Origin: Bacilli bacterium
Lineage (GTDB): Bacteria > Bacillota_I > Bacilli_A > RF39 > UBA660
Length of the DNA stretch: 64,000 nt
Reading direction: 5' to 3'
Assembly: GCA_017410525.1 (NCBI GenBank)
Contig: JAFQQQ010000005.1
Span: 1 to 64,000 of the forward strand
The notes beneath the pieces were generated by a model. The model did no database searches. It had not been told where the DNA came from and worked only from the letters and a program-made list of their open reading frames with translations. Positions 1 to 64,000 of the stretch are shown piece by piece (position 1 is the first letter of the stretch; every line of letters starts with the position of its first letter). Both the position numbers and the translations under genes were made by a program.

Positions 1-516
1 TTCTAATGGTTCAAATAAATATTTTATTGCAAATTCTTTTAAATTCATTCCACTTGCTTTATGAATTATATTTGATAGTATTTGAATACCAATAGTTGAA
101 TAATGAAACTTCTCTCCGATTTGATCTTTACCACCAATCTGTGTTAAAACAAATTCTCCCCAATCACTACTTGTAAATGCTTTAGTATATGGTTCATATT
201 TATACTTATATGGCACTCTCATAGTTAAAAAATCTTCTATTGATACATCTTTTAATTGTTCTTGATTTCTTTTTAATTGATACTCTGGGAAGAAATCTAA
301 AACTTTTTGATTAACGCTTTTAATAAATCCTTTATCTATTGCTATACCTATAAGTATTGATACAACACTTTTTGCTATTGAAAAAGTATGAATAGACTCA
401 TCTTTTGTTGCATTATGAAAATATTCTTCATATACCTTTTTATTATCTTTGTAAGCAACTATTCCAAGTGTATTGCTATATTCTTCATAAACTACTTGTC
501 TTATTTTATCTTTCAT
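1..516 (-). CDS. Serine hydrolase, beta-lactamase/PBP4-like fold, partial
   Basis: This frame opens with an ATG at 516 behind a GGGAGG ribosome binding site and runs off the left edge, so only the N-terminal 172 residues are visible. The SxxK catalytic motif of class C-type serine hydrolases is present as SIAK (Ser46, Lys49). The position of the usual YxN motif reads Y-S-T, so the second motif is atypical. Such proteins may be esterases, peptidases or beta-lactamase relatives, and resistance cannot be assumed. It has its own likely promoter and lies downstream of the VirB6-like gene, so it is probably cargo of the conjugative element. Confidence 0.8.
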   Translation of the reverse strand, partial: MKDKIRQVVYEEYSNTLGIVAYKDNKKVYEEYFHNATKDESIHTFSIAKSVVSILIGIAIDKGFIKSVNQKVLDFFPEYQLKRNQEQLKDVSIEDFLTMRVPYKYKYEPYTKAFTSSDWGEFVLTQIGGKDQIGEKFHYSTIGIQILSNIIHKASGMNLKEFAIKYLFEPLE

Positions 517-551
517 TTAATCCTCCCTACAAATTACTATTTGTTAGTTAG

Positions 552-580
552 ATTATATCATATTAAACATTTTTTATAAA
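552..580 (-). promoter_or_regulatory. Candidate promoter for the serine hydrolase
   Basis: On the minus strand a perfect TATAAT (552-557) is preceded by 17 bases and a weak TTTATA -35 box (575-580) that overlaps the stop codon of the upstream gene. This suggests the hydrolase is transcribed separately from the transfer operon. Confidence 0.45.
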
Positions 581-1416
581 CCCATCATCTCTCTAACAAC
601 TCTATCAGACATTTTAACTGTACCTACTAACACTAACATTGAGAAAGCTATTTCACTTACATAAGTCCACACCTGATTTATAGCATCTGCAGTTGGATCT
701 ATAGCTGGTGGACTAGACGCAAATAAAGAAAATATAATACAGGCGAGTACAATAATAGCCCCTTCCAAACAAACTGCACTATAAGATTTAATAAAACTTA
801 CACCCACCTGTTGGGTAGTATCAGACGCAAATGTAGATAATGGTATCGGTGATATAGCAGTATAAAGATATAATTTAAAGAATCTTCCATATACTGTTAA
901 AATCATTATGAAAGATAATACAGTTATTAAAAGACTACCTATAAGCGTGACGGCCCAAAGTGGGATACTTTCAAAAAATCCACAATCTTCTATAGCTGTA
1001 ATTATTTCTTGAGGTAATGTAGATTGAGCTACACTACCCAATCCAGCAGAACGCATAATAGTAGATATAACACCTTGAACTATTTTAAATATAGCTTTCA
1101 TTAAATCTAATCCATAAACTACTACTATTCTTGCAAGTCCAAATCTAATTAATAGTTTAAACGCCTGCTCTGGTCTTTTTATTTCTTCTAAAGAACTACT
1201 ACTTTTAACTACACCTATTACAAAAAAAAGGACTAATAAAGCAAGTCCTATTGCTTGAATAGCCCCATAAATATTTGTAATAACATTCCATATTGTTCCA
1301 CCCTTAAAGGTTTCAGGACTCTCTGTTATTAAAGTCCATATTTCAGTTAATTTATCGTTCCAGGTATCTAGTGAGTTATTAAGGTTATTTACAACCCAAT
1401 TACTTAATATAAGCAC
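574..1416 (-). CDS. VirB6/TrbL-like conjugal transfer membrane protein
   Basis: A 280-residue polytopic membrane protein with about six hydrophobic segments (roughly 50-70, 90-110, 155-180, 185-205, 225-250 and 255-275). Size, topology and position next to a small two-helix pilin and a VirD4 ATPase match the VirB6/TrbL channel subunits of Firmicutes ICEs (CD1112-like family). It would form part of the inner-membrane channel of the type IV secretion system. The start is a GTG with an AGGAGGT site six bases upstream. It is probably co-transcribed with the pilin gene 20 bases upstream. Confidence 0.8.
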   Translation of the reverse strand: MLILSNWVVNNLNNSLDTWNDKLTEIWTLITESPETFKGGTIWNVITNIYGAIQAIGLALLVLFFVIGVVKSSSSLEEIKRPEQAFKLLIRFGLARIVVVYGLDLMKAIFKIVQGVISTIMRSAGLGSVAQSTLPQEIITAIEDCGFFESIPLWAVTLIGSLLITVLSFIMILTVYGRFFKLYLYTAISPIPLSTFASDTTQQVGVSFIKSYSAVCLEGAIIVLACIIFSLFASSPPAIDPTADAINQVWTYVSEIAFSMLVLVGTVKMSDRVVREMMGL

Positions 1417-1436
1417 TATAACACCTCCTAAATATA

Positions 1437-1742
1437 TTAAATTATTGCATTAATAATTTCTTTTGAAAAGGTCATTATAACTCCACCTACAAAAGCTACT
1501 ACACCACTAGCTCTTTGTGATGGATCTTGACTCTTAAAAGACATACCTATTTGAAATACACTATAACCTAAAACAATCATACCTACAGCTCTTAAAGCTC
1601 CAAATATAAAATCTGATAAATTATTTATAACTGCAATAGGATCATCGGCTGCATAAGCTATAGCGCTTGTTCCTATAGTACAAACTAATACAAATATAAT
1701 ACACATATAAATTTTAAATATTTTCTTTTTCTTCTTTTCCAT
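1437..1742 (-). CDS. VirB2/TrbC-like conjugative pilin subunit
   Basis: A 101-residue protein with a basic N-terminus, a signal peptide ending near A-Y-A-A (about residue 31) and two further hydrophobic helices (about 45-62 and 78-98) separated by a short charged loop. This is the pattern of VirB2/TrbC pilins and of the Maff2-type small membrane proteins that sit between VirD4 and VirB6 in Firmicutes ICEs. Its start lies 29 bases inside the 3' end of the coupling-protein gene, suggesting translational coupling. The assignment rests on topology and context, not on a diagnostic motif. Confidence 0.7.
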   Translation of the reverse strand: MEKKKKKIFKIYMCIIFVLVCTIGTSAIAYAADDPIAVINNLSDFIFGALRAVGMIVLGYSVFQIGMSFKSQDPSQRASGVVAFVGGVIMTFSKEIINAII

Positions 1743-3543
1743 TTAAATCATTTCCTTTCAAAAAAAACTCATCAAGTTCTTCTGATGAGAGAATTTCATA
1801 TCTATCTTCAAATTCTTTTATATCTATTTTACTTTCTTCACCTATATATCCACCAAGTTCTATAGTTGCTATAGCGTTTTCACTATTACCGTGAATATAT
1901 GCTTTACTACCTCCATCAGTTGTTAAAGATATATTAGGATGCTTTAATAAATCAAACTTTAAATCTTTTATAGGTCTTTCTCCCCTTATGAAAAGAATTG
2001 CATAGTCATTATCTAATAATCTAACTTCATCAGGAGTCATCAACTCTCTACCTAAATTCTGATAATTAGTAGAATAATGCCCTCTATCACCGTGGCTTAA
2101 TCCATAGGTATTAACATCTAAATTAGATTTACCCATTAATTCACTAACATATTTAAAAGTGGATTGCTCATTACCACCTAAATATAAAAATGTATCACAG
2201 TTTCCTACTATTGATTCCCATTGTTTTTCAAAGAGTGCTTTTAATTGAGCTAGATTCTGTAAAATTATAGATACAGATACTTCCCTAGAACGCATAACAC
2301 TTAAAATCTTATCAAAATCATCGGGTAAACTTACATTAGCAAATTCATCCATAACAAAATGAACGTGTATAGGAAGTCTTCCACCGTACTTATGGTCTGC
2401 TGTATAAAATAACTGTTGAAATAATTGAGTATATAAAATACTAACTATAAAATTAAAACTTGTATCATTATCAGGAATAAGAGCAAATAAAGCTGTTTTC
2501 TTTTCCCCTAAAGTTTCTAATTCCATTTCATCTGTTATTGTTAATGAAGCTAGACTAGATAAATTAAATTTTTCTAATCTTGACGCCAAAGTAATTTGAA
2601 TTGATTTTAATGTTTTAGCACTTCCACTATGATAATCTTTATAATACTTAACTGCTATATGATCTGGATTCTCTAATTCTAATTTAGCAAATAATATATC
2701 TAAAGGGCTTAAATAATTATCATCATCCTCTTTTACTTCTCCAGCTCTTAACATTTCCATAACCATCGGGAAGTTTTGTTCTTCATCTGGAGCTTCGTAT
2801 ATAAGATAAAAAATTAACGATGATAAAAGCATACCTGCACTTGTATCCCAAAATGGGTCATTAGTTTGACTACCTTTTGGAGTAGTAGATTTAAAAAGAT
2901 TAGTTACTAATTTTTGAACATCATTATCATCTTTTAAATATACAAAAGGATTATAACAATGGCTCTTTTCCATATTTAGTAAATCTAATACCTTCACATC
3001 ATACCCTTGTTTTTGTAAAAGATTACCTGTATCTCTTAATATTTCTCCTTTTGGATCTAGTACCACATAAGAAGTATTGGCTTGCATTAGATTAGGTTTA
3101 CAGTAAAATCTAGTCTTCCCAGCTCCACTTCCACCACATACTAGAATATTAAGATTTCTTCTATGCTTTCTACCATTTAATCCTAAAGCTACATTTTGAG
3201 TTAATAATTTATTCTGTGTTGGAGGTTCTTGATGATATTTTTTATTTACCTTCTTTTTATTTCCCCATTTAGCAGAACCATATTCTTCTCCCCTTCTATA
3301 ATTCCTTTTTGTAGTAATATAAAAAATTATTGCTAGAAAATATATTAATATTAAAATTATTACAGTTTTTAAAGAATTATCACAGATAATAATTTTAAAA
3401 GGACTCCCTGTTATTTCAGAAAAGTCCTTTATAATATTAAATAATCCTTTATCAATATATGGAGCAATTAATAAACCTATCCATATAACAGGAATAATAC
3501 CTAGTAAATAAAACCAAAATGGTGTTTTTACTTCTTCCTTCAT
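1714..3543 (-). CDS. VirD4/TraG type IV coupling protein
   Basis: This 609-residue ATPase links the relaxosome to the mating channel. Two N-terminal transmembrane helices (about 10-30 and 57-76) anchor it. The Walker A motif GGSGAGKT is at 137-144, and a Walker B (VHFVMDEFAN) lies near residue 400. Length and motif order fit the TraG/TrsK/PcfC branch of VirD4 proteins. The C-terminus is rich in acidic and lysine residues and may contact accessory proteins. The start codon overlaps the stop of the preceding 62-residue gene, and the pilin gene overlaps its own 3' end, so it lies inside a tightly packed operon. Confidence 0.93.
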   Translation of the reverse strand: MKEEVKTPFWFYLLGIIPVIWIGLLIAPYIDKGLFNIIKDFSEITGSPFKIIICDNSLKTVIILILIYFLAIIFYITTKRNYRRGEEYGSAKWGNKKKVNKKYHQEPPTQNKLLTQNVALGLNGRKHRRNLNILVCGGSGAGKTRFYCKPNLMQANTSYVVLDPKGEILRDTGNLLQKQGYDVKVLDLLNMEKSHCYNPFVYLKDDNDVQKLVTNLFKSTTPKGSQTNDPFWDTSAGMLLSSLIFYLIYEAPDEEQNFPMVMEMLRAGEVKEDDDNYLSPLDILFAKLELENPDHIAVKYYKDYHSGSAKTLKSIQITLASRLEKFNLSSLASLTITDEMELETLGEKKTALFALIPDNDTSFNFIVSILYTQLFQQLFYTADHKYGGRLPIHVHFVMDEFANVSLPDDFDKILSVMRSREVSVSIILQNLAQLKALFEKQWESIVGNCDTFLYLGGNEQSTFKYVSELMGKSNLDVNTYGLSHGDRGHYSTNYQNLGRELMTPDEVRLLDNDYAILFIRGERPIKDLKFDLLKHPNISLTTDGGSKAYIHGNSENAIATIELGGYIGEESKIDIKEFEDRYEILSSEELDEFFLKGNDLNGKEEKENI

Positions 3544-3728
3544 CTAACCTCTATAAATTTACGAAAACCTTTTTTCTCTGGTGCATTAATAACTTTTAAC
3601 ATTAATTCTTCTATTGGTCCTGTTTCGTGTTGAAGCTTTAAATTTTTATTTCTAAATTCATTTAAAGCATTTATTAATATACCGTGTTCATACTTATCTA
3701 ACTGAACTACTTTTACTCCTTCTTTCAT
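3540..3728 (-). CDS. Small conserved transfer-operon protein, function unknown
   Basis: A 62-residue soluble protein that overlaps the coupling-protein start by four bases. The segment DKYEHGILINALNEFRNK followed by a predicted helix and a basic tail resembles small proteins that accompany VirD4/PcfB in Firmicutes conjugative elements, but no domain is recognisable. Position and overlap argue that it is real and translated with the coupling protein. Confidence 0.65.
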   Translation of the reverse strand: MKEGVKVVQLDKYEHGILINALNEFRNKNLKLQHETGPIEELMLKVINAPEKKGFRKFIEVR

Positions 3729-3745
3729 TTTATCACCTCATTTTT

Positions 3746-4009
3746 CTAAATACCATAATAAATTTTTATAGCTGCTATTGATATTTCATCAGTAGTATAT
3801 CCTGATAATTCCATCATTTTTTCAAAATCTAGTTCTAACTCTATTGCTAACTTTTTTAATATTAATATATTAGGTTTCTTTCTTTCACCTTTTTCTATTT
3901 TAGAAATTGTATTATTATCTACGCCCGTTCTTCTAGTTAATTCTCTTTGGGAGATTTTCTTATTTAATCTAGCTTCTTTTACTAGAGTTGCTAATGATAT
4001 ATTATTCAT
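3746..4009 (-). CDS. XRE-family (Cro/CI-type) DNA-binding protein
   Basis: An 87-residue single-domain regulator. Residues about 10-60 form a typical HTH_3 fold, with ISQRELTRRTGVDNNTISKIEKG covering the turn-helix-recognition helix. It lies between the coupling-protein genes and the PcfB gene and has an adjacent AAGG-type ribosome binding site, so it is probably made from the transfer operon and may feed back on it. The target operator is unknown. Confidence 0.85.
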   Translation of the reverse strand: MNNISLATLVKEARLNKKISQRELTRRTGVDNNTISKIEKGERKKPNILILKKLAIELELDFEKMMELSGYTTDEISIAAIKIYYGI

Positions 4010-4015
4010 ATAAAA

Positions 4016-4561
4016 CTACCTTTCCATATCTCTACTATTAGATTTAAAATAATCTTCCATATTAAATCCACTTGTTTCAGCTTGTACTTTAGCATCATAT
4101 TTTTGTGATGCCTTTATAACATCTTTTTGTATTTCAGGATTATCTTTTAACTCATTAAAAGCACCTACTATATCATCACTCAAAAAATGAAAATTCTTTT
4201 TATTTTCTTTTTGAAATCTTCCTATACAATCATAAGTCATAGTCATAGCTATTTGCTCATCTATACGTAGATCATTAGGTTTTAAATTCATATCCATACA
4301 AAGTAATGCTTGATAGAAATACTTTTCATCTTCCTTCTTCAAAGCATTTAATTGAGTAAACATTATATTAAGGAATTGCTTACTTGTTATATCAGCCATA
4401 TATTCTTCTCTAACTCTACCTAGTATTTTCTCATAATGAGATGGTGGTACTTTTGTTGGTGTATCAGTTTCTGGATTGATATACTCATAAGTCATATCAC
4501 TTATATACTTACTCATATCCTTTTCTTTCAATTGTACAAAATCATCATATTGTTTTCTCAT
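4016..4561 (-). CDS. Hypothetical transfer-operon protein
   Basis: A 181-residue soluble, highly charged and mainly helical protein with no signal peptide or membrane segment. I do not recognise a family. It sits four bases downstream of the PcfB-like gene and six bases upstream of the XRE gene with an AAGGAAAG ribosome binding site, which argues that it is a functional member of the transfer operon, possibly a relaxosome accessory factor (inference). Confidence 0.7.
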   Translation of the reverse strand: MRKQYDDFVQLKEKDMSKYISDMTYEYINPETDTPTKVPPSHYEKILGRVREEYMADITSKQFLNIMFTQLNALKKEDEKYFYQALLCMDMNLKPNDLRIDEQIAMTMTYDCIGRFQKENKKNFHFLSDDIVGAFNELKDNPEIQKDVIKASQKYDAKVQAETSGFNMEDYFKSNSRDMER

Positions 4562-4564
4562 AAA

Positions 4565-5236
4565 TTATCTTTCCTTCCTCTTTGATTTTTTTATTTTCTT
4601 ACTTTTATTAACTTTAGCTTCTTTTGTTTGTTGTTTAGTTTTTTTCTTTTCTATCTTTTCAGATTCTATTTTTGCTTCCTCTAACTTTTTCTTTACAGAA
4701 TCTTTTACTTTAGAAGAATCCACCTTTTTGTTCTCTAATAAATGCTCTGACAGAGGGTCTTTTACTGTTAGAGCTTTCTTCGGGTTTACTTTCCCTTTGG
4801 ATACCTCTTTTTTGCTTTCTAAAGACTTTGTTATCTCATTTTTAATAGTTAATGTATCTACAGTAGAAAGTTTAAATTTTTCAACTATTCTATTAATCTT
4901 TCCTGCGTCTTCTGCCTTTACCATAACATCAACTATACTGTTTGGCTCTTTATTTTTCTTATCCACAATTACAGCATAAAGAATTCCATATCTTTTTGCT
5001 TCTTGAGTAAATTTTGCTAAATCTTCTTTTTTTACAGGGAATACCTTTAATTCTTTTCCAGATTTTAAAAGATTATCTAATCTTATCTTTCCTTTTGTTT
5101 TATGCTTACTATTAGCATAAGCATATAAAGCTACAGCAAAATTTTTAGCTCCTGCTCCCGTAATTTTTGCTGTCATTTCTATTCCTTGCAAATACATTCT
5201 AATTACTGCATCTGCAGCTTCACTTGAACTATTCAT
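4565..5236 (-). CDS. PcfB-like (DUF3801) relaxosome/coupling accessory protein
   Basis: A 223-residue protein whose N-terminal 130 residues (a helical start, then AGAKNFAVALYAYA and a small alpha/beta domain ending near KFKLSTVDT) match the PcfB/DUF3801 family found with Firmicutes relaxases and VirD4 proteins. The C-terminal 90 residues are almost entirely lysine and glutamate and look disordered. In pCF10, PcfB helps load the relaxase onto the coupling protein (family knowledge). The start ATG overlaps the relaxase stop in an ATGA arrangement, so the two are translationally coupled. Confidence 0.82.
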   Translation of the reverse strand: MNSSSEAADAVIRMYLQGIEMTAKITGAGAKNFAVALYAYANSKHKTKGKIRLDNLLKSGKELKVFPVKKEDLAKFTQEAKRYGILYAVIVDKKNKEPNSIVDVMVKAEDAGKINRIVEKFKLSTVDTLTIKNEITKSLESKKEVSKGKVNPKKALTVKDPLSEHLLENKKVDSSKVKDSVKKKLEEAKIESEKIEKKKTKQQTKEAKVNKSKKIKKSKRKER

Positions 5237-6567
5237 AACTTCTTTTCTCCTTTCTCTTTATTAATTTTTTCATACTCATCTATATTTTTATTTATAGAAT
5301 TTATCCTATCATTAATACCTTCACATAATTTAACTTCTTCTCTTAAAGTTTTTATATCAGCATTAATAACATTAATTTCTTTTATTATTTCTAATTTTTC
5401 TTCAGTTGTATCCGTAGTCTTATGCTTATACCATAAGTGATTTCTTTTATCCATAAGATTTTTTAACAACTCTTTTTTTTCATTTCTAAATTTATTAAAT
5501 TCTACTAATGTTTTCAAATTATATTTATCTAACAAAATAACCTCTTTACCTATAGTTTCCATTTTAGATACATCAGCTCTTATACTAGCTGGTAAATATT
5601 TTCTAGGTTGTTTAAAAGGTAATTCATTTAATAGATAGCAATAATACAAATATAAAGCATAAATACCTTTTACTTTCTTTTTATTATAACTATTTATAAA
5701 AGGTTTATTTTTTAAATTCATAGCTTCTATAAAAGGAATTCTAGTAGCTTGTTCTACTACTATTCTTTCTTTTAATCTTTCTATACTATAATCACTTCCA
5801 AAACATCTTTCAATTCTAATATTTTTTTTATAATTCTTTTTTCTAACACTAATTTTATTTCCTCTGTAGGTTATATCATAATTTAATTTACCCATTATAT
5901 TTTCAAAGTCGGATAAATTATATGCTTGTCCTATAGCAAAGTCTATATCCTTTTTTGTTAATGTATAATAATTATCTTTCTTAATATGCCTATCTAAATA
6001 ATTACTATAATTAATACCACTCTTACATTTTTTTTCTTCTAATACACTAATGCCATACTCTTGACAAATACTATCAGACAAATGTCTTAACTCTGCATAA
6101 CTTTCTCTTTTATCATAATATCTTTTGCCATCTACAAAAGATACAGAATTTACAACAAAATGATTATGAGTTATTTTAGTATTTGTATGAGTAGATACGA
6201 TTGCTTCAAATCTATCTCCCCACATCTCTTGAGCTAGTTTAACACCTATTTCGTGCGCTACTTCTGGTGATACCTCATTTTTCTTAAAAGATTGAAAAGA
6301 GTGAAATGCAAGTATTCCACCCTTTTTGTTAAATCTTTCTTTTGTAAGCATCATATCTTCGTACGCAGTTTCAGGAGTACAATTAATACCTGTTATTAGT
6401 GATTGCTCCTCCGTAGTAAAATCCATTTCTTCATATTCCTTAAAAGTATGAAGACTATAATACATATCTTTATTAGCATTTTCTCTTTTAGTCTTTTCTA
6501 TATTCATAACATAATCTAGCACGTGATCTAACCTACTACTTACTTTCCATATAGCTGTAGTTGCCAT
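5233..6567 (-). CDS. Relaxase/mobilization nuclease (MobA/VirD2, MOBP type)
   Basis: This 444-residue protein would nick oriT and carry the DNA strand to the recipient. A candidate catalytic tyrosine lies in HVLDYVMNIEKT (Tyr19), and the metal-binding triad is HTNTKITHNHFVVN (His127, His134, His136), typical of PF03432. The C-terminal half is basic and coiled. I chose the ATG at 6567 because it follows GGAGGT by five bases; an upstream in-frame TTG at 6582 overlaps that site. A terminator hairpin lies directly upstream, so transcription into the gene is either terminated or regulated there. Confidence 0.93.
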   Translation of the reverse strand: MATTAIWKVSSRLDHVLDYVMNIEKTKRENANKDMYYSLHTFKEYEEMDFTTEEQSLITGINCTPETAYEDMMLTKERFNKKGGILAFHSFQSFKKNEVSPEVAHEIGVKLAQEMWGDRFEAIVSTHTNTKITHNHFVVNSVSFVDGKRYYDKRESYAELRHLSDSICQEYGISVLEEKKCKSGINYSNYLDRHIKKDNYYTLTKKDIDFAIGQAYNLSDFENIMGKLNYDITYRGNKISVRKKNYKKNIRIERCFGSDYSIERLKERIVVEQATRIPFIEAMNLKNKPFINSYNKKKVKGIYALYLYYCYLLNELPFKQPRKYLPASIRADVSKMETIGKEVILLDKYNLKTLVEFNKFRNEKKELLKNLMDKRNHLWYKHKTTDTTEEKLEIIKEINVINADIKTLREEVKLCEGINDRINSINKNIDEYEKINKEKGEKKL

Positions 6568-6579
6568 AAATACCTCCAA

Positions 6580-6613
6580 CAAAAAAAGAATCTAACTATT
6601 AATTAGATTCTTG
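6580..6613 (-). terminator. Rho-independent terminator upstream of the relaxase
   Basis: On the minus strand a 10-bp stem (AAGAATCTAA pairing with TTAGATTCTT) with a six-base loop is followed by seven T residues. It ends only a few bases before the relaxase ribosome binding site. Confidence 0.85.
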
Positions 6614-6700
6614 CACTTTCTCATTATCACCAACTAGAAGCAAGTGAACACAAGAAAAGTAAAATGGTTCGTCAGTTCAGCTACTGACAAATCAAATATA
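6614..6700. other. Candidate oriT / relaxosome binding region
   Basis: This short non-coding stretch directly upstream of the relaxase contains a perfect 6-bp inverted repeat, GTCAGT (6671-6676) and ACTGAC (6683-6688), and the split pair CTTGC (6610-6614) and GCAAG. Origins of transfer usually sit next to the relaxase or MobC gene and carry such repeats (family knowledge). No nic consensus is recognised, so the call is inference from position and symmetry. Confidence 0.35.
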
Positions 6701-6726
6701 CCATATATTTTATTTTTTTTCAAATG

Positions 6727-7161
6727 TTATTTTTTAAAATTATCCATTAAATTTTTAGCTGCTATTACTCCGTGAACTTTAGCAGCAGTTTCAGCTTGTT
6801 GTTCAAATTCTAAATGTTTTTCTAATCTTTTTGCTTCATCTTCTTCAGCAAATACTAAATTAGCTTGTTTTAATCTTTTATGAAGTACAAATAGTAATAA
6901 CGATGGAATACCTAATCCTGCAACTATCATACTTAATAGTATTGTAATCCATCCCCAATCTTTTTCAGGTACACCATTTACACTTACCATAAAAGCATCT
7001 TTATCTATAAATACTTTTAATAGAAATAAAACTACACCTACTAACATTAAAACAAATAACACTATTGAGATTTTTTTTACAACTTCAGAAGATTTTTTAT
7101 ATTTACCTGGTTTATATTCAGGAACATATATTTCTTCTTGATTATTAATATTATTATCCAT
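6727..7161 (-). CDS. Two-helix membrane protein of the transfer region, unknown function
   Basis: A 144-residue protein with transmembrane helices at about 30-50 and 70-92, a charged N-terminus and a long C-terminal cytoplasmic helix rich in Glu, Ala and Gln. No family is recognised. It has its own consensus promoter and an AAGGAG ribosome binding site and ends before the candidate oriT. Position between MobC and the relaxase suggests a role in transfer or in element physiology, but this is inference. Confidence 0.7.
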   Translation of the reverse strand: MDNNINNQEEIYVPEYKPGKYKKSSEVVKKISIVLFVLMLVGVVLFLLKVFIDKDAFMVSVNGVPEKDWGWITILLSMIVAGLGIPSLLLFVLHKRLKQANLVFAEEDEAKRLEKHLEFEQQAETAAKVHGVIAAKNLMDNFKK

Positions 7162-7187
7162 ATCTTTACACTACTCCTTATAAAAAA

Positions 7188-7216
7188 ATTATAGCATACG
7201 ATTTTTTAAGTTGTAA
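7188..7216 (-). promoter_or_regulatory. Promoter for the 144-residue membrane protein
   Basis: On the minus strand TTACAA (7211-7216), a 17-base spacer and TATAAT (7188-7193) form a good sigma-A type promoter, about 30 bases upstream of the start codon. Confidence 0.75.
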
Positions 7217-7271
7217 ATAGAATTTTTTTGAATTTTTAAATTTTTTTATTATTTGTGTAAAGTCATAAACT

Positions 7272-7604
7272 TTAAATATCTGTTTTTTTTGGTCTTAAAA
7301 ATTCATCTTTAATTTGCTCTACAAATTTGTGCCAATTTTCAGATTCTCTAACAAATAAATCTTTATCTATATGATTTATAGAATTTGCTTTTCTAGCTAT
7401 TTGATTAAGATTAATGCCAAATAATCTTAATTGTTTAATTGATTCATAAAATTTATCATCTGGCTTTTCTCTTGGCTCATAACCTCTTATTAAAAATCTT
7501 AATAAATCAGATTCAGTTAATCCTGCATTATATGCTCTTTGAGATAATAGTTTTGATTCTTCTTCATTTAGCCGAACTTGTTTTTTTATTTCTCTTGTTC
7601 GCAT
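7272..7604 (-). CDS. MobC-like relaxosome accessory protein
   Basis: A 110-residue protein with an N-terminal ribbon-helix-helix-like segment (RTREIKKQVRLNEEES, then a helix containing LTESDLLRFLIRGY) and the family signature LFGINLNQIARKANS near residue 75. MobC proteins bind oriT and help the relaxase melt the nick site. Its ATG lies 19 bases inside the end of the preceding 51-residue gene, so the two are probably translated together. Confidence 0.88.
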   Translation of the reverse strand: MRTREIKKQVRLNEEESKLLSQRAYNAGLTESDLLRFLIRGYEPREKPDDKFYESIKQLRLFGINLNQIARKANSINHIDKDLFVRESENWHKFVEQIKDEFLRPKKTDI

Positions 7605-7741
7605 ATTACTTCTTCTTTTTCTATAGGTGTTAGTTCTTCTTCACCACTAAATTGTTTTCCAATAACTAAAAAGCATAATAGCGTAATTCCAGATAAACTA
7701 CCTATAATAAAACCTAATATAAAAAATAATAATTCACTCAT
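7586..7741 (-). CDS. Small single-helix membrane protein, DUF3789-like
   Basis: A 51-residue ORF, ATG at 7741 with a GAAGG site, too short for most gene callers. It has one N-terminal membrane helix (ELLFFILGFIIGSLSGITLL) with glycines and a short acidic tail. Small proteins of this shape (DUF3789) are common next to mobilization genes in Firmicutes ICEs (family knowledge). Overlap with the mobC start and the good ribosome binding site support it; function is unknown. Confidence 0.65.
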   Translation of the reverse strand: MSELLFFILGFIIGSLSGITLLCFLVIGKQFSGEEELTPIEKEEVICEQEK

Positions 7742-7762
7742 AATTTACCTTCTTTCTATATA

Positions 7763-7798
7763 CAAAAAAGAATTAGTATATTTCTACACTAATTCTTT
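7763..7798 (-). terminator. Rho-independent terminator of the HU gene
   Basis: An 11-bp stem (AAAGAATTAGT with ACTAATTCTTT) and a T-rich tail on the minus strand lie 20 bases after the HU stop codon. Confidence 0.85.
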
Positions 7799-7819
7799 AA
7801 TAATTAAATTTATTTATTA

Positions 7820-8092
7820 TTATTTAACAGCTTCTTTTAAACCTTTTCCAACTTTAAATGATACTGCTTTATGAGCAGGTACAGGGATACTTTCTCCTGT
7901 TCTTGGATTTCTACAAGTTTTAGCAGGTTTATCAGATACTTTAAATGTACCAAATCCCATTAATGATACATCATTACCTTTTTTTAATTCTTCTTTAAAT
8001 AAATCAAAAATTCCATTAAATACTTTTTCAACTTGTGATTTAGTTAATTCAGTTTGTTTAGCTAATGCATCAATCATTTCTACTTTCTTCAT
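7820..8092 (-). CDS. hup: HU-type nucleoid DNA-binding protein encoded by the ICE
   Basis: A 90-residue HU/IHF-family protein of standard length. The conserved features are the N-terminal MKKVEMIDALAKQTELTKS helix, GFGTFKV near residue 47 and the DNA-arm signature with RNPRTGESIPVPAHKAVSFK. I chose the ATG at 8092, which follows a GAGGTGA site and the promoter, rather than the upstream in-frame start. An element-borne HU may assist relaxosome assembly, replication or integration (inference). It is transcribed as a single gene between a strong promoter and a terminator. Confidence 0.95.
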   Translation of the reverse strand: MKKVEMIDALAKQTELTKSQVEKVFNGIFDLFKEELKKGNDVSLMGFGTFKVSDKPAKTCRNPRTGESIPVPAHKAVSFKVGKGLKEAVK

Positions 8093-8119
8093 ACATCTCA
8101 CCTCGCTTACTCTAATTAC

Positions 8120-8148
8120 ATTATAACAAATATAAAAAAGATAAACAA
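8120..8148 (-). promoter_or_regulatory. Strong promoter for the HU gene
   Basis: TTGTTT (8143-8148), a 17-base spacer and TATAAT (8120-8125) on the minus strand precede the HU start by about 28 bases. Confidence 0.85.
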
Positions 8149-8160
8149 GTTTTTCATTGA

Positions 8161-8260
8161 AAAAATAAGGGGTTTGGGGTTTTCCCCACATTTAGAATTT
8201 GTGGGAGTACAAATTCAGTGCTTGCTAGTACAAGGACTTAATCCCAATTCTTGGTATTAA
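8161..8260. repeat. Repeat-rich intergenic region of the ICE
   Basis: Within 100 bases lie a G-rich and C-rich stretch (GGGGTTTGGGGTTTTCCCC, 8169-8187), the motif GTGGGAGTACAAATTC (8201-8216) that recurs upstream of the 242-residue protein gene, a second AGTACAA copy at about 8227, and a near-perfect 10-bp inverted repeat (TTAATCCCAA, 8238-8247; TTGGTATTAA, 8251-8260) that overlaps the stop of the upstream regulator gene. There is no T-run typical of a terminator. It may be an operator, centromere or origin site (inference). Confidence 0.5.
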
Positions 8261-8748
8261 TCTCCTTTTATACAAAATATTCCATCATATTCTTCGTTTT
8301 CATCTTCAAAAAGTTCACTAATATCAAGTTCATCTGAAAGATTTTCTTCTGTTTCACATACATTAAATTGTATTAATTCATCATTGTAATCACCAAAAAT
8401 CTTATTTTTCTTTATAAACTCATAAACATTTTTATATGCCTCTTTAGGTGAATATGCTTTTACCAAAAATAAATCTTCTTTTTTGCATTGTGCTTTTACT
8501 TTATAGTTTTTTAAACTATTATTATCTAAATATCCAGCTGTTTGTAATAATTGTACAAAATCTATATCCAATTCATTACAAATTTTAATTAAAAGGACCA
8601 TATTATAATTAGTCCTCATACCATTTTCTATTCTAGTTATTTCTGTATGCCCTATACCAACTAGACTTGCTAACTGTCTTTGAGACATACCACTTTCTAA
8701 TCTTTTTTCTTTTATTATTTCTGCAATTTTTAAATAATTATATTTCAT
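8257..8748 (-). CDS. XRE-family transcriptional regulator
   Basis: A 163-residue protein. Residues about 8-65 form an HTH_3 domain (GMSQRQLASLVGIGHTEITR within it). The C-terminal 90 residues are acidic and end in a Glu/Asp-rich segment, perhaps a small sensing or dimer domain. The ATG at 8748 was chosen because it follows AGGAGA and lies just after the primase-like gene stop; the longer in-frame version starts inside that gene. It may repress element functions, with the inverted repeat at 8238-8260 a possible operator (inference). Confidence 0.85.
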   Translation of the reverse strand: MKYNYLKIAEIIKEKRLESGMSQRQLASLVGIGHTEITRIENGMRTNYNMVLLIKICNELDIDFVQLLQTAGYLDNNSLKNYKVKAQCKKEDLFLVKAYSPKEAYKNVYEFIKKNKIFGDYNDELIQFNVCETEENLSDELDISELFEDENEEYDGIFCIKGD

Positions 8749-8749
8749 T

Positions 8750-9697
8750 CTATCTCTCCTTCTCTTTTTTTTTACAATATTGTTTTTGTAGATAATCATT
8801 AAAATCTTTTCCTATTTTAGGAGGGTCATTTAATATTTCATATCTATTTTTTAATTTATTTATTATTGCTTGTGTAGCTATAATCCCTGCTTCATCATTA
8901 TCTAAATGTAAAACAATCCTATTTATATTAGGATTGTTATTTAGATACAAGTTTAAAGCTAAAGGAACTTTGCTATCCTCTAAATTTTTTGCAGGTTGAT
9001 ATACTCCTGCCAATGAAATTAAATTTTCATTTTGCCACTCTTTATTTTCTTTTTTTAATATAGTTGCATAAGATAATAAATCTATTGCACTTTCAAATAA
9101 ATGAATAGTATTATTTTCTTTTTCTGATATTAATTTAAAAGAAAAAGCCTTGTGGCTTCCATAAACTTCTTGCATAAATCTACTTTTATTTGAGGCTCTT
9201 TTCATAGCATATCTAGGTTCTCCCTTTGGATCATATCCTACAAATACTACATTATGAAAATCATTTTCCTCATATATCATATCTTTATCTATGCACTCTT
9301 TTATAATATCTATATCAATACCTCTACTAACAAGATAACTAATAATTCTATCATTATTTTTATATCTTTCAGGTAGTATTAATTTTGCGTTTAAATCTTT
9401 CTTGAATTTATTTTCTTGAATATCTAATTCAGATATAGGAATTTTAGTTAATACCTTCATAGCTGATTTAAATGATAAATCTTTTACATTCATTAAATAA
9501 CTTAAAGCACTCCTACCCCCTACACCTTTTGAAAACCAATACCACATCCCATTACTTATTTTCAAACTATCGTGTGATCTAGTAGTATAATTATTGATTC
9601 CTACTTTTACTAATTCTTCGGGTTCATAATTTATTAAATAGGTTAATACATCTATTTCATTTGCCTGTTTAATTTGTTCAGGTGTAAAAAGTTTCAT
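8750..9697 (-). CDS. DUF3991/Toprim-domain primase-like protein
   Basis: A 315-residue protein. The N-terminal part contains the primase zinc-less signature region WYWFSKGVGGRSALSYLM (residues 52-69, DUF3991). The Toprim domain shows the catalytic Glu in FESAID (Glu202) and the DxD motif in HLDNDEAG (Asp266, Asp268). Such proteins prime the complementary strand of transferred or rolling-circle replicated ICE DNA (family knowledge). It forms an operon with the small gene upstream and the regulator downstream. Confidence 0.85.
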   Translation of the reverse strand: MKLFTPEQIKQANEIDVLTYLINYEPEELVKVGINNYTTRSHDSLKISNGMWYWFSKGVGGRSALSYLMNVKDLSFKSAMKVLTKIPISELDIQENKFKKDLNAKLILPERYKNNDRIISYLVSRGIDIDIIKECIDKDMIYEENDFHNVVFVGYDPKGEPRYAMKRASNKSRFMQEVYGSHKAFSFKLISEKENNTIHLFESAIDLLSYATILKKENKEWQNENLISLAGVYQPAKNLEDSKVPLALNLYLNNNPNINRIVLHLDNDEAGIIATQAIINKLKNRYEILNDPPKIGKDFNDYLQKQYCKKKEKER

Positions 9698-9700
9698 AAA

Positions 9701-10024
9701 TTATCTTACCCTATCTTTTATTTTGTCTTTATATAGTTCTTCTAATCCAGGTATTAATCTATCGCCTATACCTTCATAGGTACTACTATCAAAAAGCATT
9801 ATTTCTGTTAAATAATTTAATTGGTCGCTATCCTTCATTTCTTCAAAGAAATCTTTTAAATTATTTATACCTTCTTTTATTTCTAAAATTTTGTTTATAT
9901 TGCTATAATCAAAATCTCTTATATTATATTTTTTCTTTAGAAAAAAACAAAAATCATAATTATCTAATTGCTGTAAAGTACTGACAATCTCTTTAATTAG
10001 TGATTTTTCAATTTTATTACTCAT
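9701..10024 (-). CDS. Hypothetical ICE protein (107 residues)
   Basis: A soluble acidic helical protein without recognisable domains. Two ATG codons compete; the one at 10024 lies seven bases after GGAG, whereas the one at 10030 is only one base away, so I use 10024. The stop is four bases before the primase-like gene, so the two are probably co-translated. Confidence 0.65.
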   Translation of the reverse strand: MSNKIEKSLIKEIVSTLQQLDNYDFCFFLKKKYNIRDFDYSNINKILEIKEGINNLKDFFEEMKDSDQLNYLTEIMLFDSSTYEGIGDRLIPGLEELYKDKIKDRVR

Positions 10025-10044
10025 TAACATTCTCCTTTCAGATA

Positions 10045-10079
10045 TAAAAAAAGCAATAGATTTTTTAGGTCTATTGCTA
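10045..10079 (-). terminator. Rho-independent terminator
   Basis: A 9-bp stem (AGCAATAGA with TCTATTGCT) and seven T residues on the minus strand overlap the stop codon of the 108-residue gene and end just before the next ribosome binding site. Confidence 0.85.
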
Positions 10080-10403
10080 TTTTTTTAATATATCTAATTT
10101 TTTAAAATATAAATATGCCTCTCGTCCCCCTAGTAAGAATAAAGCTTCGTCTTCAAATTCTTTTATCTTTTCTTGTAATTCTATAAATCTAATTATATCT
10201 TTACAATCATCTAAACTTAAATCCATAGCTTTTCTTCCATAGAATATTTCTTCTACCTTCGGGTTTGATTCAAGTAGTTTATCTTTTTCTAATAAGGTCT
10301 CTTTATACCCCATATTAGTAGTTTGAAGCACATACTGAATACGAGAAAAATACTCATAAAAATTATCTTTAGAATAGTCGTAAAAAGAATCTTCAAAGTC
10401 CAT
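10077..10403 (-). CDS. Hypothetical ICE protein (108 residues)
   Basis: A soluble acidic protein with an aromatic N-terminus and two long helices. AAGGAGG lies five bases before the ATG. Similar small proteins of unknown role occur in Tn1549-like elements near the SSB and primase genes, but I cannot name a family with confidence. It ends in its own terminator. Confidence 0.65.
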   Translation of the reverse strand: MDFEDSFYDYSKDNFYEYFSRIQYVLQTTNMGYKETLLEKDKLLESNPKVEEIFYGRKAMDLSLDDCKDIIRFIELQEKIKEFEDEALFLLGGREAYLYFKKLDILKK

Positions 10404-10463
10404 CCATTGCCTCCTTTTATAGCTCTATTTTATAAAATATTTAAAAGTATGACAATTGTGCGA

Positions 10464-10799
10464 TTATTTTTTTTGCACCCTTGCTTTTTGCTGTAGCTTT
10501 TCTCTTACTTTTAACAATACTGAATAATATTGTGTTTCATACTTAATATCATTCATATCTATAAAACAATATATAAAATCAATTACTTCATCTATAAAGA
10601 ATCTTATTTCTACTAACTCTATTTCATCATCAGTTATATAAGGTACACTATATTTTAATAACTTATCTTTTATTCTAGTAAATTTATTTTCTTTATCATT
10701 ATGCTTTTTCTCACCAATAGAAAAGAATTCAACTAATTTATTGAATTCTTCTATAGTAATTATAACTCTTATTGGTGGTCTTTTAGATTGATAAGCCAT
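10464..10799 (-). CDS. Hypothetical ICE protein (111 residues)
   Basis: A soluble protein with a predicted alpha/beta N-terminus (PIRVIITIEEFNKLVEFF) and a basic C-terminus ending QKARVQKK. No family is recognised. It begins two bases after the ssb stop with a CAAGG site within the ssb 3' end, so it is co-transcribed with ssb. Confidence 0.65.
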   Translation of the reverse strand: MAYQSKRPPIRVIITIEEFNKLVEFFSIGEKKHNDKENKFTRIKDKLLKYSVPYITDDEIELVEIRFFIDEVIDFIYCFIDMNDIKYETQYYSVLLKVREKLQQKARVQKK

Positions 10800-10800
10800 T

Positions 10801-11163
10801 TTACCTTGAATAGTCTTGTTCTTGTTCTTGGTTTTCTTTTGATTTACTAGATAAAAATGTCACTTTTTCTGCAACTATATTCATAAATGTTTTTTTATCA
10901 CCATTTTCATCTTCTCTAGTATTTGTTTGAATTCTACCTTTAACGCCTACAAGATCACCCTTTTTACAATATTCAACTGTACTCTCTGCTATCCCCTTCC
11001 ATAAAACGCAATCAACGAAATCCGTGTCATAAACTCCTGTTTCTACATTTTTGAAAGCTCTTGGTACAGCCAATGTTATATTGGATACCTTTGTTCCATT
11101 TTCTAATTCCTTTATTTCAGGTTCTCTTACTATCCTTCCTACTAAAACTGCTTGATTTAACAT
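10801..11163 (-). CDS. ssb: Single-stranded DNA-binding protein
   Basis: A 120-residue OB-fold SSB: MLNQAVLVGRIVREPEIKELENGT, an internal FVDCVLWKGIAE and GDLVGVKGRIQT are all characteristic. It would protect transferred single strands and support element replication. The C-terminal tail after the OB fold is only about 15 residues and ends E-Q-D-Y-S-R, so it lacks the acidic hydrophobic tip (DDDIPF type) that recruits partner proteins in chromosomal SSBs. Shortened tails are common in mobile-element SSBs. Confidence 0.95.
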   Translation of the reverse strand: MLNQAVLVGRIVREPEIKELENGTKVSNITLAVPRAFKNVETGVYDTDFVDCVLWKGIAESTVEYCKKGDLVGVKGRIQTNTREDENGDKKTFMNIVAEKVTFLSSKSKENQEQEQDYSR

Positions 11164-11180
11164 ATTATCACAATCCTTTC

Positions 11181-11822
11181 TTATATTACTTCTATTAATT
11201 CATTAATAAATACAATTTGTTTTTCTTCATCTTGACTACAAGTTATTAAAGTTAATATAGTTTTATTTGAATAATTCTTTATTGGTACTATTCCTGTTTT
11301 TTGTACCTCATAAGATTCAATCATTTTATAGATATATTTTTTGTTTTTATAATATATATAAGATTCATCACCACTTGATAACTTATACAAATTTTTGAAA
11401 AAAGCTATTCTTCCACTTCCAGAATGTCCTGCTATTATTAAATTTCCATTAACTACATCAGGATAATCTGAATCTTTTAATACTTGAATATTTTTAGATA
11501 CTGTATTATTTTTATCGTTCATATCTAAAAAACCCCTCTTAAAATTTATAGAGGGGATTTCTAGTACGCCAATATATTCATATAAAGGTTCTGAACTTTC
11601 TTTAGATTCTTCTTTTTCTTCAATGATTTCTTCATTTGTTATATCTTCTAAAGCTTCTTCTTGCTTTTCAAAATATATATCAACTGCCTCATCATCTAAT
11701 TTATTTTCACGACTAATTCTATACTGATAAACACCTATTAATAAAATTCCAATTATAATAAAAGAAATGCCAAATATTTTATATTGACATTTCATTTTAC
11801 TAACGTTTTTTTTGATTCCCAT
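11181..11822 (-). CDS. Sortase dedicated to the ICE adhesin
   Basis: A 213-residue membrane-anchored sortase with a signal-anchor helix at about 17-34 and a charged linker followed by the sortase barrel. The catalytic His is in AGHSGSG (His133) and Cys in TLITC (Cys195). The usual third residue, an arginine six to eight positions after Cys, is replaced by lysine (Lys201 in EKQIVFI). It overlaps the adhesin stop by 23 bases and should attach that protein to the wall. The start at 11822 has only a distant GGAG; an internal ATG at 11795 is an alternative. Confidence 0.9.
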   Translation of the reverse strand: MGIKKNVSKMKCQYKIFGISFIIIGILLIGVYQYRISRENKLDDEAVDIYFEKQEEALEDITNEEIIEEKEESKESSEPLYEYIGVLEIPSINFKRGFLDMNDKNNTVSKNIQVLKDSDYPDVVNGNLIIAGHSGSGRIAFFKNLYKLSSGDESYIYYKNKKYIYKMIESYEVQKTGIVPIKNYSNKTILTLITCSQDEEKQIVFINELIEVI

Positions 11823-14800
11823 AAAGTAATATACACACTCCTATCAATGCTATAGCTAAAGAGATAATATAAACTTTATAAGGTTGTTTAGTTAATGTAT
11901 CTGGTACTTCAACTATAACTTTTTCATTTGTCATTTTTGCTTTTACTATTTCTCCATCTTCTTTTATTTCAAAATAGATTTTTTCTGTATTTAGTATATA
12001 ATCTTCTGAAGCTGTTTCTTTTTCTAGGATATAAAATTTTCCATATTTTAACCCTTCTACTATTAACATACCTTTATCATCTGTCTTACCACTAAATACT
12101 AATTCATCCTTTTCTGTATATACTTCTATTAAAGTATTTGGGATTGGTTCACTTGTAGCTAGATCTACTTTAGTAAATTCTAATGTTCCTTCTATTAATT
12201 TATTAGTCATTTCACACTTAACAATTTGTCCGTCCTCTAGTATTTCAAAATACATTTTTTCAGTATTTAATACATAATTTGGAGTTGCTGTTTCGCGTTC
12301 TATTAAATAGAATTTTCCATATTTTATATTATCTATTACTATTTTACCTTCGCTATCAGTTTTACCACTAAATACTAACTCATCCTTTTCTGTATATACT
12401 TCTATTAAGGTATTTGGGATTGGTTCACTTGTAGATAAATCCAACTTTGTGAATTCTAATTTGCCTGTTATAGGTTTATTAGTCATTGTAGCTTTTACTA
12501 CTTCTTTATTTTCCTTAATCTCAAAATATACCTTTTCATCAGATAATACATAACCTGTGGCTGCATCCTTTTCCTTGATATAAAATTTGCCTATTGGGAG
12601 ATTCTTTAGTGTTATAGAACCTTCTTTATCTGTTTTACCACTAAATATTAATTCATCCTTTTCTGTATAAATTTCTATCAAAGTATTTGGGATTGGCTCT
12701 CCACTTACTAGGTCTGTTTTTGTAAATTCCAAATCACCTTTCTTTAAATGATTTAGAGTTTCATATTTTTCATATACTATAGCTGTTTTATTATCTTTTG
12801 CAGTAAATTCAAAATGATATTCTTTTGTATCTAATACCATATTATCTTTTGTTTCTACTTCTACTAAAAAATACTTTCCTAAAGGAATTTTCTTGCTTAT
12901 AGCATAACCTTTGCTATCACTTACTAGAGTTTCTACTAAATCACCTTTATTATAGTAAAGATAATTACCATCAGCTGATTTAATATCTTCATCTGCATAA
13001 AGGTTAAATTTAATACCTTCTAATTTTGTTTCTCCATATTTAAAAGTGTTATCTTCTATTATAAAAGTTTCACCACTTTTAACTATTTCAACTTGTCCTT
13101 TAATTGGTGTATTATTATATTCTACAACTACGAAAGCTCCATAAGTTGTATAATAATACTCTGTTTCTTCTCCTATAGTAAAATCTACACCATCTTCATT
13201 TATTAGATAGTTATTTGGACTCTTGATTTCTTCAATTCTATAATTTCCAGCTTCCAACTTTAAATAAGTTGTAGATACACCATTTTTATCAGTTTTAAAT
13301 TTATCATAAACTTTACCACCAACATATTGACTAACATATTGCTTTTTATCTTTATTATAAATTTTAAAAGTTGTATCTGCTAGTTCTATAGTCTTACCTG
13401 TTTCACTATCTTTTTTATAAATTTGAAGATATGCAGATATTTTATTATTTAAGATATTATAATATTGTTCTTTTTCAGAGTTTTCATCAACTATTACAAA
13501 GAAATCATAAATTTTTTCAAATCCTGTCGTACTATTAACTTGGTGAAATTTCCAAACTCCATAGGGAATATTTATAGACGCATAACCGTTTTTATCTGTA
13601 GTTATTGTATCGTATAATGTTCCATCAGGATAATATATTTCAAAATTAATATTAGCTTCAGCATTTAAGAAAGTTGTATTTCCATCTACATAATCATATT
13701 GTTTTAATATACTTATATAGTTTTTAATAACTTTTTCTTTTACTACTGTTGTATAATCTGTATTTTGAAATATAAATTGTCCGTGAATAACACTATTTAA
13801 TTCATATCCCTTTGGAGGTTCAGATTCAACTATAGTATAATGCGCGTATGGCAAATACTTACTTATAGCAGTACAATCATCTCCAATCACTAGAGTATCT
13901 ACTACATTTTTATCAGCATCTAATATATTGAATTTAGCTCCAACTAAAGTAGCTTGTCCTAATGGTGTACAAGAATTAGTTTCGCTATCAATTTTTTTAA
14001 TTTTAATTCTTCCTTGAATAACTTTTTCTATAGAAGTTATCTCTAATGTTTTATCACTTGTTATATTTGCTTTATAAACAGTAGTATCTAAATTATAACC
14101 AACTCCAGGTTCAACCTCACTTACGGTATAATTTCCATAAGGTAGAGATTTGGAAGTTGCAGAACAATCATCACCTATAGTTAAAGTATCCACTACTTTA
14201 TTAGTATGGTCTTTAATCTCATACTTTGCGCCTATTAAAGATCCCTCACCACTTGCTTTGCAAGAATTAGTGACGCTATCTTTTTTTATTACCTTAATTT
14301 TTCCTTTTATTACAGCATCTTCAACTGTTATATTAACTGTATCTCCCGATTCAATAGTTGCTGTATAAACAGTATCACTTAATTTATATCCATTTGGAGC
14401 AGAAATCTCTTTGATTTTATAAGTTCCTGTTGGGAGATTATCAGTTGTAGCTGTATTATCACTTCCTATAGTTAGTGTAGCTACTACTTTATTACTTGAA
14501 TCAACTACTTGGTATTTAGCGCCTATTAAGTTAGCTTGTCCTAAAGGAGTAGTTGTTTTATTCTCTGAATCTATTTTAGTAATTTTAATTTTTCCACCTA
14601 TTACATTAAATCTTACATTAGTAGTCATTGGGTCGGGTGAACCAAATTCCATTAATTTTTGATAACTACCATTATAAAAAACAACAGAAGGTGAATAAGA
14701 ATTTGTTATAGTTCTAGTTAAATCTACAGTAGCAGAACCTACTTTATCAGCTTTAACAATTAATTTGTTTCCACTTATATTAGCAGAACAATTTGTACAC

Positions 14801-15399
14801 CCAGATACAGAATAATTATTTATTACATTATTTGTATCAGTATATTCTACTGATTTACCTACTACTTGAGTATAATTTCCATTTTGAAAACTTGGCAATG
14901 TTGTTATACCATTTACTAGACTTCTTATTTCAGCTCTCTCTGATTCTATTAAAGCTGAATCTCCAGATGTAATATAGCAACATCCAGGGGATATTGTATT
15001 CCATATTTCTAACTGTGTAGCTAAATACCAGCTATCATCACTATGATTACCATATCCATAACCATAATAACTTAATAATTTTAATTTTCTAATAGTTTCA
15101 CTATTTAATTTAGAAATTGTTTCATCAGAAGTTGAATTATAACTTCCTTCAGAAAAATCTAAATAAGTTAATCCAGGTTCAATACAATAAACGGGATCAC
15201 TATTAGACCATTTCATAATCTTTGTAGCATTAACTCCAGAAGCTCCCATTAAAGACCACTTAAATCTTACATTACCATTTCCATCTCTAACTGCTCTTGA
15301 ATAAAAAGATTCTGTAGCTGCGCTTACATTGCTATTGTTAATTAATAACAAAATAAAAATACTACAAATCAATGTAGCATATTTAAAAATCTTTTTCAA
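11800..15399 (-). CDS. Thioester-domain adhesin with CnaB repeats and VPDTL anchor
   Basis: A 1,199-residue surface protein starting with TTG behind GAGGT. A signal peptide ends near residue 27. Residues 40-180 look like a thioester domain: the reactive Cys is in VYCIEPG (Cys72) and the partner Gln in LATQLEIW (Gln129), a chemistry that lets adhesins bind host amines covalently. About nine CnaB/SpaA-like beta domains follow (from about 265 to 1160), the last three nearly identical. The C-terminus has the sorting-like motif VPDTL, a hydrophobic helix and a basic tail. It is cargo of the ICE and is followed by its own sortase. Confidence 0.92.
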   Translation of the reverse strand: MKKIFKYATLICSIFILLLINNSNVSAATESFYSRAVRDGNGNVRFKWSLMGASGVNATKIMKWSNSDPVYCIEPGLTYLDFSEGSYNSTSDETISKLNSETIRKLKLLSYYGYGYGNHSDDSWYLATQLEIWNTISPGCCYITSGDSALIESERAEIRSLVNGITTLPSFQNGNYTQVVGKSVEYTDTNNVINNYSVSGCTNCSANISGNKLIVKADKVGSATVDLTRTITNSYSPSVVFYNGSYQKLMEFGSPDPMTTNVRFNVIGGKIKITKIDSENKTTTPLGQANLIGAKYQVVDSSNKVVATLTIGSDNTATTDNLPTGTYKIKEISAPNGYKLSDTVYTATIESGDTVNITVEDAVIKGKIKVIKKDSVTNSCKASGEGSLIGAKYEIKDHTNKVVDTLTIGDDCSATSKSLPYGNYTVSEVEPGVGYNLDTTVYKANITSDKTLEITSIEKVIQGRIKIKKIDSETNSCTPLGQATLVGAKFNILDADKNVVDTLVIGDDCTAISKYLPYAHYTIVESEPPKGYELNSVIHGQFIFQNTDYTTVVKEKVIKNYISILKQYDYVDGNTTFLNAEANINFEIYYPDGTLYDTITTDKNGYASINIPYGVWKFHQVNSTTGFEKIYDFFVIVDENSEKEQYYNILNNKISAYLQIYKKDSETGKTIELADTTFKIYNKDKKQYVSQYVGGKVYDKFKTDKNGVSTTYLKLEAGNYRIEEIKSPNNYLINEDGVDFTIGEETEYYYTTYGAFVVVEYNNTPIKGQVEIVKSGETFIIEDNTFKYGETKLEGIKFNLYADEDIKSADGNYLYYNKGDLVETLVSDSKGYAISKKIPLGKYFLVEVETKDNMVLDTKEYHFEFTAKDNKTAIVYEKYETLNHLKKGDLEFTKTDLVSGEPIPNTLIEIYTEKDELIFSGKTDKEGSITLKNLPIGKFYIKEKDAATGYVLSDEKVYFEIKENKEVVKATMTNKPITGKLEFTKLDLSTSEPIPNTLIEVYTEKDELVFSGKTDSEGKIVIDNIKYGKFYLIERETATPNYVLNTEKMYFEILEDGQIVKCEMTNKLIEGTLEFTKVDLATSEPIPNTLIEVYTEKDELVFSGKTDDKGMLIVEGLKYGKFYILEKETASEDYILNTEKIYFEIKEDGEIVKAKMTNEKVIVEVPDTLTKQPYKVYIISLAIALIGVCILLYGNQKKR
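11930..12740 (-). repeat. Three tandem CnaB-domain coding repeats
   Basis: The 3' part of the adhesin gene holds three direct repeats with a period of about 273-276 bases (equivalent points at 12091, 12367 and 12640). The encoded units share PIPNTLIE(V/I)YTEKDEL and FSGKTD and differ at scattered positions, most strongly in the middle of each domain. This indicates recent duplication, and unit number could vary by recombination. Confidence 0.85.
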
Positions 15400-15418
15400 T
15401 TAAAATACCTCACTTTCT

Positions 15419-15447
15419 AAAAAAAAGATTATCAATCTTGATAACCT
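15419..15447 (-). terminator. Rho-independent terminator of the 242-residue protein gene
   Basis: An 8-bp stem with one G-T pair (GGTTATCA with TGATAATC) and six T residues on the minus strand overlap the end of the gene and lie just before the adhesin ribosome binding site. Confidence 0.7.
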
Positions 15448-16160
15448 TTACACTCATAACCTAAACTTTTCGCATAAGCTACGATTCCAATATAATTTTT
15501 CTTACGCCAATCTATTTTAATTTCTGTAGGAGTTTCATTACACACACCTTTAGACATAAAAACTAATAAACCATAAACACATCTTTCTCCACTAGATAAA
15601 TTTATACAGGCATAAGGTTCTTCAACTCTATATCCTAAATCTATCCATTTTTTAGCTTCTGCTTGTTGCTCCTTTTTACTTTCCCAATCAGGAGCATCTG
15701 CATCTAAAATCATAAGAGTTAATGGGTCTTTTTTAAATTCTTCCCATAATCCTTCATCTTCACTTTTAGAAGTTTCTTCTTTCTTAACTTCCTCTTTAGG
15801 TGTTGATGATTGATTGTTAGATGTTGGCTTTTCAGTTTTATGTGTATTATTAGTTTTATTTTCTTCTTTTTTTTCTGTTTGTTGTGTATAACTATCTTGT
15901 TCTTTTGTTTCATTTTTTGAATTGTGTGTATAACTATCCTCTTTTTCTTCAATTTTACTTTCTTCAAAATTTTCTTCTACATTTTTTTCAGAATTATCCA
16001 CACTATTCTCTATTTTTTCTTTTTCAGGTTCTTTTTTATTCACAACTTTAATATCTTCTTCTACATTTTTTTCTAAACTGTGTGCATAAATCAAATACCA
16101 ACTTAAAGCTATTAAACTTATTAACACTATACTTGAAATAATAATTATTTTTTTCTTCAT
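15432..16160 (-). CDS. Secreted or membrane-anchored protein with Cys-containing C-terminal domain
   Basis: A 242-residue protein with an N-terminal hydrophobic segment (about 3-25) acting as signal anchor, then about 110 residues of Lys/Glu/Asn/Thr-rich low-complexity linker that includes DSYTHN and DSYTQQ repeats, and a folded C-terminal domain of about 95 residues with four cysteines (in PYACINLSSGERCVYG, KGVCNETP and GYECKG). The cysteines may form disulfides outside the cell. I do not recognise the family. Location next to the adhesin suggests surface or mating-pair function (inference). Confidence 0.75.
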   Translation of the reverse strand: MKKKIIIISSIVLISLIALSWYLIYAHSLEKNVEEDIKVVNKKEPEKEKIENSVDNSEKNVEENFEESKIEEKEDSYTHNSKNETKEQDSYTQQTEKKEENKTNNTHKTEKPTSNNQSSTPKEEVKKEETSKSEDEGLWEEFKKDPLTLMILDADAPDWESKKEQQAEAKKWIDLGYRVEEPYACINLSSGERCVYGLLVFMSKGVCNETPTEIKIDWRKKNYIGIVAYAKSLGYECKGYQD

Positions 16161-16307
16161 AAAATCACATCCTTTTTTTAATTTTGTACTCCCACCTATT
16201 ATTACTTATATTATTATTATATTTATATATATTAATTATTTCAGTAAACTATAGTTATAACTTAGGGTGGATTGTAAGGAGGGATATTTATGGAATTTAT
16301 ACTCCCA
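16161..16307. promoter_or_regulatory. Intergenic region with two copies of the GGGAGTAyAAA motif
   Basis: On the minus strand GTGGGAGTACAAA (16183-16195) lies just before the ribosome binding site of the 242-residue protein gene, and ATGGGAGTATAAATTC (about 16292-16307) lies at the end of parB. Both match the site at 8201-8216. The stretch between them is extremely AT-rich. The motif may be a shared operator or a partition site read by the element's ParB or XRE proteins (inference). Confidence 0.4.
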
Positions 16308-17243
16308 TTATCTCACATCTCTATCCCTATTTTTTAAAAATTTAGTATAGTGTTCTATAGCTTTTAACAAAAATTCTTCAATTTTGTTGTCTTGAATATT
16401 TTTTGGGAGTATATTTCTAATCTTATTCTCATTTAATTTTAATCTAGGAACTTGATTAGGTTTTTCTCTTGCCATAATATTTTCTATCGCATCAGCATTT
16501 AATTTATCTTCTGCGCTTAATTTTCTCATTTCTATTGTTTGTGCGTGAGAAGGAGTACAGGAATAACATTCTATATTATCTAATACCTCTTCCTGCTCAT
16601 CTTTTGATAGATAAGATAATTCTACTGCTGGTCTTAACCCTATAGACTCATTATCAACTAATTCTAGCAATCCAGGTATTAAATTAGTAAGACGAATATA
16701 TCTTCTAATAGTTCTTTCACTTTCTCCAAATTCATCTCCTATTTCTGATGCACTTAACTTTCGGACCACTGGTCCAGAAGTTATATCATTTCTTTTACCT
16801 TGATGTTTAATTGCATCATATTTCATTTTATACGCGTATGCTTTTTCACTAGGGAGTATTTTTTCCCTTTGCATATTGCTATCAACCATTATTATAGTAG
16901 CTTCATTATCATCTAAATCTTTTACTATACAAGGTATTGAATCTAAATCTGCTAATTGGCTTGCTAACTTTCTTCTATGTCCTGCTACCATTTCATATCT
17001 ACCATTATCTTTTAATCTTACAATAGCAGGAACTAATACTCCATTTTCTTTAATACTTTTAGATAATTCATACATTTCATCATTTTCTAACACTTTAAAA
17101 GGATGTTCTGCAAAATCATCTATATCTTCAATTTTTATATTAACTATTTTTCCTAACTTTTCAGCATCCCTAGTTTCTTGGGTTGAGAACATATCATCTA
17201 ACTTTATCTTTGGTAGATTCATTTTTAAATCTTCCCTTGCCAT
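16308..17243 (-). CDS. parB: ParB-family partition protein
   Basis: A 311-residue ParB/Spo0J-type CTPase. The ParB N-terminal domain includes the GHRR motif (residues 88-91, in MVAGHRRKLA) and the following DSNMQRE segment. A helix-turn-helix with LSASEIGDEFGESERTIRRY recognises parS-like DNA, and the C-terminus would dimerise. The ATG at 17243 follows AAAGGAGGT and lies 50 bases inside parA, so the pair is translationally coupled. ParAB on an ICE stabilises the excised circular form (family knowledge). Confidence 0.93.
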   Translation of the reverse strand: MAREDLKMNLPKIKLDDMFSTQETRDAEKLGKIVNIKIEDIDDFAEHPFKVLENDEMYELSKSIKENGVLVPAIVRLKDNGRYEMVAGHRRKLASQLADLDSIPCIVKDLDDNEATIIMVDSNMQREKILPSEKAYAYKMKYDAIKHQGKRNDITSGPVVRKLSASEIGDEFGESERTIRRYIRLTNLIPGLLELVDNESIGLRPAVELSYLSKDEQEEVLDNIECYSCTPSHAQTIEMRKLSAEDKLNADAIENIMAREKPNQVPRLKLNENKIRNILPKNIQDNKIEEFLLKAIEHYTKFLKNRDRDVR

Positions 17244-18015
17244 TTTCTATTACCTCCTTTGCTAATTCAGAATATGCTATAGCAACCTTACCATTTTTAT
17301 CATAGCTTAAAGCACTCTTACCAACTATTGATGATTCGGCTGCTTTTACAGCTAATGGTATTCTGTTCTTAAAGATATTAACTACACTCCCATAACTTTG
17401 TTGTAATTGATATCTTGTTTCTTTTGCTAAATTTGTCCTCTCATCCACTAAAGTTAATAAAACACCTTTAACAGTTAATTCTGGATTAATTTGTTTCTTT
17501 ACTTTATTAACTGTACCTAATAACTGTCCCATATTGTTAAGTGCTAGATATTGTGTTTGTACAGGTATTATTACACTATCAGCGCAAGCTAATGAATTAA
17601 TTGTAATCATACCCAAACTAGGCATACAATCAATTAAAATATAATCATAATCTTTTTTTAAGTCAATGATGCAATTTTTTAAAACAAATTCTCTACTAAT
17701 TGCACTTATTAAACTCATCTCTAATCCTGATAAATCTAGATTAGATGGTATTAAGTCTATATTTTCTTTATGATGTAAAATATAATCGTCTTTTAATGGT
17801 ACATCATTTATAGTATGTTCCATTAATGTAGCTACCGTAGTTCCTTCATAATTATTAAATCCCATACAAGTTGTTAAATCACCTTGAGGGTCTGTATCTA
17901 TTAATAATACTCTTTTTCCCATATTAGCTAGTGCTACACCTAAATTAAAAGTAGTAGTAGTTTTACCTACACCACCTTTTTGATTTGCTATAGCAATTAC
18001 TTCACACTCTTTCAT
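17194..18015 (-). CDS. parA: ParA/Soj-family partition ATPase
   Basis: A 273-residue deviant-Walker ATPase. KGGVGKTT at residues 13-20 is the Walker A motif with the signature lysine, LLIDTDPQGDLT is the A' region and YDYILIDCMPSLG is Walker B. It would partner the overlapping ParB. AAAGGAGG precedes the ATG by six bases. As the first complete gene inside the right boundary, it is likely transcribed from the short region next to the element end. Confidence 0.95.
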   Translation of the reverse strand: MKECEVIAIANQKGGVGKTTTTFNLGVALANMGKRVLLIDTDPQGDLTTCMGFNNYEGTTVATLMEHTINDVPLKDDYILHHKENIDLIPSNLDLSGLEMSLISAISREFVLKNCIIDLKKDYDYILIDCMPSLGMITINSLACADSVIIPVQTQYLALNNMGQLLGTVNKVKKQINPELTVKGVLLTLVDERTNLAKETRYQLQQSYGSVVNIFKNRIPLAVKAAESSIVGKSALSYDKNGKVAIAYSELAKEVIENGKGRFKNESTKDKVR

Positions 18016-18079
18016 TTTTTCCTCCTTTCCAACAAGTAAATAAATAACAAACTATATTATTTTATTAAATTAATATAAA

Positions 18080-18103
18080 ATAAAAAGAGGTTTTATCCTC
18101 TTA
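18080..18103 (-). terminator. Rho-independent terminator at the right end of the ICE
   Basis: AAGAGG pairs with CCTCTT across a six-base loop, followed by TTTTTATTTTA on the minus strand. It stops transcripts entering from the interrupted ATPase before parA. Confidence 0.7.
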
Positions 18104-18139
18104 TATTAGTTGAAATGTTATTGTTATTTGTATCATTGT

Positions 18140-18155
18140 GGTACTCACTCTTCTG
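18140..18155. other. Inferred right junction of the ICE with the chromosome
   Basis: The ATPase reading frame matches the family through V-A-V-P-E and then reads E-stop instead of the invariant G, so host homology ends at about 18148-18151. The minus-strand junction reads CCAGAAGAGTGAGTACC. GA dinucleotides at the break would suit a large serine recombinase with a GA core, as in Tn5397/Tn4451 (inference). The other half of the gene should lie beyond the left edge. Confidence 0.6.
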
Positions 18156-19014
18156 GTACAGCAACTATTATTATAGTTACACATAAAGTAAGTGCGTATA
18201 AAATATGACCTGTTATTATAGGAAAGTTAGTAACCATCTCTTTTATTAAATTTAAATCAAAATTATTATTTATAACAATTACTTTAAAAAGATAGGAAAA
18301 AAATACTAAAAAAGCACCTACATACCCTATCTTACTTATAAATTTAGCAAGTTCTCTAAGTCTTTTCTTTAAAGGTGTTTCTGGTTGCTTTTCTTGGAGT
18401 TCTAAAGCAATTTTACCATAAAAAGTATTCTCTCCCACATTAGTAACTTTCATTAAAGCACTGTTACTATAAACAACACTACCCTTATACACTCTATTCT
18501 TATCATTTATTAGATTCATATTTATTATAGATTCTTTATATGCTTCTTTTGTTTCTCCATTTAAACTAGATTCATCTACACTTATCTTCCCTTTAACAAT
18601 TATTCCATCTGCCGGTATTTTATCTCCTGTTTCTAAATTAACTATATCATTAACAACAACTTCTCCTACTGGTGTTTCAATCTTCTTACCATTTCTTATT
18701 ACCTTACAAGAAACTTTACTTACTTCTTCTTGTAGTTTTTCAAACGCTTTCTCACTTCCATACTCTGATATTGTAGATATTAAGGAAGCAAGAAGTATAG
18801 CGATTACTATACCTATAGTTTCATACCAATCAAAACTTCTAAATAAAAACACGGTTTTTATAGCAAGTGCGATTAACAATATTTTTATTATAGGATCTCC
18901 TAAAGTTCCTATAAGTAATTTGAAGAAACTATCTTTTTTAGTCTTTTTCAGTTCATTACTACCATATTTTTTTCTATTTATAATTACTTCATTATCAGTT
19001 AGTCCATTATACAT
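18145..19014 (-). pseudogene. 5' fragment of a calcium-type P-type ATPase, interrupted by the ICE
   Basis: The 289 residues correspond to the first third of a P2-type cation ATPase: the N-terminal cytoplasmic segment, the first two membrane helices, the actuator domain with GDKIPADG and the loop SSLNGET (usual TGE) and helices 3-4. The frame stops at VAVPEE, where the family has VPEG(L/P); the phosphorylation motif DKTGT, nucleotide domain and C-terminal helices are missing, so it cannot pump. The ATG at 19014 follows GGAGG. The truncation point is the main evidence for the element boundary. Confidence 0.85.
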
Positions 19015-19058
19015 AAGAATCCTCCACACTAAAATATATGGACAACTTCTATTTTTAT

Positions 19059-19088
19059 GAAAAAAAGATACAAATTACTGTATCTTTC
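19059..19088 (-). terminator. Rho-independent terminator
   Basis: An 8-bp stem (AAAGATAC with GTATCTTT) and a run of T on the minus strand lie upstream of the ATPase fragment. The 266-base gap 19015-19280 holds this hairpin, the next terminator and an AT-rich stretch with a possible TATAAT near 19200 that may start the ATPase transcript. Confidence 0.75.
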
Positions 19089-19269
19089 ATTTTACTAAAC
19101 TATCTACCATTTGATAATTACAATTTTTTTGTTTTTTCAAACTTATATTCACTTATTATTTGATTGTAGTGCTACATAATATCCTATAGTTGCATATATA
19201 TATTATACCCTAACAAACAATAGTCTAAAATATGTTTATTATTCAACGCGTTAGAAATTATAAGTTAAC

Positions 19270-19293
19270 AAAAAGACACATTACTGTGCTTTT
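19270..19293 (-). terminator. Rho-independent terminator of the lytic enzyme gene
   Basis: AAAAGCACA pairs with TGTGTCTTTT across a four-base loop on the minus strand, followed by T-rich sequence. It overlaps the stop codon. Confidence 0.8.
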
Positions 19294-19886
19294 ATTTCTT
19301 CTATATATTTATTAACTTTTTTTGCCCAACTTTGGTCTTCCGCATATTTAGGATTTATTTGTTCTGGAGTTGTTAAACCATAACTAATATAATTTCTTTC
19401 TAAGTTGTCTATGAATGCCATAATACCCTCATCTAAAGAATTAAAGTAACTATAACTTCCACAGCCTTTACCTTTTTGACCACCTACGTTATTACACTCG
19501 CGAACTAAACGGCTACAATTCCATTTGCAACCTGTTTCGTGTAACATAATAGCAGTTGCCATATAAGGGTCTACTCCTTTTTCTAATGAATAAGAAGCAA
19601 TTAATTTTCCTTTATTCGATATTGTAGAGTTTAAAGATTTATTTATAGTCTCAACTAATTCATTTAATGTTTTACCGTCATAAACTATTTCTTCAACTAT
19701 AACTTCTTCAATTTCTACATCATCTACTATAACTATTTCTTCTGTTTCTACATAGTTAGCATTTGTTTTAATTTTATTATTTGTTTTAAACTCACTAACA
19801 CTTATATTTAAATAAACTAAATATACATTTAATATTACTACCATAGATAATAATATTTTCTCTATGGATCGAATTTTTGCTTTCAC
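19281..19886 (-). CDS. Membrane-anchored lysozyme-like (glucosaminidase/transglycosylase) protein
   Basis: A 201-residue protein with an N-terminal signal anchor (about 10-30), an acidic Val/Glu-rich linker (48-68) and a C-terminal lysozyme-fold domain. The likely catalytic Glu is in MLHETG (Glu117), followed by a Cys-containing NNVGGQKGKGCGSY region and a conserved EGIMAFIDNL segment. It should cleave peptidoglycan outside the membrane. The start is GTG, six bases after GAGGTG. It has its own consensus promoter and terminator and so is a single-gene unit. Confidence 0.82.
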   Translation of the reverse strand: MKAKIRSIEKILLSMVVILNVYLVYLNISVSEFKTNNKIKTNANYVETEEIVIVDDVEIEEVIVEEIVYDGKTLNELVETINKSLNSTISNKGKLIASYSLEKGVDPYMATAIMLHETGCKWNCSRLVRECNNVGGQKGKGCGSYSYFNSLDEGIMAFIDNLERNYISYGLTTPEQINPKYAEDQSWAKKVNKYIEEIKAQ

Positions 19887-19918
19887 ATTAACACCTCTTT
19901 TTTTGGAAAAGCACTACT

Positions 19919-19948
19919 ATCATAACACATTTAAATATTCATTGTCAA
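19919..19948 (-). promoter_or_regulatory. Consensus promoter for the lysozyme-like gene
   Basis: On the minus strand a perfect TTGACA (19943-19948), an 18-base spacer and TATGAT (19919-19924) lie about 33 bases before the start codon. Confidence 0.85.
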
Positions 19949-20033
19949 ATTAACCATTTCTATATGTTCTTTTCATTTAAAACAAAAAAGGTAACATTTA
20001 ATAAAAATCAGCAAAATTTCCAGTAATTGTAAA

Positions 20034-21560
20034 CTAAATGTATTCTATGTATTTAGGGTTATTTTTAATAAGTTCTTTAACAAATATAGAAGGATTTTTA
20101 TTATCTACTAAAAGATATACATCACTCTTAGTACGAGTTAGGGCTACATAAAAAAGTCTTCTTTCTTCTTCATATGGATATATATCAATATTATTATTAA
20201 CAAACTTTAAAATCTTATCATCCTTTATTTTATTAGGTATACCAAGCATATCGTCTTTCAAATTAATAATAACTACGCACTCTTCTTCTAATCCTTTAGA
20301 AGCATGTATAGTTAAATATCTAATATTTGCTTTATTATATTGTATGTGATTGTCTTTATCTAATTTAAAATATTTATCTATATCAAAATTATTTCTGCCT
20401 AAAATCAATATATTTTTATGGTTTTCTATAACCCTATCTAATAACTTTCTTAAATTATCTCCATACATAATTTTAATAGGTTTAGAAAGTCTTTTACTAC
20501 TTCTAAGCTTTTTATATAATTGTCTTTTATTTTTCATGATAAACTTACCGGCTACATTTATTAACTCTTGACTATTTCTATAAGTATTATTTATTTTTAA
20601 TACTTTTGTATAACCAAAATACTTTTTAAAATTTAAAAACATATTTAAATTACAACCGTTAAATCTATAAATAGATTGATAATCATCCCCAACACATATT
20701 ATCTTAGCACACGTCTTATTTATTATTTCCTTTAAAAATAAATACCTTATATAAGATGTATCTTGATATTCATCTACTATTATATATTTATAATTTTTTA
20801 TACCGTTTTCTTTAACATACTTAGTAGCAAGTACAATCATATCATTAAAATCAATACTATTAGTACTCTTTAATTCTTCTTCATATAAAATATAAATATC
20901 TATAATAATTCTAAGTAGTTCTTTATTTCCTTTCATATTTAAAAAATGATTTATATTATAATTATTAGTCTTGAATAGATTTATAAAAGTAATTATAAGC
21001 CTTTTAAGATTCTCTAACTCTTTACTCTTTAATATTTTTTTATAACTAATATCTATTTTACATAGTATCTTTTTTATTTTAATTTTTAAATTATTATTAT
21101 ATAGTGCATAATAAAAATATTCATCTACTATGTATCTTAATAAATTAGTATCACCTATTTTATATTTATTATATTTTAATATTTCTAAGGCTAGTTTATG
21201 AAAAGTATAAACCTTTATATTATAGTTATAATTCTTCTTTATATTTCTTTCTAAGTTTTCCGATGCATCTCTAGTAAAAGATATACAAAGTATTTCTTGT
21301 TCTTTAATACCCTTTCTTTCTATTAAATATCTAATCTTACCTACCATAGTAAGACTTTTACCACTACCAGCACCTGCAACTATTAAATTAGATCTTTCAT
21401 CTGTTATAACAGCTATTCTTTGTTCTTTATCTAATGAATAACCATTTATATTTGATAAAAGATTATGACTTTCTATTAATTCCTTTTTTATATATTTTTT
21501 ATTTAATCTATTTATTTTTATCCTACCTAATTTTCTTTGAGAATTATCTATATAGTTCAT
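20034..21560 (-). CDS. UvrD/Rep-type superfamily 1 DNA helicase
   Basis: A 508-residue ATP-dependent helicase, shorter than UvrD or PcrA (about 700). Motifs seen in order are the Q-type DKEQRIAV, Walker A AGAGSGKS, Walker B IIVDEYQDTS, motif III VGDDYQSIYRFNG, motif V LTIHASKGLE and motif VI YVALTRTK. The 2B insertion is reduced. The ATG at 21560 was chosen because it follows AGGAGG; 28 extra residues upstream in frame lack support. It lies behind the ClpX-like gene but is separated from it by a terminator. Confidence 0.92.
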   Translation of the reverse strand: MNYIDNSQRKLGRIKINRLNKKYIKKELIESHNLLSNINGYSLDKEQRIAVITDERSNLIVAGAGSGKSLTMVGKIRYLIERKGIKEQEILCISFTRDASENLERNIKKNYNYNIKVYTFHKLALEILKYNKYKIGDTNLLRYIVDEYFYYALYNNNLKIKIKKILCKIDISYKKILKSKELENLKRLIITFINLFKTNNYNINHFLNMKGNKELLRIIIDIYILYEEELKSTNSIDFNDMIVLATKYVKENGIKNYKYIIVDEYQDTSYIRYLFLKEIINKTCAKIICVGDDYQSIYRFNGCNLNMFLNFKKYFGYTKVLKINNTYRNSQELINVAGKFIMKNKRQLYKKLRSSKRLSKPIKIMYGDNLRKLLDRVIENHKNILILGRNNFDIDKYFKLDKDNHIQYNKANIRYLTIHASKGLEEECVVIINLKDDMLGIPNKIKDDKILKFVNNNIDIYPYEEERRLFYVALTRTKSDVYLLVDNKNPSIFVKELIKNNPKYIEYI

Positions 21561-21611
21561 AACACCTCCTATATATATCATTCTACAAAACTTTTCAATT
21601 TCCTTTTTTAT

Positions 21612-21650
21612 AAAAAAAAATATTGTGTTTTTAATATTCAACACAATATT
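21612..21650 (-). terminator. Rho-independent terminator of the ClpX-like gene
   Basis: An 11-bp stem (AATATTGTGTT with AACACAATATT) and nine T residues on the minus strand overlap the stop codon and end about 40 bases before the helicase ribosome binding site. Confidence 0.88.
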
Positions 21651-23244
21651 CTTTATTATCTGTAACTGTTTTCTTAGTTAATTTAATGGACTTAACTTTA
21701 GGATTAGTAAGTACTTCATCATATACATATCTTAAAGTTCTTTTTACTTCTTTATTTAATTTACGAACACCAAGTTTTTTGCTATACCCTTTGTCAGCAA
21801 CAGCATTTAAATAACCAACTGTAGCATATAAATTTATTCCTCTTTGAGCAAAGTCTTGTTGTGCGATTTTCCATTGACTAATCTTTGACTCTTTTAATAT
21901 TTTTAATACAGTTTTATGAGTAAGTTCATCTGTTCCAGTAAATTCACCAACCCTACCAACAAATTCAGGCCCCATCCAACCTATAAAATCATCTTCATCA
22001 AGCCTTACTTTTTGTTCTTTTTCTTCATTAACAGCACCGAAACCAATGGTGTTTTTTTTGTTTTGTTTCTTTTGTTCGTATAATTCATCAAAAGAACCCA
22101 TACAAATTACTGTTAAATTAGATGTATCAAACATTATTTTATTGCTACTTGATTTTGAAACATCTACTTCTATAACGTCTCTATCTAATATTTTCAAAAG
22201 TTCATGCAATACTGCTTTTCCAAAACCTTTATCATCCTGATAAGTAACAAGTTTATCTATTTCATCTAAAATGAGAATTCCGTGTTGGGCTTTTTCTTGA
22301 TCTCCGTTAGCTGATCTAATCAAACCTAAAAGAAGGTCTGGTACCTCTTTACCATAATATCCTGCTTTTGTATAATCCGGACAGTTTGCAGCAAAGAAAG
22401 GAATGTCTAATTCTTTAGCAACCACTCTTACCATCTCTGTTTTACCCGTACCACTTGGTCCAGATATTAAAATATGTGATTTATTTCTATAATTATTAGA
22501 AGTTTGATTTACTGCTATAGTTCTAGTTAAATTATAAACTGCTTCATCTTGCCCTACAATATTTGATAAAACATTTTGCCTTAATTTAGCTAAGTCAAAC
22601 CCAGCAGATTCTTCTCTTTTTAAAACATAATTAGATTTTTTTGTCCTTTTTGATTCTTGTTCTTCTACTAAATTGCTACCACTTTTAATTTTGTTTTCAA
22701 CTACTTCTTTTATATAATTTCCAGCCTCAATTAATTTATCTATGTAATTTCTAATTTCTTCTACTGTTTGATATTCTTTAAGTTCTTTTAAAGCTTGTAA
22801 GCTAAAAATAAATTTTTCATTATTTTCTGGATCGAATTGAATGTGATCTTCTTCTAAATCGTCATAATCCTCATTTTGACACATATTATTTATGTATTTT
22901 TCTATATTGTAGAAATCAAATTCTATTACTTTAGTTGTTTGTTCTAACTCATCATAATATCCTAAAAAACAACAATCTAAAAAATTAGAAAGAAATTCAT
23001 CTAGTATTTCTGATTCAGTTAATTGATTCCCATATGGTTTTTTTAATTCTTCCATAGTTGCTGGGCAACAAAAATATCTCTCACAATCTGCACTGTTATC
23101 TTTCATAAAGCAATATTCAAAACCACGTTCATCTATAAATATTTCATCATATTCTAAATAATTTCCCTTAATTAAATTAATAGGTCTAAAAACAACTCTA
23201 CCTTCACCTAAATCTATTTTTTGTAAATGTATTGCATAATGCAT
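21631..23244 (-). CDS. ClpX-like AAA+ unfoldase with an atypical N-terminal domain
   Basis: A 537-residue protein. The C-terminal 320 residues are a ClpX AAA+ module: VGQDEAV (230-236), Walker A GPSGTGKT (262-269), pore-loop-like AGYYGKEV (Gly295-Gly298), Walker B GILILDEIDK (322-331), the ClpP-docking loop NTIGFG (398-403) and arginine-finger EFVGR (Arg431). The first 210 residues replace the ClpX zinc domain with an unrelated Cys-containing region (CERYFCC, LDCCF) and acidic linker. It probably feeds a distinct substrate class to ClpP (inference). Confidence 0.87.
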   Translation of the reverse strand: MHYAIHLQKIDLGEGRVVFRPINLIKGNYLEYDEIFIDERGFEYCFMKDNSADCERYFCCPATMEELKKPYGNQLTESEILDEFLSNFLDCCFLGYYDELEQTTKVIEFDFYNIEKYINNMCQNEDYDDLEEDHIQFDPENNEKFIFSLQALKELKEYQTVEEIRNYIDKLIEAGNYIKEVVENKIKSGSNLVEEQESKRTKKSNYVLKREESAGFDLAKLRQNVLSNIVGQDEAVYNLTRTIAVNQTSNNYRNKSHILISGPSGTGKTEMVRVVAKELDIPFFAANCPDYTKAGYYGKEVPDLLLGLIRSANGDQEKAQHGILILDEIDKLVTYQDDKGFGKAVLHELLKILDRDVIEVDVSKSSSNKIMFDTSNLTVICMGSFDELYEQKKQNKKNTIGFGAVNEEKEQKVRLDEDDFIGWMGPEFVGRVGEFTGTDELTHKTVLKILKESKISQWKIAQQDFAQRGINLYATVGYLNAVADKGYSKKLGVRKLNKEVKRTLRYVYDEVLTNPKVKSIKLTKKTVTDNKEYCVEY

Positions 23245-23259
23245 AAAAATCCCCCAAAA

Positions 23260-23529
23260 CTACTTATTTGTATTATTATAATAATTATACTCTGATAAAA
23301 TTTGCGATACCCATTCTAAGTCTTCTAGCACTTCATAAGAATCATTTAAACAATTTTCTATATCATACATAAGCTCATTAATATTAGTATATTTCTCTAT
23401 GTTAATATTATATTTATTCAATATTGATATTTGCTCATCTGATATATAAATATTATTATGTTTTTTCAAAAAATTTCTATCTGTACCAACTATTTCATCA
23501 ATATTTAAGTTAAATTCATCAATAATCAT
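23260..23529 (-). CDS. Hypothetical small acidic protein
   Basis: An 89-residue, acidic, mostly helical protein ending in ISEYNYYNNTNK-like sequence (actual ILSEYNYYNN). No domain is recognised. The ATG at 23529 follows AAAGGTGA, and a TATAAT at 23548-23553 lies just upstream. It ends 15 bases before the ClpX-like gene, so it may be co-expressed and could act as an adaptor (speculative). Confidence 0.65.
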   Translation of the reverse strand: MIIDEFNLNIDEIVGTDRNFLKKHNNIYISDEQISILNKYNINIEKYTNINELMYDIENCLNDSYEVLEDLEWVSQILSEYNYYNNTNK

Positions 23530-23560
23530 GAAATCACCTTTGCAATTATTATAGCACAAA

Positions 23561-23592
23561 AAAAGAAAAAGTGAACAATAAATTATTCACTG
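23561..23592 (-). terminator. Rho-independent terminator
   Basis: AGTGAA pairs with TTCACT around an AT-rich loop, with a following TTTTTCTTTTTTT on the minus strand. It overlaps the stop of the 206-residue membrane protein gene. Confidence 0.75.
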
Positions 23593-24203
23593 TAATCAAA
23601 AACAATTTCTGGCATTTCCGGTAATTCTTTTTTATCGTATTTTTTTAATTTATCATGGGCAGATACCAACAAGCTTATAAGTATCCATGAAATGAAAATT
23701 GCTGAATTAAGTTGCATAAGTATCATTACATTAAAATTAGTATACATGGATATTTTGTTATATATATCTATAGAATTAATCTCAATTGTATCCATTATTA
23801 ATATTAAAAATAAATCAGTAATTGCAGTATAGATAAAATTAATTATTTTATATTTTTTACTTAATTTTTTTCTAAATAAAGAAAGTATAAAGAAAAAATT
23901 AGATATAAATAATATTATAAAATAAACAGTAGCACTTGGAAAATAAATAACCATAAATATTGCATCAAATAAGTTATCAATTATCTTTAAAAATAACTTG
24001 TTATGATTAATTATTATTAATAAAGCAAGTATTAACCATATTGAAATAAATATCCATTTATTTACTCTTTTTTCTTTTTTTATTGATATGATAAAAAGTA
24101 TTAAAACTGCTACTGCAATCATAAAACAAAATAAAAAAAGTGGGGAAGATGCGATGATACTCATTAATGTTTTTATTTTTTCTATTAATGAAACATCATT
24201 CAT
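23583..24203 (-). CDS. Polytopic membrane protein of unknown function
   Basis: A 206-residue protein with about five hydrophobic helices (about 12-35, 40-60, 80-105, 115-140 and 155-185) and a short acidic tail. The family is not recognised. The ATG at 24203 follows AGAGGTGA and lies just after the sortase stop at 24208, so it is the third gene of the adhesin-sortase unit and may assist secretion or surface display (inference). Confidence 0.7.
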   Translation of the reverse strand: MNDVSLIEKIKTLMSIIASSPLFLFCFMIAVAVLILFIISIKKEKRVNKWIFISIWLILALLIIINHNKLFLKIIDNLFDAIFMVIYFPSATVYFIILFISNFFFILSLFRKKLSKKYKIINFIYTAITDLFLILIMDTIEINSIDIYNKISMYTNFNVMILMQLNSAIFISWILISLLVSAHDKLKKYDKKELPEMPEIVFDYSE

Positions 24204-24207
24204 ATAA

Positions 24208-24876
24208 TCACCTCTTTGTTTGTTGTAATTCAAATATAAACACAGTTTGCTTTGTCTTGCTATATTTTGTACAAGTTATTAGCGTTAAAACTTTTTTATT
24301 ATAATCTCTATAAATAGCAACTGTACCGTCTTTTTCTACCTCGTAAGTATTAACTAGGCTATATGTATATTTTACGTTTTTATAATTAACATAAGCTTTA
24401 TCCCCTAAAGATAGATTAAATAATTTATCAAAGAAACAAACCTGACATATTCCAGAATGAGCTGCTAAAATTAAGTTGTTATTTTGCTCATTAGGAAAAG
24501 TTGATCCATTTATAACCGTTATATTGTAATTTACCTTATTATATCTAGAATTTAAGTCTAAAAAACCTCTTTTTAAATTTATCTTAGGTATTTCCAACAT
24601 CCCTATATAGTTATAATTTGTTTCCTTTACTTCCTCATCATCCTTTTCTTCTATATTATTATCAGTTTCAGGAACATTTGATTCATTTTCTGGAATTATT
24701 TCAGTTTCAATATTTTCAGGTATTTCATTTTCATATAACAATATATTCATACTAGAATAAATCTTATTTTTTCTTTGATTAAAATATTCAACAAACCCTA
24801 TAGAAATACCTAATAGAATAAAAATTAAACCTATTAAAAGAATTGTACTATTCTTGAAATTTATTTTTTTTAACAT
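24208..24876 (-). CDS. Sortase paired with the chromosomal CnaB surface protein
   Basis: A 222-residue membrane-anchored sortase: signal anchor at about 10-30, Glu/Pro/Asn-rich linker and catalytic domain. His140 in LAAHSG and Cys202 in TLITC are conserved. The usual catalytic arginine is a lysine (Lys209, in KTKQTVFI), the same substitution as in the ICE sortase. IGMLEIPKINLKRGFLDLN is shared almost verbatim with that enzyme, so the two are close paralogues. It starts 29 bases inside the surface-protein gene. Confidence 0.9.
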   Translation of the reverse strand: MLKKINFKNSTILLIGLIFILLGISIGFVEYFNQRKNKIYSSMNILLYENEIPENIETEIIPENESNVPETDNNIEEKDDEEVKETNYNYIGMLEIPKINLKRGFLDLNSRYNKVNYNITVINGSTFPNEQNNNLILAAHSGICQVCFFDKLFNLSLGDKAYVNYKNVKYTYSLVNTYEVEKDGTVAIYRDYNKKVLTLITCTKYSKTKQTVFIFELQQTKR

Positions 24877-26170
24877 ATGTTATTATTCCAATTCCTAAAG
24901 CAATATCAAACATAGCAATTGTAAGTAAAAGAGCAGATCTAGAACTTAAAGTATCTGGAACCTCAACTTCTAGTTGATTTTTCATAACTACATTAGTAAC
25001 AGTCCCATCACCTTTTACTTCAAATAGAACTTTTTCTTTATTTAGTTCATATCCTTTAGGCGCTATTGTTTCTACTAAATAATATTTACCTACAGGAAGC
25101 CCTTCTATCTTATATGGTTTATCTGTTGATACCCATTCTAGTTTATTACCATTTAATTCTACAATATTACCATCTACATCTTGAACTTGTAATGTAGCAC
25201 CTTTTAGTTCTTTTCCATTTGTTACATCAACTTTACTAATAATCGTAGTAGTGTTTAAAGTAATATCTAATTTAAAACTTTGATTTAAAGCGTTATCTTG
25301 TGTTTTTACATCCCCAAACAAAACTAAATTTTGCGTATTCGCTGTGTCAGGTGCATATACAGTTGCAGGTAAATATGTTGTATATGAATTAGAAGCTGTT
25401 ATATTATAATTTACTGTTGTTGTCCCATTTACGTTTAAATTTGAAACAGGTATTAATAACATAAACTCTCCATTACCTTTAAAAGTTGATTTTTCTTCTC
25501 CATTTGAATCTAATATTTTTACACCTTCCACACCTGAAGTTGTAATTGAAAAATCAACATTAGAATCATTTAATTCTATTTTTATAAGTTCTGATTGAAC
25601 ATATTCATTTATTATATTACCTGAATTTAAATTTTGAATTGTATTGTTTGATGATTGAATATTTAAATTCAGAGGGTTTGTAGGTAAAGTTATACTAGAT
25701 AAAGTGTCTATATAATTTTTAGTTGTACTACTTACATCAAAAGAAGTTCTTGTTCCTAAATACTTATTTATAGCCATTTCAGCAACAAAATAACGATAAT
25801 TATCTGATAAATTATTTGATGGATTATCATTTAACGTTGCACTAAAAGTATTTGGTACAGAAGTTATTTTATTAGCTCCAGCTATAATTGCAGATATAGT
25901 TTTTAATTGAATATCTGTATATCCTTTAGTGGTACCATCTACTTTTATTAAGTTGGCTCCTGTTTCAACAGGGCTATCAAGTGTCATATCTAAACAATAA
26001 GCTGGGGTTCCGTCTATAGTTTTGTAACGAAAGAAAGTTTCTCCATCTGATAATCTATAACTTTGTGTGGCTTTTAGTGCTAATGTTTTGTTTTGAAACA
26101 CAAAAGTTGCAACTAAACAAACTAATAAACATAATATTTTTTTTAAAACTCTAGTATTTTTTATATACAT
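24848..26170 (-). CDS. VPDTL-anchored surface protein with degenerate thioester domain and CnaB repeat
   Basis: A 440-residue surface protein. The signal peptide covers about 10-32. The next 110 residues resemble a thioester domain with Cys59 in PAYCLD, but where the partner Gln should be the sequence reads YFVAEMAIN, so the thioester probably cannot form. A middle beta-rich region is followed by one CnaB domain (about 320-400), then E-V-P-D-T-L, a hydrophobic helix and a basic end. The ATG follows AAGGAGG. It shares its sorting signal with the ICE adhesin. Confidence 0.88.
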   Translation of the reverse strand: MYIKNTRVLKKILCLLVCLVATFVFQNKTLALKATQSYRLSDGETFFRYKTIDGTPAYCLDMTLDSPVETGANLIKVDGTTKGYTDIQLKTISAIIAGANKITSVPNTFSATLNDNPSNNLSDNYRYFVAEMAINKYLGTRTSFDVSSTTKNYIDTLSSITLPTNPLNLNIQSSNNTIQNLNSGNIINEYVQSELIKIELNDSNVDFSITTSGVEGVKILDSNGEEKSTFKGNGEFMLLIPVSNLNVNGTTTVNYNITASNSYTTYLPATVYAPDTANTQNLVLFGDVKTQDNALNQSFKLDITLNTTTIISKVDVTNGKELKGATLQVQDVDGNIVELNGNKLEWVSTDKPYKIEGLPVGKYYLVETIAPKGYELNKEKVLFEVKGDGTVTNVVMKNQLEVEVPDTLSSRSALLLTIAMFDIALGIGIITYVKKNKFQE

Positions 26171-26292
26171 ATAAATCCTCCTTAAACCATTGTTATATTC
26201 TTCTATATTTATTTTAGCTCATATATATTTTTTTTGCAACACTTTATTAATTTTTATACAAACTTTTCTTAATTTTTTTTAATTTTATATAT

Positions 26293-26326
26293 AAAAAAAT
26301 ATATTAATTTTTAAAAATTAATATAC
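26293..26326 (-). terminator. Rho-independent terminator of the pseudouridine synthase gene
   Basis: A perfect 13-bp palindrome (TATATTAATTTTT and its complement) with T runs on both sides; on the minus strand the T7 tail follows the stem. Confidence 0.85.
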
Positions 26327-26332
26327 TCTTTT

Positions 26333-26998
26333 TTATTTTAAATTATAATCAATCAATGAAATAAAAGAAGTAGGAATATCTATATCTATTATAATTTTTT
26401 TATTAGTTTTAGGATGTATAAATTCTAAAGTATTCGCTACTAAAGCCATTCTTCTTATAGGATCTTTTTTTATACCATATTTTTTATCTCCTACAATAGG
26501 ATTACCTATATCAGCAAGTTGTACTCTAATCTGATTTTTTCTACCCGTTTTTAAGTTTAAACTAAGCATAGTATATTGTTTGTTTTCAAGTATCTTTTCA
26601 TATTCAGTTATAGCAAGTTTACCGTTTTTATCATTAACACTATAAGTTAAATGAGTCTTAGTTTCTTGCAAATAACTTTTTATAACCCCTTTTTTCTTTT
26701 CTACTTTACCATTTACTACAGCAACATAATTTCTTTTAAATTTATCCCAATTATCTTGTAAATAAAACTTAGTTTTTTCATCTTTAGCAAATATAACTAT
26801 ACCACTTGTATCTTTATCAAGTCTGTGTACTATAAATACTTTATTATTCTTATTTTTTTGTTTTAAATAATCATAAACATAACTATAAAGAGTCCTATCT
26901 TTTTCTTTATCTGTAGCAACTGTTAATAAATTAGAAGGTTTATTTACAACTATTATAAACTTATCTTCATATAATATATCTAACTTTTTCTTTTTCAT
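26333..26998 (-). CDS. RluA/RluD-family RNA pseudouridine synthase
   Basis: A 221-residue enzyme with the family signature HRLDKDTSGIVIFAKD, whose Asp is catalytic, and the later GRKNQIRVQLADIGNPIVGD block. No S4 RNA-binding domain is present, so this is the short catalytic-domain-only form. It isomerises uridine in rRNA or tRNA; the exact site cannot be read from sequence. The start overlaps the stop of the upstream gene in a TAATG arrangement. Confidence 0.9.
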   Translation of the reverse strand: MKKKKLDILYEDKFIIVVNKPSNLLTVATDKEKDRTLYSYVYDYLKQKNKNNKVFIVHRLDKDTSGIVIFAKDEKTKFYLQDNWDKFKRNYVAVVNGKVEKKKGVIKSYLQETKTHLTYSVNDKNGKLAITEYEKILENKQYTMLSLNLKTGRKNQIRVQLADIGNPIVGDKKYGIKKDPIRRMALVANTLEFIHPKTNKKIIIDIDIPTSFISLIDYNLK

Positions 26999-28212
26999 TA
27001 TTTACCTAATCTTTCTAAAGCTTTAAGTAATCCTAATTTACCATATTCATAAGTAAGACCACCTTGTTGATAAGCAATATATGGTTCTCTTAATGGGCCG
27101 TCACAAGATAATTCTATTGAAGAACCCTGAGTAAAAGCACCTGCTGCCATTATTACTTTATCATCATATCCAGGCATATCTGATGCTTCTGGTATAGCAT
27201 TTGAATCTATTGGAGATCCCATTTGAATACCTTGCGTATATTTCTTTAAATCTTCTGGATTACCAAATATAATATTTTGTACTATATCTACTCTTTCCTC
27301 ATTATATTTAGGCTCTACTTTATATCCTAACTCTTCTAATACATAACTAGTTAAAATAGCAGTTTTTAAAGCACTTCCAACTACACTTGGTGCCATAAAC
27401 AATCCTTGTAATATAGGTTTATTCATATTTAAACTAGGCCCAACTTCTTTTCCTTCTCCAGGAGCAGTTAATCTTTCTCCAATTAATTCTATTAAATCTT
27501 TTTTCCCTACAACATAAGCGCCATTAGGAGCAATACCACCGCCTAAGTTCTTTATTAAAGATCCTGCACATATATCCGCACCTACTTCAATAGGTTCTTT
27601 TGTAGTTACAAACTCGCAATAACAATTATCTACCATGATTATTGCTTTTTCATTAACTTTTCTAATTTCTTTAATAATACTCTCTAACTCTTCTATACTA
27701 ATACTTTTTCTTGTAGAATATCCCTTAGATCTTTGTATATAAATCATTTTTATATCATTAGTCTTTACTCTTTCAAGTATTTTTTCATAATCAAAATCAT
27801 CATTTACTAAATCTATTTCTTCATATTTTACTCCAAAAGATTTTAAAGAACTGCTATTATCTTTAATACCTATTACTTCATGTAACGTATCATAAGGAGT
27901 CCCACTTATACTAAGCATTATATCTCCTGGTCTAAGTATTCCAAATAAAGAAACAGTCAAAGCATGAGTTCCTGATATAAATTGACTTCTAACTAATGAA
28001 TCTTCGCTTTTAAATATATCACTATAAACTTGTTCTATAACATCTCTACCTACATCATTATATCCATATCCAGTAGTACTATTAAAGTGATATTCAGATA
28101 CACTATTTTTTTGAAAAGCATATAATACTTTTTTACTATTAAAAAATACTATATCATCTATTTTATCTAATTCAGGCTTTATTATTTTTTCTGTTTCAAT
28201 TATATTAATCAT
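26998..28212 (-). CDS. Methionine gamma-lyase/aluminium resistance-like PLP enzyme
   Basis: A 404-residue fold-type I PLP enzyme of the PF06838 family (B. subtilis YnbB). Seen are FNSTTGYGYNDVGRD near residue 43, GTHALTVSLFG and the likely PLP lysine in AGSLIKNLGGG, plus the family C-terminal AYQQGGLTYEYGK. The family is annotated as aluminium resistance or methionine gamma-lyase, with no firm physiological role. It overlaps both neighbours by a few bases, so the SDR, this gene and the pseudouridine synthase form one operon. Confidence 0.9.
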   Translation of the reverse strand: MINIIETEKIIKPELDKIDDIVFFNSKKVLYAFQKNSVSEYHFNSTTGYGYNDVGRDVIEQVYSDIFKSEDSLVRSQFISGTHALTVSLFGILRPGDIMLSISGTPYDTLHEVIGIKDNSSSLKSFGVKYEEIDLVNDDFDYEKILERVKTNDIKMIYIQRSKGYSTRKSISIEELESIIKEIRKVNEKAIIMVDNCYCEFVTTKEPIEVGADICAGSLIKNLGGGIAPNGAYVVGKKDLIELIGERLTAPGEGKEVGPSLNMNKPILQGLFMAPSVVGSALKTAILTSYVLEELGYKVEPKYNEERVDIVQNIIFGNPEDLKKYTQGIQMGSPIDSNAIPEASDMPGYDDKVIMAAGAFTQGSSIELSCDGPLREPYIAYQQGGLTYEYGKLGLLKALERLGK

Positions 28213-28918
28213 AACTTCCCTCCATTACTACAACACTACCACTTTCTAAATCGCTTTCTATAAGTTTTATCACCTTATAAGCAACTTCTTTAGATTCTAT
28301 TAATTTCTTTTGACCAATTCTAGTCATCTCTTCTTTCAAATATTCTTTATTCATTTCTCTTATACTTTCAGTATCTACCCAATTTGGACAAATACAGTAT
28401 ACTCTTATATTTTCTAATTCTAAAGATAAAGATTTAGTTAAATTAATAAGTCCTGCTTTACTAGCAGAATAATCCATATTTAATCTTGTGTATGTGTTTA
28501 TTCCGTCAGTAGATGAAATGTTTATAATTATGCCACTATCCATAATATCGCTTAATCTTTGTATTAAAAGGAATGGAGCAATTAAATTAACTTGTAATAT
28601 ATTTCTAAATTCATCAGTAGTTTTATCTTTAAAAGCATTATCTAAAGATAAAGCAGCATTATTAACCAACACATCTATACTATCAAACTTATTTTTTATA
28701 CCATCACAAAAACCATTTATATCATCTTCATCAAGTAAATCTACTTTATAAGAATAAAAATTAACTCCTATAGCTTCTACTTTATTTTTTAAAATAGATA
28801 TTTCATTTATAGAGGTGTTATAAGTACCAATAATATCATAACCATCACGCGCTAGTTCTAAAGCGATTTCTCTACCTATTCCTTTCGCACAACCAGTGAC
28901 TAAAGCTCTCTTTTTCAT
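28205..28918 (-). CDS. Short-chain dehydrogenase/reductase (FabG/YmfI-like)
   Basis: A 237-residue SDR with the dinucleotide-binding TGCAKGIG near residue 8, NNAALS near residue 87, catalytic Ser in ISSTDG and the YSASKAG catalytic Tyr/Lys motif near 150. It is likely an NADP-dependent oxidoreductase, perhaps a 3-oxoacyl-ACP reductase relative. Gene order SDR-PLP enzyme resembles the ymfI/ynbB-type neighbourhoods. It is the first gene of a three-gene operon. Confidence 0.9.
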   Translation of the reverse strand: MKKRALVTGCAKGIGREIALELARDGYDIIGTYNTSINEISILKNKVEAIGVNFYSYKVDLLDEDDINGFCDGIKNKFDSIDVLVNNAALSLDNAFKDKTTDEFRNILQVNLIAPFLLIQRLSDIMDSGIIINISSTDGINTYTRLNMDYSASKAGLINLTKSLSLELENIRVYCICPNWVDTESIREMNKEYLKEEMTRIGQKKLIESKEVAYKVIKLIESDLESGSVVVMEGSYD

Positions 28919-28957
28919 AGTATCATCCCTAATCCAAGCATATTATAACACTTAAAA

Positions 28958-28985
28958 CAAAAAAAAGGAATTACTTATTCCCTTT
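28958..28985 (-). terminator. Rho-independent terminator of the metallophosphoesterase gene
   Basis: An imperfect stem AAAGGGAAT with AATTCCTTT followed by eight T residues on the minus strand overlaps the stop codon. Confidence 0.8.
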
Positions 28986-29909
28986 ATAATGATTATTATA
29001 CATTTTCTTTAATCTACACCTAGATACACTAGCTTCATATACTTTAGGAGTTATTATCATGTGGTGTGCTTCTACGAATTCAAATCTACCTTTTTCTAGG
29101 TGTAATGTCATATCTATAAATCCAGGTAGTATTTCTTTCTTCTTATTTGGGGATACATAACTAAGTGACGGCGCACCTATAAAGAAATTTTCATAAACCT
29201 TAGTTTTCATTAAATGTCCATGACCTAATATAGTGAGCCTTGGATTATTTATTAAATCAGGTGTTTCTACAACACTTAACTCATGTTTTAAAAGTAAACT
29301 ATCATCTTTTATTTTTACTAAACTCTCACCATATCCAATAGGAATTATATCATATCTAGCGCTTTGTATTCTTTTAGAAATATCTAACCCATCATAATGT
29401 AGAGAGTGATAATCATGATTACCTAAAAGAGTAAAATTATTTATATTTTTATCATAAGGATATTTTTTTAAGAAAAACTCTAATTGTTTATAAATATCAT
29501 CTATATTTTTTTTATCACTGGAATATACACCTTCCAATGAATCACCACAATTAAATATAATATTTATTCCATTTTTAGACGCATACTCATAAACAACTTT
29601 TAATAAATCTATATCTGCAGCAATATTCCCTATATGCATATCAGATATAACTATACATCTGAATTCTTTACTAGAACTAGGAAGTTTTATATTAACCTCA
29701 TTTTCTTTTGGTATATAGATACCTTTTTCTATTTTATAATAAATATCTGAGTTATAACAATAACTAGGTACAAGTTGATATCCGTAATTAATTATTTGTT
29801 TTAATCTCACATATAATTGCTTTTCACTAATATTTAACTTTTTAGCTATATCTTTTATATTTCTATTTTCATTTAACATTTCTATTATTATTTTATTTAT
29901 ATCTGTCAT
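28971..29909 (-). CDS. Metallophosphoesterase with N-terminal helix-turn-helix
   Basis: A 312-residue protein. Residues 1-40 form a putative HTH (IKDIAKKLNISEKQLYVRLKQI). From about 85 a calcineurin-like phosphoesterase follows with metal-binding motifs in order: SDMHIG, NCGDSLEG, LLGNHDYHS and GHGHLMKT. Substrate is unknown. The HTH plus phosphodiesterase pairing suggests a nucleic-acid-associated enzyme. It has its own terminator and a moderate GGGG ribosome binding site. Confidence 0.85.
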   Translation of the reverse strand: MTDINKIIIEMLNENRNIKDIAKKLNISEKQLYVRLKQIINYGYQLVPSYCYNSDIYYKIEKGIYIPKENEVNIKLPSSSKEFRCIVISDMHIGNIAADIDLLKVVYEYASKNGINIIFNCGDSLEGVYSSDKKNIDDIYKQLEFFLKKYPYDKNINNFTLLGNHDYHSLHYDGLDISKRIQSARYDIIPIGYGESLVKIKDDSLLLKHELSVVETPDLINNPRLTILGHGHLMKTKVYENFFIGAPSLSYVSPNKKKEILPGFIDMTLHLEKGRFEFVEAHHMIITPKVYEASVSRCRLKKMYNNHYKGNK

Positions 29910-29940
29910 TCTAACATCCCCTACTATTAAAAGTATATCA

Positions 29941-29968
29941 AAAAAAGGTATTTAATATCAATACCTTA
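29941..29968 (-). terminator. Rho-independent terminator of the pilin gene
   Basis: AAGGTAT pairs with ATACCTT around a nine-base loop, with six T residues on the minus strand, a few bases after the stop codon. Confidence 0.8.
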
Positions 29969-29973
29969 AATTT

Positions 29974-30897
29974 TTATAAATCACTTGCTAACATTTTAAT
30001 AACTGGACGAATACCGTTTACGTTATCATTATGTTGAATACCATCGTTTGCTAAACCTCCGCAATAAAACCAATCACCAGTGCTAAACCAAAAACAACTA
30101 TTATTAATCCATGGATATAGTGTTGTGTTGCAACTATTCCAAAATTGAGAAGCATTTGATGGTAAACATTCTACAGATGTGGATTGTTCTTCACTGATTA
30201 AACTACCCGTTACATTAACTAGCCCATTAGAATTTAAATATGCTACATAGTTTTCTAATATATCGCTATCTAAATAAGAATAATATGATATTGTGCCTGC
30301 ACTTGCACTTTGAACATAGTTAATTAAATCTATATTATATTCAGTTAACATATATATATATGTTCCATCATTTTGTAATAGATAAAAATTATCTACATCA
30401 TTATTTGAAAGTGTACAAGTGATCTTTGCTCCTGTTTGAGTAGCACTTCCCTCTGTTACTTCACATATCTTTGAAGTTGGAGTTGTTATTTCACTTGTTC
30501 CATCACTTAATTCTAATTTTCCTTCTTCGTTTATTGTAGCACTAAATCCTTCAAATGTTAGCGTTGTATCTTTTGCTGCTTTATTATTTTCAAATTTTAT
30601 TGTTCCACTTACAGGCACTTCTCCATCTACTTCTACTACTAGTGGTTCTTCATATCCTGCACAAGTTACTACACCTTGTGTTATTGTACATTCTTCTGGG
30701 CTAAATTCTTCTGTTAAATTTCTTCTTGCGATTGCTAATTCTACTCCACTTAGATATAGTTCAGCACTTCTTTCTTGGCTTTCTTTCTTTGCATCACTTA
30801 TAATACCTAGTATTATTGGTGTTGCTATTAATGCTATAATTGCTAATATTACTATTACTGCTAATAGTTCTATTAATGTAAATCCGCTTTTTTTCAT
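29974..30897 (-). CDS. Type IV pilin-like protein with class III signal peptide
   Basis: A 307-residue prepilin. The N-terminus K-K-S-G-FTLIELLAVIVILAIIAL is a textbook prepilin peptidase site (cleavage after Gly5, Glu at +5) and hydrophobic assembly helix. The C-terminal globular part contains several cysteines and aromatic residues and ends near GIRPVIKML, a motif I associate with pilin-like proteins of gut Bacillota. No peptidase or assembly ATPase is in the window. AAGGAG precedes the ATG. The 246-base gap upstream (30898-31143) shows only AT-rich sequence and the phosphoketolase terminator. Confidence 0.9.
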   Translation of the reverse strand: MKKSGFTLIELLAVIVILAIIALIATPIILGIISDAKKESQERSAELYLSGVELAIARRNLTEEFSPEECTITQGVVTCAGYEEPLVVEVDGEVPVSGTIKFENNKAAKDTTLTFEGFSATINEEGKLELSDGTSEITTPTSKICEVTEGSATQTGAKITCTLSNNDVDNFYLLQNDGTYIYMLTEYNIDLINYVQSASAGTISYYSYLDSDILENYVAYLNSNGLVNVTGSLISEEQSTSVECLPSNASQFWNSCNTTLYPWINNSCFWFSTGDWFYCGGLANDGIQHNDNVNGIRPVIKMLASDL

Positions 30898-31111
30898 TTT
30901 TTCTACTCTCCTTTTCTATTTTATAAGATTCACATTTAACAAGTAATTTTATGTATAAAGTAAACTCCTTTATAAGAATTTATTTTATATCTTGCTATTA
31001 CTTATCTTAATTAAGTATAACATAATTTAAAAAATAATTCTACATGTTTTTAAAAATTATTTATATTTATATAGCATATCTTTCTTATTATATTTTTGAT
31101 TTAAATTATAC

Positions 31112-31145
31112 AAGAAAAACCTATTAAAGTTTTGTTAATAGGTTT
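31112..31145 (-). terminator. Rho-independent terminator of the phosphoketolase gene
   Basis: An 11-bp stem (AAACCTATTAA with TTAATAGGTTT) and a T-rich tail on the minus strand overlap the stop codon. Confidence 0.85.
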
Positions 31146-33504
31146 ATTTCCATTTCCAATATTTTATTTCTGGTAAATCCTCACCATATTCTTTTATATA
31201 GTGTTTATGTTCAACTAATTTATCTTTACACCACTGAATAAGTCTTGATCCCCTATTACCTAACTGCGGTAAATATTTTAGGGCATCAATAACTAGGTTA
31301 TATCTATCAAGTTTATTTTGGACTCTCATATCAAATGGTGTAGTGATTGTGCCTTCTTCTTGATATCCATGTACGTGGATATTTTCATTTTCTCTATTAT
31401 AAACTAATTGATGTATTAAAGAACCATATCCATGGAATGCGAATATAATTGGTTTATCTTTTGTAAATATTGAATTGTAATCTAAATCAGTTAATCCATG
31501 TGGATGTTTTGAATTAGATTCAAGTCTCATCAAGTCTACTACATTTACAAATCTAATTTTTATTTCAGGGAAATTTTCTCTTAAAATTGAAGTAGCAGCT
31601 AATGTTTCTAGTGTTGGAGTATCACCTGCACATGCCATTACTAAGTCTGGTTCTGCATTTTGATCATTACTTGCCCAATCCCAAATACCAATACCATTTG
31701 TACAATGTTTAACTGCTTGATCCATTGTTAACCATTGTGGTCTTGGGTGTTTTGAAGCAACTATTACATTTATATAATTTTTACTTCTAATACAGTGATC
31801 AAAACAAGAAAGTAAACAGTTTGCATCTGGTGGCAAATACATTCTAACTACATCAGCTTTTTTAGTAACTAAATGATTTAAGAATCCTGGATCTTGATGT
31901 GTATATCCATTGTGGTCTTGTTGCCATACATGTGAAGTTAAAACATAGTTAAGCGAAGCAATCTTATGTCTCCAAGGAAGCTCGCTTGTGACTTTTAACC
32001 ATTTAGCATGTTGACTTGTCATTGAATCTACTACTCTTATAAATGCTTCATATGAATTAAAGAATCCATGTCTCCCTGTTAAAAGATATCCTTCTAACAT
32101 ACCTTCACAAGTGTGTTCTGAAAGCATAGTATCTATAACTCTACCACTTGAAGCAATAAACTCATCATTATTAAGTTTTACGCCTGTAAATTGTCTATTC
32201 GTTTCTTTAAACATGTGTTTAAGTCTATTAGACATAGCTTCATCAGGTCCAAAAACTCTAAAGTTTTTGTTATCTTCGTTAAACTTAATTATATCTCTTA
32301 CGAATTTTCCAAGTTCCATCATATCTTGTGTTTCAACACTACCAGGACGTTCTACTTTAACACCATATTCTTTAAAATTAGGCATTCTAAGTTCTTTTAA
32401 AAGTTGTCCGCCGTTCGCAATAGGATTTGCTCCCATTCTCATGTTTCCTATTGGACATAATTCTTTTAATTCTTCTTTTAAAGTACCATTTACATCAAAT
32501 AATTCTTCTGGTTTATAACTTCTCATCCATGTTTCTAATTGTCTAACATGATCATCTTCAGTTATTACAATTGGTACTTGGTGTGCCCTAAAAGTACCTT
32601 CTACTTCTAGACCATCTACTACTTTAGGCCCAGTCCATCCTTTAGGTGTTTTAAGTATTATCATAGGCCATAAAGGTCTATTAGTATTATTTCTTTCGTT
32701 CGCTTCTTTTTTTATCTCTTTAATCATTGAAATAGACTTTTCTAAAGCACTTGCCATTCTTTCATGACGCTCATAAACATCTAAATTATCATCTACTTCA
32801 ACTATCATTGGTATATAACCACATCCATAGAAGAAAAATTTTAATTCTTGTTCACTTATTCTAGAAAATACCGTTGGATTAGATATTTTATATCCATTTA
32901 AGTGAAGTATTGGAAGTACTACACCATCTGTCTTTGGATTTATAAACTTATTTAATTGCCATGATGTTGCGAGTGGTCCTGTTTCTGCTTCTCCATCTCC
33001 AACTACACAAGCAACGATTAAATCAGGATTATCTAATACCGCTCCGTAAGAATGCGCTAAAGAATAACCCAATTCTCCACCTTCATTTATAGAGCCTGGT
33101 GTTTCAGGTGCAACATGACTTGAAATACCTCCAGGAAAAGAAAATTGTTTAAATAACTTTTTCATCCCTTCTTCATCCTCTGTTATATCAGGATATACTT
33201 CAGAGTAAGTTCCTTCTAAATAAACATTAGAAACTATAGAGTTGCCGCCATGTCCTGGACCAGACACATAAATCATATTTAAATCATGTTTTTTTATGAC
33301 TCTATTTAAATGTGTATAAATAAAATTTTGACCTGGTATAGTTCCCCAATGTCCTACTATTTTTCTTTTAATATCACTTATATCTAAAGGTCTTTTTAGC
33401 AATGGATTATCTAGTAAATAAAGTTGTCCTACAGATAAATAATTAGTAGCTCTAAAATAAGCATCTAATTTTAAAGCTAAATCTTCAGTTAATACTTTGT
33501 CCAT
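31144..33504 (-). CDS. xfp: Xylulose-5-phosphate/fructose-6-phosphate phosphoketolase
   Basis: A 786-residue thiamine-diphosphate enzyme of full family length. It splits xylulose 5-phosphate (or fructose 6-phosphate) into acetyl phosphate plus a triose (or tetrose) phosphate. Clear family blocks are [18 protein letters not shown], the diphosphate-binding region [26 protein letters not shown]-like (here [12 protein letters not shown]) and [12 protein letters not shown]-like ([13 protein letters not shown]). It suggests a heterofermentative or acetate-yielding sugar metabolism. It is a single gene with its own promoter and terminator. Confidence 0.97.
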
Positions 33505-33532
33505 GTTATCAACCTCTCCTTATTCTAAATAT

Positions 33533-33561
33533 ATTATATACTATTTTTTAAATTATAACAA
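33533..33561 (-). promoter_or_regulatory. Promoter of the phosphoketolase gene
   Basis: TTGTTA (33556-33561), a 17-base spacer and TATAAT (33533-33538) on the minus strand, with AAGGAGAGG further down before the ATG. Confidence 0.8.
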
Positions 33562-33572
33562 TCTTAAAAAAA

Positions 33573-33595
33573 GAAAAAAACACATTTCTGTGTTC
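33573..33595 (-). terminator. Rho-independent terminator of the DUF898-like gene
   Basis: AACACA-GAAA-TGTGTT followed by seven T residues on the minus strand, directly after the stop codon. Confidence 0.85.
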
Positions 33596-34459
33596 TTAAT
33601 TTAATAATGCTGTATTTTCAACTTCCCACTCAAGTTTTCTAAGTGGTACCCAGAATCCATAGATGCCGAAAGTTACAACCATCAATAAAGCCCATTTAAT
33701 ATATTTACCATATAATTTTAAAGCTTTACCTTCAAATATAACTCTATGACCATTTATAACAGTATTTTTAGCTAACCATCTTAATTTAATACATTCTGCA
33801 ACAGGGAATAATAAACCAAAAGAAATCAAAATTACTAATAGACATAACAAATTAATTCCTAACAATCTTAACATAGTTCCTGTAAAGTATGATTTGCTTG
33901 GATCTATTTTTTCGTCTTCAAACCCAATATGAGATACTATCCATTTTTTCTTCTTTATTGGTACCCATAAACCATAAATACCAAATGTTATACCTGTTAA
34001 AAAGTTCCATTTGAATTGTTCTACGAATAACTCACTACCATCAGCATCAAATCTTAGTTTTTTACCGCCTAAAACAGTATGACCTAATTCATATTTCAAT
34101 TGTAAGCATTTTCCCCAAGGCGCTCCTAAGGTAGCCGTAGCAAAAGTAAGTACATATTTTAAATAGTTCCATCCATATAAATCTAATAATTTTCCCCAAA
34201 AATATGATATTCGGCTATTATTTTGTTCAACTGACTCAGCTTTCTTTTCTGGCCCTTTTGAAGTTTCTTGAACTTTTGTTTCTTCTTTAACTTCTACAGT
34301 TTTAGTTTCAACTACTTCTTCAACTGTATTTTGAACTTTTGTTTCTACATTTTCTTCTTCCGTAGTATTAAACATTAACTTATCAAGTTCATTTAGCAAT
34401 TCTGTCTTTTTTGCTTTTTCTGCATCTAAATCTGTCATATTTGTTTTATTTTCTTCCAC
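33596..34459 (-). CDS. DUF898/YjgN-like membrane protein
   Basis: A 287-residue protein. The first 90 residues are charged, rich in Glu/Val/Thr and probably cytoplasmic. The rest contains two related membrane units, each ending in a similar TFGIYG(L/F)WVP(I/L) segment, as in the DUF898 (YjgN) family. Function is unknown. I use the GTG at 34459, eight bases after AAAGGAG; a longer in-frame version starting at 34501 would begin inside the promoter, so it is rejected. Confidence 0.75.
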   Translation of the reverse strand: MEENKTNMTDLDAEKAKKTELLNELDKLMFNTTEEENVETKVQNTVEEVVETKTVEVKEETKVQETSKGPEKKAESVEQNNSRISYFWGKLLDLYGWNYLKYVLTFATATLGAPWGKCLQLKYELGHTVLGGKKLRFDADGSELFVEQFKWNFLTGITFGIYGLWVPIKKKKWIVSHIGFEDEKIDPSKSYFTGTMLRLLGINLLCLLVILISFGLLFPVAECIKLRWLAKNTVINGHRVIFEGKALKLYGKYIKWALLMVVTFGIYGFWVPLRKLEWEVENTALLN

Positions 34460-34483
34460 AACACACACTCCTTTACTATCTAA

Positions 34484-34512
34484 AGTATAGCACTTTCTCA
34501 CTAATTTGTAAA
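34484..34512 (-). promoter_or_regulatory. Promoter of the DUF898-like gene
   Basis: TTTACA (34507-34512), a 17-base spacer and TATACT (34484-34489) on the minus strand. Its position fixes the downstream GTG at 34459 as the start. Confidence 0.8.
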
Positions 34513-34571
34513 TATTTTAATATATTGTAATTAAATTAATTATTTAGTAAAATATAATTATGGAGGTATAT

Positions 34572-34880
34572 ATGATAAATATAAATAATAATTTTAAAGA
34601 TGAAGTAATAAATAATAATGGTTTAACTGTAGTAGATTTTTGGGCACCTTGGTGTGGCCCTTGTAAAATGTTTGGACCTATATTTGAAAATGTTTGTAAT
34701 ATTAAACATGGAATTAAGTTTTGTAAATTAAATGTGGATGAAGATAGTGAAAATATTTCTAAAGAGTATGGAGTTATGTCTATTCCTACTATTATTCTTT
34801 TTAAAGACGGAAAAGAAATAAATAGAAATGTTGGGTTTATGGATGAAGATTCTTTAATAGAATTTATAGGTGAAGAATAA
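34572..34880 (+). CDS. trxA: Thioredoxin
   Basis: A 102-residue thioredoxin with the active-site WCGPC (Trp27-Cys31) and the conserved cis-proline segment MSIPTIILF. It reduces protein disulfides in the cytoplasm. The ATG at 34572 is used because GGAGGT (34562-34567) is five bases upstream; an in-frame ATG at 34560 overlaps that site. The stop codon overlaps the trxB start in a TAATG arrangement. Confidence 0.96.
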   Translation: MININNNFKDEVINNNGLTVVDFWAPWCGPCKMFGPIFENVCNIKHGIKFCKLNVDEDSENISKEYGVMSIPTIILFKDGKEINRNVGFMDEDSLIEFIGEE

Positions 34881-35806
34881 TGTATGATATTATAATTATT
34901 GGAGCTGGTCCTGCTGGAATGACTGCCGCTATATATGCATCTCAAGCTAGAAAAAAAATATTGATTCTCGAAAAATCTGTATATGGTGGACAAATAGTAA
35001 ATGCGGATAAAGTTAAAAATTATCCTGGATTTGAAGAAATTAGTGGATATGAATATGCTAATAAACTCTATAATCAAGTTAAAACATTTAATCCAGATTT
35101 TAAATTTGAAGAAGTAGTTGAAATAAAAAATAACAATGAGTTTAAAGAGGTTATAACTAACAAGAACAGTTATAAAAGTAATAGTATTATTATCGCCACA
35201 GGAGCTAAAAATAGAAAATTAGGACTACCAAACGAAGATAAACTTATAGGGAAAGGTGTTTCTTATTGTTCAACTTGTGATGGAATATTTTTCAAAGATA
35301 AAAAGGTTGCTATTACAGGTGGTGGAAATAACGCTATAGATGACGCACTATATTTAAGTGATATTGCTAATAAAGTTTACTTAATCTATAGACAAAAAGA
35401 TTTTAAAATCGATTCTTTAAATTTAGAAAAACTTAAAGAAAGAAATAATGTAGAATTTATACTTAATTCTAATATTACTGAATTAATAGGAAATGAAAAA
35501 TTAGAAAATATTGTTGTTAAAGATAATGATACCGGTATAGAAAATAGACTAGATGTTGAGGGTATATTTATTGCTATAGGTCATATTCCTCTATCTAGCA
35601 TGTGTAAAAACTTAGTAAAAATTAATGAACTAGGTTATATAATTGCTGATGAGAATTGTAATACTAATATAGAAGGTATTTTTGCTGCGGGAGATGTTAG
35701 AATTAAACCAGTTAGACAATTAACCACTGCTTGTGGCGATGGTACAGTTGCTGCTATAAATGCTTGTAAATATTTAAATAAAAAAACCATTGAAATCACT
35801 CAATAG
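34880..35806 (+). CDS. trxB: Thioredoxin reductase
   Basis: A 308-residue flavoprotein with FAD-binding GAGPAGMTAA (8-17), the redox pair in YCSTCDG (Cys130, Cys133; the family usually has CATC), NADPH-binding GGGNNAIDDA and the C-terminal GIFAAGDV. It passes electrons from NADPH to the adjacent thioredoxin. The gene overlaps trxA by one base and ends immediately against the convergent LysM gene with no intervening base. Confidence 0.96.
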   Translation: MYDIIIIGAGPAGMTAAIYASQARKKILILEKSVYGGQIVNADKVKNYPGFEEISGYEYANKLYNQVKTFNPDFKFEEVVEIKNNNEFKEVITNKNSYKSNSIIIATGAKNRKLGLPNEDKLIGKGVSYCSTCDGIFFKDKKVAITGGGNNAIDDALYLSDIANKVYLIYRQKDFKIDSLNLEKLKERNNVEFILNSNITELIGNEKLENIVVKDNDTGIENRLDVEGIFIAIGHIPLSSMCKNLVKINELGYIIADENCNTNIEGIFAAGDVRIKPVRQLTTACGDGTVAAINACKYLNKKTIEITQ

Positions 35807-36514
35807 TTATTTTTTTAGTTGTTCCCCAGTTAAAGATAATTTAAGCTCTTCTTGGGCATTTTTCAACTCTGATTTTAACTCTCCAAGTTCAGGATTCATA
35901 ATCCAAATTTCTTGTCCCGCATTTAAAATACTTTTATTATTTATATTGTTTTTAGATGCTATTTTATTTGTTATTTCATAAATTTCAGTATAACTACCAC
36001 TAGCTTTTTCCGCTATAGTAGATAACCTATCACCATATTCTACAGTATATCTTACCCATAAATTATTATTCTGTATGTTATTTATTTGACTCTGTATGTC
36101 AAGTATTTTTAAATAATAAGGATTTTCTTTTTCAATAATAACTGGCACTTCTATTGTATCTCCTTCTTTTACAAACGAACTAAACTTATTTATATTATTT
36201 TGTTCTTTTATTTCATCTTCGAAATCAGAAATCGAATTATAAACGCCTTCACATTCATCAGTATAAAACTTGTTTGCTACATCAGAAATGGTATCTCCTT
36301 CTTCTACTTGCATAGAAATGTTAACCTTTATTTGATTATCTGGCACCACATATTCTTTATTTTTTTCACACCCAGTAAGCGTCATAATTGTTACTATTGA
36401 TGCAGTTGCTAAAGTTACAGCAACCACTTGTTTTAATTTTCTTTTCTTCATTTTTTTATTACTTATATTTCTAACTGTACCATAATTTGTTCTTAATTCC
36501 CTATTGTTTGTCAT
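35807..36514 (-). CDS. LysM-domain lipoprotein-like protein
   Basis: A 235-residue protein. After a 28-residue basic N-terminal tail comes a hydrophobic segment ending in the lipobox-like LTGC (46-49), suggesting lipidation at Cys49. Two LysM-like modules follow (about 68-115, MQVEEGDTISDVANKFY; and 155-210, YTVEYGDRLSTIAEKAS), and a C-terminal coiled segment. It probably binds peptidoglycan at the membrane. GAGGTG before the first ATG supports the long N-terminus. A role in sporulation is possible given the cotJ genes next door, but unproven. Confidence 0.8.
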   Translation of the reverse strand: MTNNRELRTNYGTVRNISNKKMKKRKLKQVVAVTLATASIVTIMTLTGCEKNKEYVVPDNQIKVNISMQVEEGDTISDVANKFYTDECEGVYNSISDFEDEIKEQNNINKFSSFVKEGDTIEVPVIIEKENPYYLKILDIQSQINNIQNNNLWVRYTVEYGDRLSTIAEKASGSYTEIYEITNKIASKNNINNKSILNAGQEIWIMNPELGELKSELKNAQEELKLSLTGEQLKK

Positions 36515-36564
36515 ATAAACACCTCATAATTTAATTATAACACATATAAAAATTGTTGTAAAAT

Positions 36565-36592
36565 TTAAAACAAATAGAAATTATCTATTTGC
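36565..36592 (-). terminator. Rho-independent terminator of the cotJ operon
   Basis: CAAATAGA pairs with TCTATTTG around five bases, followed by TTTTAAATTTT on the minus strand. It overlaps the cotJC stop. Confidence 0.75.
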
Positions 36593-37153
36593 TTTTTCAT
36601 TAAATTTATTTAAATAATATTCCCTTAGTTCTTTAAATCTATTAAAATGAACAACTTCTCTTTGTCTTAAGAATGAAAGAGGCGCAAGTAAATCTGGATC
36701 TTCAGTTAAATTCATCAAGTGTTCATAAGTAACTCTTGCTTTTTGTTCTGCAGCCATATCTTCCATCAAATCAGCATTCCAATCACCTAAAGTTTGGAAA
36801 TATGCAGAAGTAAATGGGACACCATTCGCATCTGCTGGGAATAATGCATGATCGTGCTGTACATATTGACCTGTAAGACCTGCCTCCATAAGTTCTTTTG
36901 GAGTTGCACCTTTCATTAGTTGTTTTACCATAGTAGCAATCATTTCAACATGAGACATTTCTTCTATACCGATATCATTTAAAAGAGCATACCCTCTTTC
37001 ATCAGGCATAGTATATCTTTGATTTAAATATCTCATAGCTGCTGTCCATTCTCCATCTGGACCACCATATTGAGCTAATAATGCTTTTGCCATTTTTAAA
37101 TCTTTTTTCTTTATATTTATAGGATATTCTAATTTTTTTACATATTTAAACAT
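36581..37153 (-). CDS. cotJC: Spore coat protein CotJC (manganese catalase-like)
   Basis: A 190-residue member of the Mn-catalase/CotJC family. The ferritin-like helices carry EWTAAMRYLNQRY, EEMSHVEMIATMVKQL and MAAEQKARVTYEHL, with Glu and His residues positioned for a dinuclear metal site. It associates with the inner spore coat; catalase activity is inferred from family members. It lies nine bases after the CotJA/JB-like gene in a two-gene operon. Confidence 0.95.
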   Translation of the reverse strand: MFKYVKKLEYPINIKKKDLKMAKALLAQYGGPDGEWTAAMRYLNQRYTMPDERGYALLNDIGIEEMSHVEMIATMVKQLMKGATPKELMEAGLTGQYVQHDHALFPADANGVPFTSAYFQTLGDWNADLMEDMAAEQKARVTYEHLMNLTEDPDLLAPLSFLRQREVVHFNRFKELREYYLNKFNEKANR

Positions 37154-37162
37154 ATAAACCTC

Positions 37163-37633
37163 CTAATTATCCCAAGGCCATGGCATATCATTCCAAGACC
37201 AAGGGTATGAATTTAAAGTATCACTATCTAAAGTAATAGGTCCATATTTAGATTCATAGTCTTTCGTTAGTTTTTCTTTTTCTTCTCTATATTGATTAAA
37301 TAGTTTAATCCCATCTTGATTATTAGGATTTACATCTAAGAAAAGACCTAAATCCACCATGGCAAAGCTTAAAGCATCTATATAAGTTAAAAGTTCAGCC
37401 TGTTCATTCATTGGCTTAATTTCATATGGTTCCCCTATTTTATAAGGGTCATATAAGTTTTTAAACAAATTACCTCTAATAAGACCATTATAAGGATCAT
37501 ATAAAGTTGTTTGCTTATTCATATCTTTATTTTGAACCTTATATTGATTATCAAAGTAATTATTTTGATTATACATATCCATCATATTAGGTTTTGTATA
37601 ATTAAAATTTTTAAAATTTGGGTAATTATTCAT
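37163..37633 (-). CDS. cotJB: CotJA-CotJB fusion, spore coat
   Basis: A 156-residue protein combining two usually separate proteins. Residues 43-68 (LYDPYNGLIRGNLFKNLYDPYK) match the core of CotJA. Residues 76-156 match CotJB: EQAELLTYIDALSFAMVDLGLFLDVNP, then NQYREEKEKL and the Trp-rich C-terminus WSWNDMPWPW. The reading frame is continuous with no internal stop, so the fusion is real or the gene has absorbed cotJA. The N-terminal 40 residues are Asn/Tyr/Met-rich, as in coat proteins. Confidence 0.88.
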   Translation of the reverse strand: MNNYPNFKNFNYTKPNMMDMYNQNNYFDNQYKVQNKDMNKQTTLYDPYNGLIRGNLFKNLYDPYKIGEPYEIKPMNEQAELLTYIDALSFAMVDLGLFLDVNPNNQDGIKLFNQYREEKEKLTKDYESKYGPITLDSDTLNSYPWSWNDMPWPWDN

Positions 37634-37715
37634 ATTTTCCTCCTCGCTTTATACTATGTATTAGAAAAATATGTGTATAGGTATGTGTCTAATTATCAAA
37701 AATTAGAAAAAACTA

Positions 37716-37744
37716 TAGACAAAGTAATAAATATTTGATAAAAT
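37716..37744 (+). promoter_or_regulatory. Promoter of the tRNA-His gene
   Basis: TAGACA (37716-37721), a 17-base spacer and TAAAAT (37739-37744), about 30 bases before the tRNA. A small hairpin (AAGTC with GACTT) lies in the leader. Confidence 0.65.
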
Positions 37745-37773
37745 ATGTTTCGTAAGTCATTTAGGACTTATAT

Positions 37774-37850
37774 GGCGAAATTGGTGAAGTGGTTAACACG
37801 GTGGATTGTGGTTCCATTATGCAAGGGTTCGATTCCCTTATTTCGCCCCA
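37774..37850 (+). tRNA. tRNA-His (anticodon GTG)
   Basis: The cloverleaf is complete: acceptor GCGAAAT pairs with ATTTCGC, the anticodon arm GTGGA/TCCAT encloses TTGTGGT with anticodon GTG, and the T arm is AAGGG-TTCGATT-CCCTT. The extra 5' G (G-1 at 37774) opposite C73 is the identity element of tRNA-His. CCA is encoded (37848-37850). Confidence 0.97.
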
Positions 37851-37890
37851 TTGTGAGCATTAGTGAAGCTAATATTAGTTTCACTTTTTC
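37846..37890 (+). repeat. Direct repeat copy 1 (tRNA-His 3' end plus terminator)
   Basis: From GCCCCA at the tRNA end through the terminator, this 45-base segment is nearly identical to 39499-39547 (three or four differences over about 40 bases). The pair brackets 1.6 kb holding the glycosylase and toxin genes. Confidence 0.75.
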
Positions 37891-37891
37891 T
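37861..37891 (+). terminator. Terminator of tRNA-His
   Basis: AGTGAA pairs with TTCACT outside an inner CTAATATTAG palindrome, followed by TTTTTCTTTTT. Confidence 0.88.
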
Positions 37892-37950
37892 TTTTGTTAA
37901 ATAGATTACATGTTATAATATTAATATAGAAAAAGCAATGAGGTATAATA

Positions 37951-38550
37951 ATGAAAGAAGATTTTAGGAGTTTATTAGAAAATTTAAAAAAATGTGAAAT
38001 TTGTAAAGAAAAGTTTGGATTTAAACCACATCCAATATTTTTAGGTAATGAGAATTCTAAAATAGTTCAAATTAGTCAAGCACCTTCTGCAACTGTTCAT
38101 CAAACTTTAAAACCTTTTACAGATCAAAGTGGAAAAAAGTTAAAATATGATTGGTATAAAATTAGTGATGATATATTTTATAATCCAGATAATTTTTATA
38201 TTGCAGCGCTTTCTCATTGTTATCCAGGAAAAGACAAGAATGGTAATGACAGAATGCCACCTAAAATTTGTTATGATAAATGGATAAAAAAAGAATTAGA
38301 ATATATAAATAATAAGCTTTATATAATAATAGGTTCAAAATCAGCAAAGGTATTTTTTCCAAATGAAAATTTTAACGACTTGATTTTTAAAGATAATTAT
38401 ATTAATAATAAATTAGCAATTGTTTTACCACATCCATCACCACTCAATATAAAATGGTTTAAGGATCATCCTGAATTTATGGAAAAAAGAATTATTGAAA
38501 TAAGAAAAATAATAAATGATGTGTTAGAAATTAACAACAAAAAAGGATAA
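37951..38550 (+). CDS. Uracil-DNA glycosylase superfamily protein, family 4/5-like with Fe-S cysteines
   Basis: A 199-residue enzyme likely to excise uracil or a modified base from DNA. Seen are the 4Fe-4S-type cysteines (Cys15 and Cys18 in CEIC, then Cys90 and Cys107), an N-terminal base-flipping region QISQAPSATVHQTLKPFTDQSG and the C-terminal HPSP motif (161-164) in place of the usual HPSxxS type. GAGGT precedes the ATG. It lies between tRNA-His and a toxin-like gene in a small accessory patch and faces the opposite way to the toxin. Confidence 0.85.
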   Translation: MKEDFRSLLENLKKCEICKEKFGFKPHPIFLGNENSKIVQISQAPSATVHQTLKPFTDQSGKKLKYDWYKISDDIFYNPDNFYIAALSHCYPGKDKNGNDRMPPKICYDKWIKKELEYINNKLYIIIGSKSAKVFFPNENFNDLIFKDNYINNKLAIVLPHPSPLNIKWFKDHPEFMEKRIIEIRKIINDVLEINNKKG

Positions 38551-38566
38551 TCATTTGATTATCCTT
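38536..38566 (-). terminator. Terminator of the candidate small RNA
   Basis: A perfect 10-bp stem AAGGATAATC with GATTATCCTT around a four-base loop and six T residues on the minus strand. It overlaps the convergent glycosylase stop codon. Confidence 0.85.
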
Positions 38567-38641
38567 ATAAAATGCCTAACGGCACCTGTCATAGTATAAT
38601 ATCTTGCGATATTGTACAGTAAAAAGCATTTCTGCTCCTGT
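38537..38641 (-). ncRNA. Candidate structured small RNA downstream of the PemK/MazF-like gene
   Basis: A roughly 105-base non-coding unit has a consensus promoter (38648-38676) and a rho-independent terminator. Read on the minus strand it folds into four hairpins: AGCA-GAAA-TGCT (38625-38636), GTACAATATC-GCAA-GATATTATAC (38594-38617), TGCC-GTTA-GGCA (38573-38584) and the terminator stem AAGGATAATC (38543-38566) with its T-run. Two GNRA tetraloops appear only in this orientation, which supports the strand. I do not recognise an Rfam family. Confidence 0.65.
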
Positions 38642-38647
38642 ATCTAT

Positions 38648-38676
38648 ATACTACACTATTATTTTATGTTCGTCAA
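38648..38676 (-). promoter_or_regulatory. Promoter of the candidate small RNA
   Basis: TTGACG (38671-38676), a 17-base spacer and TAGTAT (38648-38653) on the minus strand, placed after the toxin-like gene stop, with no ORF following. Confidence 0.75.
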
Positions 38677-38703
38677 GTATTTTTATTCAATTAAATTTTA
38701 TTT

Positions 38704-39327
38704 TTATATTGTATATTCTTTAATAATTGCTTCATCTATAATTTTCATTAATTCAGTAGAACATTTTAAATTAGGTAAATAATCATATTCATTAATATTA
38801 TTGCTTATAGATAATTTGCTTATTGTTTTTAAATGATCTACGCAAGCATATGAAGTTTTATCTTTTCTATTTTCATAATATTTTATTATGGAATTGATCT
38901 TTTTAATTTCTTTAGGCTCTTCTGTTTGCTTTAATATATTTTTTAATTTTGTTATTTCTTTTTTAGAATATAGAATTGTTCCAATTTTTATATTTTTTGT
39001 ATGTTTTTTCGAAGTTATAGGAATTATGTGCAGCGTTGAAGATTTCATTGTATCTCCTTTTGATACAATGATTGCAAAATGATCTCCTGAAAATTCACTA
39101 CCAATGTTAACTCCAAATCTAACTTTAACTATTCTACCTCTAGAATATCTTTTAAAATTGGTAGGTTTTTTATTTATTTCATATAATAAAGTTTTGCTTT
39201 CACTAAGTTTTGAATCTTCAAAATTAGTGTATTTATCTTTTAAATTCATATCTGAAATAATAAGATTATTTTGATGTGCTTTTATTAATTTTGTATGTTT
39301 TCTATTTTGTTCTAATGTATTATCCAT
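38704..39327 (-). CDS. PemK/MazF-family endoribonuclease toxin-like protein
   Basis: A 207-residue protein. The MazF/PemK barrel begins near residue 63 (YSRGRIVKVRFGVNIGSEFSGDHFAIIVSKGD) and continues with TLHIIPITSKK, characteristic of this RNase family. It carries a 60-residue charged N-terminal extension and a longer C-terminal helical part than classic MazF (about 110 residues). No antitoxin gene precedes it. AGGAGG and a consensus promoter precede the ATG. Bracketing by two candidate small RNAs raises the possibility of RNA-based control (inference). Confidence 0.8.
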   Translation of the reverse strand: MDNTLEQNRKHTKLIKAHQNNLIISDMNLKDKYTNFEDSKLSESKTLLYEINKKPTNFKRYSRGRIVKVRFGVNIGSEFSGDHFAIIVSKGDTMKSSTLHIIPITSKKHTKNIKIGTILYSKKEITKLKNILKQTEEPKEIKKINSIIKYYENRKDKTSYACVDHLKTISKLSISNNINEYDYLPNLKCSTELMKIIDEAIIKEYTI

Positions 39328-39352
39328 AAACCCTCCTAAATTTTGTATACTA

Positions 39353-39381
39353 ATTATATAACTTTAATATATTGTAGTCAA
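39353..39381 (-). promoter_or_regulatory. Promoter of the PemK/MazF-like gene
   Basis: TTGACT (39376-39381), a 17-base spacer and TATAAT (39353-39358) on the minus strand, with AGGAGG close to the start codon. It is back to back with the plus-strand promoter at 39392-39420. Confidence 0.85.
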
Positions 39382-39391
39382 TAAAATACTG

Positions 39392-39420
39392 TTGATTTTA
39401 ATTAGAATTTAGTTTATAAT
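39392..39420 (+). promoter_or_regulatory. Promoter of the candidate leader/small RNA
   Basis: TTGATT (39392-39397), a 17-base spacer and a perfect TATAAT (39415-39420). Its -35 box is 10 bases from that of the divergent toxin promoter, so a regulator here could control both. Confidence 0.85.
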
Positions 39421-39426
39421 TTACAT

Positions 39427-39547
39427 AGTGATTGATATTTATATATCAAACTTATGGGAGTATACACTATTAAAAAGTTTTCAATAGGTGTAGTAATTGC
39501 CCCAGTTGTGAGTATTAGTGAAGCTAATCTTAGTTTCACTTTTTTTC
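39427..39547 (+). ncRNA. Candidate small RNA or attenuated leader divergent from the toxin gene
   Basis: A transcript starting about 39427 would end at a strong terminator (39517-39547) after 120 bases with no ORF with a ribosome binding site. It contains a 7-bp hairpin (TTGATAT with ATATCAA, 39432-39449), a longer imperfect hairpin (TGGG at 39455 with CCCA, inner TACACTATT with AATAG-GTGTA) and the terminator stem. The last 45 bases copy the tRNA-His 3' terminator. It could be a small RNA or a leader that controls the membrane gene at 39616. Confidence 0.6.
39499..39547 (+). repeat. Direct repeat copy 2, including a second terminator
   Basis: GCCCCA followed by the terminator AGTGAAGCTAATCTTAGTTT-CACT and seven T residues matches the segment behind tRNA-His at 37846-37890. 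Confidence 0.75.
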
Positions 39548-39615
39548 TTTGTTTATTATACAAATATGATATAATAAAATTGATAACAAATAATAATTTA
39601 AAAAGGAGCATCTAT

Positions 39616-39951
39616 ATGAAAAGGCATTTAAAAGAATTAGTAATATTATTTATACAACTATTTTTATTTTATATATTTCCTTTATTTATGAATTTATATG
39701 GCCCCATAGGTATAGTCTTAATAATTTTATCTTCAACGTTTGTTTTATCAATAACAATAGCAATTATTTCAAAAGAGAATATAAAGTATTTATATCCTAT
39801 AGTAAGCTCTATATCATTTTTACCATCGGTATTTATATATTATAATGAATCTGCTTTGATACATTGTTTATGGTACTTATTTATATCTAGTATTGGTATT
39901 TTAATTGGTTCAATTATATATCAAATAAAAAAAGAATTAAAAATTCAATAA
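39616..39951 (+). CDS. Small polytopic membrane protein, unknown function
   Basis: A 111-residue hydrophobic protein with about four membrane helices (about 8-25, 30-48, 58-75 and 85-103) and a short basic C-terminus. The ATG at 39616 follows AAGGAG; a longer in-frame version from 39454 would run through a terminator and is rejected. No family is recognised. Its expression may depend on read-through of the leader terminator. Confidence 0.65.
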   Translation: MKRHLKELVILFIQLFLFYIFPLFMNLYGPIGIVLIILSSTFVLSITIAIISKENIKYLYPIVSSISFLPSVFIYYNESALIHCLWYLFISSIGILIGSIIYQIKKELKIQ

Positions 39952-39966
39952 TTTTAATTCTTTTTA
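39928..39966. terminator. Bidirectional terminator between convergent genes
   Basis: AAAGAATTAAAA pairs with TTTTAATTCTTT, with T runs on either side, shared by the membrane protein gene (plus) and mbl (minus). Confidence 0.8.
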
Positions 39967-40953
39967 TTTTTCTAATAAGTGTAAATTATCTAAAAGTATT
40001 CCTGTTCCTTCTACTACACAAGTAAGTGGACTTTCTGCTACAAATACAGGGACTTTTAATTCATGAGAAAGTAAATTATCAAATCCATGCACAAGTGCTC
40101 CACCACCTGTTATAATTATACCTTTATCAATTATATCAGCAGCAAGTTCTGGCGGAGTTTGTTCTAATACATTTTTAGCAGAATGTATTATTGTATAAAC
40201 ACTTTCTCTTAAAGCTTCCTCTACCTCTTCACTACATAATGTTATCGTATGAGGAAGACCAGTAACTAAATCTCTACCTTTAACTTCCATTTTATCATTT
40301 CTACCTTCTGGATAAACAGAACCTATTTCAAGTTTTATTTCTTCTGCAGTCCTATCTCCAATAAGTAGTTTATATTTATCTTTAATATATTTAATTATAT
40401 CATTATCAAATGTATTTCCCGCTACTTTTATAGATTCACTTGTAACAATATCTCCAAGTGATAATATTGCTATATCAGTAGTGCCACCACCAATATCTAT
40501 TACCATGTTACCACTAGGTCTAGATATATCTAATCCTGCTCCTATAGCAGCAATCTTTGGTTCTTCTTCTAAGAAAACCTTTCTGGCTCCCGTTCTTTCT
40601 GCTGCTTCTTTTATGGCATTCTTTTCTACTTGAGTTATATTTGAAGGACAACATATAAGTATTCTAGGTCTAGATAAAAAACTCTTACCATTTATCTTTT
40701 TAATAAAACTATTTAACATCATTTCTGTTATTTCAAAATCAGCTATTACACCATCTTTCATAGGTCTTATAGCAAGTACTTTACCAGGAGTTCTACCAAG
40801 CATTTCTCTTGCTTGAGTACCTACTGCAAGTATTTTTTTTGTATCAGAATCGATCGCTACTATACTAGGTTCATTAAGAACAATCCCTTGACCTTTAATA
40901 TAAATTAATACATTAGCAGTACCTAAATCTATACCAATATCTTTAGCAAACAT
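39964..40953 (-). CDS. mbl: MreB-like cell-shape actin, Mbl
   Basis: A 329-residue bacterial actin. DIGIDLGTANVLIYIKGQGIVLNEPSIVA at the N-terminus, VIDIGGGTTDIAILSLG and GGGALVHGFDNLL are MreB-family nucleotide-binding blocks. It lines up with B. subtilis mbl, which also follows spoIIID, and is one of the proteins guiding cell-wall elongation. The ATG at 40953 follows GGAGG; the in-frame TTG at 40968 is the wrong start. Confidence 0.94.
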   Translation of the reverse strand: MFAKDIGIDLGTANVLIYIKGQGIVLNEPSIVAIDSDTKKILAVGTQAREMLGRTPGKVLAIRPMKDGVIADFEITEMMLNSFIKKINGKSFLSRPRILICCPSNITQVEKNAIKEAAERTGARKVFLEEEPKIAAIGAGLDISRPSGNMVIDIGGGTTDIAILSLGDIVTSESIKVAGNTFDNDIIKYIKDKYKLLIGDRTAEEIKLEIGSVYPEGRNDKMEVKGRDLVTGLPHTITLCSEEVEEALRESVYTIIHSAKNVLEQTPPELAADIIDKGIIITGGGALVHGFDNLLSHELKVPVFVAESPLTCVVEGTGILLDNLHLLEK

Positions 40954-41008
40954 ATTATCATCCTCCAACTATATTTATTATACCATAATTCACCACATTA
41001 AACTTATT

Positions 41009-41260
41009 TTAAATTAAATTTTTATACTTTTTTTTAGTAGACTGTCCACCTCTTATATGTCTTACATCTATATGATACTTAAGAATACTTTCTACTTCTT
41101 CATAAAGTTTATAATTTATATCAATCAATCTCTCATGTAAATCTTTATGTACAGTACTTTTAGAAACATTAAAAACTTTAGCTATCTCTCTTATTGTTTC
41201 TTTAGTATCTAATATATAATTTGCTTCATCAATAACCCGTTTAACAATCAATGAATTCAT
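41009..41260 (-). CDS. spoIIID: Sporulation transcriptional regulator SpoIIID
   Basis: An 83-residue DNA-binding protein with the family HTH in TIREIAKVFNVSKSTVHKDLHERL and the basic C-terminal tail (RHIRGGQSTKKKY). SpoIIID adjusts sigma-E-dependent gene expression in the mother cell (family knowledge). The ATG at 41260 follows GAGGGG. Adjacent mbl, spoIIQ and spoIID complete a sporulation cluster like that of B. subtilis. Confidence 0.95.
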   Translation of the reverse strand: MNSLIVKRVIDEANYILDTKETIREIAKVFNVSKSTVHKDLHERLIDINYKLYEEVESILKYHIDVRHIRGGQSTKKKYKNLI

Positions 41261-41305
41261 AAACACCCCTCTAATTAATTATATATTTTTAAGATGTGTT
41301 TATAC

Positions 41306-41333
41306 ATAAAAAGGGTATGCCTTAACACCCTTA
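41306..41333 (-). terminator. Rho-independent terminator of spoIIQ
   Basis: AAGGGT pairs with ACCCTT around a ten-base loop, with five T residues on the minus strand, overlapping the stop codon. Confidence 0.75.
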
Positions 41334-41957
41334 AATTTCATTGATTGATTTATCATAATAGTTTTCTGGATCTACACATATTCCATCAATTATTAATTCA
41401 AAATATAAATGGTTACCTAAGTCAGTTGATATATTAGATGTTGCTGATTTCGCGATTACTTGACCTTTGCTTACGATATCGTTAGTTTTTATAGTTATGT
41501 CTCCTACACTTTGATATACGCTAGTTATTCCATTTTTATGTTCTATTGTAATAACATTACCTAAAGTTGTATCTTCCTTTACACTCTTTACAGTACCATC
41601 TAGTATAGCTACTACATCGAAGGTATCTCCTTTAGAATAAGAAACTCCACTACTTGGCATGTAAGTACCTTCATAGTAAATCAATGATGCTTCTTGTTCC
41701 CCAGCTTCTGCTAAATAATCATAAAAGTTTTTAGATACTACAACATTAGTATCTATATAAGGTCTAGTTATTTTTACTTCATCACTTACAACAGGAATTT
41801 TTTCTTCGTAATCTAATATTCCTTTTGATACATAACTTTCTTCTTGATTATTTAAATTCTTAACAGAAAAACCTAAAAGAGAAATTCCGCCTACCAAAAG
41901 AGTAAAAGATAAACCATAAAGTCCATAAACAACTGATTTTTTTAATTGCCTTTTCAT
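41331..41957 (-). CDS. spoIIQ: SpoIIQ-like M23-family protein
   Basis: A 208-residue membrane-anchored protein with an N-terminal helix (about 9-30) and a LytM/M23 domain in the forespore space. The usual zinc ligands are mostly missing: no HxxxD appears before DTFDVVAILDGTV, and HxH reads N-H-L-Y. It should therefore be a structural partner (for SpoIIIAH) rather than an active peptidase, as in Bacillus. GAGGTG precedes the ATG at 41957; an upstream TTG is rejected. It sits between spoIID and spoIIID. Confidence 0.85.
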   Translation of the reverse strand: MKRQLKKSVVYGLYGLSFTLLVGGISLLGFSVKNLNNQEESYVSKGILDYEEKIPVVSDEVKITRPYIDTNVVVSKNFYDYLAEAGEQEASLIYYEGTYMPSSGVSYSKGDTFDVVAILDGTVKSVKEDTTLGNVITIEHKNGITSVYQSVGDITIKTNDIVSKGQVIAKSATSNISTDLGNHLYFELIIDGICVDPENYYDKSINEI

Positions 41958-42010
41958 TTTATTCACCTCAGTATTAAGTGTGAACAAAATAATTTTTTTT
42001 ATTCAATTTT

Positions 42011-42925
42011 TTAAAATTTTTTTATTTCAATTCCAGTATAATAATGTTTTAGTATATCTTCATAATTATAACCTGCTTTTGCCATACCTTGAGCACCATA
42101 CTGACTCATTCCTACTCCATGTCCATAACCTTTATTTTTTATTACTATTTTATTATCTTCTTTTATTATTTCAAAAAAAGTAGATCTTAATCCTAATTTA
42201 GAACAAACATAACTACCAGTTAATTCTTTATTATTTATCTTAATTTTTTTTATTCTTCCTGTGGAAGTCTTACTTGTTATTTCTATTTTTAATTCCTTAC
42301 TGTAGTCTAAATTTAATAATTTATAAAATTCTTCTAGAGTATAGGCAGTATTTGTTGTATATACAGGAGATATTTCATCCCAAGTACTTTCTACACTTCT
42401 AAGATATGCTATCTTATTTGTAAATACGTCTTCACTATTTTCAGTTATACCAGGACTAGTAGAAAAAAATAATGTTTCAGCAACCTTATCATTATACGAA
42501 GCATATTCTCCTTTAGTTTCTAACACAGCGGTTTTTATTTTGTTAATATTATCTATATATAATTCTTTCCATACGGTCATTAAATACTCTTTATCTAGAT
42601 ATACTTGATTTTTTACGGTGTCAACTACATCATATTCTTTTTTTATATTCCTTTGCATTTGTATCATTACATAACTTCTAGCAGCTACTGCTTGTGCTTT
42701 TAATGCTTCTATTTCAAAATCAATAGGCATTTCTCCCGCCACTACACCCACTACATATTCTTCTATAGGAACTATACTTATAGAATCAGTTTCTTCACTA
42801 TAAACTCTAACTACACTATTTTTAGAAAAATTAAAAGTTATTTCATTATCTCTAATAAATATAGTAACTATTATAAAAGGAATTATAATTATTAAACAAG
42901 AAAAAAGTAGTATTTTTTTTATCAA
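42011..42925 (-). CDS. spoIID: Stage II sporulation protein D (SpoIID)
   Basis: A 304-residue lytic transglycosylase needed for engulfment: a signal anchor at about 3-24, then the SpoIID/LytB domain with EYVVGVVAGEMPIDFEIEALKAQAVAARSYV near 55-85 and C-terminal GYGHGVGMSQYGAQGMA. It cooperates with SpoIIP and SpoIIM. The start is TTG, eight bases after AGGAG. It is co-oriented with spoIIQ and preceded by the DUF1146 gene. Confidence 0.94.
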   Translation of the reverse strand: MIKKILLFSCLIIIIPFIIVTIFIRDNEITFNFSKNSVVRVYSEETDSISIVPIEEYVVGVVAGEMPIDFEIEALKAQAVAARSYVMIQMQRNIKKEYDVVDTVKNQVYLDKEYLMTVWKELYIDNINKIKTAVLETKGEYASYNDKVAETLFFSTSPGITENSEDVFTNKIAYLRSVESTWDEISPVYTTNTAYTLEEFYKLLNLDYSKELKIEITSKTSTGRIKKIKINNKELTGSYVCSKLGLRSTFFEIIKEDNKIVIKNKGYGHGVGMSQYGAQGMAKAGYNYEDILKHYYTGIEIKKF

Positions 42926-42953
42926 GATACCATCTCCTTAAAAAATCATACTA

Positions 42954-43148
42954 CTATACTATCTTATAATATATAAAGAAATCATATAAGAAATTTACTA
43001 CTAAAAACGATATAGACATAGCCATCATTAAATACATAATTCTAGCTTGAATTACTCTAGATTGTTTAAAAAATCTATTTAAATCTAATCCTTCCATTGC
43101 CCATATAGTTAATGGAAAAATAATTACATATAATATAACCTTAATCAT
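42954..43148 (-). CDS. DUF1146 small membrane protein (YwzB-like)
   Basis: A 64-residue protein with two membrane helices (about 3-20 and 40-60) and the family core DLNRFFKQSRVIQARIMYLMMAM-like stretch (read from 21). B. subtilis ywzB also lies next to spoIID. Function is unknown. Its start overlaps the rpiB stop by eight bases. Confidence 0.85.
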   Translation of the reverse strand: MIKVILYVIIFPLTIWAMEGLDLNRFFKQSRVIQARIMYLMMAMSISFLVVNFLYDFFIYYKIV

Positions 43149-43584
43149 ATTCGTATTCTATTATTTGTTCAACCCTATTTCTATATACAGGATCTTCCAT
43201 ATTTTCTTCGGCACTTAAAAATGCATCTACTATTTTTATATTTTCTTCTATATCAGTATTACCAGATAAGGCAATTACATTTACAAAATCTCTTTCCTTT
43301 CCATGAATTGCTTCATCTACAGAGTTAACTTTACCACATCTAACACCTTTTACTTTATTACAAGCAATAGATATACCTATGGCGCTTCCACATATAGCAA
43401 TCCCATAATCTACTTCTTGTGCGGCTACTTTTTCACCTAAAATAAATCCATAAGTTGTATAATCAACTCTTCCTTCTTGATTTGTTCCATAATTAACAAC
43501 AGTATAACCCTTATCAGTTAAATATTTTGTCAATTTATGTTTAGTTTCTATTCCTCTATGATCATTAGCTATCCCAATTTTCAT
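43141..43584 (-). CDS. rpiB: Ribose-5-phosphate isomerase B
   Basis: A 147-residue RpiB/LacA-family isomerase: MKIGIANDHRGIETKHKL, then ICGSAIGISIACNKV with the catalytic Cys and the NVIALSGNT segment. It interconverts ribose 5-phosphate and ribulose 5-phosphate, supplying pentose phosphates used also by phosphoketolase. It overlaps both neighbours by a few bases and is translationally coupled to the flippase gene. Confidence 0.95.
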   Translation of the reverse strand: MKIGIANDHRGIETKHKLTKYLTDKGYTVVNYGTNQEGRVDYTTYGFILGEKVAAQEVDYGIAICGSAIGISIACNKVKGVRCGKVNSVDEAIHGKERDFVNVIALSGNTDIEENIKIVDAFLSAEENMEDPVYRNRVEQIIEYEYD

Positions 43585-45197
43585 TTTTTACTTCCTCTCT
43601 TTATATTAAATAATGTTTTTAAATTACCGTTAAAATAATGAATAATAAAATATATTCCAAAACTTAACACTCCAAATAATAGTAATATTGGTATTTGAAT
43701 AATTCTGCCATCTAAGTTAGTTGGTACAATTAATTTTAAAAGTGTAATTACTACCTCAAACACTAACCAAGATAATATATAACCAGGTAATTTTTCTTTT
43801 GTTTCTTTAAAACTAAATCCATACTTTTTATTAAGCGCTACTAAAGATATAATTATTGATACACTATAACCTATCATTGCAGCAAGTACAGCCCCGTAAC
43901 TTGGCTCATACCCTAACTTATCTACAAGCAACATCATTGGTACATCAAGTACTGTGTTAAGGACTAAACCTATAAATACTGTAGTTATTACTAATTTATA
44001 TTTACTCAAACCTTGTAATGTATTTACAACTATTGTATATAATCCACCAAATAAAGCATAGAATACATATACTTTGAATATTATTGGTCCATAGAAACTT
44101 TCTCCGTAGAATAAAGTCCATATAGGTTCAGCTAAGAATGATAAAAATAACGTTGCTGGAACAAGTATAAATAATACATATTGTATTGCCTTATTAAACT
44201 TATTATCCACATCTTTTTTATTTCCTTTAGTATAACTAGATACTATATTAGGTATTAAACTAGTGGTTAACCCTGTTATGATTGCGAATAAAATATTATT
44301 AAGTTTAACTCCCCAAGTTGTAAATACACTAACAACTGATTCAGTTACACTTGCACTATAACCTAATATATCATTCATTGTCCTAGATATTAATATCATA
44401 TCTACTGTATTATAAAGATTATATATTAAACTTATTATAATAAAAGGTATCGAATATGTAAGTATCTTCTTTATTATTTCTTTATTGCCTATCTCTTTTT
44501 CATCATTTACCTTATCTCTTGAAAGTAATTTAGCCTTATTTATTTTTATTTTTAGGTATATACAAGCAACTATACCTCCAAAGAAAGCCCCACTAACAGA
44601 TATACCAATAGCGGTTTTCATATCTGTCCCAAACACTCTTAAAGCAACAAAACTACCTATTAAAATTACTGAAACCCTAATTATTTGTTCTATTATTTGA
44701 CTTACACTAGTTGGTGATATATATTTATGACCTTGTAAAAAGCCTTTAGTAACACTTAAGAAAGGTACAATAAGTATCGCAAATGATATCATTCTTATTA
44801 CAAAAGCTATGTCTTCAATTGTATTACCACCTATCGCATCTCCTATTATTAATTTACCTATAGATGGCGCAAATACAAACAAAAGCACAAATATTACTAC
44901 AGATATTATAAATATTATTTTTAAAGATAAATTATAAGTATCTTTTACTGCTTTTTTATAACCTAAAGCAGTATATTCACTAGTAAGTTTACTAATAGCA
45001 AAGGGAAATCCTGCAGTAGATACAGCCAAAAATAAGTTATAAATATTATAAGCATACCCATATAGTGCTCCACCTTGTTCACCTATTATTGCATTAAAAG
45101 GTATAACATACAATAACCCTATTATTTTAACAATTATTATACCTAGAGTTGCAATTAGCGCACCTTCCATCAATGAGTTTTTCTTCATCTTCTTCAT
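43581..45197 (-). CDS. MATE-like lipid flippase, SpoVB/MurJ-related
   Basis: A 538-residue polytopic membrane protein with about 14 helices, starting with IIVKIIGLLYVIPFNAIIGEQGGALYG-like sequence from residue 20, typical of the SpoVB/YtgP/MurJ group. It probably flips lipid-linked peptidoglycan or polysaccharide precursors, perhaps for spore cortex. Location upstream of the spoIID cluster favours SpoVB, but a housekeeping role is equally possible. It ends with a basic tail. Confidence 0.85.
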   Translation of the reverse strand: MKKMKKNSLMEGALIATLGIIIVKIIGLLYVIPFNAIIGEQGGALYGYAYNIYNLFLAVSTAGFPFAISKLTSEYTALGYKKAVKDTYNLSLKIIFIISVVIFVLLFVFAPSIGKLIIGDAIGGNTIEDIAFVIRMISFAILIVPFLSVTKGFLQGHKYISPTSVSQIIEQIIRVSVILIGSFVALRVFGTDMKTAIGISVSGAFFGGIVACIYLKIKINKAKLLSRDKVNDEKEIGNKEIIKKILTYSIPFIIISLIYNLYNTVDMILISRTMNDILGYSASVTESVVSVFTTWGVKLNNILFAIITGLTTSLIPNIVSSYTKGNKKDVDNKFNKAIQYVLFILVPATLFLSFLAEPIWTLFYGESFYGPIIFKVYVFYALFGGLYTIVVNTLQGLSKYKLVITTVFIGLVLNTVLDVPMMLLVDKLGYEPSYGAVLAAMIGYSVSIIISLVALNKKYGFSFKETKEKLPGYILSWLVFEVVITLLKLIVPTNLDGRIIQIPILLLFGVLSFGIYFIIHYFNGNLKTLFNIKRGSKK

Positions 45198-45261
45198 ATA
45201 ACACCTCTATAATATTATTATACTATCTTTAACCTATTTTAACAAGAGATTATATGTTAGC

Positions 45262-45294
45262 AAAAAAAAGACAATCTATTGATTGTCTTTTTTT
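45262..45294. terminator. Bidirectional-type terminator of the 518-residue gene
   Basis: A long palindrome AAAAAAAAGACAATC with GATTGTCTTTTTTT overlaps the stop codon and terminates the minus-strand transcript. Confidence 0.9.
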
Positions 45295-46832
45295 AATTCT
45301 ATTAAAGGTAATTTATACATATTAGCAAGTTCTACTGCCTTTCTATATTTATCTGTATTACCATCGTTTATATAATAAACAGCTTCTACTTTAGTTTTAA
45401 AACCGTTTAAAGCAATTCTATTACATATTTTAAAATTCATAAATTCTTGTTCTAATTGTAATGGAGTTTTTAAGTTAGACATATCATCATAATTTTCAAC
45501 ACTCATTATATCATCATTTTCTGTAATATATAATATGTTATCGTTATAACTACATATAAAACCTATTTGATAATCCTCATAATCTTCAACCCTATTTATT
45601 TCTTTTTTAGTTATCAATATAGCCTGTTGTTTAGGATCTACAAATTGATTATTAGAACATATAAAATAATAATCTTGTTTTGGATTAAACTTATAAACAT
45701 CTGTTATAGTTTCTTTCCATATTTTTCTAACTATTAAACCTAAAGCTTTATTTAATTCATTTAAATCACAATTTGTTTCTTTTACTTTGTTAAAAATATA
45801 TTCTATTATATTTTTACTTTCTTCATCCAACACATCCATATAGTTAGCAGTTATATAATCCAAAGAGGTCTTTAAATTTTTAGAACCTATTTTTTCAAAA
45901 ATAAACGTTTCTTCTCTTTGTTTATCTATTATTTCTTGAACAAATAATTCTTCAAAATTAGCAATATAAGCTTTAAATCTTAATTCATCACTTAATATTT
46001 CATAAGTTTGTTTAGCATTATCATAACTTGTGTCATCATAAGCAATTATTTTATTGCAAAAATCTTTAAAATTTTCAAACTCTTCAATATGTTTACTTCT
46101 ATCAGGCATTATATCTTGCAAATATTGAATTTGTTCTTTATATTTCAATATTTCTTCATCAATTTTTTTATTTAATATTTCTAACTTATCTTTTTTATCT
46201 AAATTGATTTTTCTTTCTTCTTCTATGTTCAAAATTCTTAAAATCTCATTTATATATTCTTCTCTTTTTGTTTGATTTTTTAAATCTTCATATATATCAT
46301 CTATAAAATTAGAACTAAATAAAACTAAATCATTGTATTTGTCTAATAAATATTTTTTTGTTTCTTCATCTACATTTAAAGTTTTAAAATAATTTATACT
46401 AAACTTAGCTTGTTTTTCATCATTACTTTTAGTTATTTGTTTTAGATAATTTTTTACTACTCTATCCAATCTATCTTTTCTTCTATATATATTATCTAAA
46501 AGAACCTTAATATTTTTTGATTCATTAATATCTGCTGTTAATATTTTTTTAGCGTCTATATAACTATATAAATCAAACATGTCTTCTATATATTCATATA
46601 TATTATCTGGTAAATCTTCATATTTTAAAGTATCTATATCATGATATCTCTTATGATTTTGATCCCTTAATTTTGTTAGTTTAACTGATTCTTCGAATTC
46701 ATCTTGTGAATCTTCTGTACCTATTATTTGATATAACATTTCAATATCTTTATTCAAATCTATATCAGTAAAATAATCGCTAAAAAAGGCATTAGTATTA
46801 TCTAATGTTTGATTGTTCTTAACATTTTCCAT
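45276..46832 (-). CDS. Hypothetical coiled-coil protein (518 residues)
   Basis: A soluble acidic protein with long helical, coiled-coil-like stretches (about 60-330) and no signal peptide. I recognise no family. A short C-terminal beta segment (YYFICSNNQFVDPKQQAILITKKE) may be a separate domain. It lies in its own transcription unit between FtsH and the flippase. It ends in a strong terminator and starts with a modest GAGG site. Confidence 0.75.
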   Translation of the reverse strand: MENVKNNQTLDNTNAFFSDYFTDIDLNKDIEMLYQIIGTEDSQDEFEESVKLTKLRDQNHKRYHDIDTLKYEDLPDNIYEYIEDMFDLYSYIDAKKILTADINESKNIKVLLDNIYRRKDRLDRVVKNYLKQITKSNDEKQAKFSINYFKTLNVDEETKKYLLDKYNDLVLFSSNFIDDIYEDLKNQTKREEYINEILRILNIEEERKINLDKKDKLEILNKKIDEEILKYKEQIQYLQDIMPDRSKHIEEFENFKDFCNKIIAYDDTSYDNAKQTYEILSDELRFKAYIANFEELFVQEIIDKQREETFIFEKIGSKNLKTSLDYITANYMDVLDEESKNIIEYIFNKVKETNCDLNELNKALGLIVRKIWKETITDVYKFNPKQDYYFICSNNQFVDPKQQAILITKKEINRVEDYEDYQIGFICSYNDNILYITENDDIMSVENYDDMSNLKTPLQLEQEFMNFKICNRIALNGFKTKVEAVYYINDGNTDKYRKAVELANMYKLPLIELKKDNQ

Positions 46833-46884
46833 AACAACACCTCTTTATTCTATAGATATTTTACCACATTAATTATATTTTTAC

Positions 46885-46916
46885 AATAAAAGAAGATAAT
46901 TATTCATTATCTTCTA
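46885..46916 (-). terminator. Rho-independent terminator of ftsH
   Basis: AGAAGATAAT pairs with ATTATCTTCT around a five-base loop, followed by TTTTATTG on the minus strand; it overlaps the stop codon. Confidence 0.75.
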
Positions 46917-48927
46917 AAGTTTTAATTAATTCATCTTTTTTCATTTTACTAACATTTTTTATATTTTTTTCTTTAGCTAAATCTTTTAGCTCTTCAACAG
47001 TTAAATCAGACAGAGTCGCTTCTTTGTAATTAGTTAAGTCTATTTCTCCATCTTCATCTGGCATACATCCATTTTTTACTAAATAATCGATTTGTTCTTT
47101 AGTGATTGTTTCGTGTTCTAAAAGCGTGTTAGCAATTAAATCCAGTAAATCTCTATTATCTTTTAATATTTTTTGAGTTCTTTCATAACATTCATTTATT
47201 ATTTTTCTTTGAGCTTGATCGATTTCAAAAGCAACTTGACTAGAGAAATTACGACTCTTATTATAATCTCTACCTAAGAACACACTTGACTCTTGGTGCT
47301 CAAATTGGATAGGTCCCAAATCACTCATACCATATTCTGTAACCATTGAACGAGCAATTTTAGTTGCTTTTTCAAAGTCATTATGAGCGCCAGTTGTCAC
47401 TTCTTTGAATACTATTTCTTCAGCAACTCTACCACCAAGTAAGCCACTTATGGTTTCAAGCAATTCTTTCTTAGTAGAAAGGAAGGTTTCTTCTCTTGGC
47501 AACATTAAATTATATCCGCCAGCTTGACCTCTTGGTATAATAGTTATTTTTTGTACTTCATTTGCGCCTTCTAACTTAATACCTACAACAGCATGACCTG
47601 CTTCATGATATGCAACAAGTCTTTTTTCTTTTTCAGTATATTTCTTAGTTACCTTAGCAGGTCCCATTAATACTCTATCATGAGCTTCATCAATTTCAGC
47701 CATTGTTATAGCAGATTTCTTTCTTCTCACAGTAAGAAGCGCGGCTTCATTAAGCAGGTTTTCTAAATCTGCACCACTAAATCCTACAGTCCTTTTTGCT
47801 ATATTTTCTAATTTAACACCTTTAGCAAATGTCTTACCTTTAGCATGTACTCCTAATATTTCTTCTCTACCTTTAACATCTGGTAAATTAACAGTAATTT
47901 GTCTATCAAATCTTCCAGGTCTAAGTAAAGCAGGATCAAGTACATCAGGTCTATTTGTAGCAGCTATAACGATTATACCTTCATTAGCTCCAAATCCATC
48001 CATCTCAGTAAGTAATTGGTTTAAAGTTTGTTCTCTTTCATCATGTCCACCGCCAAGACCAGTACCTCTTTGACGTCCAACTGCATCAATTTCATCTATA
48101 AATATTAAACAAGGCGCATTTTGTTTTGCTTGTTTAAACATATCACGAACACGTGAAGCACCTACTCCTACAAATAGTTCAACAAAGTCAGAACCACTTA
48201 TAAAGTAGAAAGGTACATTAGCTTCTCCAGCAACAGCCTTAGCGAGTAAAGTTTTACCAGTCCCTGGAGGACCTACTAAAAGTACACCTTTAGGTATTCT
48301 AGCTCCCATTTTTTGGAACTTCTTAGGTTCTCTTAAGAAATCTATAAGTTCTTGAACTTCTTCTTTTTCTTCAGTTAAACCAGCAACTTTATCAAATTTA
48401 ACTTTATCCTTATCACTAGTTAGACGAGCTCTACTTCTTCCAAAGTCCATAGATTTATTCGCTCCACCCATTTGTTTAGCAATAAAGAAGTATCCTACAC
48501 CTAATAACAAAATAATAGGTAATACATTCACTAAGAATAAGACAAACCAACTAGATCCAGGGTCTTTAGCAACCTTAACTTTTACCTCTTTATATTCTTC
48601 TCCCTTAGTTTCTGCTTCTTTTTTATTTTCTTCTTTTATATCATATATTTGTTTTATTGTTTCATCGCTATAAGTAGCTGTAGCAACAAACGATTCATTC
48701 TCATTATATCCACCAAGTTTTCCTGTTATAGAATATACACCTTGACTGCTATTTGGAGTAATTGTTAATTCTATTACTTTATTATTATCTAATTCAGTTA
48801 AAAACTCACTATAGGTTAAATTATTAACTTTAGTATTTAAAATATTTATAAAATAAAATACTCCTAATATTATTGCAAATAAAAATATATATGAAAATAA
48901 ACTTCTTTTAACTACTTTTCTGTCCAT
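46900..48927 (-). CDS. ftsH: ATP-dependent zinc metalloprotease FtsH with C-terminal Rho_N-like extension
   Basis: A 675-residue membrane protease. Helices at about 10-30 and 128-150 flank an extracytoplasmic domain. Walker A GPPGTGKT is at 219-226, Walker B LIFIDEID near 275-281, the second-region-of-homology Arg in RPGRFDRQ, and the zinc site HEAGH at 441-445. Residues about 635-672 ([19 protein letters not shown] plus [12 protein letters not shown]) resemble a Rho N-terminal/SAP-like helical motif, not part of typical FtsH. The gene follows tilS by 12 bases, an arrangement known in Bacillus. Confidence 0.96.
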
Positions 48928-48939
48928 TCTATCTCTCCT

Positions 48940-50256
48940 TTAATCATACTTTAATATTATATCATAATTTCCTTGTTTTTTCATGTCAAATTTAGATTTT
49001 TTTACTCCAGGTATCCAAATTATTTTACCAGTATCATCAGTAACGATAGGATAACTATCCCTTAATTCCTTTGATATCTTAGAATCTATAAATATATCGC
49101 TAACCTTTTTACTACCTAACATATTCTTTACACTCATTCTATCTCCAGGTTTATAATTTTTAACATGAAAAGGTAATTTAATATCTTTACTATTTAAATG
49201 AATTACATAATTACTGGTAAGGGGTGTTGAGTTATCAACAACGATCTTTTTGCCGTTTGGTAATTCTACATAATCAGTAAACTCATATTCATAATTTTCA
49301 CTTATCTTTGATTCACCAATCTTAAACTTATTATATTCTATTATACCTTTTTTATTATGTGGTAAATCAAATATAGTATTTGTACTACTTTCTAAATATT
49401 CCAGAATAATACTTATGTGTCTATTATCTATCAAAGTAATACCTTCTTTATAAATAATCTTTAAATACTTCTCTAAAATGTTTATTTTTATTATTTTATC
49501 CAACCCATTAAACTTATCAATTATAATTGAGTCATCAGAAACAATTTCTTTATATTTTTTATTTGTTTCTTTTACTATAAAATCATTAGCCATCAATAAT
49601 TTTTCATTAAAATCAATAAACTTTAAATGAACATTACTATTTTCATTTTTTAATTCAGGTAATATATTTTTTCTATATCTATTTCTAGTATATTTAGTAT
49701 CACCATTTGACATGTCAACCGCATACCATATGCCTTTTTTATCTAACTCTTCTACTATTTCCTGTTTAGTTAAATAAACAAGTGGTCTTACGATTTTATA
49801 ACCTCTATCGTTCGAAATCCTTTCAAATCCTGCATATCCCTTTAAATTAGAACCCCTAGTTAATCTCATTAAAACAGTCTCAATTAAGTCATCGCCATGA
49901 TGCGCCGTAAAGAGAACATCAGCGCCATACTTACTAACAACTTCATCAAAAAACTCATACCTAATTTTTCTAGCTACTTCTTCACTAAATTTACCATTAG
50001 GATACTCTTCTATTTTTTTCATCTCAAAAACTAAATCATTCTCACGGCAAAACTTTTCTACTTCAACAGCTTCGTAATCACTTTCTTTTCTCAAGTTATG
50101 ATGAACGTGAGCAACTACTATTTTTAGATTCAATTTTTCTTTGATACTTATTAAAGTGTCTAAAAGCAGCATTGAATCTGGCCCGCCGCTAATAGCAGCC
50201 ACAACAGTAGTGTTTTTTATATTTAATTTTTCTATAAACTGATAAACATAGTTCAT
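48940..50256 (-). CDS. tilS: tRNA(Ile)-lysidine synthetase
   Basis: A 438-residue PP-loop ATPase with SGGPDS (23-28), the family block VAHVHHNLRKESDYEA and the later TAHHGDDLIETVLMRLTRGS. A C-terminal TilS domain ends with GKIIWIPG. It converts the wobble C of tRNA-Ile(CAU) to lysidine so AUA reads as Ile, which matters in this AT-rich genome full of ATA codons. It is upstream of ftsH in the same orientation and divergent from the racemase operon. Confidence 0.95.
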   Translation of the reverse strand: MNYVYQFIEKLNIKNTTVVAAISGGPDSMLLLDTLISIKEKLNLKIVVAHVHHNLRKESDYEAVEVEKFCRENDLVFEMKKIEEYPNGKFSEEVARKIRYEFFDEVVSKYGADVLFTAHHGDDLIETVLMRLTRGSNLKGYAGFERISNDRGYKIVRPLVYLTKQEIVEELDKKGIWYAVDMSNGDTKYTRNRYRKNILPELKNENSNVHLKFIDFNEKLLMANDFIVKETNKKYKEIVSDDSIIIDKFNGLDKIIKINILEKYLKIIYKEGITLIDNRHISIILEYLESSTNTIFDLPHNKKGIIEYNKFKIGESKISENYEYEFTDYVELPNGKKIVVDNSTPLTSNYVIHLNSKDIKLPFHVKNYKPGDRMSVKNMLGSKKVSDIFIDSKISKELRDSYPIVTDDTGKIIWIPGVKKSKFDMKKQGNYDIILKYD

Positions 50257-50352
50257 AAAACCACCTGTTTAATATTTTATTATAAAATCATTTTTATATC
50301 AATACTTTTCACATAATATAAATAAAAACTCATAGATTATAATCTTATTTTG

Positions 50353-50361
50353 TGGTATAAT
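50353..50361 (+). promoter_or_regulatory. Extended -10 promoter of the racemase-ligase-AsnB operon
   Basis: TGGTATAAT (TGn plus TATAAT at 50356-50361) lies about 50 bases before the racemase ATG. No good -35 is visible at 17 bases, as allowed for an extended -10 promoter. Confidence 0.65.
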
Positions 50362-50412
50362 AAATATACGCAAAATAATTGTGAATTTTGTAATTTTAAA
50401 AGGAGGAATATA

Positions 50413-51600
50413 ATGCACAGAGAAACCTACATAGAAATTAATTTAGATAAATTATGTAATAATATCAATAATATTATAAATACTTTTAATGACTATCAAT
50501 ATTATATAGGTGTTATTAAGGGTAATGCTTACGGACATGGTGAATCCATTTCAAAATATATTATTAAAAATGGAATAAATTATTTAGCTGTATCTACTTT
50601 AGAAGAAGCTTTAAATATTAGAAAATATATAGATAACACTTTCCCAATTTTATGTTTACAACCAATAGATATAAAGTATATTGAAAAAGTAATTGATAAT
50701 AATATAACAGTGTGTGTTAGTAATATAGATTATTTTAATAATTTGAAAAATATAGAAACAAAAACACCTATTAAATTTCATTTAAAACTAAATACCGGAA
50801 TGAATAGACTTGGTGTAAATAATTCAAACGAAGTAAAAAAAATTTATGAAGATTGCAAATCATGCAATAATTTAGAATTTGAAGGTATCTTTACTCATTT
50901 ATGTAGTTCAGGTGTTTATGATTCTTTATACTATGAACAAATTAAACGTTTTAAAACATTAACTGAACAAATAGACCTATCAAAAATTAAAATTGTTCAT
51001 ATAGGTAGAAGTACTACTTTAGATTTTCATGAAAAATTAGATTTTTGTAATGGTGTAAGAATAGGCATTATGATGTATGGAATAAGTTCAACATTCCCTA
51101 ATAATAATGGAATAAAAAATAAACTGAGAAATTTAAAATATTCATATATTAGAAGAAAAAACAAATTACCTATTCCAAATAAAGATTGTAAAACCAATTT
51201 AAAACAGTGTTTAACTTTAAAAAGTAAAGTTATAGAAATACAAAAAGTTTCAATTGGAGATCAAGTAGGATACGGAAGTAATAACAGAATGTCAAAAAAT
51301 GGATTAGTTGCAACTATTCCTATTGGTTATTCAGATGGCTTATTAACAAACTATAAAAATTTTTATGTTAAAATTAACAGCAAAAAATATAGTGTTATAG
51401 GGACAATCAACATGGGAATGATATCTGTTTTAGTTGATGAAAATGTTAAAGTTGGAGACATTGTTACAATTATAGATGAAAATGATAATTATAAGAAAAT
51501 AGCTAGTTTTTTCAATGTTTCTCCTTATATTCTAATGACCAGTTTAAACAAGAATATACCACGTATTTATATAAAAGATAATAAAATAGTAAAGGAATGA
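50413..51600 (+). CDS. Alanine racemase-family PLP enzyme, divergent; perhaps an amino-acid racemase for the cell wall
   Basis: A 395-residue fold-type III PLP racemase. The PLP lysine is Lys36 in IKGNAYGHG (usual VKADAYGHG), the catalytic Tyr is Tyr287 in VGYGSN, and R-x-G-I-M-M-Y-G is present. Two differences from typical Alr are notable: the phosphate loop reads HIGRSTT for H.aNSaa, and the active-site M-D motif reads N-M-G-M (Met334-Gly335). A basic insertion covers about 225-262. AAGGAGG precedes the ATG. Operon partners suggest D-Asp rather than D-Ala supply (inference). Confidence 0.85.
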   Translation: MHRETYIEINLDKLCNNINNIINTFNDYQYYIGVIKGNAYGHGESISKYIIKNGINYLAVSTLEEALNIRKYIDNTFPILCLQPIDIKYIEKVIDNNITVCVSNIDYFNNLKNIETKTPIKFHLKLNTGMNRLGVNNSNEVKKIYEDCKSCNNLEFEGIFTHLCSSGVYDSLYYEQIKRFKTLTEQIDLSKIKIVHIGRSTTLDFHEKLDFCNGVRIGIMMYGISSTFPNNNGIKNKLRNLKYSYIRRKNKLPIPNKDCKTNLKQCLTLKSKVIEIQKVSIGDQVGYGSNNRMSKNGLVATIPIGYSDGLLTNYKNFYVKINSKKYSVIGTINMGMISVLVDENVKVGDIVTIIDENDNYKKIASFFNVSPYILMTSLNKNIPRIYIKDNKIVKE

Positions 51601-51604
51601 TAAT

Positions 51605-52828
51605 ATGGATTTTGATGTTGTATTAATTGGAACCGATATAAACGCTTATTACATGGCTCGTAATTTTTATGAAGCATATAATATTAAGCCATATGTTATT
51701 GGAAGAGTTCCTATGAAATTTACATCCCTTTCTAAAATATTAAAACTAACAATTGAAGAAAATTTACTAAATGAAGAAATCTTTGTCAACACCTTAATAG
51801 AGTTAGCTAAAAAAATAAACAAGAAAAAAATAATATTAATTGGTTGTACTGATGATTATGTTTCTTTAATTATTAAAAATAAAAAAATCTTAAAAGATTA
51901 TTACTTATTTAATTATGTTGATAATGAATTGTTGGAAAAATTAGTTAACAAAGAAAAGTTTTATTCTTCTTTTAAAGACTTTGATTTAGACTTACCAAAA
52001 ACATATATTTGCAATTTAAACACTAGTTTAAAAAAATTAGATGAGACAATAAATGATTTTATGTACCCTTTAATTATTAAACCTAGTAATGTAGTCGAAT
52101 ATCATGCACATTCTTTTGAAGGCATGTCAAAAGTTTATAAATTAAACAATTTTCAAGAAGTGGAAAAATGTTTAACAGATATTAAAAATAGTGGTTATAG
52201 TGATAGCATTACAATACAAGAATTCATTCCTGGTGATGATTCCCTATTATTTGATTCAGTATTCTACTGTTCTAGTAAAGGAGAATGTCAATTACAATCT
52301 TTTGGACAAATAGGACTTCAAGAGCATACAAAAACTGGAATAGGTAACTTAACTGTTGTAATTAACGGATATAATGAGTTTAATAATACTAAAATAATTC
52401 AACAAAAGTTAAAAACGTTTTTAGAAAAGATAGAATTTAAAGGCGCTTGTGAATTTGATTTAAAATACGATGTTAGGGATAATAAATTTAAAATTTTCGA
52501 AATAAACCCTAGGCAAGCAAGAAGTAGTTATTATTTAACAAAATGTGGTCATAATTTAGCAACTTATTTTGTTGATGATTTAATTTTTAATAAAAAGAAA
52601 AATTTTACATTTACTCAAAAACAAGTATTACTTTCTTTTGTCCCAAAATATGTTGCGAGAAAATATATTAACAATAAAGAATATAAAAAACAAGTTTTTA
52701 GGTTGTGGAAAAAGGAAACATATACAGATCCTTTAGTGTGTAAAGGAGATTTATCGTTAAAAAGAAGAGTTTGGTTATTTTTAAGAAAAATAAATTATAT
52801 TATAAAATACAATAAAAACAATTGGTAA
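51605..52828 (+). CDS. ATP-grasp carboxylate-amine ligase, D-aspartate ligase-like
   Basis: A 407-residue ATP-grasp protein beginning with a Rossmann-like DVVLIGTDINAYYMARNFYE. The ATP-grasp core has LIIKPSN, ITIQEFIPGDDSL and the metal-binding C-terminal FKIFEINPRQARSSYYL. Length and layout resemble Enterococcus D-aspartate ligase (Aslfm), which adds D-Asp to the lysine of the stem peptide. It starts four bases after the racemase gene. Substrate assignment rests on context and is not proven by sequence. Confidence 0.75.
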   Translation: MDFDVVLIGTDINAYYMARNFYEAYNIKPYVIGRVPMKFTSLSKILKLTIEENLLNEEIFVNTLIELAKKINKKKIILIGCTDDYVSLIIKNKKILKDYYLFNYVDNELLEKLVNKEKFYSSFKDFDLDLPKTYICNLNTSLKKLDETINDFMYPLIIKPSNVVEYHAHSFEGMSKVYKLNNFQEVEKCLTDIKNSGYSDSITIQEFIPGDDSLLFDSVFYCSSKGECQLQSFGQIGLQEHTKTGIGNLTVVINGYNEFNNTKIIQQKLKTFLEKIEFKGACEFDLKYDVRDNKFKIFEINPRQARSSYYLTKCGHNLATYFVDDLIFNKKKNFTFTQKQVLLSFVPKYVARKYINNKEYKKQVFRLWKKETYTDPLVCKGDLSLKRRVWLFLRKINYIIKYNKNNW

Positions 52829-52840
52829 TGGAGGCAGAAT

Positions 52841-54670
52841 ATGTGTGGTTTTGTAGGATTTATAGATAAAAATAATAAAAAAAATAAAAATAAAATTATA
52901 AAAGATATGGCAGATTCAATCGTACATAGAGGTCCTGATAGCGAAGGTTATTTCACTGATGAAGATATAGCTTTAGGTTTTAGGAGACTATCTATAATTG
53001 ATTTAAAATCTGGAAATCAACCGATATTTAACCAAAAAAAAGACAAAGTTATTACTTTTAATGGTGAAATATATAACTTTAAAGAAATTAAAAAAGATTT
53101 AGAGGATAAAGGATATAAGTTTAAAACAAAATGTGATACAGAAGTTATTCTATTAGGTTATGAAGAATATGGAGTAAAGATTTTGGAAAAACTTAGAGGT
53201 ATGTTTAGTTTTGTAATATATGATACAAAGAAAAAAGAATTATTTGGTGCAAGAGATTTTTTTGGAATTAAGCCTTTATACTACAGCAAACAAAAAGATT
53301 TATTTATAGTAGGTTCTGAAATTAAAAGTTTCTTAAAACATCCAAATTTCAAAAAAGAACTTAATAAAAATGCATTAAAACCTTATTTAACTTTTCAATA
53401 TTCTTGCTTAAATGAAACTTTCTTTAAAGATGTATTTAAATTAGACCCTGGGCACTATTTTAAATATAAAAATAATAAATTAACAATAAAAAAATATTTT
53501 GAATATACATATGACAGTAACAGTAAAGATTCTATAGAAAATATTGTAGATAAAATAAATGAAACAATGGCTTCTAGTATCGAATATCATAAAGTTAGCG
53601 ATGTTGAAATTGGAGCATTTTTATCTTCTGGTGTGGATTCTTCATATATTGTCAGTTGTGCTAATGTAGATAAAACTTATACTGTCGGATTTAAAAGTGA
53701 TGGTTTTGATGAAACAGAGCCAGCAAAAGTTTTATCAAAATTATTAAACAAAAAACACAAATCAAAAATTATAACAGCAGATATGTTCTTTAAAGAATTG
53801 CCTAACGTCCAATATTATTCTGACGAACCTCATGCGAATTTATCAGCAGTACCACTTTATTTCTTATCAAAGATGGCAAGTGAAGATGTTAAAGTAGTGT
53901 TATCTGGCGAAGGTGCAGACGAATTATTTGGGGGATACGGAGAATATTATGAATCAGATTTCGTAAAAAATTATAAAAAATTACCTTACTTTATTAGACA
54001 TTCATTTGCTCTTTTAGCAAAACGCATACCAAAAATGAAAGGTAGAAACTTTCTCGTTAGAAATGGTATGCCATTATACGATCATTATATTGGTCAAGCT
54101 TTTATAATGGATAACGAAGAGGCAAATTATTTACTAACGGATAGTTATAAATCAGCTATCACTTATCAAGATATAGTAAAAGAGGCGTTGAGTAGCGTTA
54201 AAAACAAAAAGGAAATTATTCAAAAAATGTATTTGGATATGAATTTTTGGTTACCTTATGATATATTACTTAAAGCAGATAAAATGACAATGGCAAGTTC
54301 ATTAGAATTAAGAGTTCCATTTTTAGATAAGGAAGTGTTTAAATTAGCTTCTTCTATTCCAACTAAATACTTAATAAATAGAAATATTACTAAATATGCA
54401 TTTAGAAAAGCAGCTGATAAAAAAATACCAGAAGAATGGTCTAAAAGAAAAAAACTTGGATTCTTAGTTCCTTTTAGAAATTGGATAAAAGAAGATAAAT
54501 ATTACAACATTGTTAAAAAAACATTTAACGAAGAATGGGTAAAAGAATTTTTTAATATATCAAAAATCAATAAATTATTAGATGATCATTATAATAATGT
54601 AAATAACAACGCAAGAAAAATATATACCATTTATGCTTTTCTTATTTGGTATAAAACTTATTTTAGTTAA
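52841..54670 (+). CDS. asnB: Glutamine-dependent asparagine synthase (AsnB/AsnH type)
   Basis: A 609-residue amidotransferase. Cys2 of MCGFVGF is the glutaminase nucleophile; RRLSIIDL and the C-terminal synthase domain with the PP-loop FLSSGVDSSY and SGEGADELFGGYGEY are all present. It amidates aspartate using glutamine and ATP. Behind a racemase and an ATP-grasp ligase it may instead amidate the D-Asp of the peptidoglycan bridge, as AsnH does in lactic acid bacteria (inference). AATGGAGG precedes the ATG, and a terminator follows. Confidence 0.92.
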   Translation: MCGFVGFIDKNNKKNKNKIIKDMADSIVHRGPDSEGYFTDEDIALGFRRLSIIDLKSGNQPIFNQKKDKVITFNGEIYNFKEIKKDLEDKGYKFKTKCDTEVILLGYEEYGVKILEKLRGMFSFVIYDTKKKELFGARDFFGIKPLYYSKQKDLFIVGSEIKSFLKHPNFKKELNKNALKPYLTFQYSCLNETFFKDVFKLDPGHYFKYKNNKLTIKKYFEYTYDSNSKDSIENIVDKINETMASSIEYHKVSDVEIGAFLSSGVDSSYIVSCANVDKTYTVGFKSDGFDETEPAKVLSKLLNKKHKSKIITADMFFKELPNVQYYSDEPHANLSAVPLYFLSKMASEDVKVVLSGEGADELFGGYGEYYESDFVKNYKKLPYFIRHSFALLAKRIPKMKGRNFLVRNGMPLYDHYIGQAFIMDNEEANYLLTDSYKSAITYQDIVKEALSSVKNKKEIIQKMYLDMNFWLPYDILLKADKMTMASSLELRVPFLDKEVFKLASSIPTKYLINRNITKYAFRKAADKKIPEEWSKRKKLGFLVPFRNWIKEDKYYNIVKKTFNEEWVKEFFNISKINKLLDDHYNNVNNNARKIYTIYAFLIWYKTYFS

Positions 54671-54699
54671 AATAAAAACAAGATATAATCTTGTTTTTA
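54670..54699. terminator. Bidirectional terminator between asnB and rlmH
   Basis: AAAAACAAGAT pairs with ATCTTGTTTTT around a three-base loop; T-rich on both strands, serving the convergent genes. Confidence 0.88.
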
Positions 54700-55152
54700 T
54701 TTGTGATATGATTCATTATTATTTATTTTAAACGCTCTATATATTTGTTCAAATAAATTAACTCTAAATAATTGATGTGGGAATGTTAATTTAGAAAAAG
54801 ATAATTTAAAATTACTTCTATTTTTTATATCTTGATGAAGTCCATTAGATCCACCTATTATAAAAGCAATAGTGGAATTAGTATTAAATATATTATCCAT
54901 CTTTTTGGCAAACTCAACACTACTTAACATATTTCCTTCTATTTCTAAAGTAATTACAAAATCTTTTGAATCAATATATTTCTCTATCAATTCTTTTTCT
55001 TTAAAGAGTGTTATATCAATATTAGGATTATCTATATCATTAACTTCTATTATTTCAAGTTTAGTGTATTTAGATAATCTTTTTTTATATTCTTCTATAG
55101 CTTCTCTTAAATATTTTTCTTTTATTTTTCCTACACAAATTATTTTTATCAT
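54697..55152 (-). CDS. rlmH: 23S rRNA (pseudouridine1915-N3)-methyltransferase RlmH
   Basis: A 151-residue SPOUT methyltransferase, full family length. The N-terminal IKIICVGKIKEKYLREAIEEYKKRL and the C-terminal knot region with FIIGGSNGLH, SFSKLTFPHQLFRVNLFEQIYRAF and terminal Y-H-K are diagnostic. It overlaps the WalJ-like gene by four bases, the usual gene order in Bacillota. Confidence 0.96.
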   Translation of the reverse strand: MIKIICVGKIKEKYLREAIEEYKKRLSKYTKLEIIEVNDIDNPNIDITLFKEKELIEKYIDSKDFVITLEIEGNMLSSVEFAKKMDNIFNTNSTIAFIIGGSNGLHQDIKNRSNFKLSFSKLTFPHQLFRVNLFEQIYRAFKINNNESYHK

Positions 55153-55910
55153 AATTCTATTAACTCCGTTATTTCATTTTGTCTCGCAATAATAATATTG
55201 TTAAAATCAATATTTTTTCTTTCTAATATTTCTTTTAAGGTTTCTAGAGCTAAATCTTCTGTATTATTTTGTTCACTTATATGAGCAAGTATTACATATT
55301 TTGTATTATCACCTATTAACCTACTTAAATAATAAGCAGAATCTTTATTAGATAAATGCCCTTTATCACTTAATATTCTTATTTTTGTATGATGTGGGTA
55401 TTTAGGGTTATTCATTAATTTTTCTATATCATGATTGCTCTCAAATACATATAAATTTTTGTTTTTTATATATTCAAAATTATTCTCACTAATATATCCG
55501 GTATCTGTTATATAAACCATTGAATCATTTTCTTCTTCAATTACATAACCTTTTATATCATCTACATCATGCGATAATATTATTGATTTTATTTTGATGT
55601 CACTATTTACATTTATTTCTTCTTCACTACTAATGTTTTCTATTTTTATGTTAGATTCTTTTAATATCTTTTCTGATATATATACAAGCGGATTATATTT
55701 TTTTGAAAAAACTTTTATTCCAGCAACGTGATCTATGTGAGCATGAGTAACTAAAACTATATCTATATTTTCTGGATTAACTCCAATAGATTTTAAGCTT
55801 TTTTCAACATATAAAGAACTTGTGCCTATGTCTATTAATATTTTATGGTTTTTTGTTTCAACATAGGTACAGTTTCCTTTACTTCCACTTGATAAAACAC
55901 ATACTTTCAT
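55149..55910 (-). CDS. walJ: MBL-fold hydrolase WalJ/YycJ
   Basis: A 253-residue metallo-beta-lactamase-fold protein with the metal motif THAHIDH (His56, His58, Asp60, His61) and later ILSHDVDDIKGYVIEE and SDKGHLSNKDSAYYLSRL. WalJ is linked to cell-wall and DNA-repair coordination; the WalRK genes are not in the window. It overlaps both neighbours in ATGA-type junctions, so rlmH, walJ and the M23 peptidase are one operon. Confidence 0.93.
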   Translation of the reverse strand: MKVCVLSSGSKGNCTYVETKNHKILIDIGTSSLYVEKSLKSIGVNPENIDIVLVTHAHIDHVAGIKVFSKKYNPLVYISEKILKESNIKIENISSEEEINVNSDIKIKSIILSHDVDDIKGYVIEEENDSMVYITDTGYISENNFEYIKNKNLYVFESNHDIEKLMNNPKYPHHTKIRILSDKGHLSNKDSAYYLSRLIGDNTKYVILAHISEQNNTEDLALETLKEILERKNIDFNNIIIARQNEITELIEL

Positions 55911-57607
55911 CGATAATATTTCAAAGGATTAGTAGTACAAGCATATTTAGCACATGTTCTTATTTCATAATGAAGGTGTGGGCCTGAGGCTCTTCCTGTT
56001 GCACCTACATAACCAATTACATCACCACGAGAAACTGTGCTTCCAACCGAGAAATTATTATTAAATGATGACATATGAGCATATAGTGTATAATATCCAT
56101 TATTATGATTTATCATTATATAATTTCCATAAGATTTATTATATTCTCTTACTTCTATAACACCATTATTGGCTGCATATATTTTTGAACCTGTTCCTGT
56201 ACCTGCTATATCTATTGCATTGTGGAACTCACGAGATCCCGCAAATGTTCTATACCCATAATATGAAGATATAGTATAACCACTTTCAGTAGGCCATCCC
56301 CAAGAACCAACACTACCTACATTTGGAACATATTTAGTTCCTATATTTATAATTTTTGGAACAGAACTTTTTAATATTTCTTTTCCTGCAGGATTTACAT
56401 AACTAATTTCTCCGTTTACGCTTTTAACATTTTGAGATACTCTTTCTAAACCATTTTCTCCTTGTTGAGAAACTATGATACTTCCTTGACTTAAGTTTTT
56501 ATCATATTGTTCTACTACTTGGAATGCTGTTTCTTTATCTACAATTTCATAAGTTTCAACAACTATTTGTATCTTAGGATCTATTGTAGATATTCTAACA
56601 TCTGTACCTGCAACTAACATATTATTTCTGCTTGTATATTGTGTATTAAATAGTAAAAATTCTTGAACACTTATTTGATTTTCAAACGCAAGTGATTCAA
56701 TAGAATCGCCTGTTTTTACTTTAACTGTTTTTTCTTCATATTTATTTCCATACAATAGATATGCAGATAAATCACTTGAATCTGTATAAATAGTTTCTTC
56801 TATAGGAATATTAACAGCTTTATATGTTATATCTTGTTCTACATATATATTTTCTATTAATGATCCTGTTTCAACAATCTTCTCTTGTTTATTAGCTTTA
56901 TATTTTTCATATTCAGCATCATCTACAAAGATTGTTATTAAATCTTCTATTGCTTCATTAAAAATATTAGTATCAATAGTATATATTTCAATATCTTCAA
57001 TATTTTCATTTGTGCTTTTTATTATAAACTTATAACCTGATACTGTACTAGATTTTTTAGACATTATCCTTTTATATATTTCTTCTACAGATAAAACATC
57101 TGCATGATACGTATATATTTTTTTTATTTCAGTTCCTGATGGAACAAACACATCTTCAACATGCTTATATATATCGTTTTTATATATATATAATCTCATA
57201 TCTGATATTTCTTCACTAGATAAAGTATATAATTTTTCGTTTTTATAAAAGTTTAAATTATCTATATCTATATCACTTAAATTATAAGAAGATTTGTTTG
57301 TTATTAAATAATTTATCTTATCAACATCTGTATAAGATTGGTCTAATATTTTAGATCCATACTTTTTAAAAGTATCAATTGCTTCTATTTTTAAAGAATA
57401 CTCTTTTATATTATTTCTTATTGTCGTAGCTTGACTATTTATATAATCTTCTAATTCTTTCTTTGATTCAATTAATCCTATTAACTCACTGTCTAAATAT
57501 ACTTGATAATGTGTATGAGGATGTCTTGTTGTTTTATGTCCAAATCCAAGCAAGAATACTATTAATGATAATAAAATTACAAAAAAGTATGTACTTATTT
57601 TTTTCAT
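55907..57607 (-). CDS. Cell-wall peptidase: LysM, G5-like and M23 domains
   Basis: A 566-residue surface enzyme. A signal anchor (about 4-22) is followed by a long extracytoplasmic region, a LysM module (about 297-345, KTGDSIESLAFENQISVQEF), a G5-like beta segment (about 360-420) and a C-terminal M23 peptidase domain. Both zinc motifs are intact: HNAID near 467 and H-L-H in GPHLHYEI near 546. It should cut peptide bonds in peptidoglycan. Operon position with walJ resembles WalRK-linked wall hydrolases. It is an active counterpart to the inactive SpoIIQ-like protein. Confidence 0.93.
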   Translation of the reverse strand: MKKISTYFFVILLSLIVFLLGFGHKTTRHPHTHYQVYLDSELIGLIESKKELEDYINSQATTIRNNIKEYSLKIEAIDTFKKYGSKILDQSYTDVDKINYLITNKSSYNLSDIDIDNLNFYKNEKLYTLSSEEISDMRLYIYKNDIYKHVEDVFVPSGTEIKKIYTYHADVLSVEEIYKRIMSKKSSTVSGYKFIIKSTNENIEDIEIYTIDTNIFNEAIEDLITIFVDDAEYEKYKANKQEKIVETGSLIENIYVEQDITYKAVNIPIEETIYTDSSDLSAYLLYGNKYEEKTVKVKTGDSIESLAFENQISVQEFLLFNTQYTSRNNMLVAGTDVRISTIDPKIQIVVETYEIVDKETAFQVVEQYDKNLSQGSIIVSQQGENGLERVSQNVKSVNGEISYVNPAGKEILKSSVPKIINIGTKYVPNVGSVGSWGWPTESGYTISSYYGYRTFAGSREFHNAIDIAGTGTGSKIYAANNGVIEVREYNKSYGNYIMINHNNGYYTLYAHMSSFNNNFSVGSTVSRGDVIGYVGATGRASGPHLHYEIRTCAKYACTTNPLKYYR

Positions 57608-57614
57608 AACTCAC

Positions 57615-58943
57615 CTAATTTTCTTCTTTTACTTTAGCTACATTTACAAATGTACTAGTACCCCTCTGAAAAATAAGTGGAATGTCTTTTAAAGGACCAT
57701 TACGATGTTTCCTTATAACAAATTCCATTAAACTGTTGTCTTTCTCTCTTTCTTCATCTGAACAGTGTAAGAAAGCAACAATATCTGCATCTTGTTCAAT
57801 TGCTCCAGACTCTCTTAAGTCACTAAGCATTGGTTTTTTATCAACCCTTTGTTCAATACCACGAGAAAGTTGTGATAAAGCTATTACTGGAACATTTAAT
57901 TCCATTGCCATAGTTTTAAGTGCTCTTGAGATATCCGCAACTTCTTGTTGTCTATTAGCGCCATTTTTACTACTTCCTTGAATCAAAGTTAAGTAGTCGA
58001 TTACAACTATATCAAGTCCGCTAGGGCTAGTAGCAAGTTTTCTACACTTACTTCTAATCTCTCCTACTGTTTGTCCTGCTGTATCATCTATAAAGATATT
58101 AGTATTTGATAGTCTGCTTATTGCTTCGTTAACTCTTTTCCAATCTGAGTGTTCTAAGTTTCCAGTTTTAAGTTTAGAACCTTCTATTTGTCCAACACTA
58201 GATAACATACGAGTAGCAAGTTGCTCAGCGCCCATTTCCATGTTGAATAAGGCAACTGTTTTTTTGCTATTGATTGCTATATTAGTAACAAAGTTGAGTG
58301 CTATAGCAGTTTTCCCCATACCTGGACGAGCTGCAATAATTATTAATTCATGTGGATGAAACCCACTAGTTATTTTATCTAATTCATAATATCCTGTTGG
58401 TATTCCAGTAATATCACCTTTATTAGCAGCAAGCTTTTCTAAATCTGCTTGAGTTTTATAAAGTACATCTTGAATGCTTTTAAACTCTGTACTTCTAAGG
58501 CTTTTTGATACATCAAATATTTTCTTTTCTGCTTGTTCTATTACTTCGCTTATATTATTAGAAGTATTATAACTGTTTGTTATAATAGCAGTTGCTTCAT
58601 CAATAAGTCTTCTAAGAATTGCTTTATCTTCAACTATTTTAATATATTGATCAATGTTTGCTGCACTTGGAACACTTTCAATTACTTCAGTTAAATATTC
58701 TATATCTCCAACAATCTTTAACCAGTTTCTATTATTTAACTCATCAGCAACAGTAGTTAAATCTACTACCCCACCTCTAGCATCTATATCTTTTATACAT
58801 TCAAAAATCTTACTATGATTATCTAAATAAAATTCACTACCATTTAGTAATTCTAATACTTTTTGCAATGCTTTTTTAGTTAAAAACATTGAACCCAATA
58901 CAGATTGTTCAGCATCTATATTATGAGGTATTTCTCTATTCAT
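57615..58943 (-). CDS. dnaB: Replicative DNA helicase DnaB
   Basis: A 442-residue hexameric helicase. The N-terminal domain opens with IPHNIDAEQSVLGSMF, and the RecA-like domain has Walker A ARPGMGKTA (205-213), VVIDYLTLIQG, ALSQLSRGIEQR and DLRESGAIEQDADI. It unwinds the replication fork. Gene order dnaB-rplI matches B. subtilis (where it is called dnaC). It starts seven bases after the rplI stop. Confidence 0.97.
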   Translation of the reverse strand: MNREIPHNIDAEQSVLGSMFLTKKALQKVLELLNGSEFYLDNHSKIFECIKDIDARGGVVDLTTVADELNNRNWLKIVGDIEYLTEVIESVPSAANIDQYIKIVEDKAILRRLIDEATAIITNSYNTSNNISEVIEQAEKKIFDVSKSLRSTEFKSIQDVLYKTQADLEKLAANKGDITGIPTGYYELDKITSGFHPHELIIIAARPGMGKTAIALNFVTNIAINSKKTVALFNMEMGAEQLATRMLSSVGQIEGSKLKTGNLEHSDWKRVNEAISRLSNTNIFIDDTAGQTVGEIRSKCRKLATSPSGLDIVVIDYLTLIQGSSKNGANRQQEVADISRALKTMAMELNVPVIALSQLSRGIEQRVDKKPMLSDLRESGAIEQDADIVAFLHCSDEEREKDNSLMEFVIRKHRNGPLKDIPLIFQRGTSTFVNVAKVKEEN

Positions 58944-58950
58944 ACTTCAC

Positions 58951-59388
58951 CTACTTCTTTAATTCTATTTTTAGTTTAGCAACCACCTTTTTATGTAATT
59001 CTACATCTACAGCATGAAATCCTAAAGAACTAATAGAACCATCTATTTTTATTTGTTTCTTATCAATTTCATAACCATTACCTTTTAATTCTTCTACTAT
59101 TTGTTTCGCACTTATACTTCCAAAAACTCTATCTTGTTCACCAGTTTTAACTTTAAAAGTAATAGTTAGTTTTTCAAGTTTCTTTTTTATTTCTTCACAT
59201 TTTTTTATTAAGTTTAGTTCTTGCTTTTCTTTTTCTTTATTTTCTCTATCTAATCTATCCATACTATTATTAGTAGCAAGTACCGCATCACCTTTATTTA
59301 TTAAGAATGTTCCATATCCATCTTTAACATTTAAGATATCTCCACTTTTACCTTGTTTCTTAACATCTTTTAATAAAATAATTTTCAT
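58951..59388 (-). CDS. rplI: Ribosomal protein bL9
   Basis: A 145-residue protein with the bL9 signature (MKIILLKDVKKQGKSGDILNV, then GYGTFLINKG) and a connecting helix to the C-terminal domain with GSISAKQI. It binds 23S rRNA. AAGGGAGG precedes the ATG. It starts a rplI-dnaB operon. Confidence 0.98.
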   Translation of the reverse strand: MKIILLKDVKKQGKSGDILNVKDGYGTFLINKGDAVLATNNSMDRLDRENKEKEKQELNLIKKCEEIKKKLEKLTITFKVKTGEQDRVFGSISAKQIVEELKGNGYEIDKKQIKIDGSISSLGFHAVDVELHKKVVAKLKIELKK

Positions 59389-59465
59389 GCCTAACCTCCC
59401 TTAAAGTCTATTTATATTATACTATAAAAAAACTAATATTAAAAGAAAATTGTTAATTTATATAA

Positions 59466-59499
59466 GAAAAAAATTTAATATATTTTTAATACATTAAAT
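59466..59499 (-). terminator. Rho-independent terminator of the 85-residue gene
   Basis: ATTTAAT pairs with ATTAAAT around an AT-rich loop, followed by TTTTTTTCTT on the minus strand; weak stem but long T-run, overlapping the stop. Confidence 0.6.
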
Positions 59500-59751
59500 C
59501 ATTCTAATTTTTTCTCTTTCAGCAAATTCTTGTAAATCTCTACCACATACTATTTGACCTAAATATTTTTTTGATTCTGTTATTCTACCATTAAACAAAA
59601 TACTTATTTGATAGAGAGAAAAATGGGTGTTTTTCATGTCGCTAATAGCATCATCTTTAGCAAGTTCTGGTGTTTCGAAGTTTCTTATTTCTAATTCTCT
59701 TCCATCTTCTCCACCATAACTATAAGTTCTAAAATATTCAATTTGTTTCAT
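59494..59751 (-). CDS. Hypothetical protein (85 residues) following the DHH phosphodiesterase
   Basis: A soluble acidic protein beginning KQIEYFRTYSYGGEDGRELEIRNFETPELAKDDAI-like, possibly an alpha/beta fold. No family is recognised. It begins one base after the DHH gene stop with AAGGAG inside that gene, so the two are co-translated, and the pair ends in a terminator before rplI. Confidence 0.65.
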   Translation of the reverse strand: MKQIEYFRTYSYGGEDGRELEIRNFETPELAKDDAISDMKNTHFSLYQISILFNGRITESKKYLGQIVCGRDLQEFAEREKIRMI

Positions 59752-59752
59752 A

Positions 59753-60721
59753 TTATATCTCCTTACATATTATATCTATAATTTCTTGTTTAACTTCTTT
59801 TAAAGATTTATCTTTTATTTGTGTAGCAGCGTTAGAACTGTGTCCTCCACCGCCCATTTTTTTCATAGGTTCACTTACATCTATTTCTCCAAGTGATCTA
59901 GCACTCACTCCTATATATTCATCTTCTAATTTACCTATTACGAAAGATGCTTCTACATCCTCAAAATTAAGTAATTCTTTAGCTATTTCTGCAAGATCTT
60001 TAGTAGTCAATATTTTATTGATAACACACATAGCAATATTATCAGTTATCATAAAGCTTCCACCTATATGTGTAGCTCTTTTTAAATAATCTTCTTTTGA
60101 TTCCTTTAACAACTCTTGCTTTAATATAGAATCAGCACCCATTTCCATAAGGGTTGAAGCTGCTTCATAGGTTTTGCTCGTTGTTTTAAGATTAAATCCA
60201 TTAGTATCTATTTCTATTCCTGCGAGCAAGACTGTCGCAATTACATTATCTAAATCTATATTTACATATTCAGCATAATAAGTAATTAATTCACTCATAC
60301 TAGATAAATTAGAATCCATGTAAGTAAATATTGTGTCTTTTATATATTTTTTGTTTTTTATATGGTGATCTAAAACAACTACATCATATTCTTTTACAAG
60401 ATTAGAATATTCTAATCTTTCTTCTATATGCGTATCAGTTATAATTAACAAAGTTTTACCAATTATTTTTTTATAACTTCTTTCATTAACACACAATATA
60501 TCTTTCCCCATTTTTTCAAATGTTTGCCTTATATTATTATTATATTTTTCTAAATTTTTATCATTTAAAAATACATAAGCTTTTTTACCAAAAGATTGTA
60601 TTATTTCACATAATCCTAAACTAGAACCTAAAGAATCTAAATCCGGATCCTTATGCCCCATTATTATAAAATTATCATATTGATTTATTATTTCATTTAA
60701 TTTTTGAAATAAGTGTTCCAT
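59753..60721 (-). CDS. Short DHH-DHHA1 phosphodiesterase at the gdpP locus
   Basis: A 322-residue protein: DHH domain with GHKDPDLDSLGSSLG (His23, Asp25, Asp27, Asp29) and VLDHH, then DHHA1 domain with GGGGHSSNAATQI. The sequence is closest in feel to GdpP (DxDSLGSSLG, DTNGFNLKTTSKTYEAAS), and the locus (next to rplI-dnaB) is where GdpP is found. It lacks the GdpP transmembrane, PAS and degenerate GGDEF regions, so it would be a soluble c-di-AMP or oligonucleotide phosphodiesterase. NrnA is the alternative. Confidence 0.88.
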   Translation of the reverse strand: MEHLFQKLNEIINQYDNFIIMGHKDPDLDSLGSSLGLCEIIQSFGKKAYVFLNDKNLEKYNNNIRQTFEKMGKDILCVNERSYKKIIGKTLLIITDTHIEERLEYSNLVKEYDVVVLDHHIKNKKYIKDTIFTYMDSNLSSMSELITYYAEYVNIDLDNVIATVLLAGIEIDTNGFNLKTTSKTYEAASTLMEMGADSILKQELLKESKEDYLKRATHIGGSFMITDNIAMCVINKILTTKDLAEIAKELLNFEDVEASFVIGKLEDEYIGVSARSLGEIDVSEPMKKMGGGGHSSNAATQIKDKSLKEVKQEIIDIICKEI

Positions 60722-60758
60722 AACATCACCTATTATAATTATACAACAAATAATTATT

Positions 60759-60790
60759 TAAAAAAAGAGATATTTATTTTTTATCTCTTA
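60759..60790 (-). terminator. Rho-independent terminator of whiA
   Basis: AAGAGATA pairs with TATCTCTT, with TTTTTTT on the minus strand, overlapping the stop codon. Confidence 0.8.
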
Positions 60791-61688
60791 TTTTAGTTGC
60801 TAAATCCTTAATTTTTGTAAAACGATGGTGCAAACCTGACTTAGTAATAGGCACACCTGTTTCCATTGTAATTATTTCACTAAGCTCAACTAGAGACGCT
60901 TCTTTATACTTTTTTCTATATATAGCAGCAATCTTAACTTTATCATCTAACAAATCAAGACCGCCAATACTTTCTATTAGCTCAATGTCTCTTACTTGTT
61001 TATTAGCAGTTTCTATTATTTTATCTACGTTTGCTTGCTCACAATTATTAAGTCTATTAGTCATATTTTTATGATCTCTATATATTCTTATATCTTCAAA
61101 GTATAATAATGCACTTATCGCATTTATCATTCTAAGAAAATCTCCTATTTTTTCTGCTTCTTTTATATATATCATAAATCTATTATCTCTTTTTATAACT
61201 TTACTATTCAAGAAATATGTATTTAATTTATCTTTTATAAACTCCGCATATTCATCTGTATCTACCATAAATTCTAAGTGATACCTGGATTTTTTAGGAT
61301 CATTCACACTACCACATGCAATAAATACTCCCCTTAAATATATTCTAGTTAAATTATCATCATCTAAAACATAACTATTAGGTATATCAGTGTCTAAACT
61401 TAAATCTTTTATTATTAAGTCTTTTTTTTCTTTAATTTCTAATATATATATATAATTCTTACTATAATTATAACCTCTACGAACAGTTATCTTAGGACTT
61501 ATTTTATATATATCTTTTAAAGAATTAAAAATATGTCTAGCAACACTAGAGTTTTCAGTAGTTACTTTAATACAGTTATTATCTATTAAAGCATTATTTT
61601 TTAATATTGCTGAAAGTTCTGATATTGCTTCAATCTTTTCAAGTTCTAATTTACTAAGTTCATTCTTCACTATACTAGTAAAAGACAT
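60774..61688 (-). CDS. whiA: DNA-binding protein WhiA
   Basis: A 304-residue WhiA/YvcL homologue. The N-terminal LAGLIDADG-like domain includes AYLRGVFIACGSVNDPKKSRYHLEF-type sequence (IYLRGVFIACGSVND) and the C-terminal HTH reads ASLVELSEIITMETGVPITKSGLHHRFTKI. It influences cell division and chromosome segregation in Bacillus. It follows yvcK by eight bases as in other Bacillota. Confidence 0.96.
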   Translation of the reverse strand: MSFTSIVKNELSKLELEKIEAISELSAILKNNALIDNNCIKVTTENSSVARHIFNSLKDIYKISPKITVRRGYNYSKNYIYILEIKEKKDLIIKDLSLDTDIPNSYVLDDDNLTRIYLRGVFIACGSVNDPKKSRYHLEFMVDTDEYAEFIKDKLNTYFLNSKVIKRDNRFMIYIKEAEKIGDFLRMINAISALLYFEDIRIYRDHKNMTNRLNNCEQANVDKIIETANKQVRDIELIESIGGLDLLDDKVKIAAIYRKKYKEASLVELSEIITMETGVPITKSGLHHRFTKIKDLATKIRDKK

Positions 61689-61696
61689 AGCATCAC

Positions 61697-62647
61697 CTAC
61701 TTCTTTATTAAGTAATAAAATATATGAAATCCAAGTTTAATATTGTCATGTCTAAGTAGATTATTGTCAGTAATATGAGTAAAATCATCCCCAATAACAT
61801 CTATACCATACTTCTCAAAATTTTCTTCATCATAAACAACTGGATCTTTTTGTTCTTGCGTTTCATAGAATCTAGCCATTTCTCCATCTATTGCGCCTGT
61901 ATTAGCTAAAACTAAATCAATTTTTCTTTTACCTAAATATCCATTTAAAGCTTTAACATGATCAGTTACAGTAAAATCATCAGTCTCTCCAGGTTGAGTC
62001 ATCATATTACAAACATACATAATTTTTGCTTTACTATTTTCTATTTCTTTAACTACTTCATCTATTAACAAGTTAGGTATTATACTTGTAAACAAACTAC
62101 CCATACTAAATAAAATTAAATCTGCATTTTTAATTGCATTTAATGCTTCTTTAGTAGCAACCGCTTCTTCTTTATAATAAACTCTTTTTATCTTAGCGTT
62201 AGTTTCCGTAATATGGTGCTCCCCTTCAATGATACTTCCATCTTCCATATCAGCCATTAAAACTACATTATCTTCTGTTAAAGGAACAACCTTTCCTTTT
62301 AAATTCATAACTTTACTTAAAGCTTCTATACCATCTGATAAGTTACCTCTAATTTCACTTGCTGCTGTTAATAATAAATTACCTACAGTATGACCATCTA
62401 AATCACTAGACGTATTAAATCTATAATTAAACAAATCCATAACTAAAGGTTCTGTTTCTGATAAAGCAACTAAAACTCTTCTTATATCTCCAACAGCCGG
62501 AATGTTAAACTCTTCTCTTAAAATACCAGTACTCTTACCATCATCACATACAGTTACAATAGCAGTTATATCTAAAGGATATTGTTTTAATCCTCTAAGC
62601 AAGTTAGACATTCCTGTCCCACCACCTAGTACAACAACTTTTTTCAC
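61697..62647 (-). CDS. yvcK: YvcK/CofD-like gluconeogenesis and wall-growth factor
   Basis: A 316-residue protein with the N-terminal LGGGTGMSNLLRGLKQYPLDITAIVTVCDDGKS (split over residues 7-40), PAVGDIRRVL and FSMGSLFTSIIPNLL of the CofD-like family. It binds UDP-sugars in B. subtilis and is needed for growth on gluconeogenic carbon and for wall synthesis. The rapZ (yvcJ) gene that often precedes it is not adjacent. Confidence 0.95.
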   Translation of the reverse strand: MKKVVVLGGGTGMSNLLRGLKQYPLDITAIVTVCDDGKSTGILREEFNIPAVGDIRRVLVALSETEPLVMDLFNYRFNTSSDLDGHTVGNLLLTAASEIRGNLSDGIEALSKVMNLKGKVVPLTEDNVVLMADMEDGSIIEGEHHITETNAKIKRVYYKEEAVATKEALNAIKNADLILFSMGSLFTSIIPNLLIDEVVKEIENSKAKIMYVCNMMTQPGETDDFTVTDHVKALNGYLGKRKIDLVLANTGAIDGEMARFYETQEQKDPVVYDEENFEKYGIDVIGDDFTHITDNNLLRHDNIKLGFHIFYYLIKK

Positions 62648-62692
62648 TTAAATCACCATTATAATTATACTATACTTTTAAAAAATATTAAA

Positions 62693-62720
62693 CAAAAAAA
62701 CAGATTAAAATCAATCTGTT
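62693..62720 (-). terminator. Rho-independent terminator of rsmA
   Basis: ACAGATT pairs with AATCTGT around a six-base loop, with seven T residues on the minus strand, overlapping the stop codon. Confidence 0.85.
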
Positions 62721-63544
62721 AAATTATTTGATATGTCAACAAATACTTCTATTGGCAACTGTTCTGCTCTTACACTTAAATCAAAGTTATATTTTTTTAA
62801 TATTTCTTCTATTTTTTCTAAATTATATTTTTTCAAATTATTTTTTATTGTTTTTCTTTTTTGAGTAAATGAGTCTTTTACTAAATTGAAGAATAATTTT
62901 TCATCTTTTAGTTTAAATATATTATTCTTTTTAGTAAACTCTACAACTATACTATCTACATTAGGTTTAGGTATAAATACATTTTTAGATATATCTAATA
63001 GTTTTTTTACATCAAAGTAATAATTTAAATATATAGAAAGTGAATTATATTCTTTTGTATTAGGCTTTGCTTTAAATCTATCTCCTACTTCTTTTTGAAC
63101 CATTACTACTATTTTATCTACTGGTATATTATCTTCTATAAATTTAATTATTATAGGGGTTGTTATATAGTAAGGTAGATTAGCAACTACATATAGTTTT
63201 TTATAATTATATTTCTTTATATCTTCAAGTACATTTGCCTTTAAGAAATCTTTAAATATTATATCTACATTATTACAATCTTTTAAGTTATCTTCTAATA
63301 GTTCTTTAAGTGTTGTATCTATTTCATAACAAAGAACATTTTTAGAATATTGTGATAATTTAAAAGTTAGAGAACCTGCTCCGGGTCCTATTTCTATTAC
63401 TAATGTATCCTTATCTATTTGAGCACTACTAATAATATTATTTATTATATTCTCATCTATTATAAAGTTTTGTCCAAACATTTTTTTAAGATTAAAATTA
63501 TATTTTTCCATTTTTTCTTTAAACTTTATTGGTGAATACTGCAT
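62711..63544 (-). CDS. rsmA: 16S rRNA dimethyladenosine transferase RsmA (KsgA)
   Basis: A 277-residue SAM-dependent methyltransferase. LKKMFGQNFIID, the SAM loop VIEIGPGAGSLT, the catalytic NLPYYITTPII and the C-terminal FTQKRKTIKNNL are conserved. It dimethylates A1518 and A1519. The ATG at 63544 follows GGAGAG; 11 more in-frame residues upstream lack a better site. The usual rnmV gene between yabE and rsmA is absent here. Confidence 0.95.
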   Translation of the reverse strand: MQYSPIKFKEKMEKYNFNLKKMFGQNFIIDENIINNIISSAQIDKDTLVIEIGPGAGSLTFKLSQYSKNVLCYEIDTTLKELLEDNLKDCNNVDIIFKDFLKANVLEDIKKYNYKKLYVVANLPYYITTPIIIKFIEDNIPVDKIVVMVQKEVGDRFKAKPNTKEYNSLSIYLNYYFDVKKLLDISKNVFIPKPNVDSIVVEFTKKNNIFKLKDEKLFFNLVKDSFTQKRKTIKNNLKKYNLEKIEEILKKYNFDLSVRAEQLPIEVFVDISNNLTD

Positions 63545-63587
63545 AATATCTCTCCATTCCATCTTATAATAACACATTTTTATGAAA

Positions 63588-63606
63588 ATAAAAAGGGATT
63601 ACCATC
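63588..63606 (-). terminator. Rho-independent terminator of the 3D-domain gene
   Basis: GGGAT-GGTA-ATCCC followed by five T residues on the minus strand; the loop contains the stop codon. Confidence 0.8.
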
Positions 63607-64000
63607 CCCATCTTTGTACATTAAATGATGTGTTTGAACTAGTAGCTCCACCTGTAAGCGCTTCTTTTTGAGAAGCGAATGCTAAATCCATCCAAACTAC
63701 TCCTTCATTTCTCCAAGCACCTCTCATAGCAGATCCAGTATCTAATACAATTCCAGTAAACTTATTAAGCGTTCCATTATCTACCGTAACTATTGTCCCG
63801 CAAGGGAATGCTTGATGATCTGCAGCAAGTATTCTAACACTACCATATTCATCATCTTTATAATATAATCCATCATAAGTTAAACTATGATTTTTACCAT
63901 TTTCTGTTCTACAAGCAACATTTCCTACTTTACTACATCCAGGACAATCAGGACCATATCCAGTAAGTTTACCTTTATAGTTTCCTTGTTTACCTGTACC
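63599..64000 (-). CDS. 3D-domain cell-wall protein (YabE-like), partial
   Basis: The C-terminal 133 residues of a protein whose start lies beyond the right edge. It is a 3D domain: LTGYGPDCPGCS, then ILAADHQAFPCGTIVTV and VLDTGSAMRG and VWMDLAFAS, giving the conserved aspartates, plus a GGATSSNTSFNVQRWGW end. In B. subtilis yabE, an Rpf-like wall protein, precedes rnmV-ksgA, so locus and domain agree. Upstream domains (G5, DUF348) cannot be seen. Confidence 0.85.
   Translation of the reverse strand, partial: GTGKQGNYKGKLTGYGPDCPGCSKVGNVACRTENGKNHSLTYDGLYYKDDEYGSVRILAADHQAFPCGTIVTVDNGTLNKFTGIVLDTGSAMRGAWRNEGVVWMDLAFASQKEALTGGATSSNTSFNVQRWGW

Follow-up and report, generated by a model that had tools for sequence, protein, structure and literature searches.

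A ClpX-derived AAA+ protein family, mostly with its own N-terminal domain, in an order of small-genome Bacilli

The window analysed here is a stretch of 64,000 nucleotides from a Bacilli bacterium. On its minus strand, an open reading frame of 537 residues with an ATG start encodes an AAA+ protein related to ClpX; the gene is real and correctly placed. Related loci in other genomes are designated by L numbers, genomes by G numbers. The features of the gene and its immediate neighbours are as follows.

21631–23244, minus strand: probable ClpX-derived AAA+ unfoldase, 537 aa, whole gene (open reading frame, ClpX similarity, purifying selection, relatives in 56 of 146 genomes of the order)
21634–22599, minus strand: ClpX-type AAA+ module, residues 216–537 (Pfam, NCBIfam, PDB, alignment; dN/dS 0.09–0.21)
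22351–22362, minus strand: predicted pore loop GYYG, residues 295–298 (aligned with GYVG of E. coli ClpX)
22039–22047, minus strand: IGF tripeptide, residues 400–402, putative ClpP docking loop (alignment and motif tests)
22966–23244, minus strand: N-terminal domain, residues 1–93, predicted as five strands followed by two helices (35-row alignment, profile matches, AlphaFold2 model)
22600–22965, minus strand: variable acidic linker, residues ~94–215 (dN/dS for residues 101–215 of 0.41 against L008 and 0.44 against L009; low model confidence)
23260–23529, minus strand: small acidic protein, 89 aa when counted from the ATG that its relatives share (next to the ClpX-like gene in four of four close loci)
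20034–21644, minus strand: UvrD/helicase IV-like SF1 helicase, encoded directly downstream (likewise the neighbour in L008, L009 and L046)

The Pfam families AAA and AAA_2 matched within residues 254–432, and the AAA+ region spans approximately residues 218–512, with ClpX as the top match among NCBIfam models. The best PDB sequence matches were likewise ClpX chains (E 4e-33, query residues 235–509). The scores stayed below half of both curated ClpX cut-offs, at 147.5 bits for TIGR00382 (cut-off 370.75) and 158.6 bits for NF003745 (cut-off 359); the HslU model TIGR00390 gave 44.4 bits (cut-off 362.45) and the ClpA model TIGR02639 gave 67.8 bits (cut-off 993.15). Because the protein has a single AAA+ module, it does not share the two-module architecture of ClpI, ClpC and ClpA. 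In an alignment with E. coli ClpX, Walker A (GPSGTGKT), GYYG and Walker B (GILILDEIDK) lined up, as did the IGF within NTIGFG, PEFVGR and GVRK; we take the latter two to be the Arg finger and sensor 2. The core motifs of ClpX (Walker A, Walker B, sensor and Arg finger) are present, together with a GYVG-type pore loop 1 and a docking tripeptide of the IGF/LGF type, and the alignment bears out the sequence-only reading, which had pointed to GYYG and IGF in the C-terminal module. At the place of the RKH loop, this single alignment with E. coli ClpX shows SSS, which makes ssrA-type substrates doubtful.

Compared with the 83% identical copy at L008, the dN/dS ratio was 0.15 for the whole gene and 0.09 for the AAA part; compared with the 66% identical copy at L009, the values were 0.27 and 0.16. 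The ratio of 0.15 against an 83% identical relative signifies that the gene is more than a chance reading frame, and these values indicate purifying selection. A full-length model of the protein was poor (pLDDT 39; the AlphaFold alignment held three sequences).

The source genome (1.04 Mb, 10 contigs, 95% complete) was searched for clpX and clpP, as the sequence-only reading had proposed. clpP was found in a single copy. No canonical clpX was detected in this genome; the ClpX model retrieved the window gene, well under the cut-off, and two weaker AAA matches. None of the 146 genomes of the order had a ClpX above the cut-off. With the same search, ClpX was recovered in 10 of 14 control genomes, and it exceeded the cut-off in 55 of the 296 genomes searched from the class, all 55 outside the window's family. 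Most order-wide searches (relatives, ClpX, family profile) scored 9–11 candidates per genome, the ClpX search of 296 class genomes five and the search of 392 phylum genomes three, so further copies may be missed. The gene had been called a ClpX paralogue. With no canonical ClpX found in the source genome or elsewhere among the 146, this term fails, and the gene is better described as the ClpX relative of this lineage. The genome also encodes a 771-aa double-AAA Clp protein with an IGF tripeptide in its second half; we call it ClpC-like, though it falls below the cut-off of every curated model. ClpP matches were present in 129 of the 146 genomes.

The sequence-only reading had further proposed that the zinc-binding domain is replaced by about 210 residues with Cys pairs and an acidic linker. 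The replacement and the linker stand, the acidic stretch lying at approximately residues 120–145, but the Cys pairs do not. Of the six cysteines C45, C54, C59, C60, C90 and C91, C59 alone persists in the two close relatives, and a C4 zinc motif is absent from the first 200 aa of all 66 family open reading frames; we rejected the N-terminal cysteines as zinc ligands. Nor was there a zinc-domain match for any of 35 aligned N-domains or among the best 25 of 30 Pfam matches of the whole protein. A sole clpX with a zinc-type N-domain would have spoken against a new domain. The gene is the sole clpX-type gene found in the genome, but its N-domain is not zinc-binding.

The alignment of 35 N-domains had a mean column identity of 17%, with one residue (G27) conserved above 90%. 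At E 0.001, the profile built from it recognised 40 of the 66 family loci, comprising 33 of the 35 aligned rows and seven further loci (L059, L065, L069, L080, L082, L090 and L107). Across 8052 reading frames, including those of viral loci, every match at this threshold fell within a ClpX-like locus. No Pfam family matched more than one of the 35 N-domains at E 0.1, and the best hit in a PDB sequence search had an E-value of 0.42. Outside the order, one weak match in another family (E 9e-4) appeared by eye to be a lipoprotein-like frame and was set aside. A new N-terminal domain is in this respect upheld. As a family-wide feature it was rejected: 26 of the 66 loci, including L066 and L077 from the profile's own rows, carry N-terminal parts that the profile misses, which weakens a family-wide recognition role. 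By eye, Sel1-like repeats take the place of the domain in L101 and L102.

We modelled residues 1–115 with AlphaFold2, a fold prediction having been suggested from the sequence. The mean pLDDT was 72.8, with 73–89 per ten-residue block up to residue 90 and less than 50 from approximately residue 93. The predicted fold is a small beta-rich domain of five strands with two helices. Foldseek returned nothing at E 0.001 in the PDB or among viral models. The best VIA-align match was the 53BP1 Tudor domain (Z 2.6), followed by the PHF1 Tudor and HIV integrase C-terminal domains (Z 2.3–2.5; 42–46 residues, 2.3–2.4 Å), only a hint that the model may be an SH3/Tudor-like barrel. The dN/dS ratio of the N-domain was 0.55–0.58 against L009 (0.58 for residues 1–100) and 0.16 against L008. 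The N-domains of Clp unfoldases serve in recognition; this habit, the position of the domain and its rapid change against L009 suggest a role in substrate recognition.

In a protein search at E 1e-10, relatives of the window protein were found in 56 of the 146 genomes of the order, with up to three per genome. A profile made from 28 members returned the same 56 genomes at E 1e-45 or better, the next genome following at 2e-22. At 1e-10 this profile returned 125 genomes, the 69 beyond the 56 beginning at 2e-22. The weaker matches listed were discarded as further divergent members: they were second segments or modules of family proteins, or frames of 655–795 aa, which we read from their length as probably ClpC-type. 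A 486-aa frame at G095:C33:3910–4728 matches profile positions 4–279 (E 7e-14), although its genome is among those scored as having no member.

Among 392 genomes of the phylum, 28 reached E 1e-45 or better with this profile, seven of the same family and 21 others. In the 21, the match starts at profile position 125 or later, and all frames but one of 245 aa are 396–451 aa long, as in canonical ClpX. The ClpX-like family appears, from these searches, to be so far confined to one order of small-genome Bacilli.

Phylogenetic analysis with HslU as outgroup placed 44 sampled members together (SH-aLRT 99), apart from 35 viral and seven canonical ClpX cores. A more careful tree against canonical ClpX alone united 38 members at 100/100; long branches leave the inner details unsure. 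The viral ClpX-like ATPases (IMG/VR, INPHARED; PHROG 4339) share the ClpX-type core at 28–36% identity. In the 80 IMG/VR loci retained, their matches start no earlier than residue 158 of the window protein, and among the best 10 of 136 from INPHARED no earlier than residue 191. All 35 sampled viral cores fall outside the branch of the window family, and the N-domain profile matched none of the 80 viral loci. A match on a Vescimonas plasmid (81% of the query) was rejected, being annotated as a Clp ATPase behind ctsR and ClpC-type by this setting.

Within genera, the presence of the gene is patchy. In G017, a 49-residue remnant lies after aspS, where G033 and G071 of the same genus carry the gene. 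Eight loci were tested for their neighbours, which are the aspartyl-tRNA synthetase gene aspS (L048, L056, L064 and L082), hisS (L057), miaA (L054), rplS encoding L19 (L061) and, one gene away, mutL (L047). These housekeeping neighbours signify that the eight genes are chromosomal; the setting of the remaining loci was judged by eye.

Could the window gene simply be the ordinary ClpX of a fast-evolving lineage, performing ordinary ClpX work behind a degenerate front end? The search of its genome gave no other ClpX-type gene, the family forms a single clade that joins canonical ClpX, and several members share a chromosomal address beside aspS. Against this, 90 of the 146 genomes have no member even by profile search, so the gene is dispensable, and one genome may hold up to three copies. 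The missing zinc motif in 66 of 66 open reading frames and scores below half of the ClpX cut-offs also speak against it, and we consider this explanation unlikely.

To assess ClpP docking, we examined the segment between sensor 1 and the Arg finger in the 64 members with a usable core. Segments of 32 residues or more were called long and searched for the pattern [ILVMAPCS]-G-[FIYL], both pattern and length limit having been chosen after the motif table was seen. Fifty members have a long segment and 49 of these match the pattern; the fiftieth (L073) has FGF instead, so all 50 are xGF-like. Shuffling the segments (1000 trials) gave 5.2 matches on average and 13 at most, compared with 49 observed, and the motif in long-loop members looks selected. 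The sequence-only reading had judged a ClpP partnership likely, and a single ClpP in the genome, together with a docking-type motif in the window protein and in all long-loop members, supports this by inference.

The other 14 members have segments of 18–28 residues and no docking motif, and not all members would therefore use ClpP through this loop. Most of the 14 still have Walker A/B and a pore loop resembling GYxG. The loop was lost in at least two independent events in a tree that held three of these 14, and the tandem pair of L058 comprises one copy with the loop (8595–10283) and one without (10400–12004). ClpP matches were found in 49 of the 56 genomes with the ClpX-like gene and in 80 of the 90 without (p 0.80). 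The seven ClpX-like genomes without a ClpP match correspond to the same rate as in the rest; the draft genomes are 90–97% complete. A ClpP-independent remodelling chaperone would account for the loop-less members with their otherwise mostly intact motifs, and for the lack of co-occurrence with ClpP. The latter is neutral, as most genomes have ClpP, and the motif persists in the long-loop members, the window protein among them. For the window protein, we regard this alternative as quite improbable.

Four members, all from one genus (g34), have a second AAA module upstream and are 806–859 aa long (L066, 2991–5411; L077, 8123–10564; L087, 9461–12040; L089, 311–2830). The extra module retains a Walker-A-like GK[ST], has D-G or D-N at the catalytic D-E and lacks GYxG. 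Judged by these motifs, it is degenerate at Walker B and the pore loop.

The small acidic protein gene (89–99 aa) ends 15 bp before the ClpX-like gene, confirming the adjacency described from the sequence, and the UvrD-like helicase frame, read at its longest, extends into the end of the ClpX-like gene. L008, L009 and L046 share one gene order with the window: sortase, membrane protein, small acidic protein, ClpX-like protein, UvrD-like helicase and glucosaminidase. The small acidic protein had been suggested as a possible adaptor. Though adjacent in all four close loci, its homologues occur in 66 of the 146 genomes and are equally common with (27 of 56) and without (39 of 90) the ClpX-like gene (p 0.61). 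This distribution argues against a dedicated or obligate adaptor, and we abandoned this proposal. Outside the window's genus, the homologues listed are on other contigs than the ClpX-like genes listed.

In seven loci of other branches, a conserved protein of 105–122 aa starts 1–3 bases after the ClpX-like gene. It is also present in an eighth locus, L100, whose ClpX-like gene has an in-frame stop. The positions of its gene are as follows.

L050: 9127–9480
L058: 8240–8593
L060: 18546–18896
L073: 1–315
L086: 10532–10885
L100: 2335–2691
L101: 7691–8059
L102: 8748–9101

The one member scanned had no Pfam match. The protein accompanies loop-bearing and loop-less ClpX-like proteins alike, and from its sequence context is possibly a better candidate for an adaptor or cofactor than the small acidic protein. 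At L047 (9112–9375), an 87-aa Cys-rich protein is encoded directly downstream of the ClpX-like gene; by eye it resembles a free zinc finger, and it had no Pfam match.

The window also contains conjugation genes (574–6582), including a weak TrbL-like protein, a VirD4/TraG coupling protein (1714–3543) and a MobA/VirD2-type relaxase (5233–6582); a Toprim protein is encoded at 8750–9697. The conjugation genes probably belong to an integrated conjugative element that extends in the direction of the contig start. We set aside the ClpX-like gene as cargo of this element, since its tested relatives adjoin housekeeping genes; yet three of 63 distant loci (L069, L074 and L075) have a homologue of a gene from the conjugative region. 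In L074, the homologue is a VirD4-type gene lying ~4 kb away from the ClpX-like gene; genes of this type are present in 136 of the 146 genomes.

More broadly, the gene could belong to a mobile element or a conflict (defence) system and have no housekeeping role. Such an origin would fit the patchy presence with decayed copies, the fast N-domain in the comparison with L009, the conjugation genes in the same window and the three distant loci. On the other hand, the recognised conjugation genes lie at 0.6–6.6 kb, and the ClpX-like cluster leads into genes shared with L009. The addresses beside aspS, hisS, miaA, rplS or near mutL in the eight tested loci, purely generic AAA matches from PADLOC and an N-domain conserved between the window and L008 are further arguments against it, and a mobile or defence function is in our view highly improbable.

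The explanation we favour, and consider probable, is that the window protein is an unfoldase that arose from ClpX, works mostly with ClpP and has a recognition domain of its own. Its direct basis is the ancestry, the motifs, the conservation of the docking motif, the lack of a canonical ClpX among the genomes searched and the distribution of the family. From these, we infer a hexamer, ClpP binding and substrate choice by the N-domain. A lineage descended from ClpX would have lost the zinc-binding domain and would bear another, fast-changing N-terminal domain. Six subunits would form a ring, in which the N-domain, alone or with further factors, picks substrates. The GYYG loops would draw the chain through the pore, driven by ATP, and the IGF loops would dock the ring on the genome's single ClpP, which would cut the chain. 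Alongside the double-AAA, ClpC-like Clp protein, the genome would thereby have an accessory way of degrading proteins.

As a rule, ClpX is regarded as a single conserved enzyme fronted by one zinc domain. By sequence and tree, it is the nearest known protein to the window family, with which it shares one AAA+ module, Walker A/B, GY.G, an IGF loop, the Arg finger and sensor 2. In contrast to ClpX, the window protein lacks the zinc-binding domain, has another N-terminal domain and no aligned RKH loop, and scores far below the cut-off; in most of the order's genomes, no member of its family was found. Judged by zinc domain, RKH loop and curated score, it does not belong to ClpX proper.

The closest published parallel is ClpI of Actinomycetota, a lineage-restricted class of Clp unfoldases with a variable N-domain and subtypes with and without an LGF/IGF loop, whose authors state that it is the only such group to their knowledge (PMC10149685). 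ClpI is described there as double-ringed and ClpB/ClpC-like (PMC10149685), whereas the window family is ClpX-derived and single-module apart from the four proteins of one genus. Myxococcus xanthus ClpX3 is a ClpX without the Cys-containing N-terminal domain that coexists with two other ClpXs (PMC11423568). The window protein differs from it in having a different N-domain and no canonical ClpX found alongside. Titles and abstracts of the open full-text literature yielded no description of this ClpX family; most subscription papers were outside the scope of the search.

On balance, and with a little more confidence than doubt, we lean towards the following view of the order. These small-genome Bacilli would have given up canonical ClpX, and more than one-third of the genomes would carry members of a rapidly diversifying clade of unfoldases derived from ClpX that is theirs alone, in most cases with an N-domain of its own; ClpP docking would have been dropped at least twice, and one genus would have gained a second, degenerate AAA module. 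If true, this would be, after ClpI, the second Clp class in which some members dock on ClpP and others do not, and the first of ClpX descent. A clade with a swapped front end, a kept or lost ClpP loop and a doubled module would offer natural experiments on the partnership of unfoldase and protease, and would show small-genome bacteria rebuilding their protein quality control.

Two further features of the window were recorded. A 1199-aa surface protein (11800–15399) has a thioester (TED) domain and nine SpaA-like stretches, and is adjoined by a sortase gene at 11181–11822. A 'half' P-type cation ATPase of 294–299 aa is encoded at 18145–19029 in the window, 8760–9644 in L008 and 13592–14491 in L009, presumably ending before the phosphorylation site in all three relatives. 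Its dN/dS of 0.06–0.12 indicates purifying selection, and a ParA gene follows close behind it in the window and in L008.
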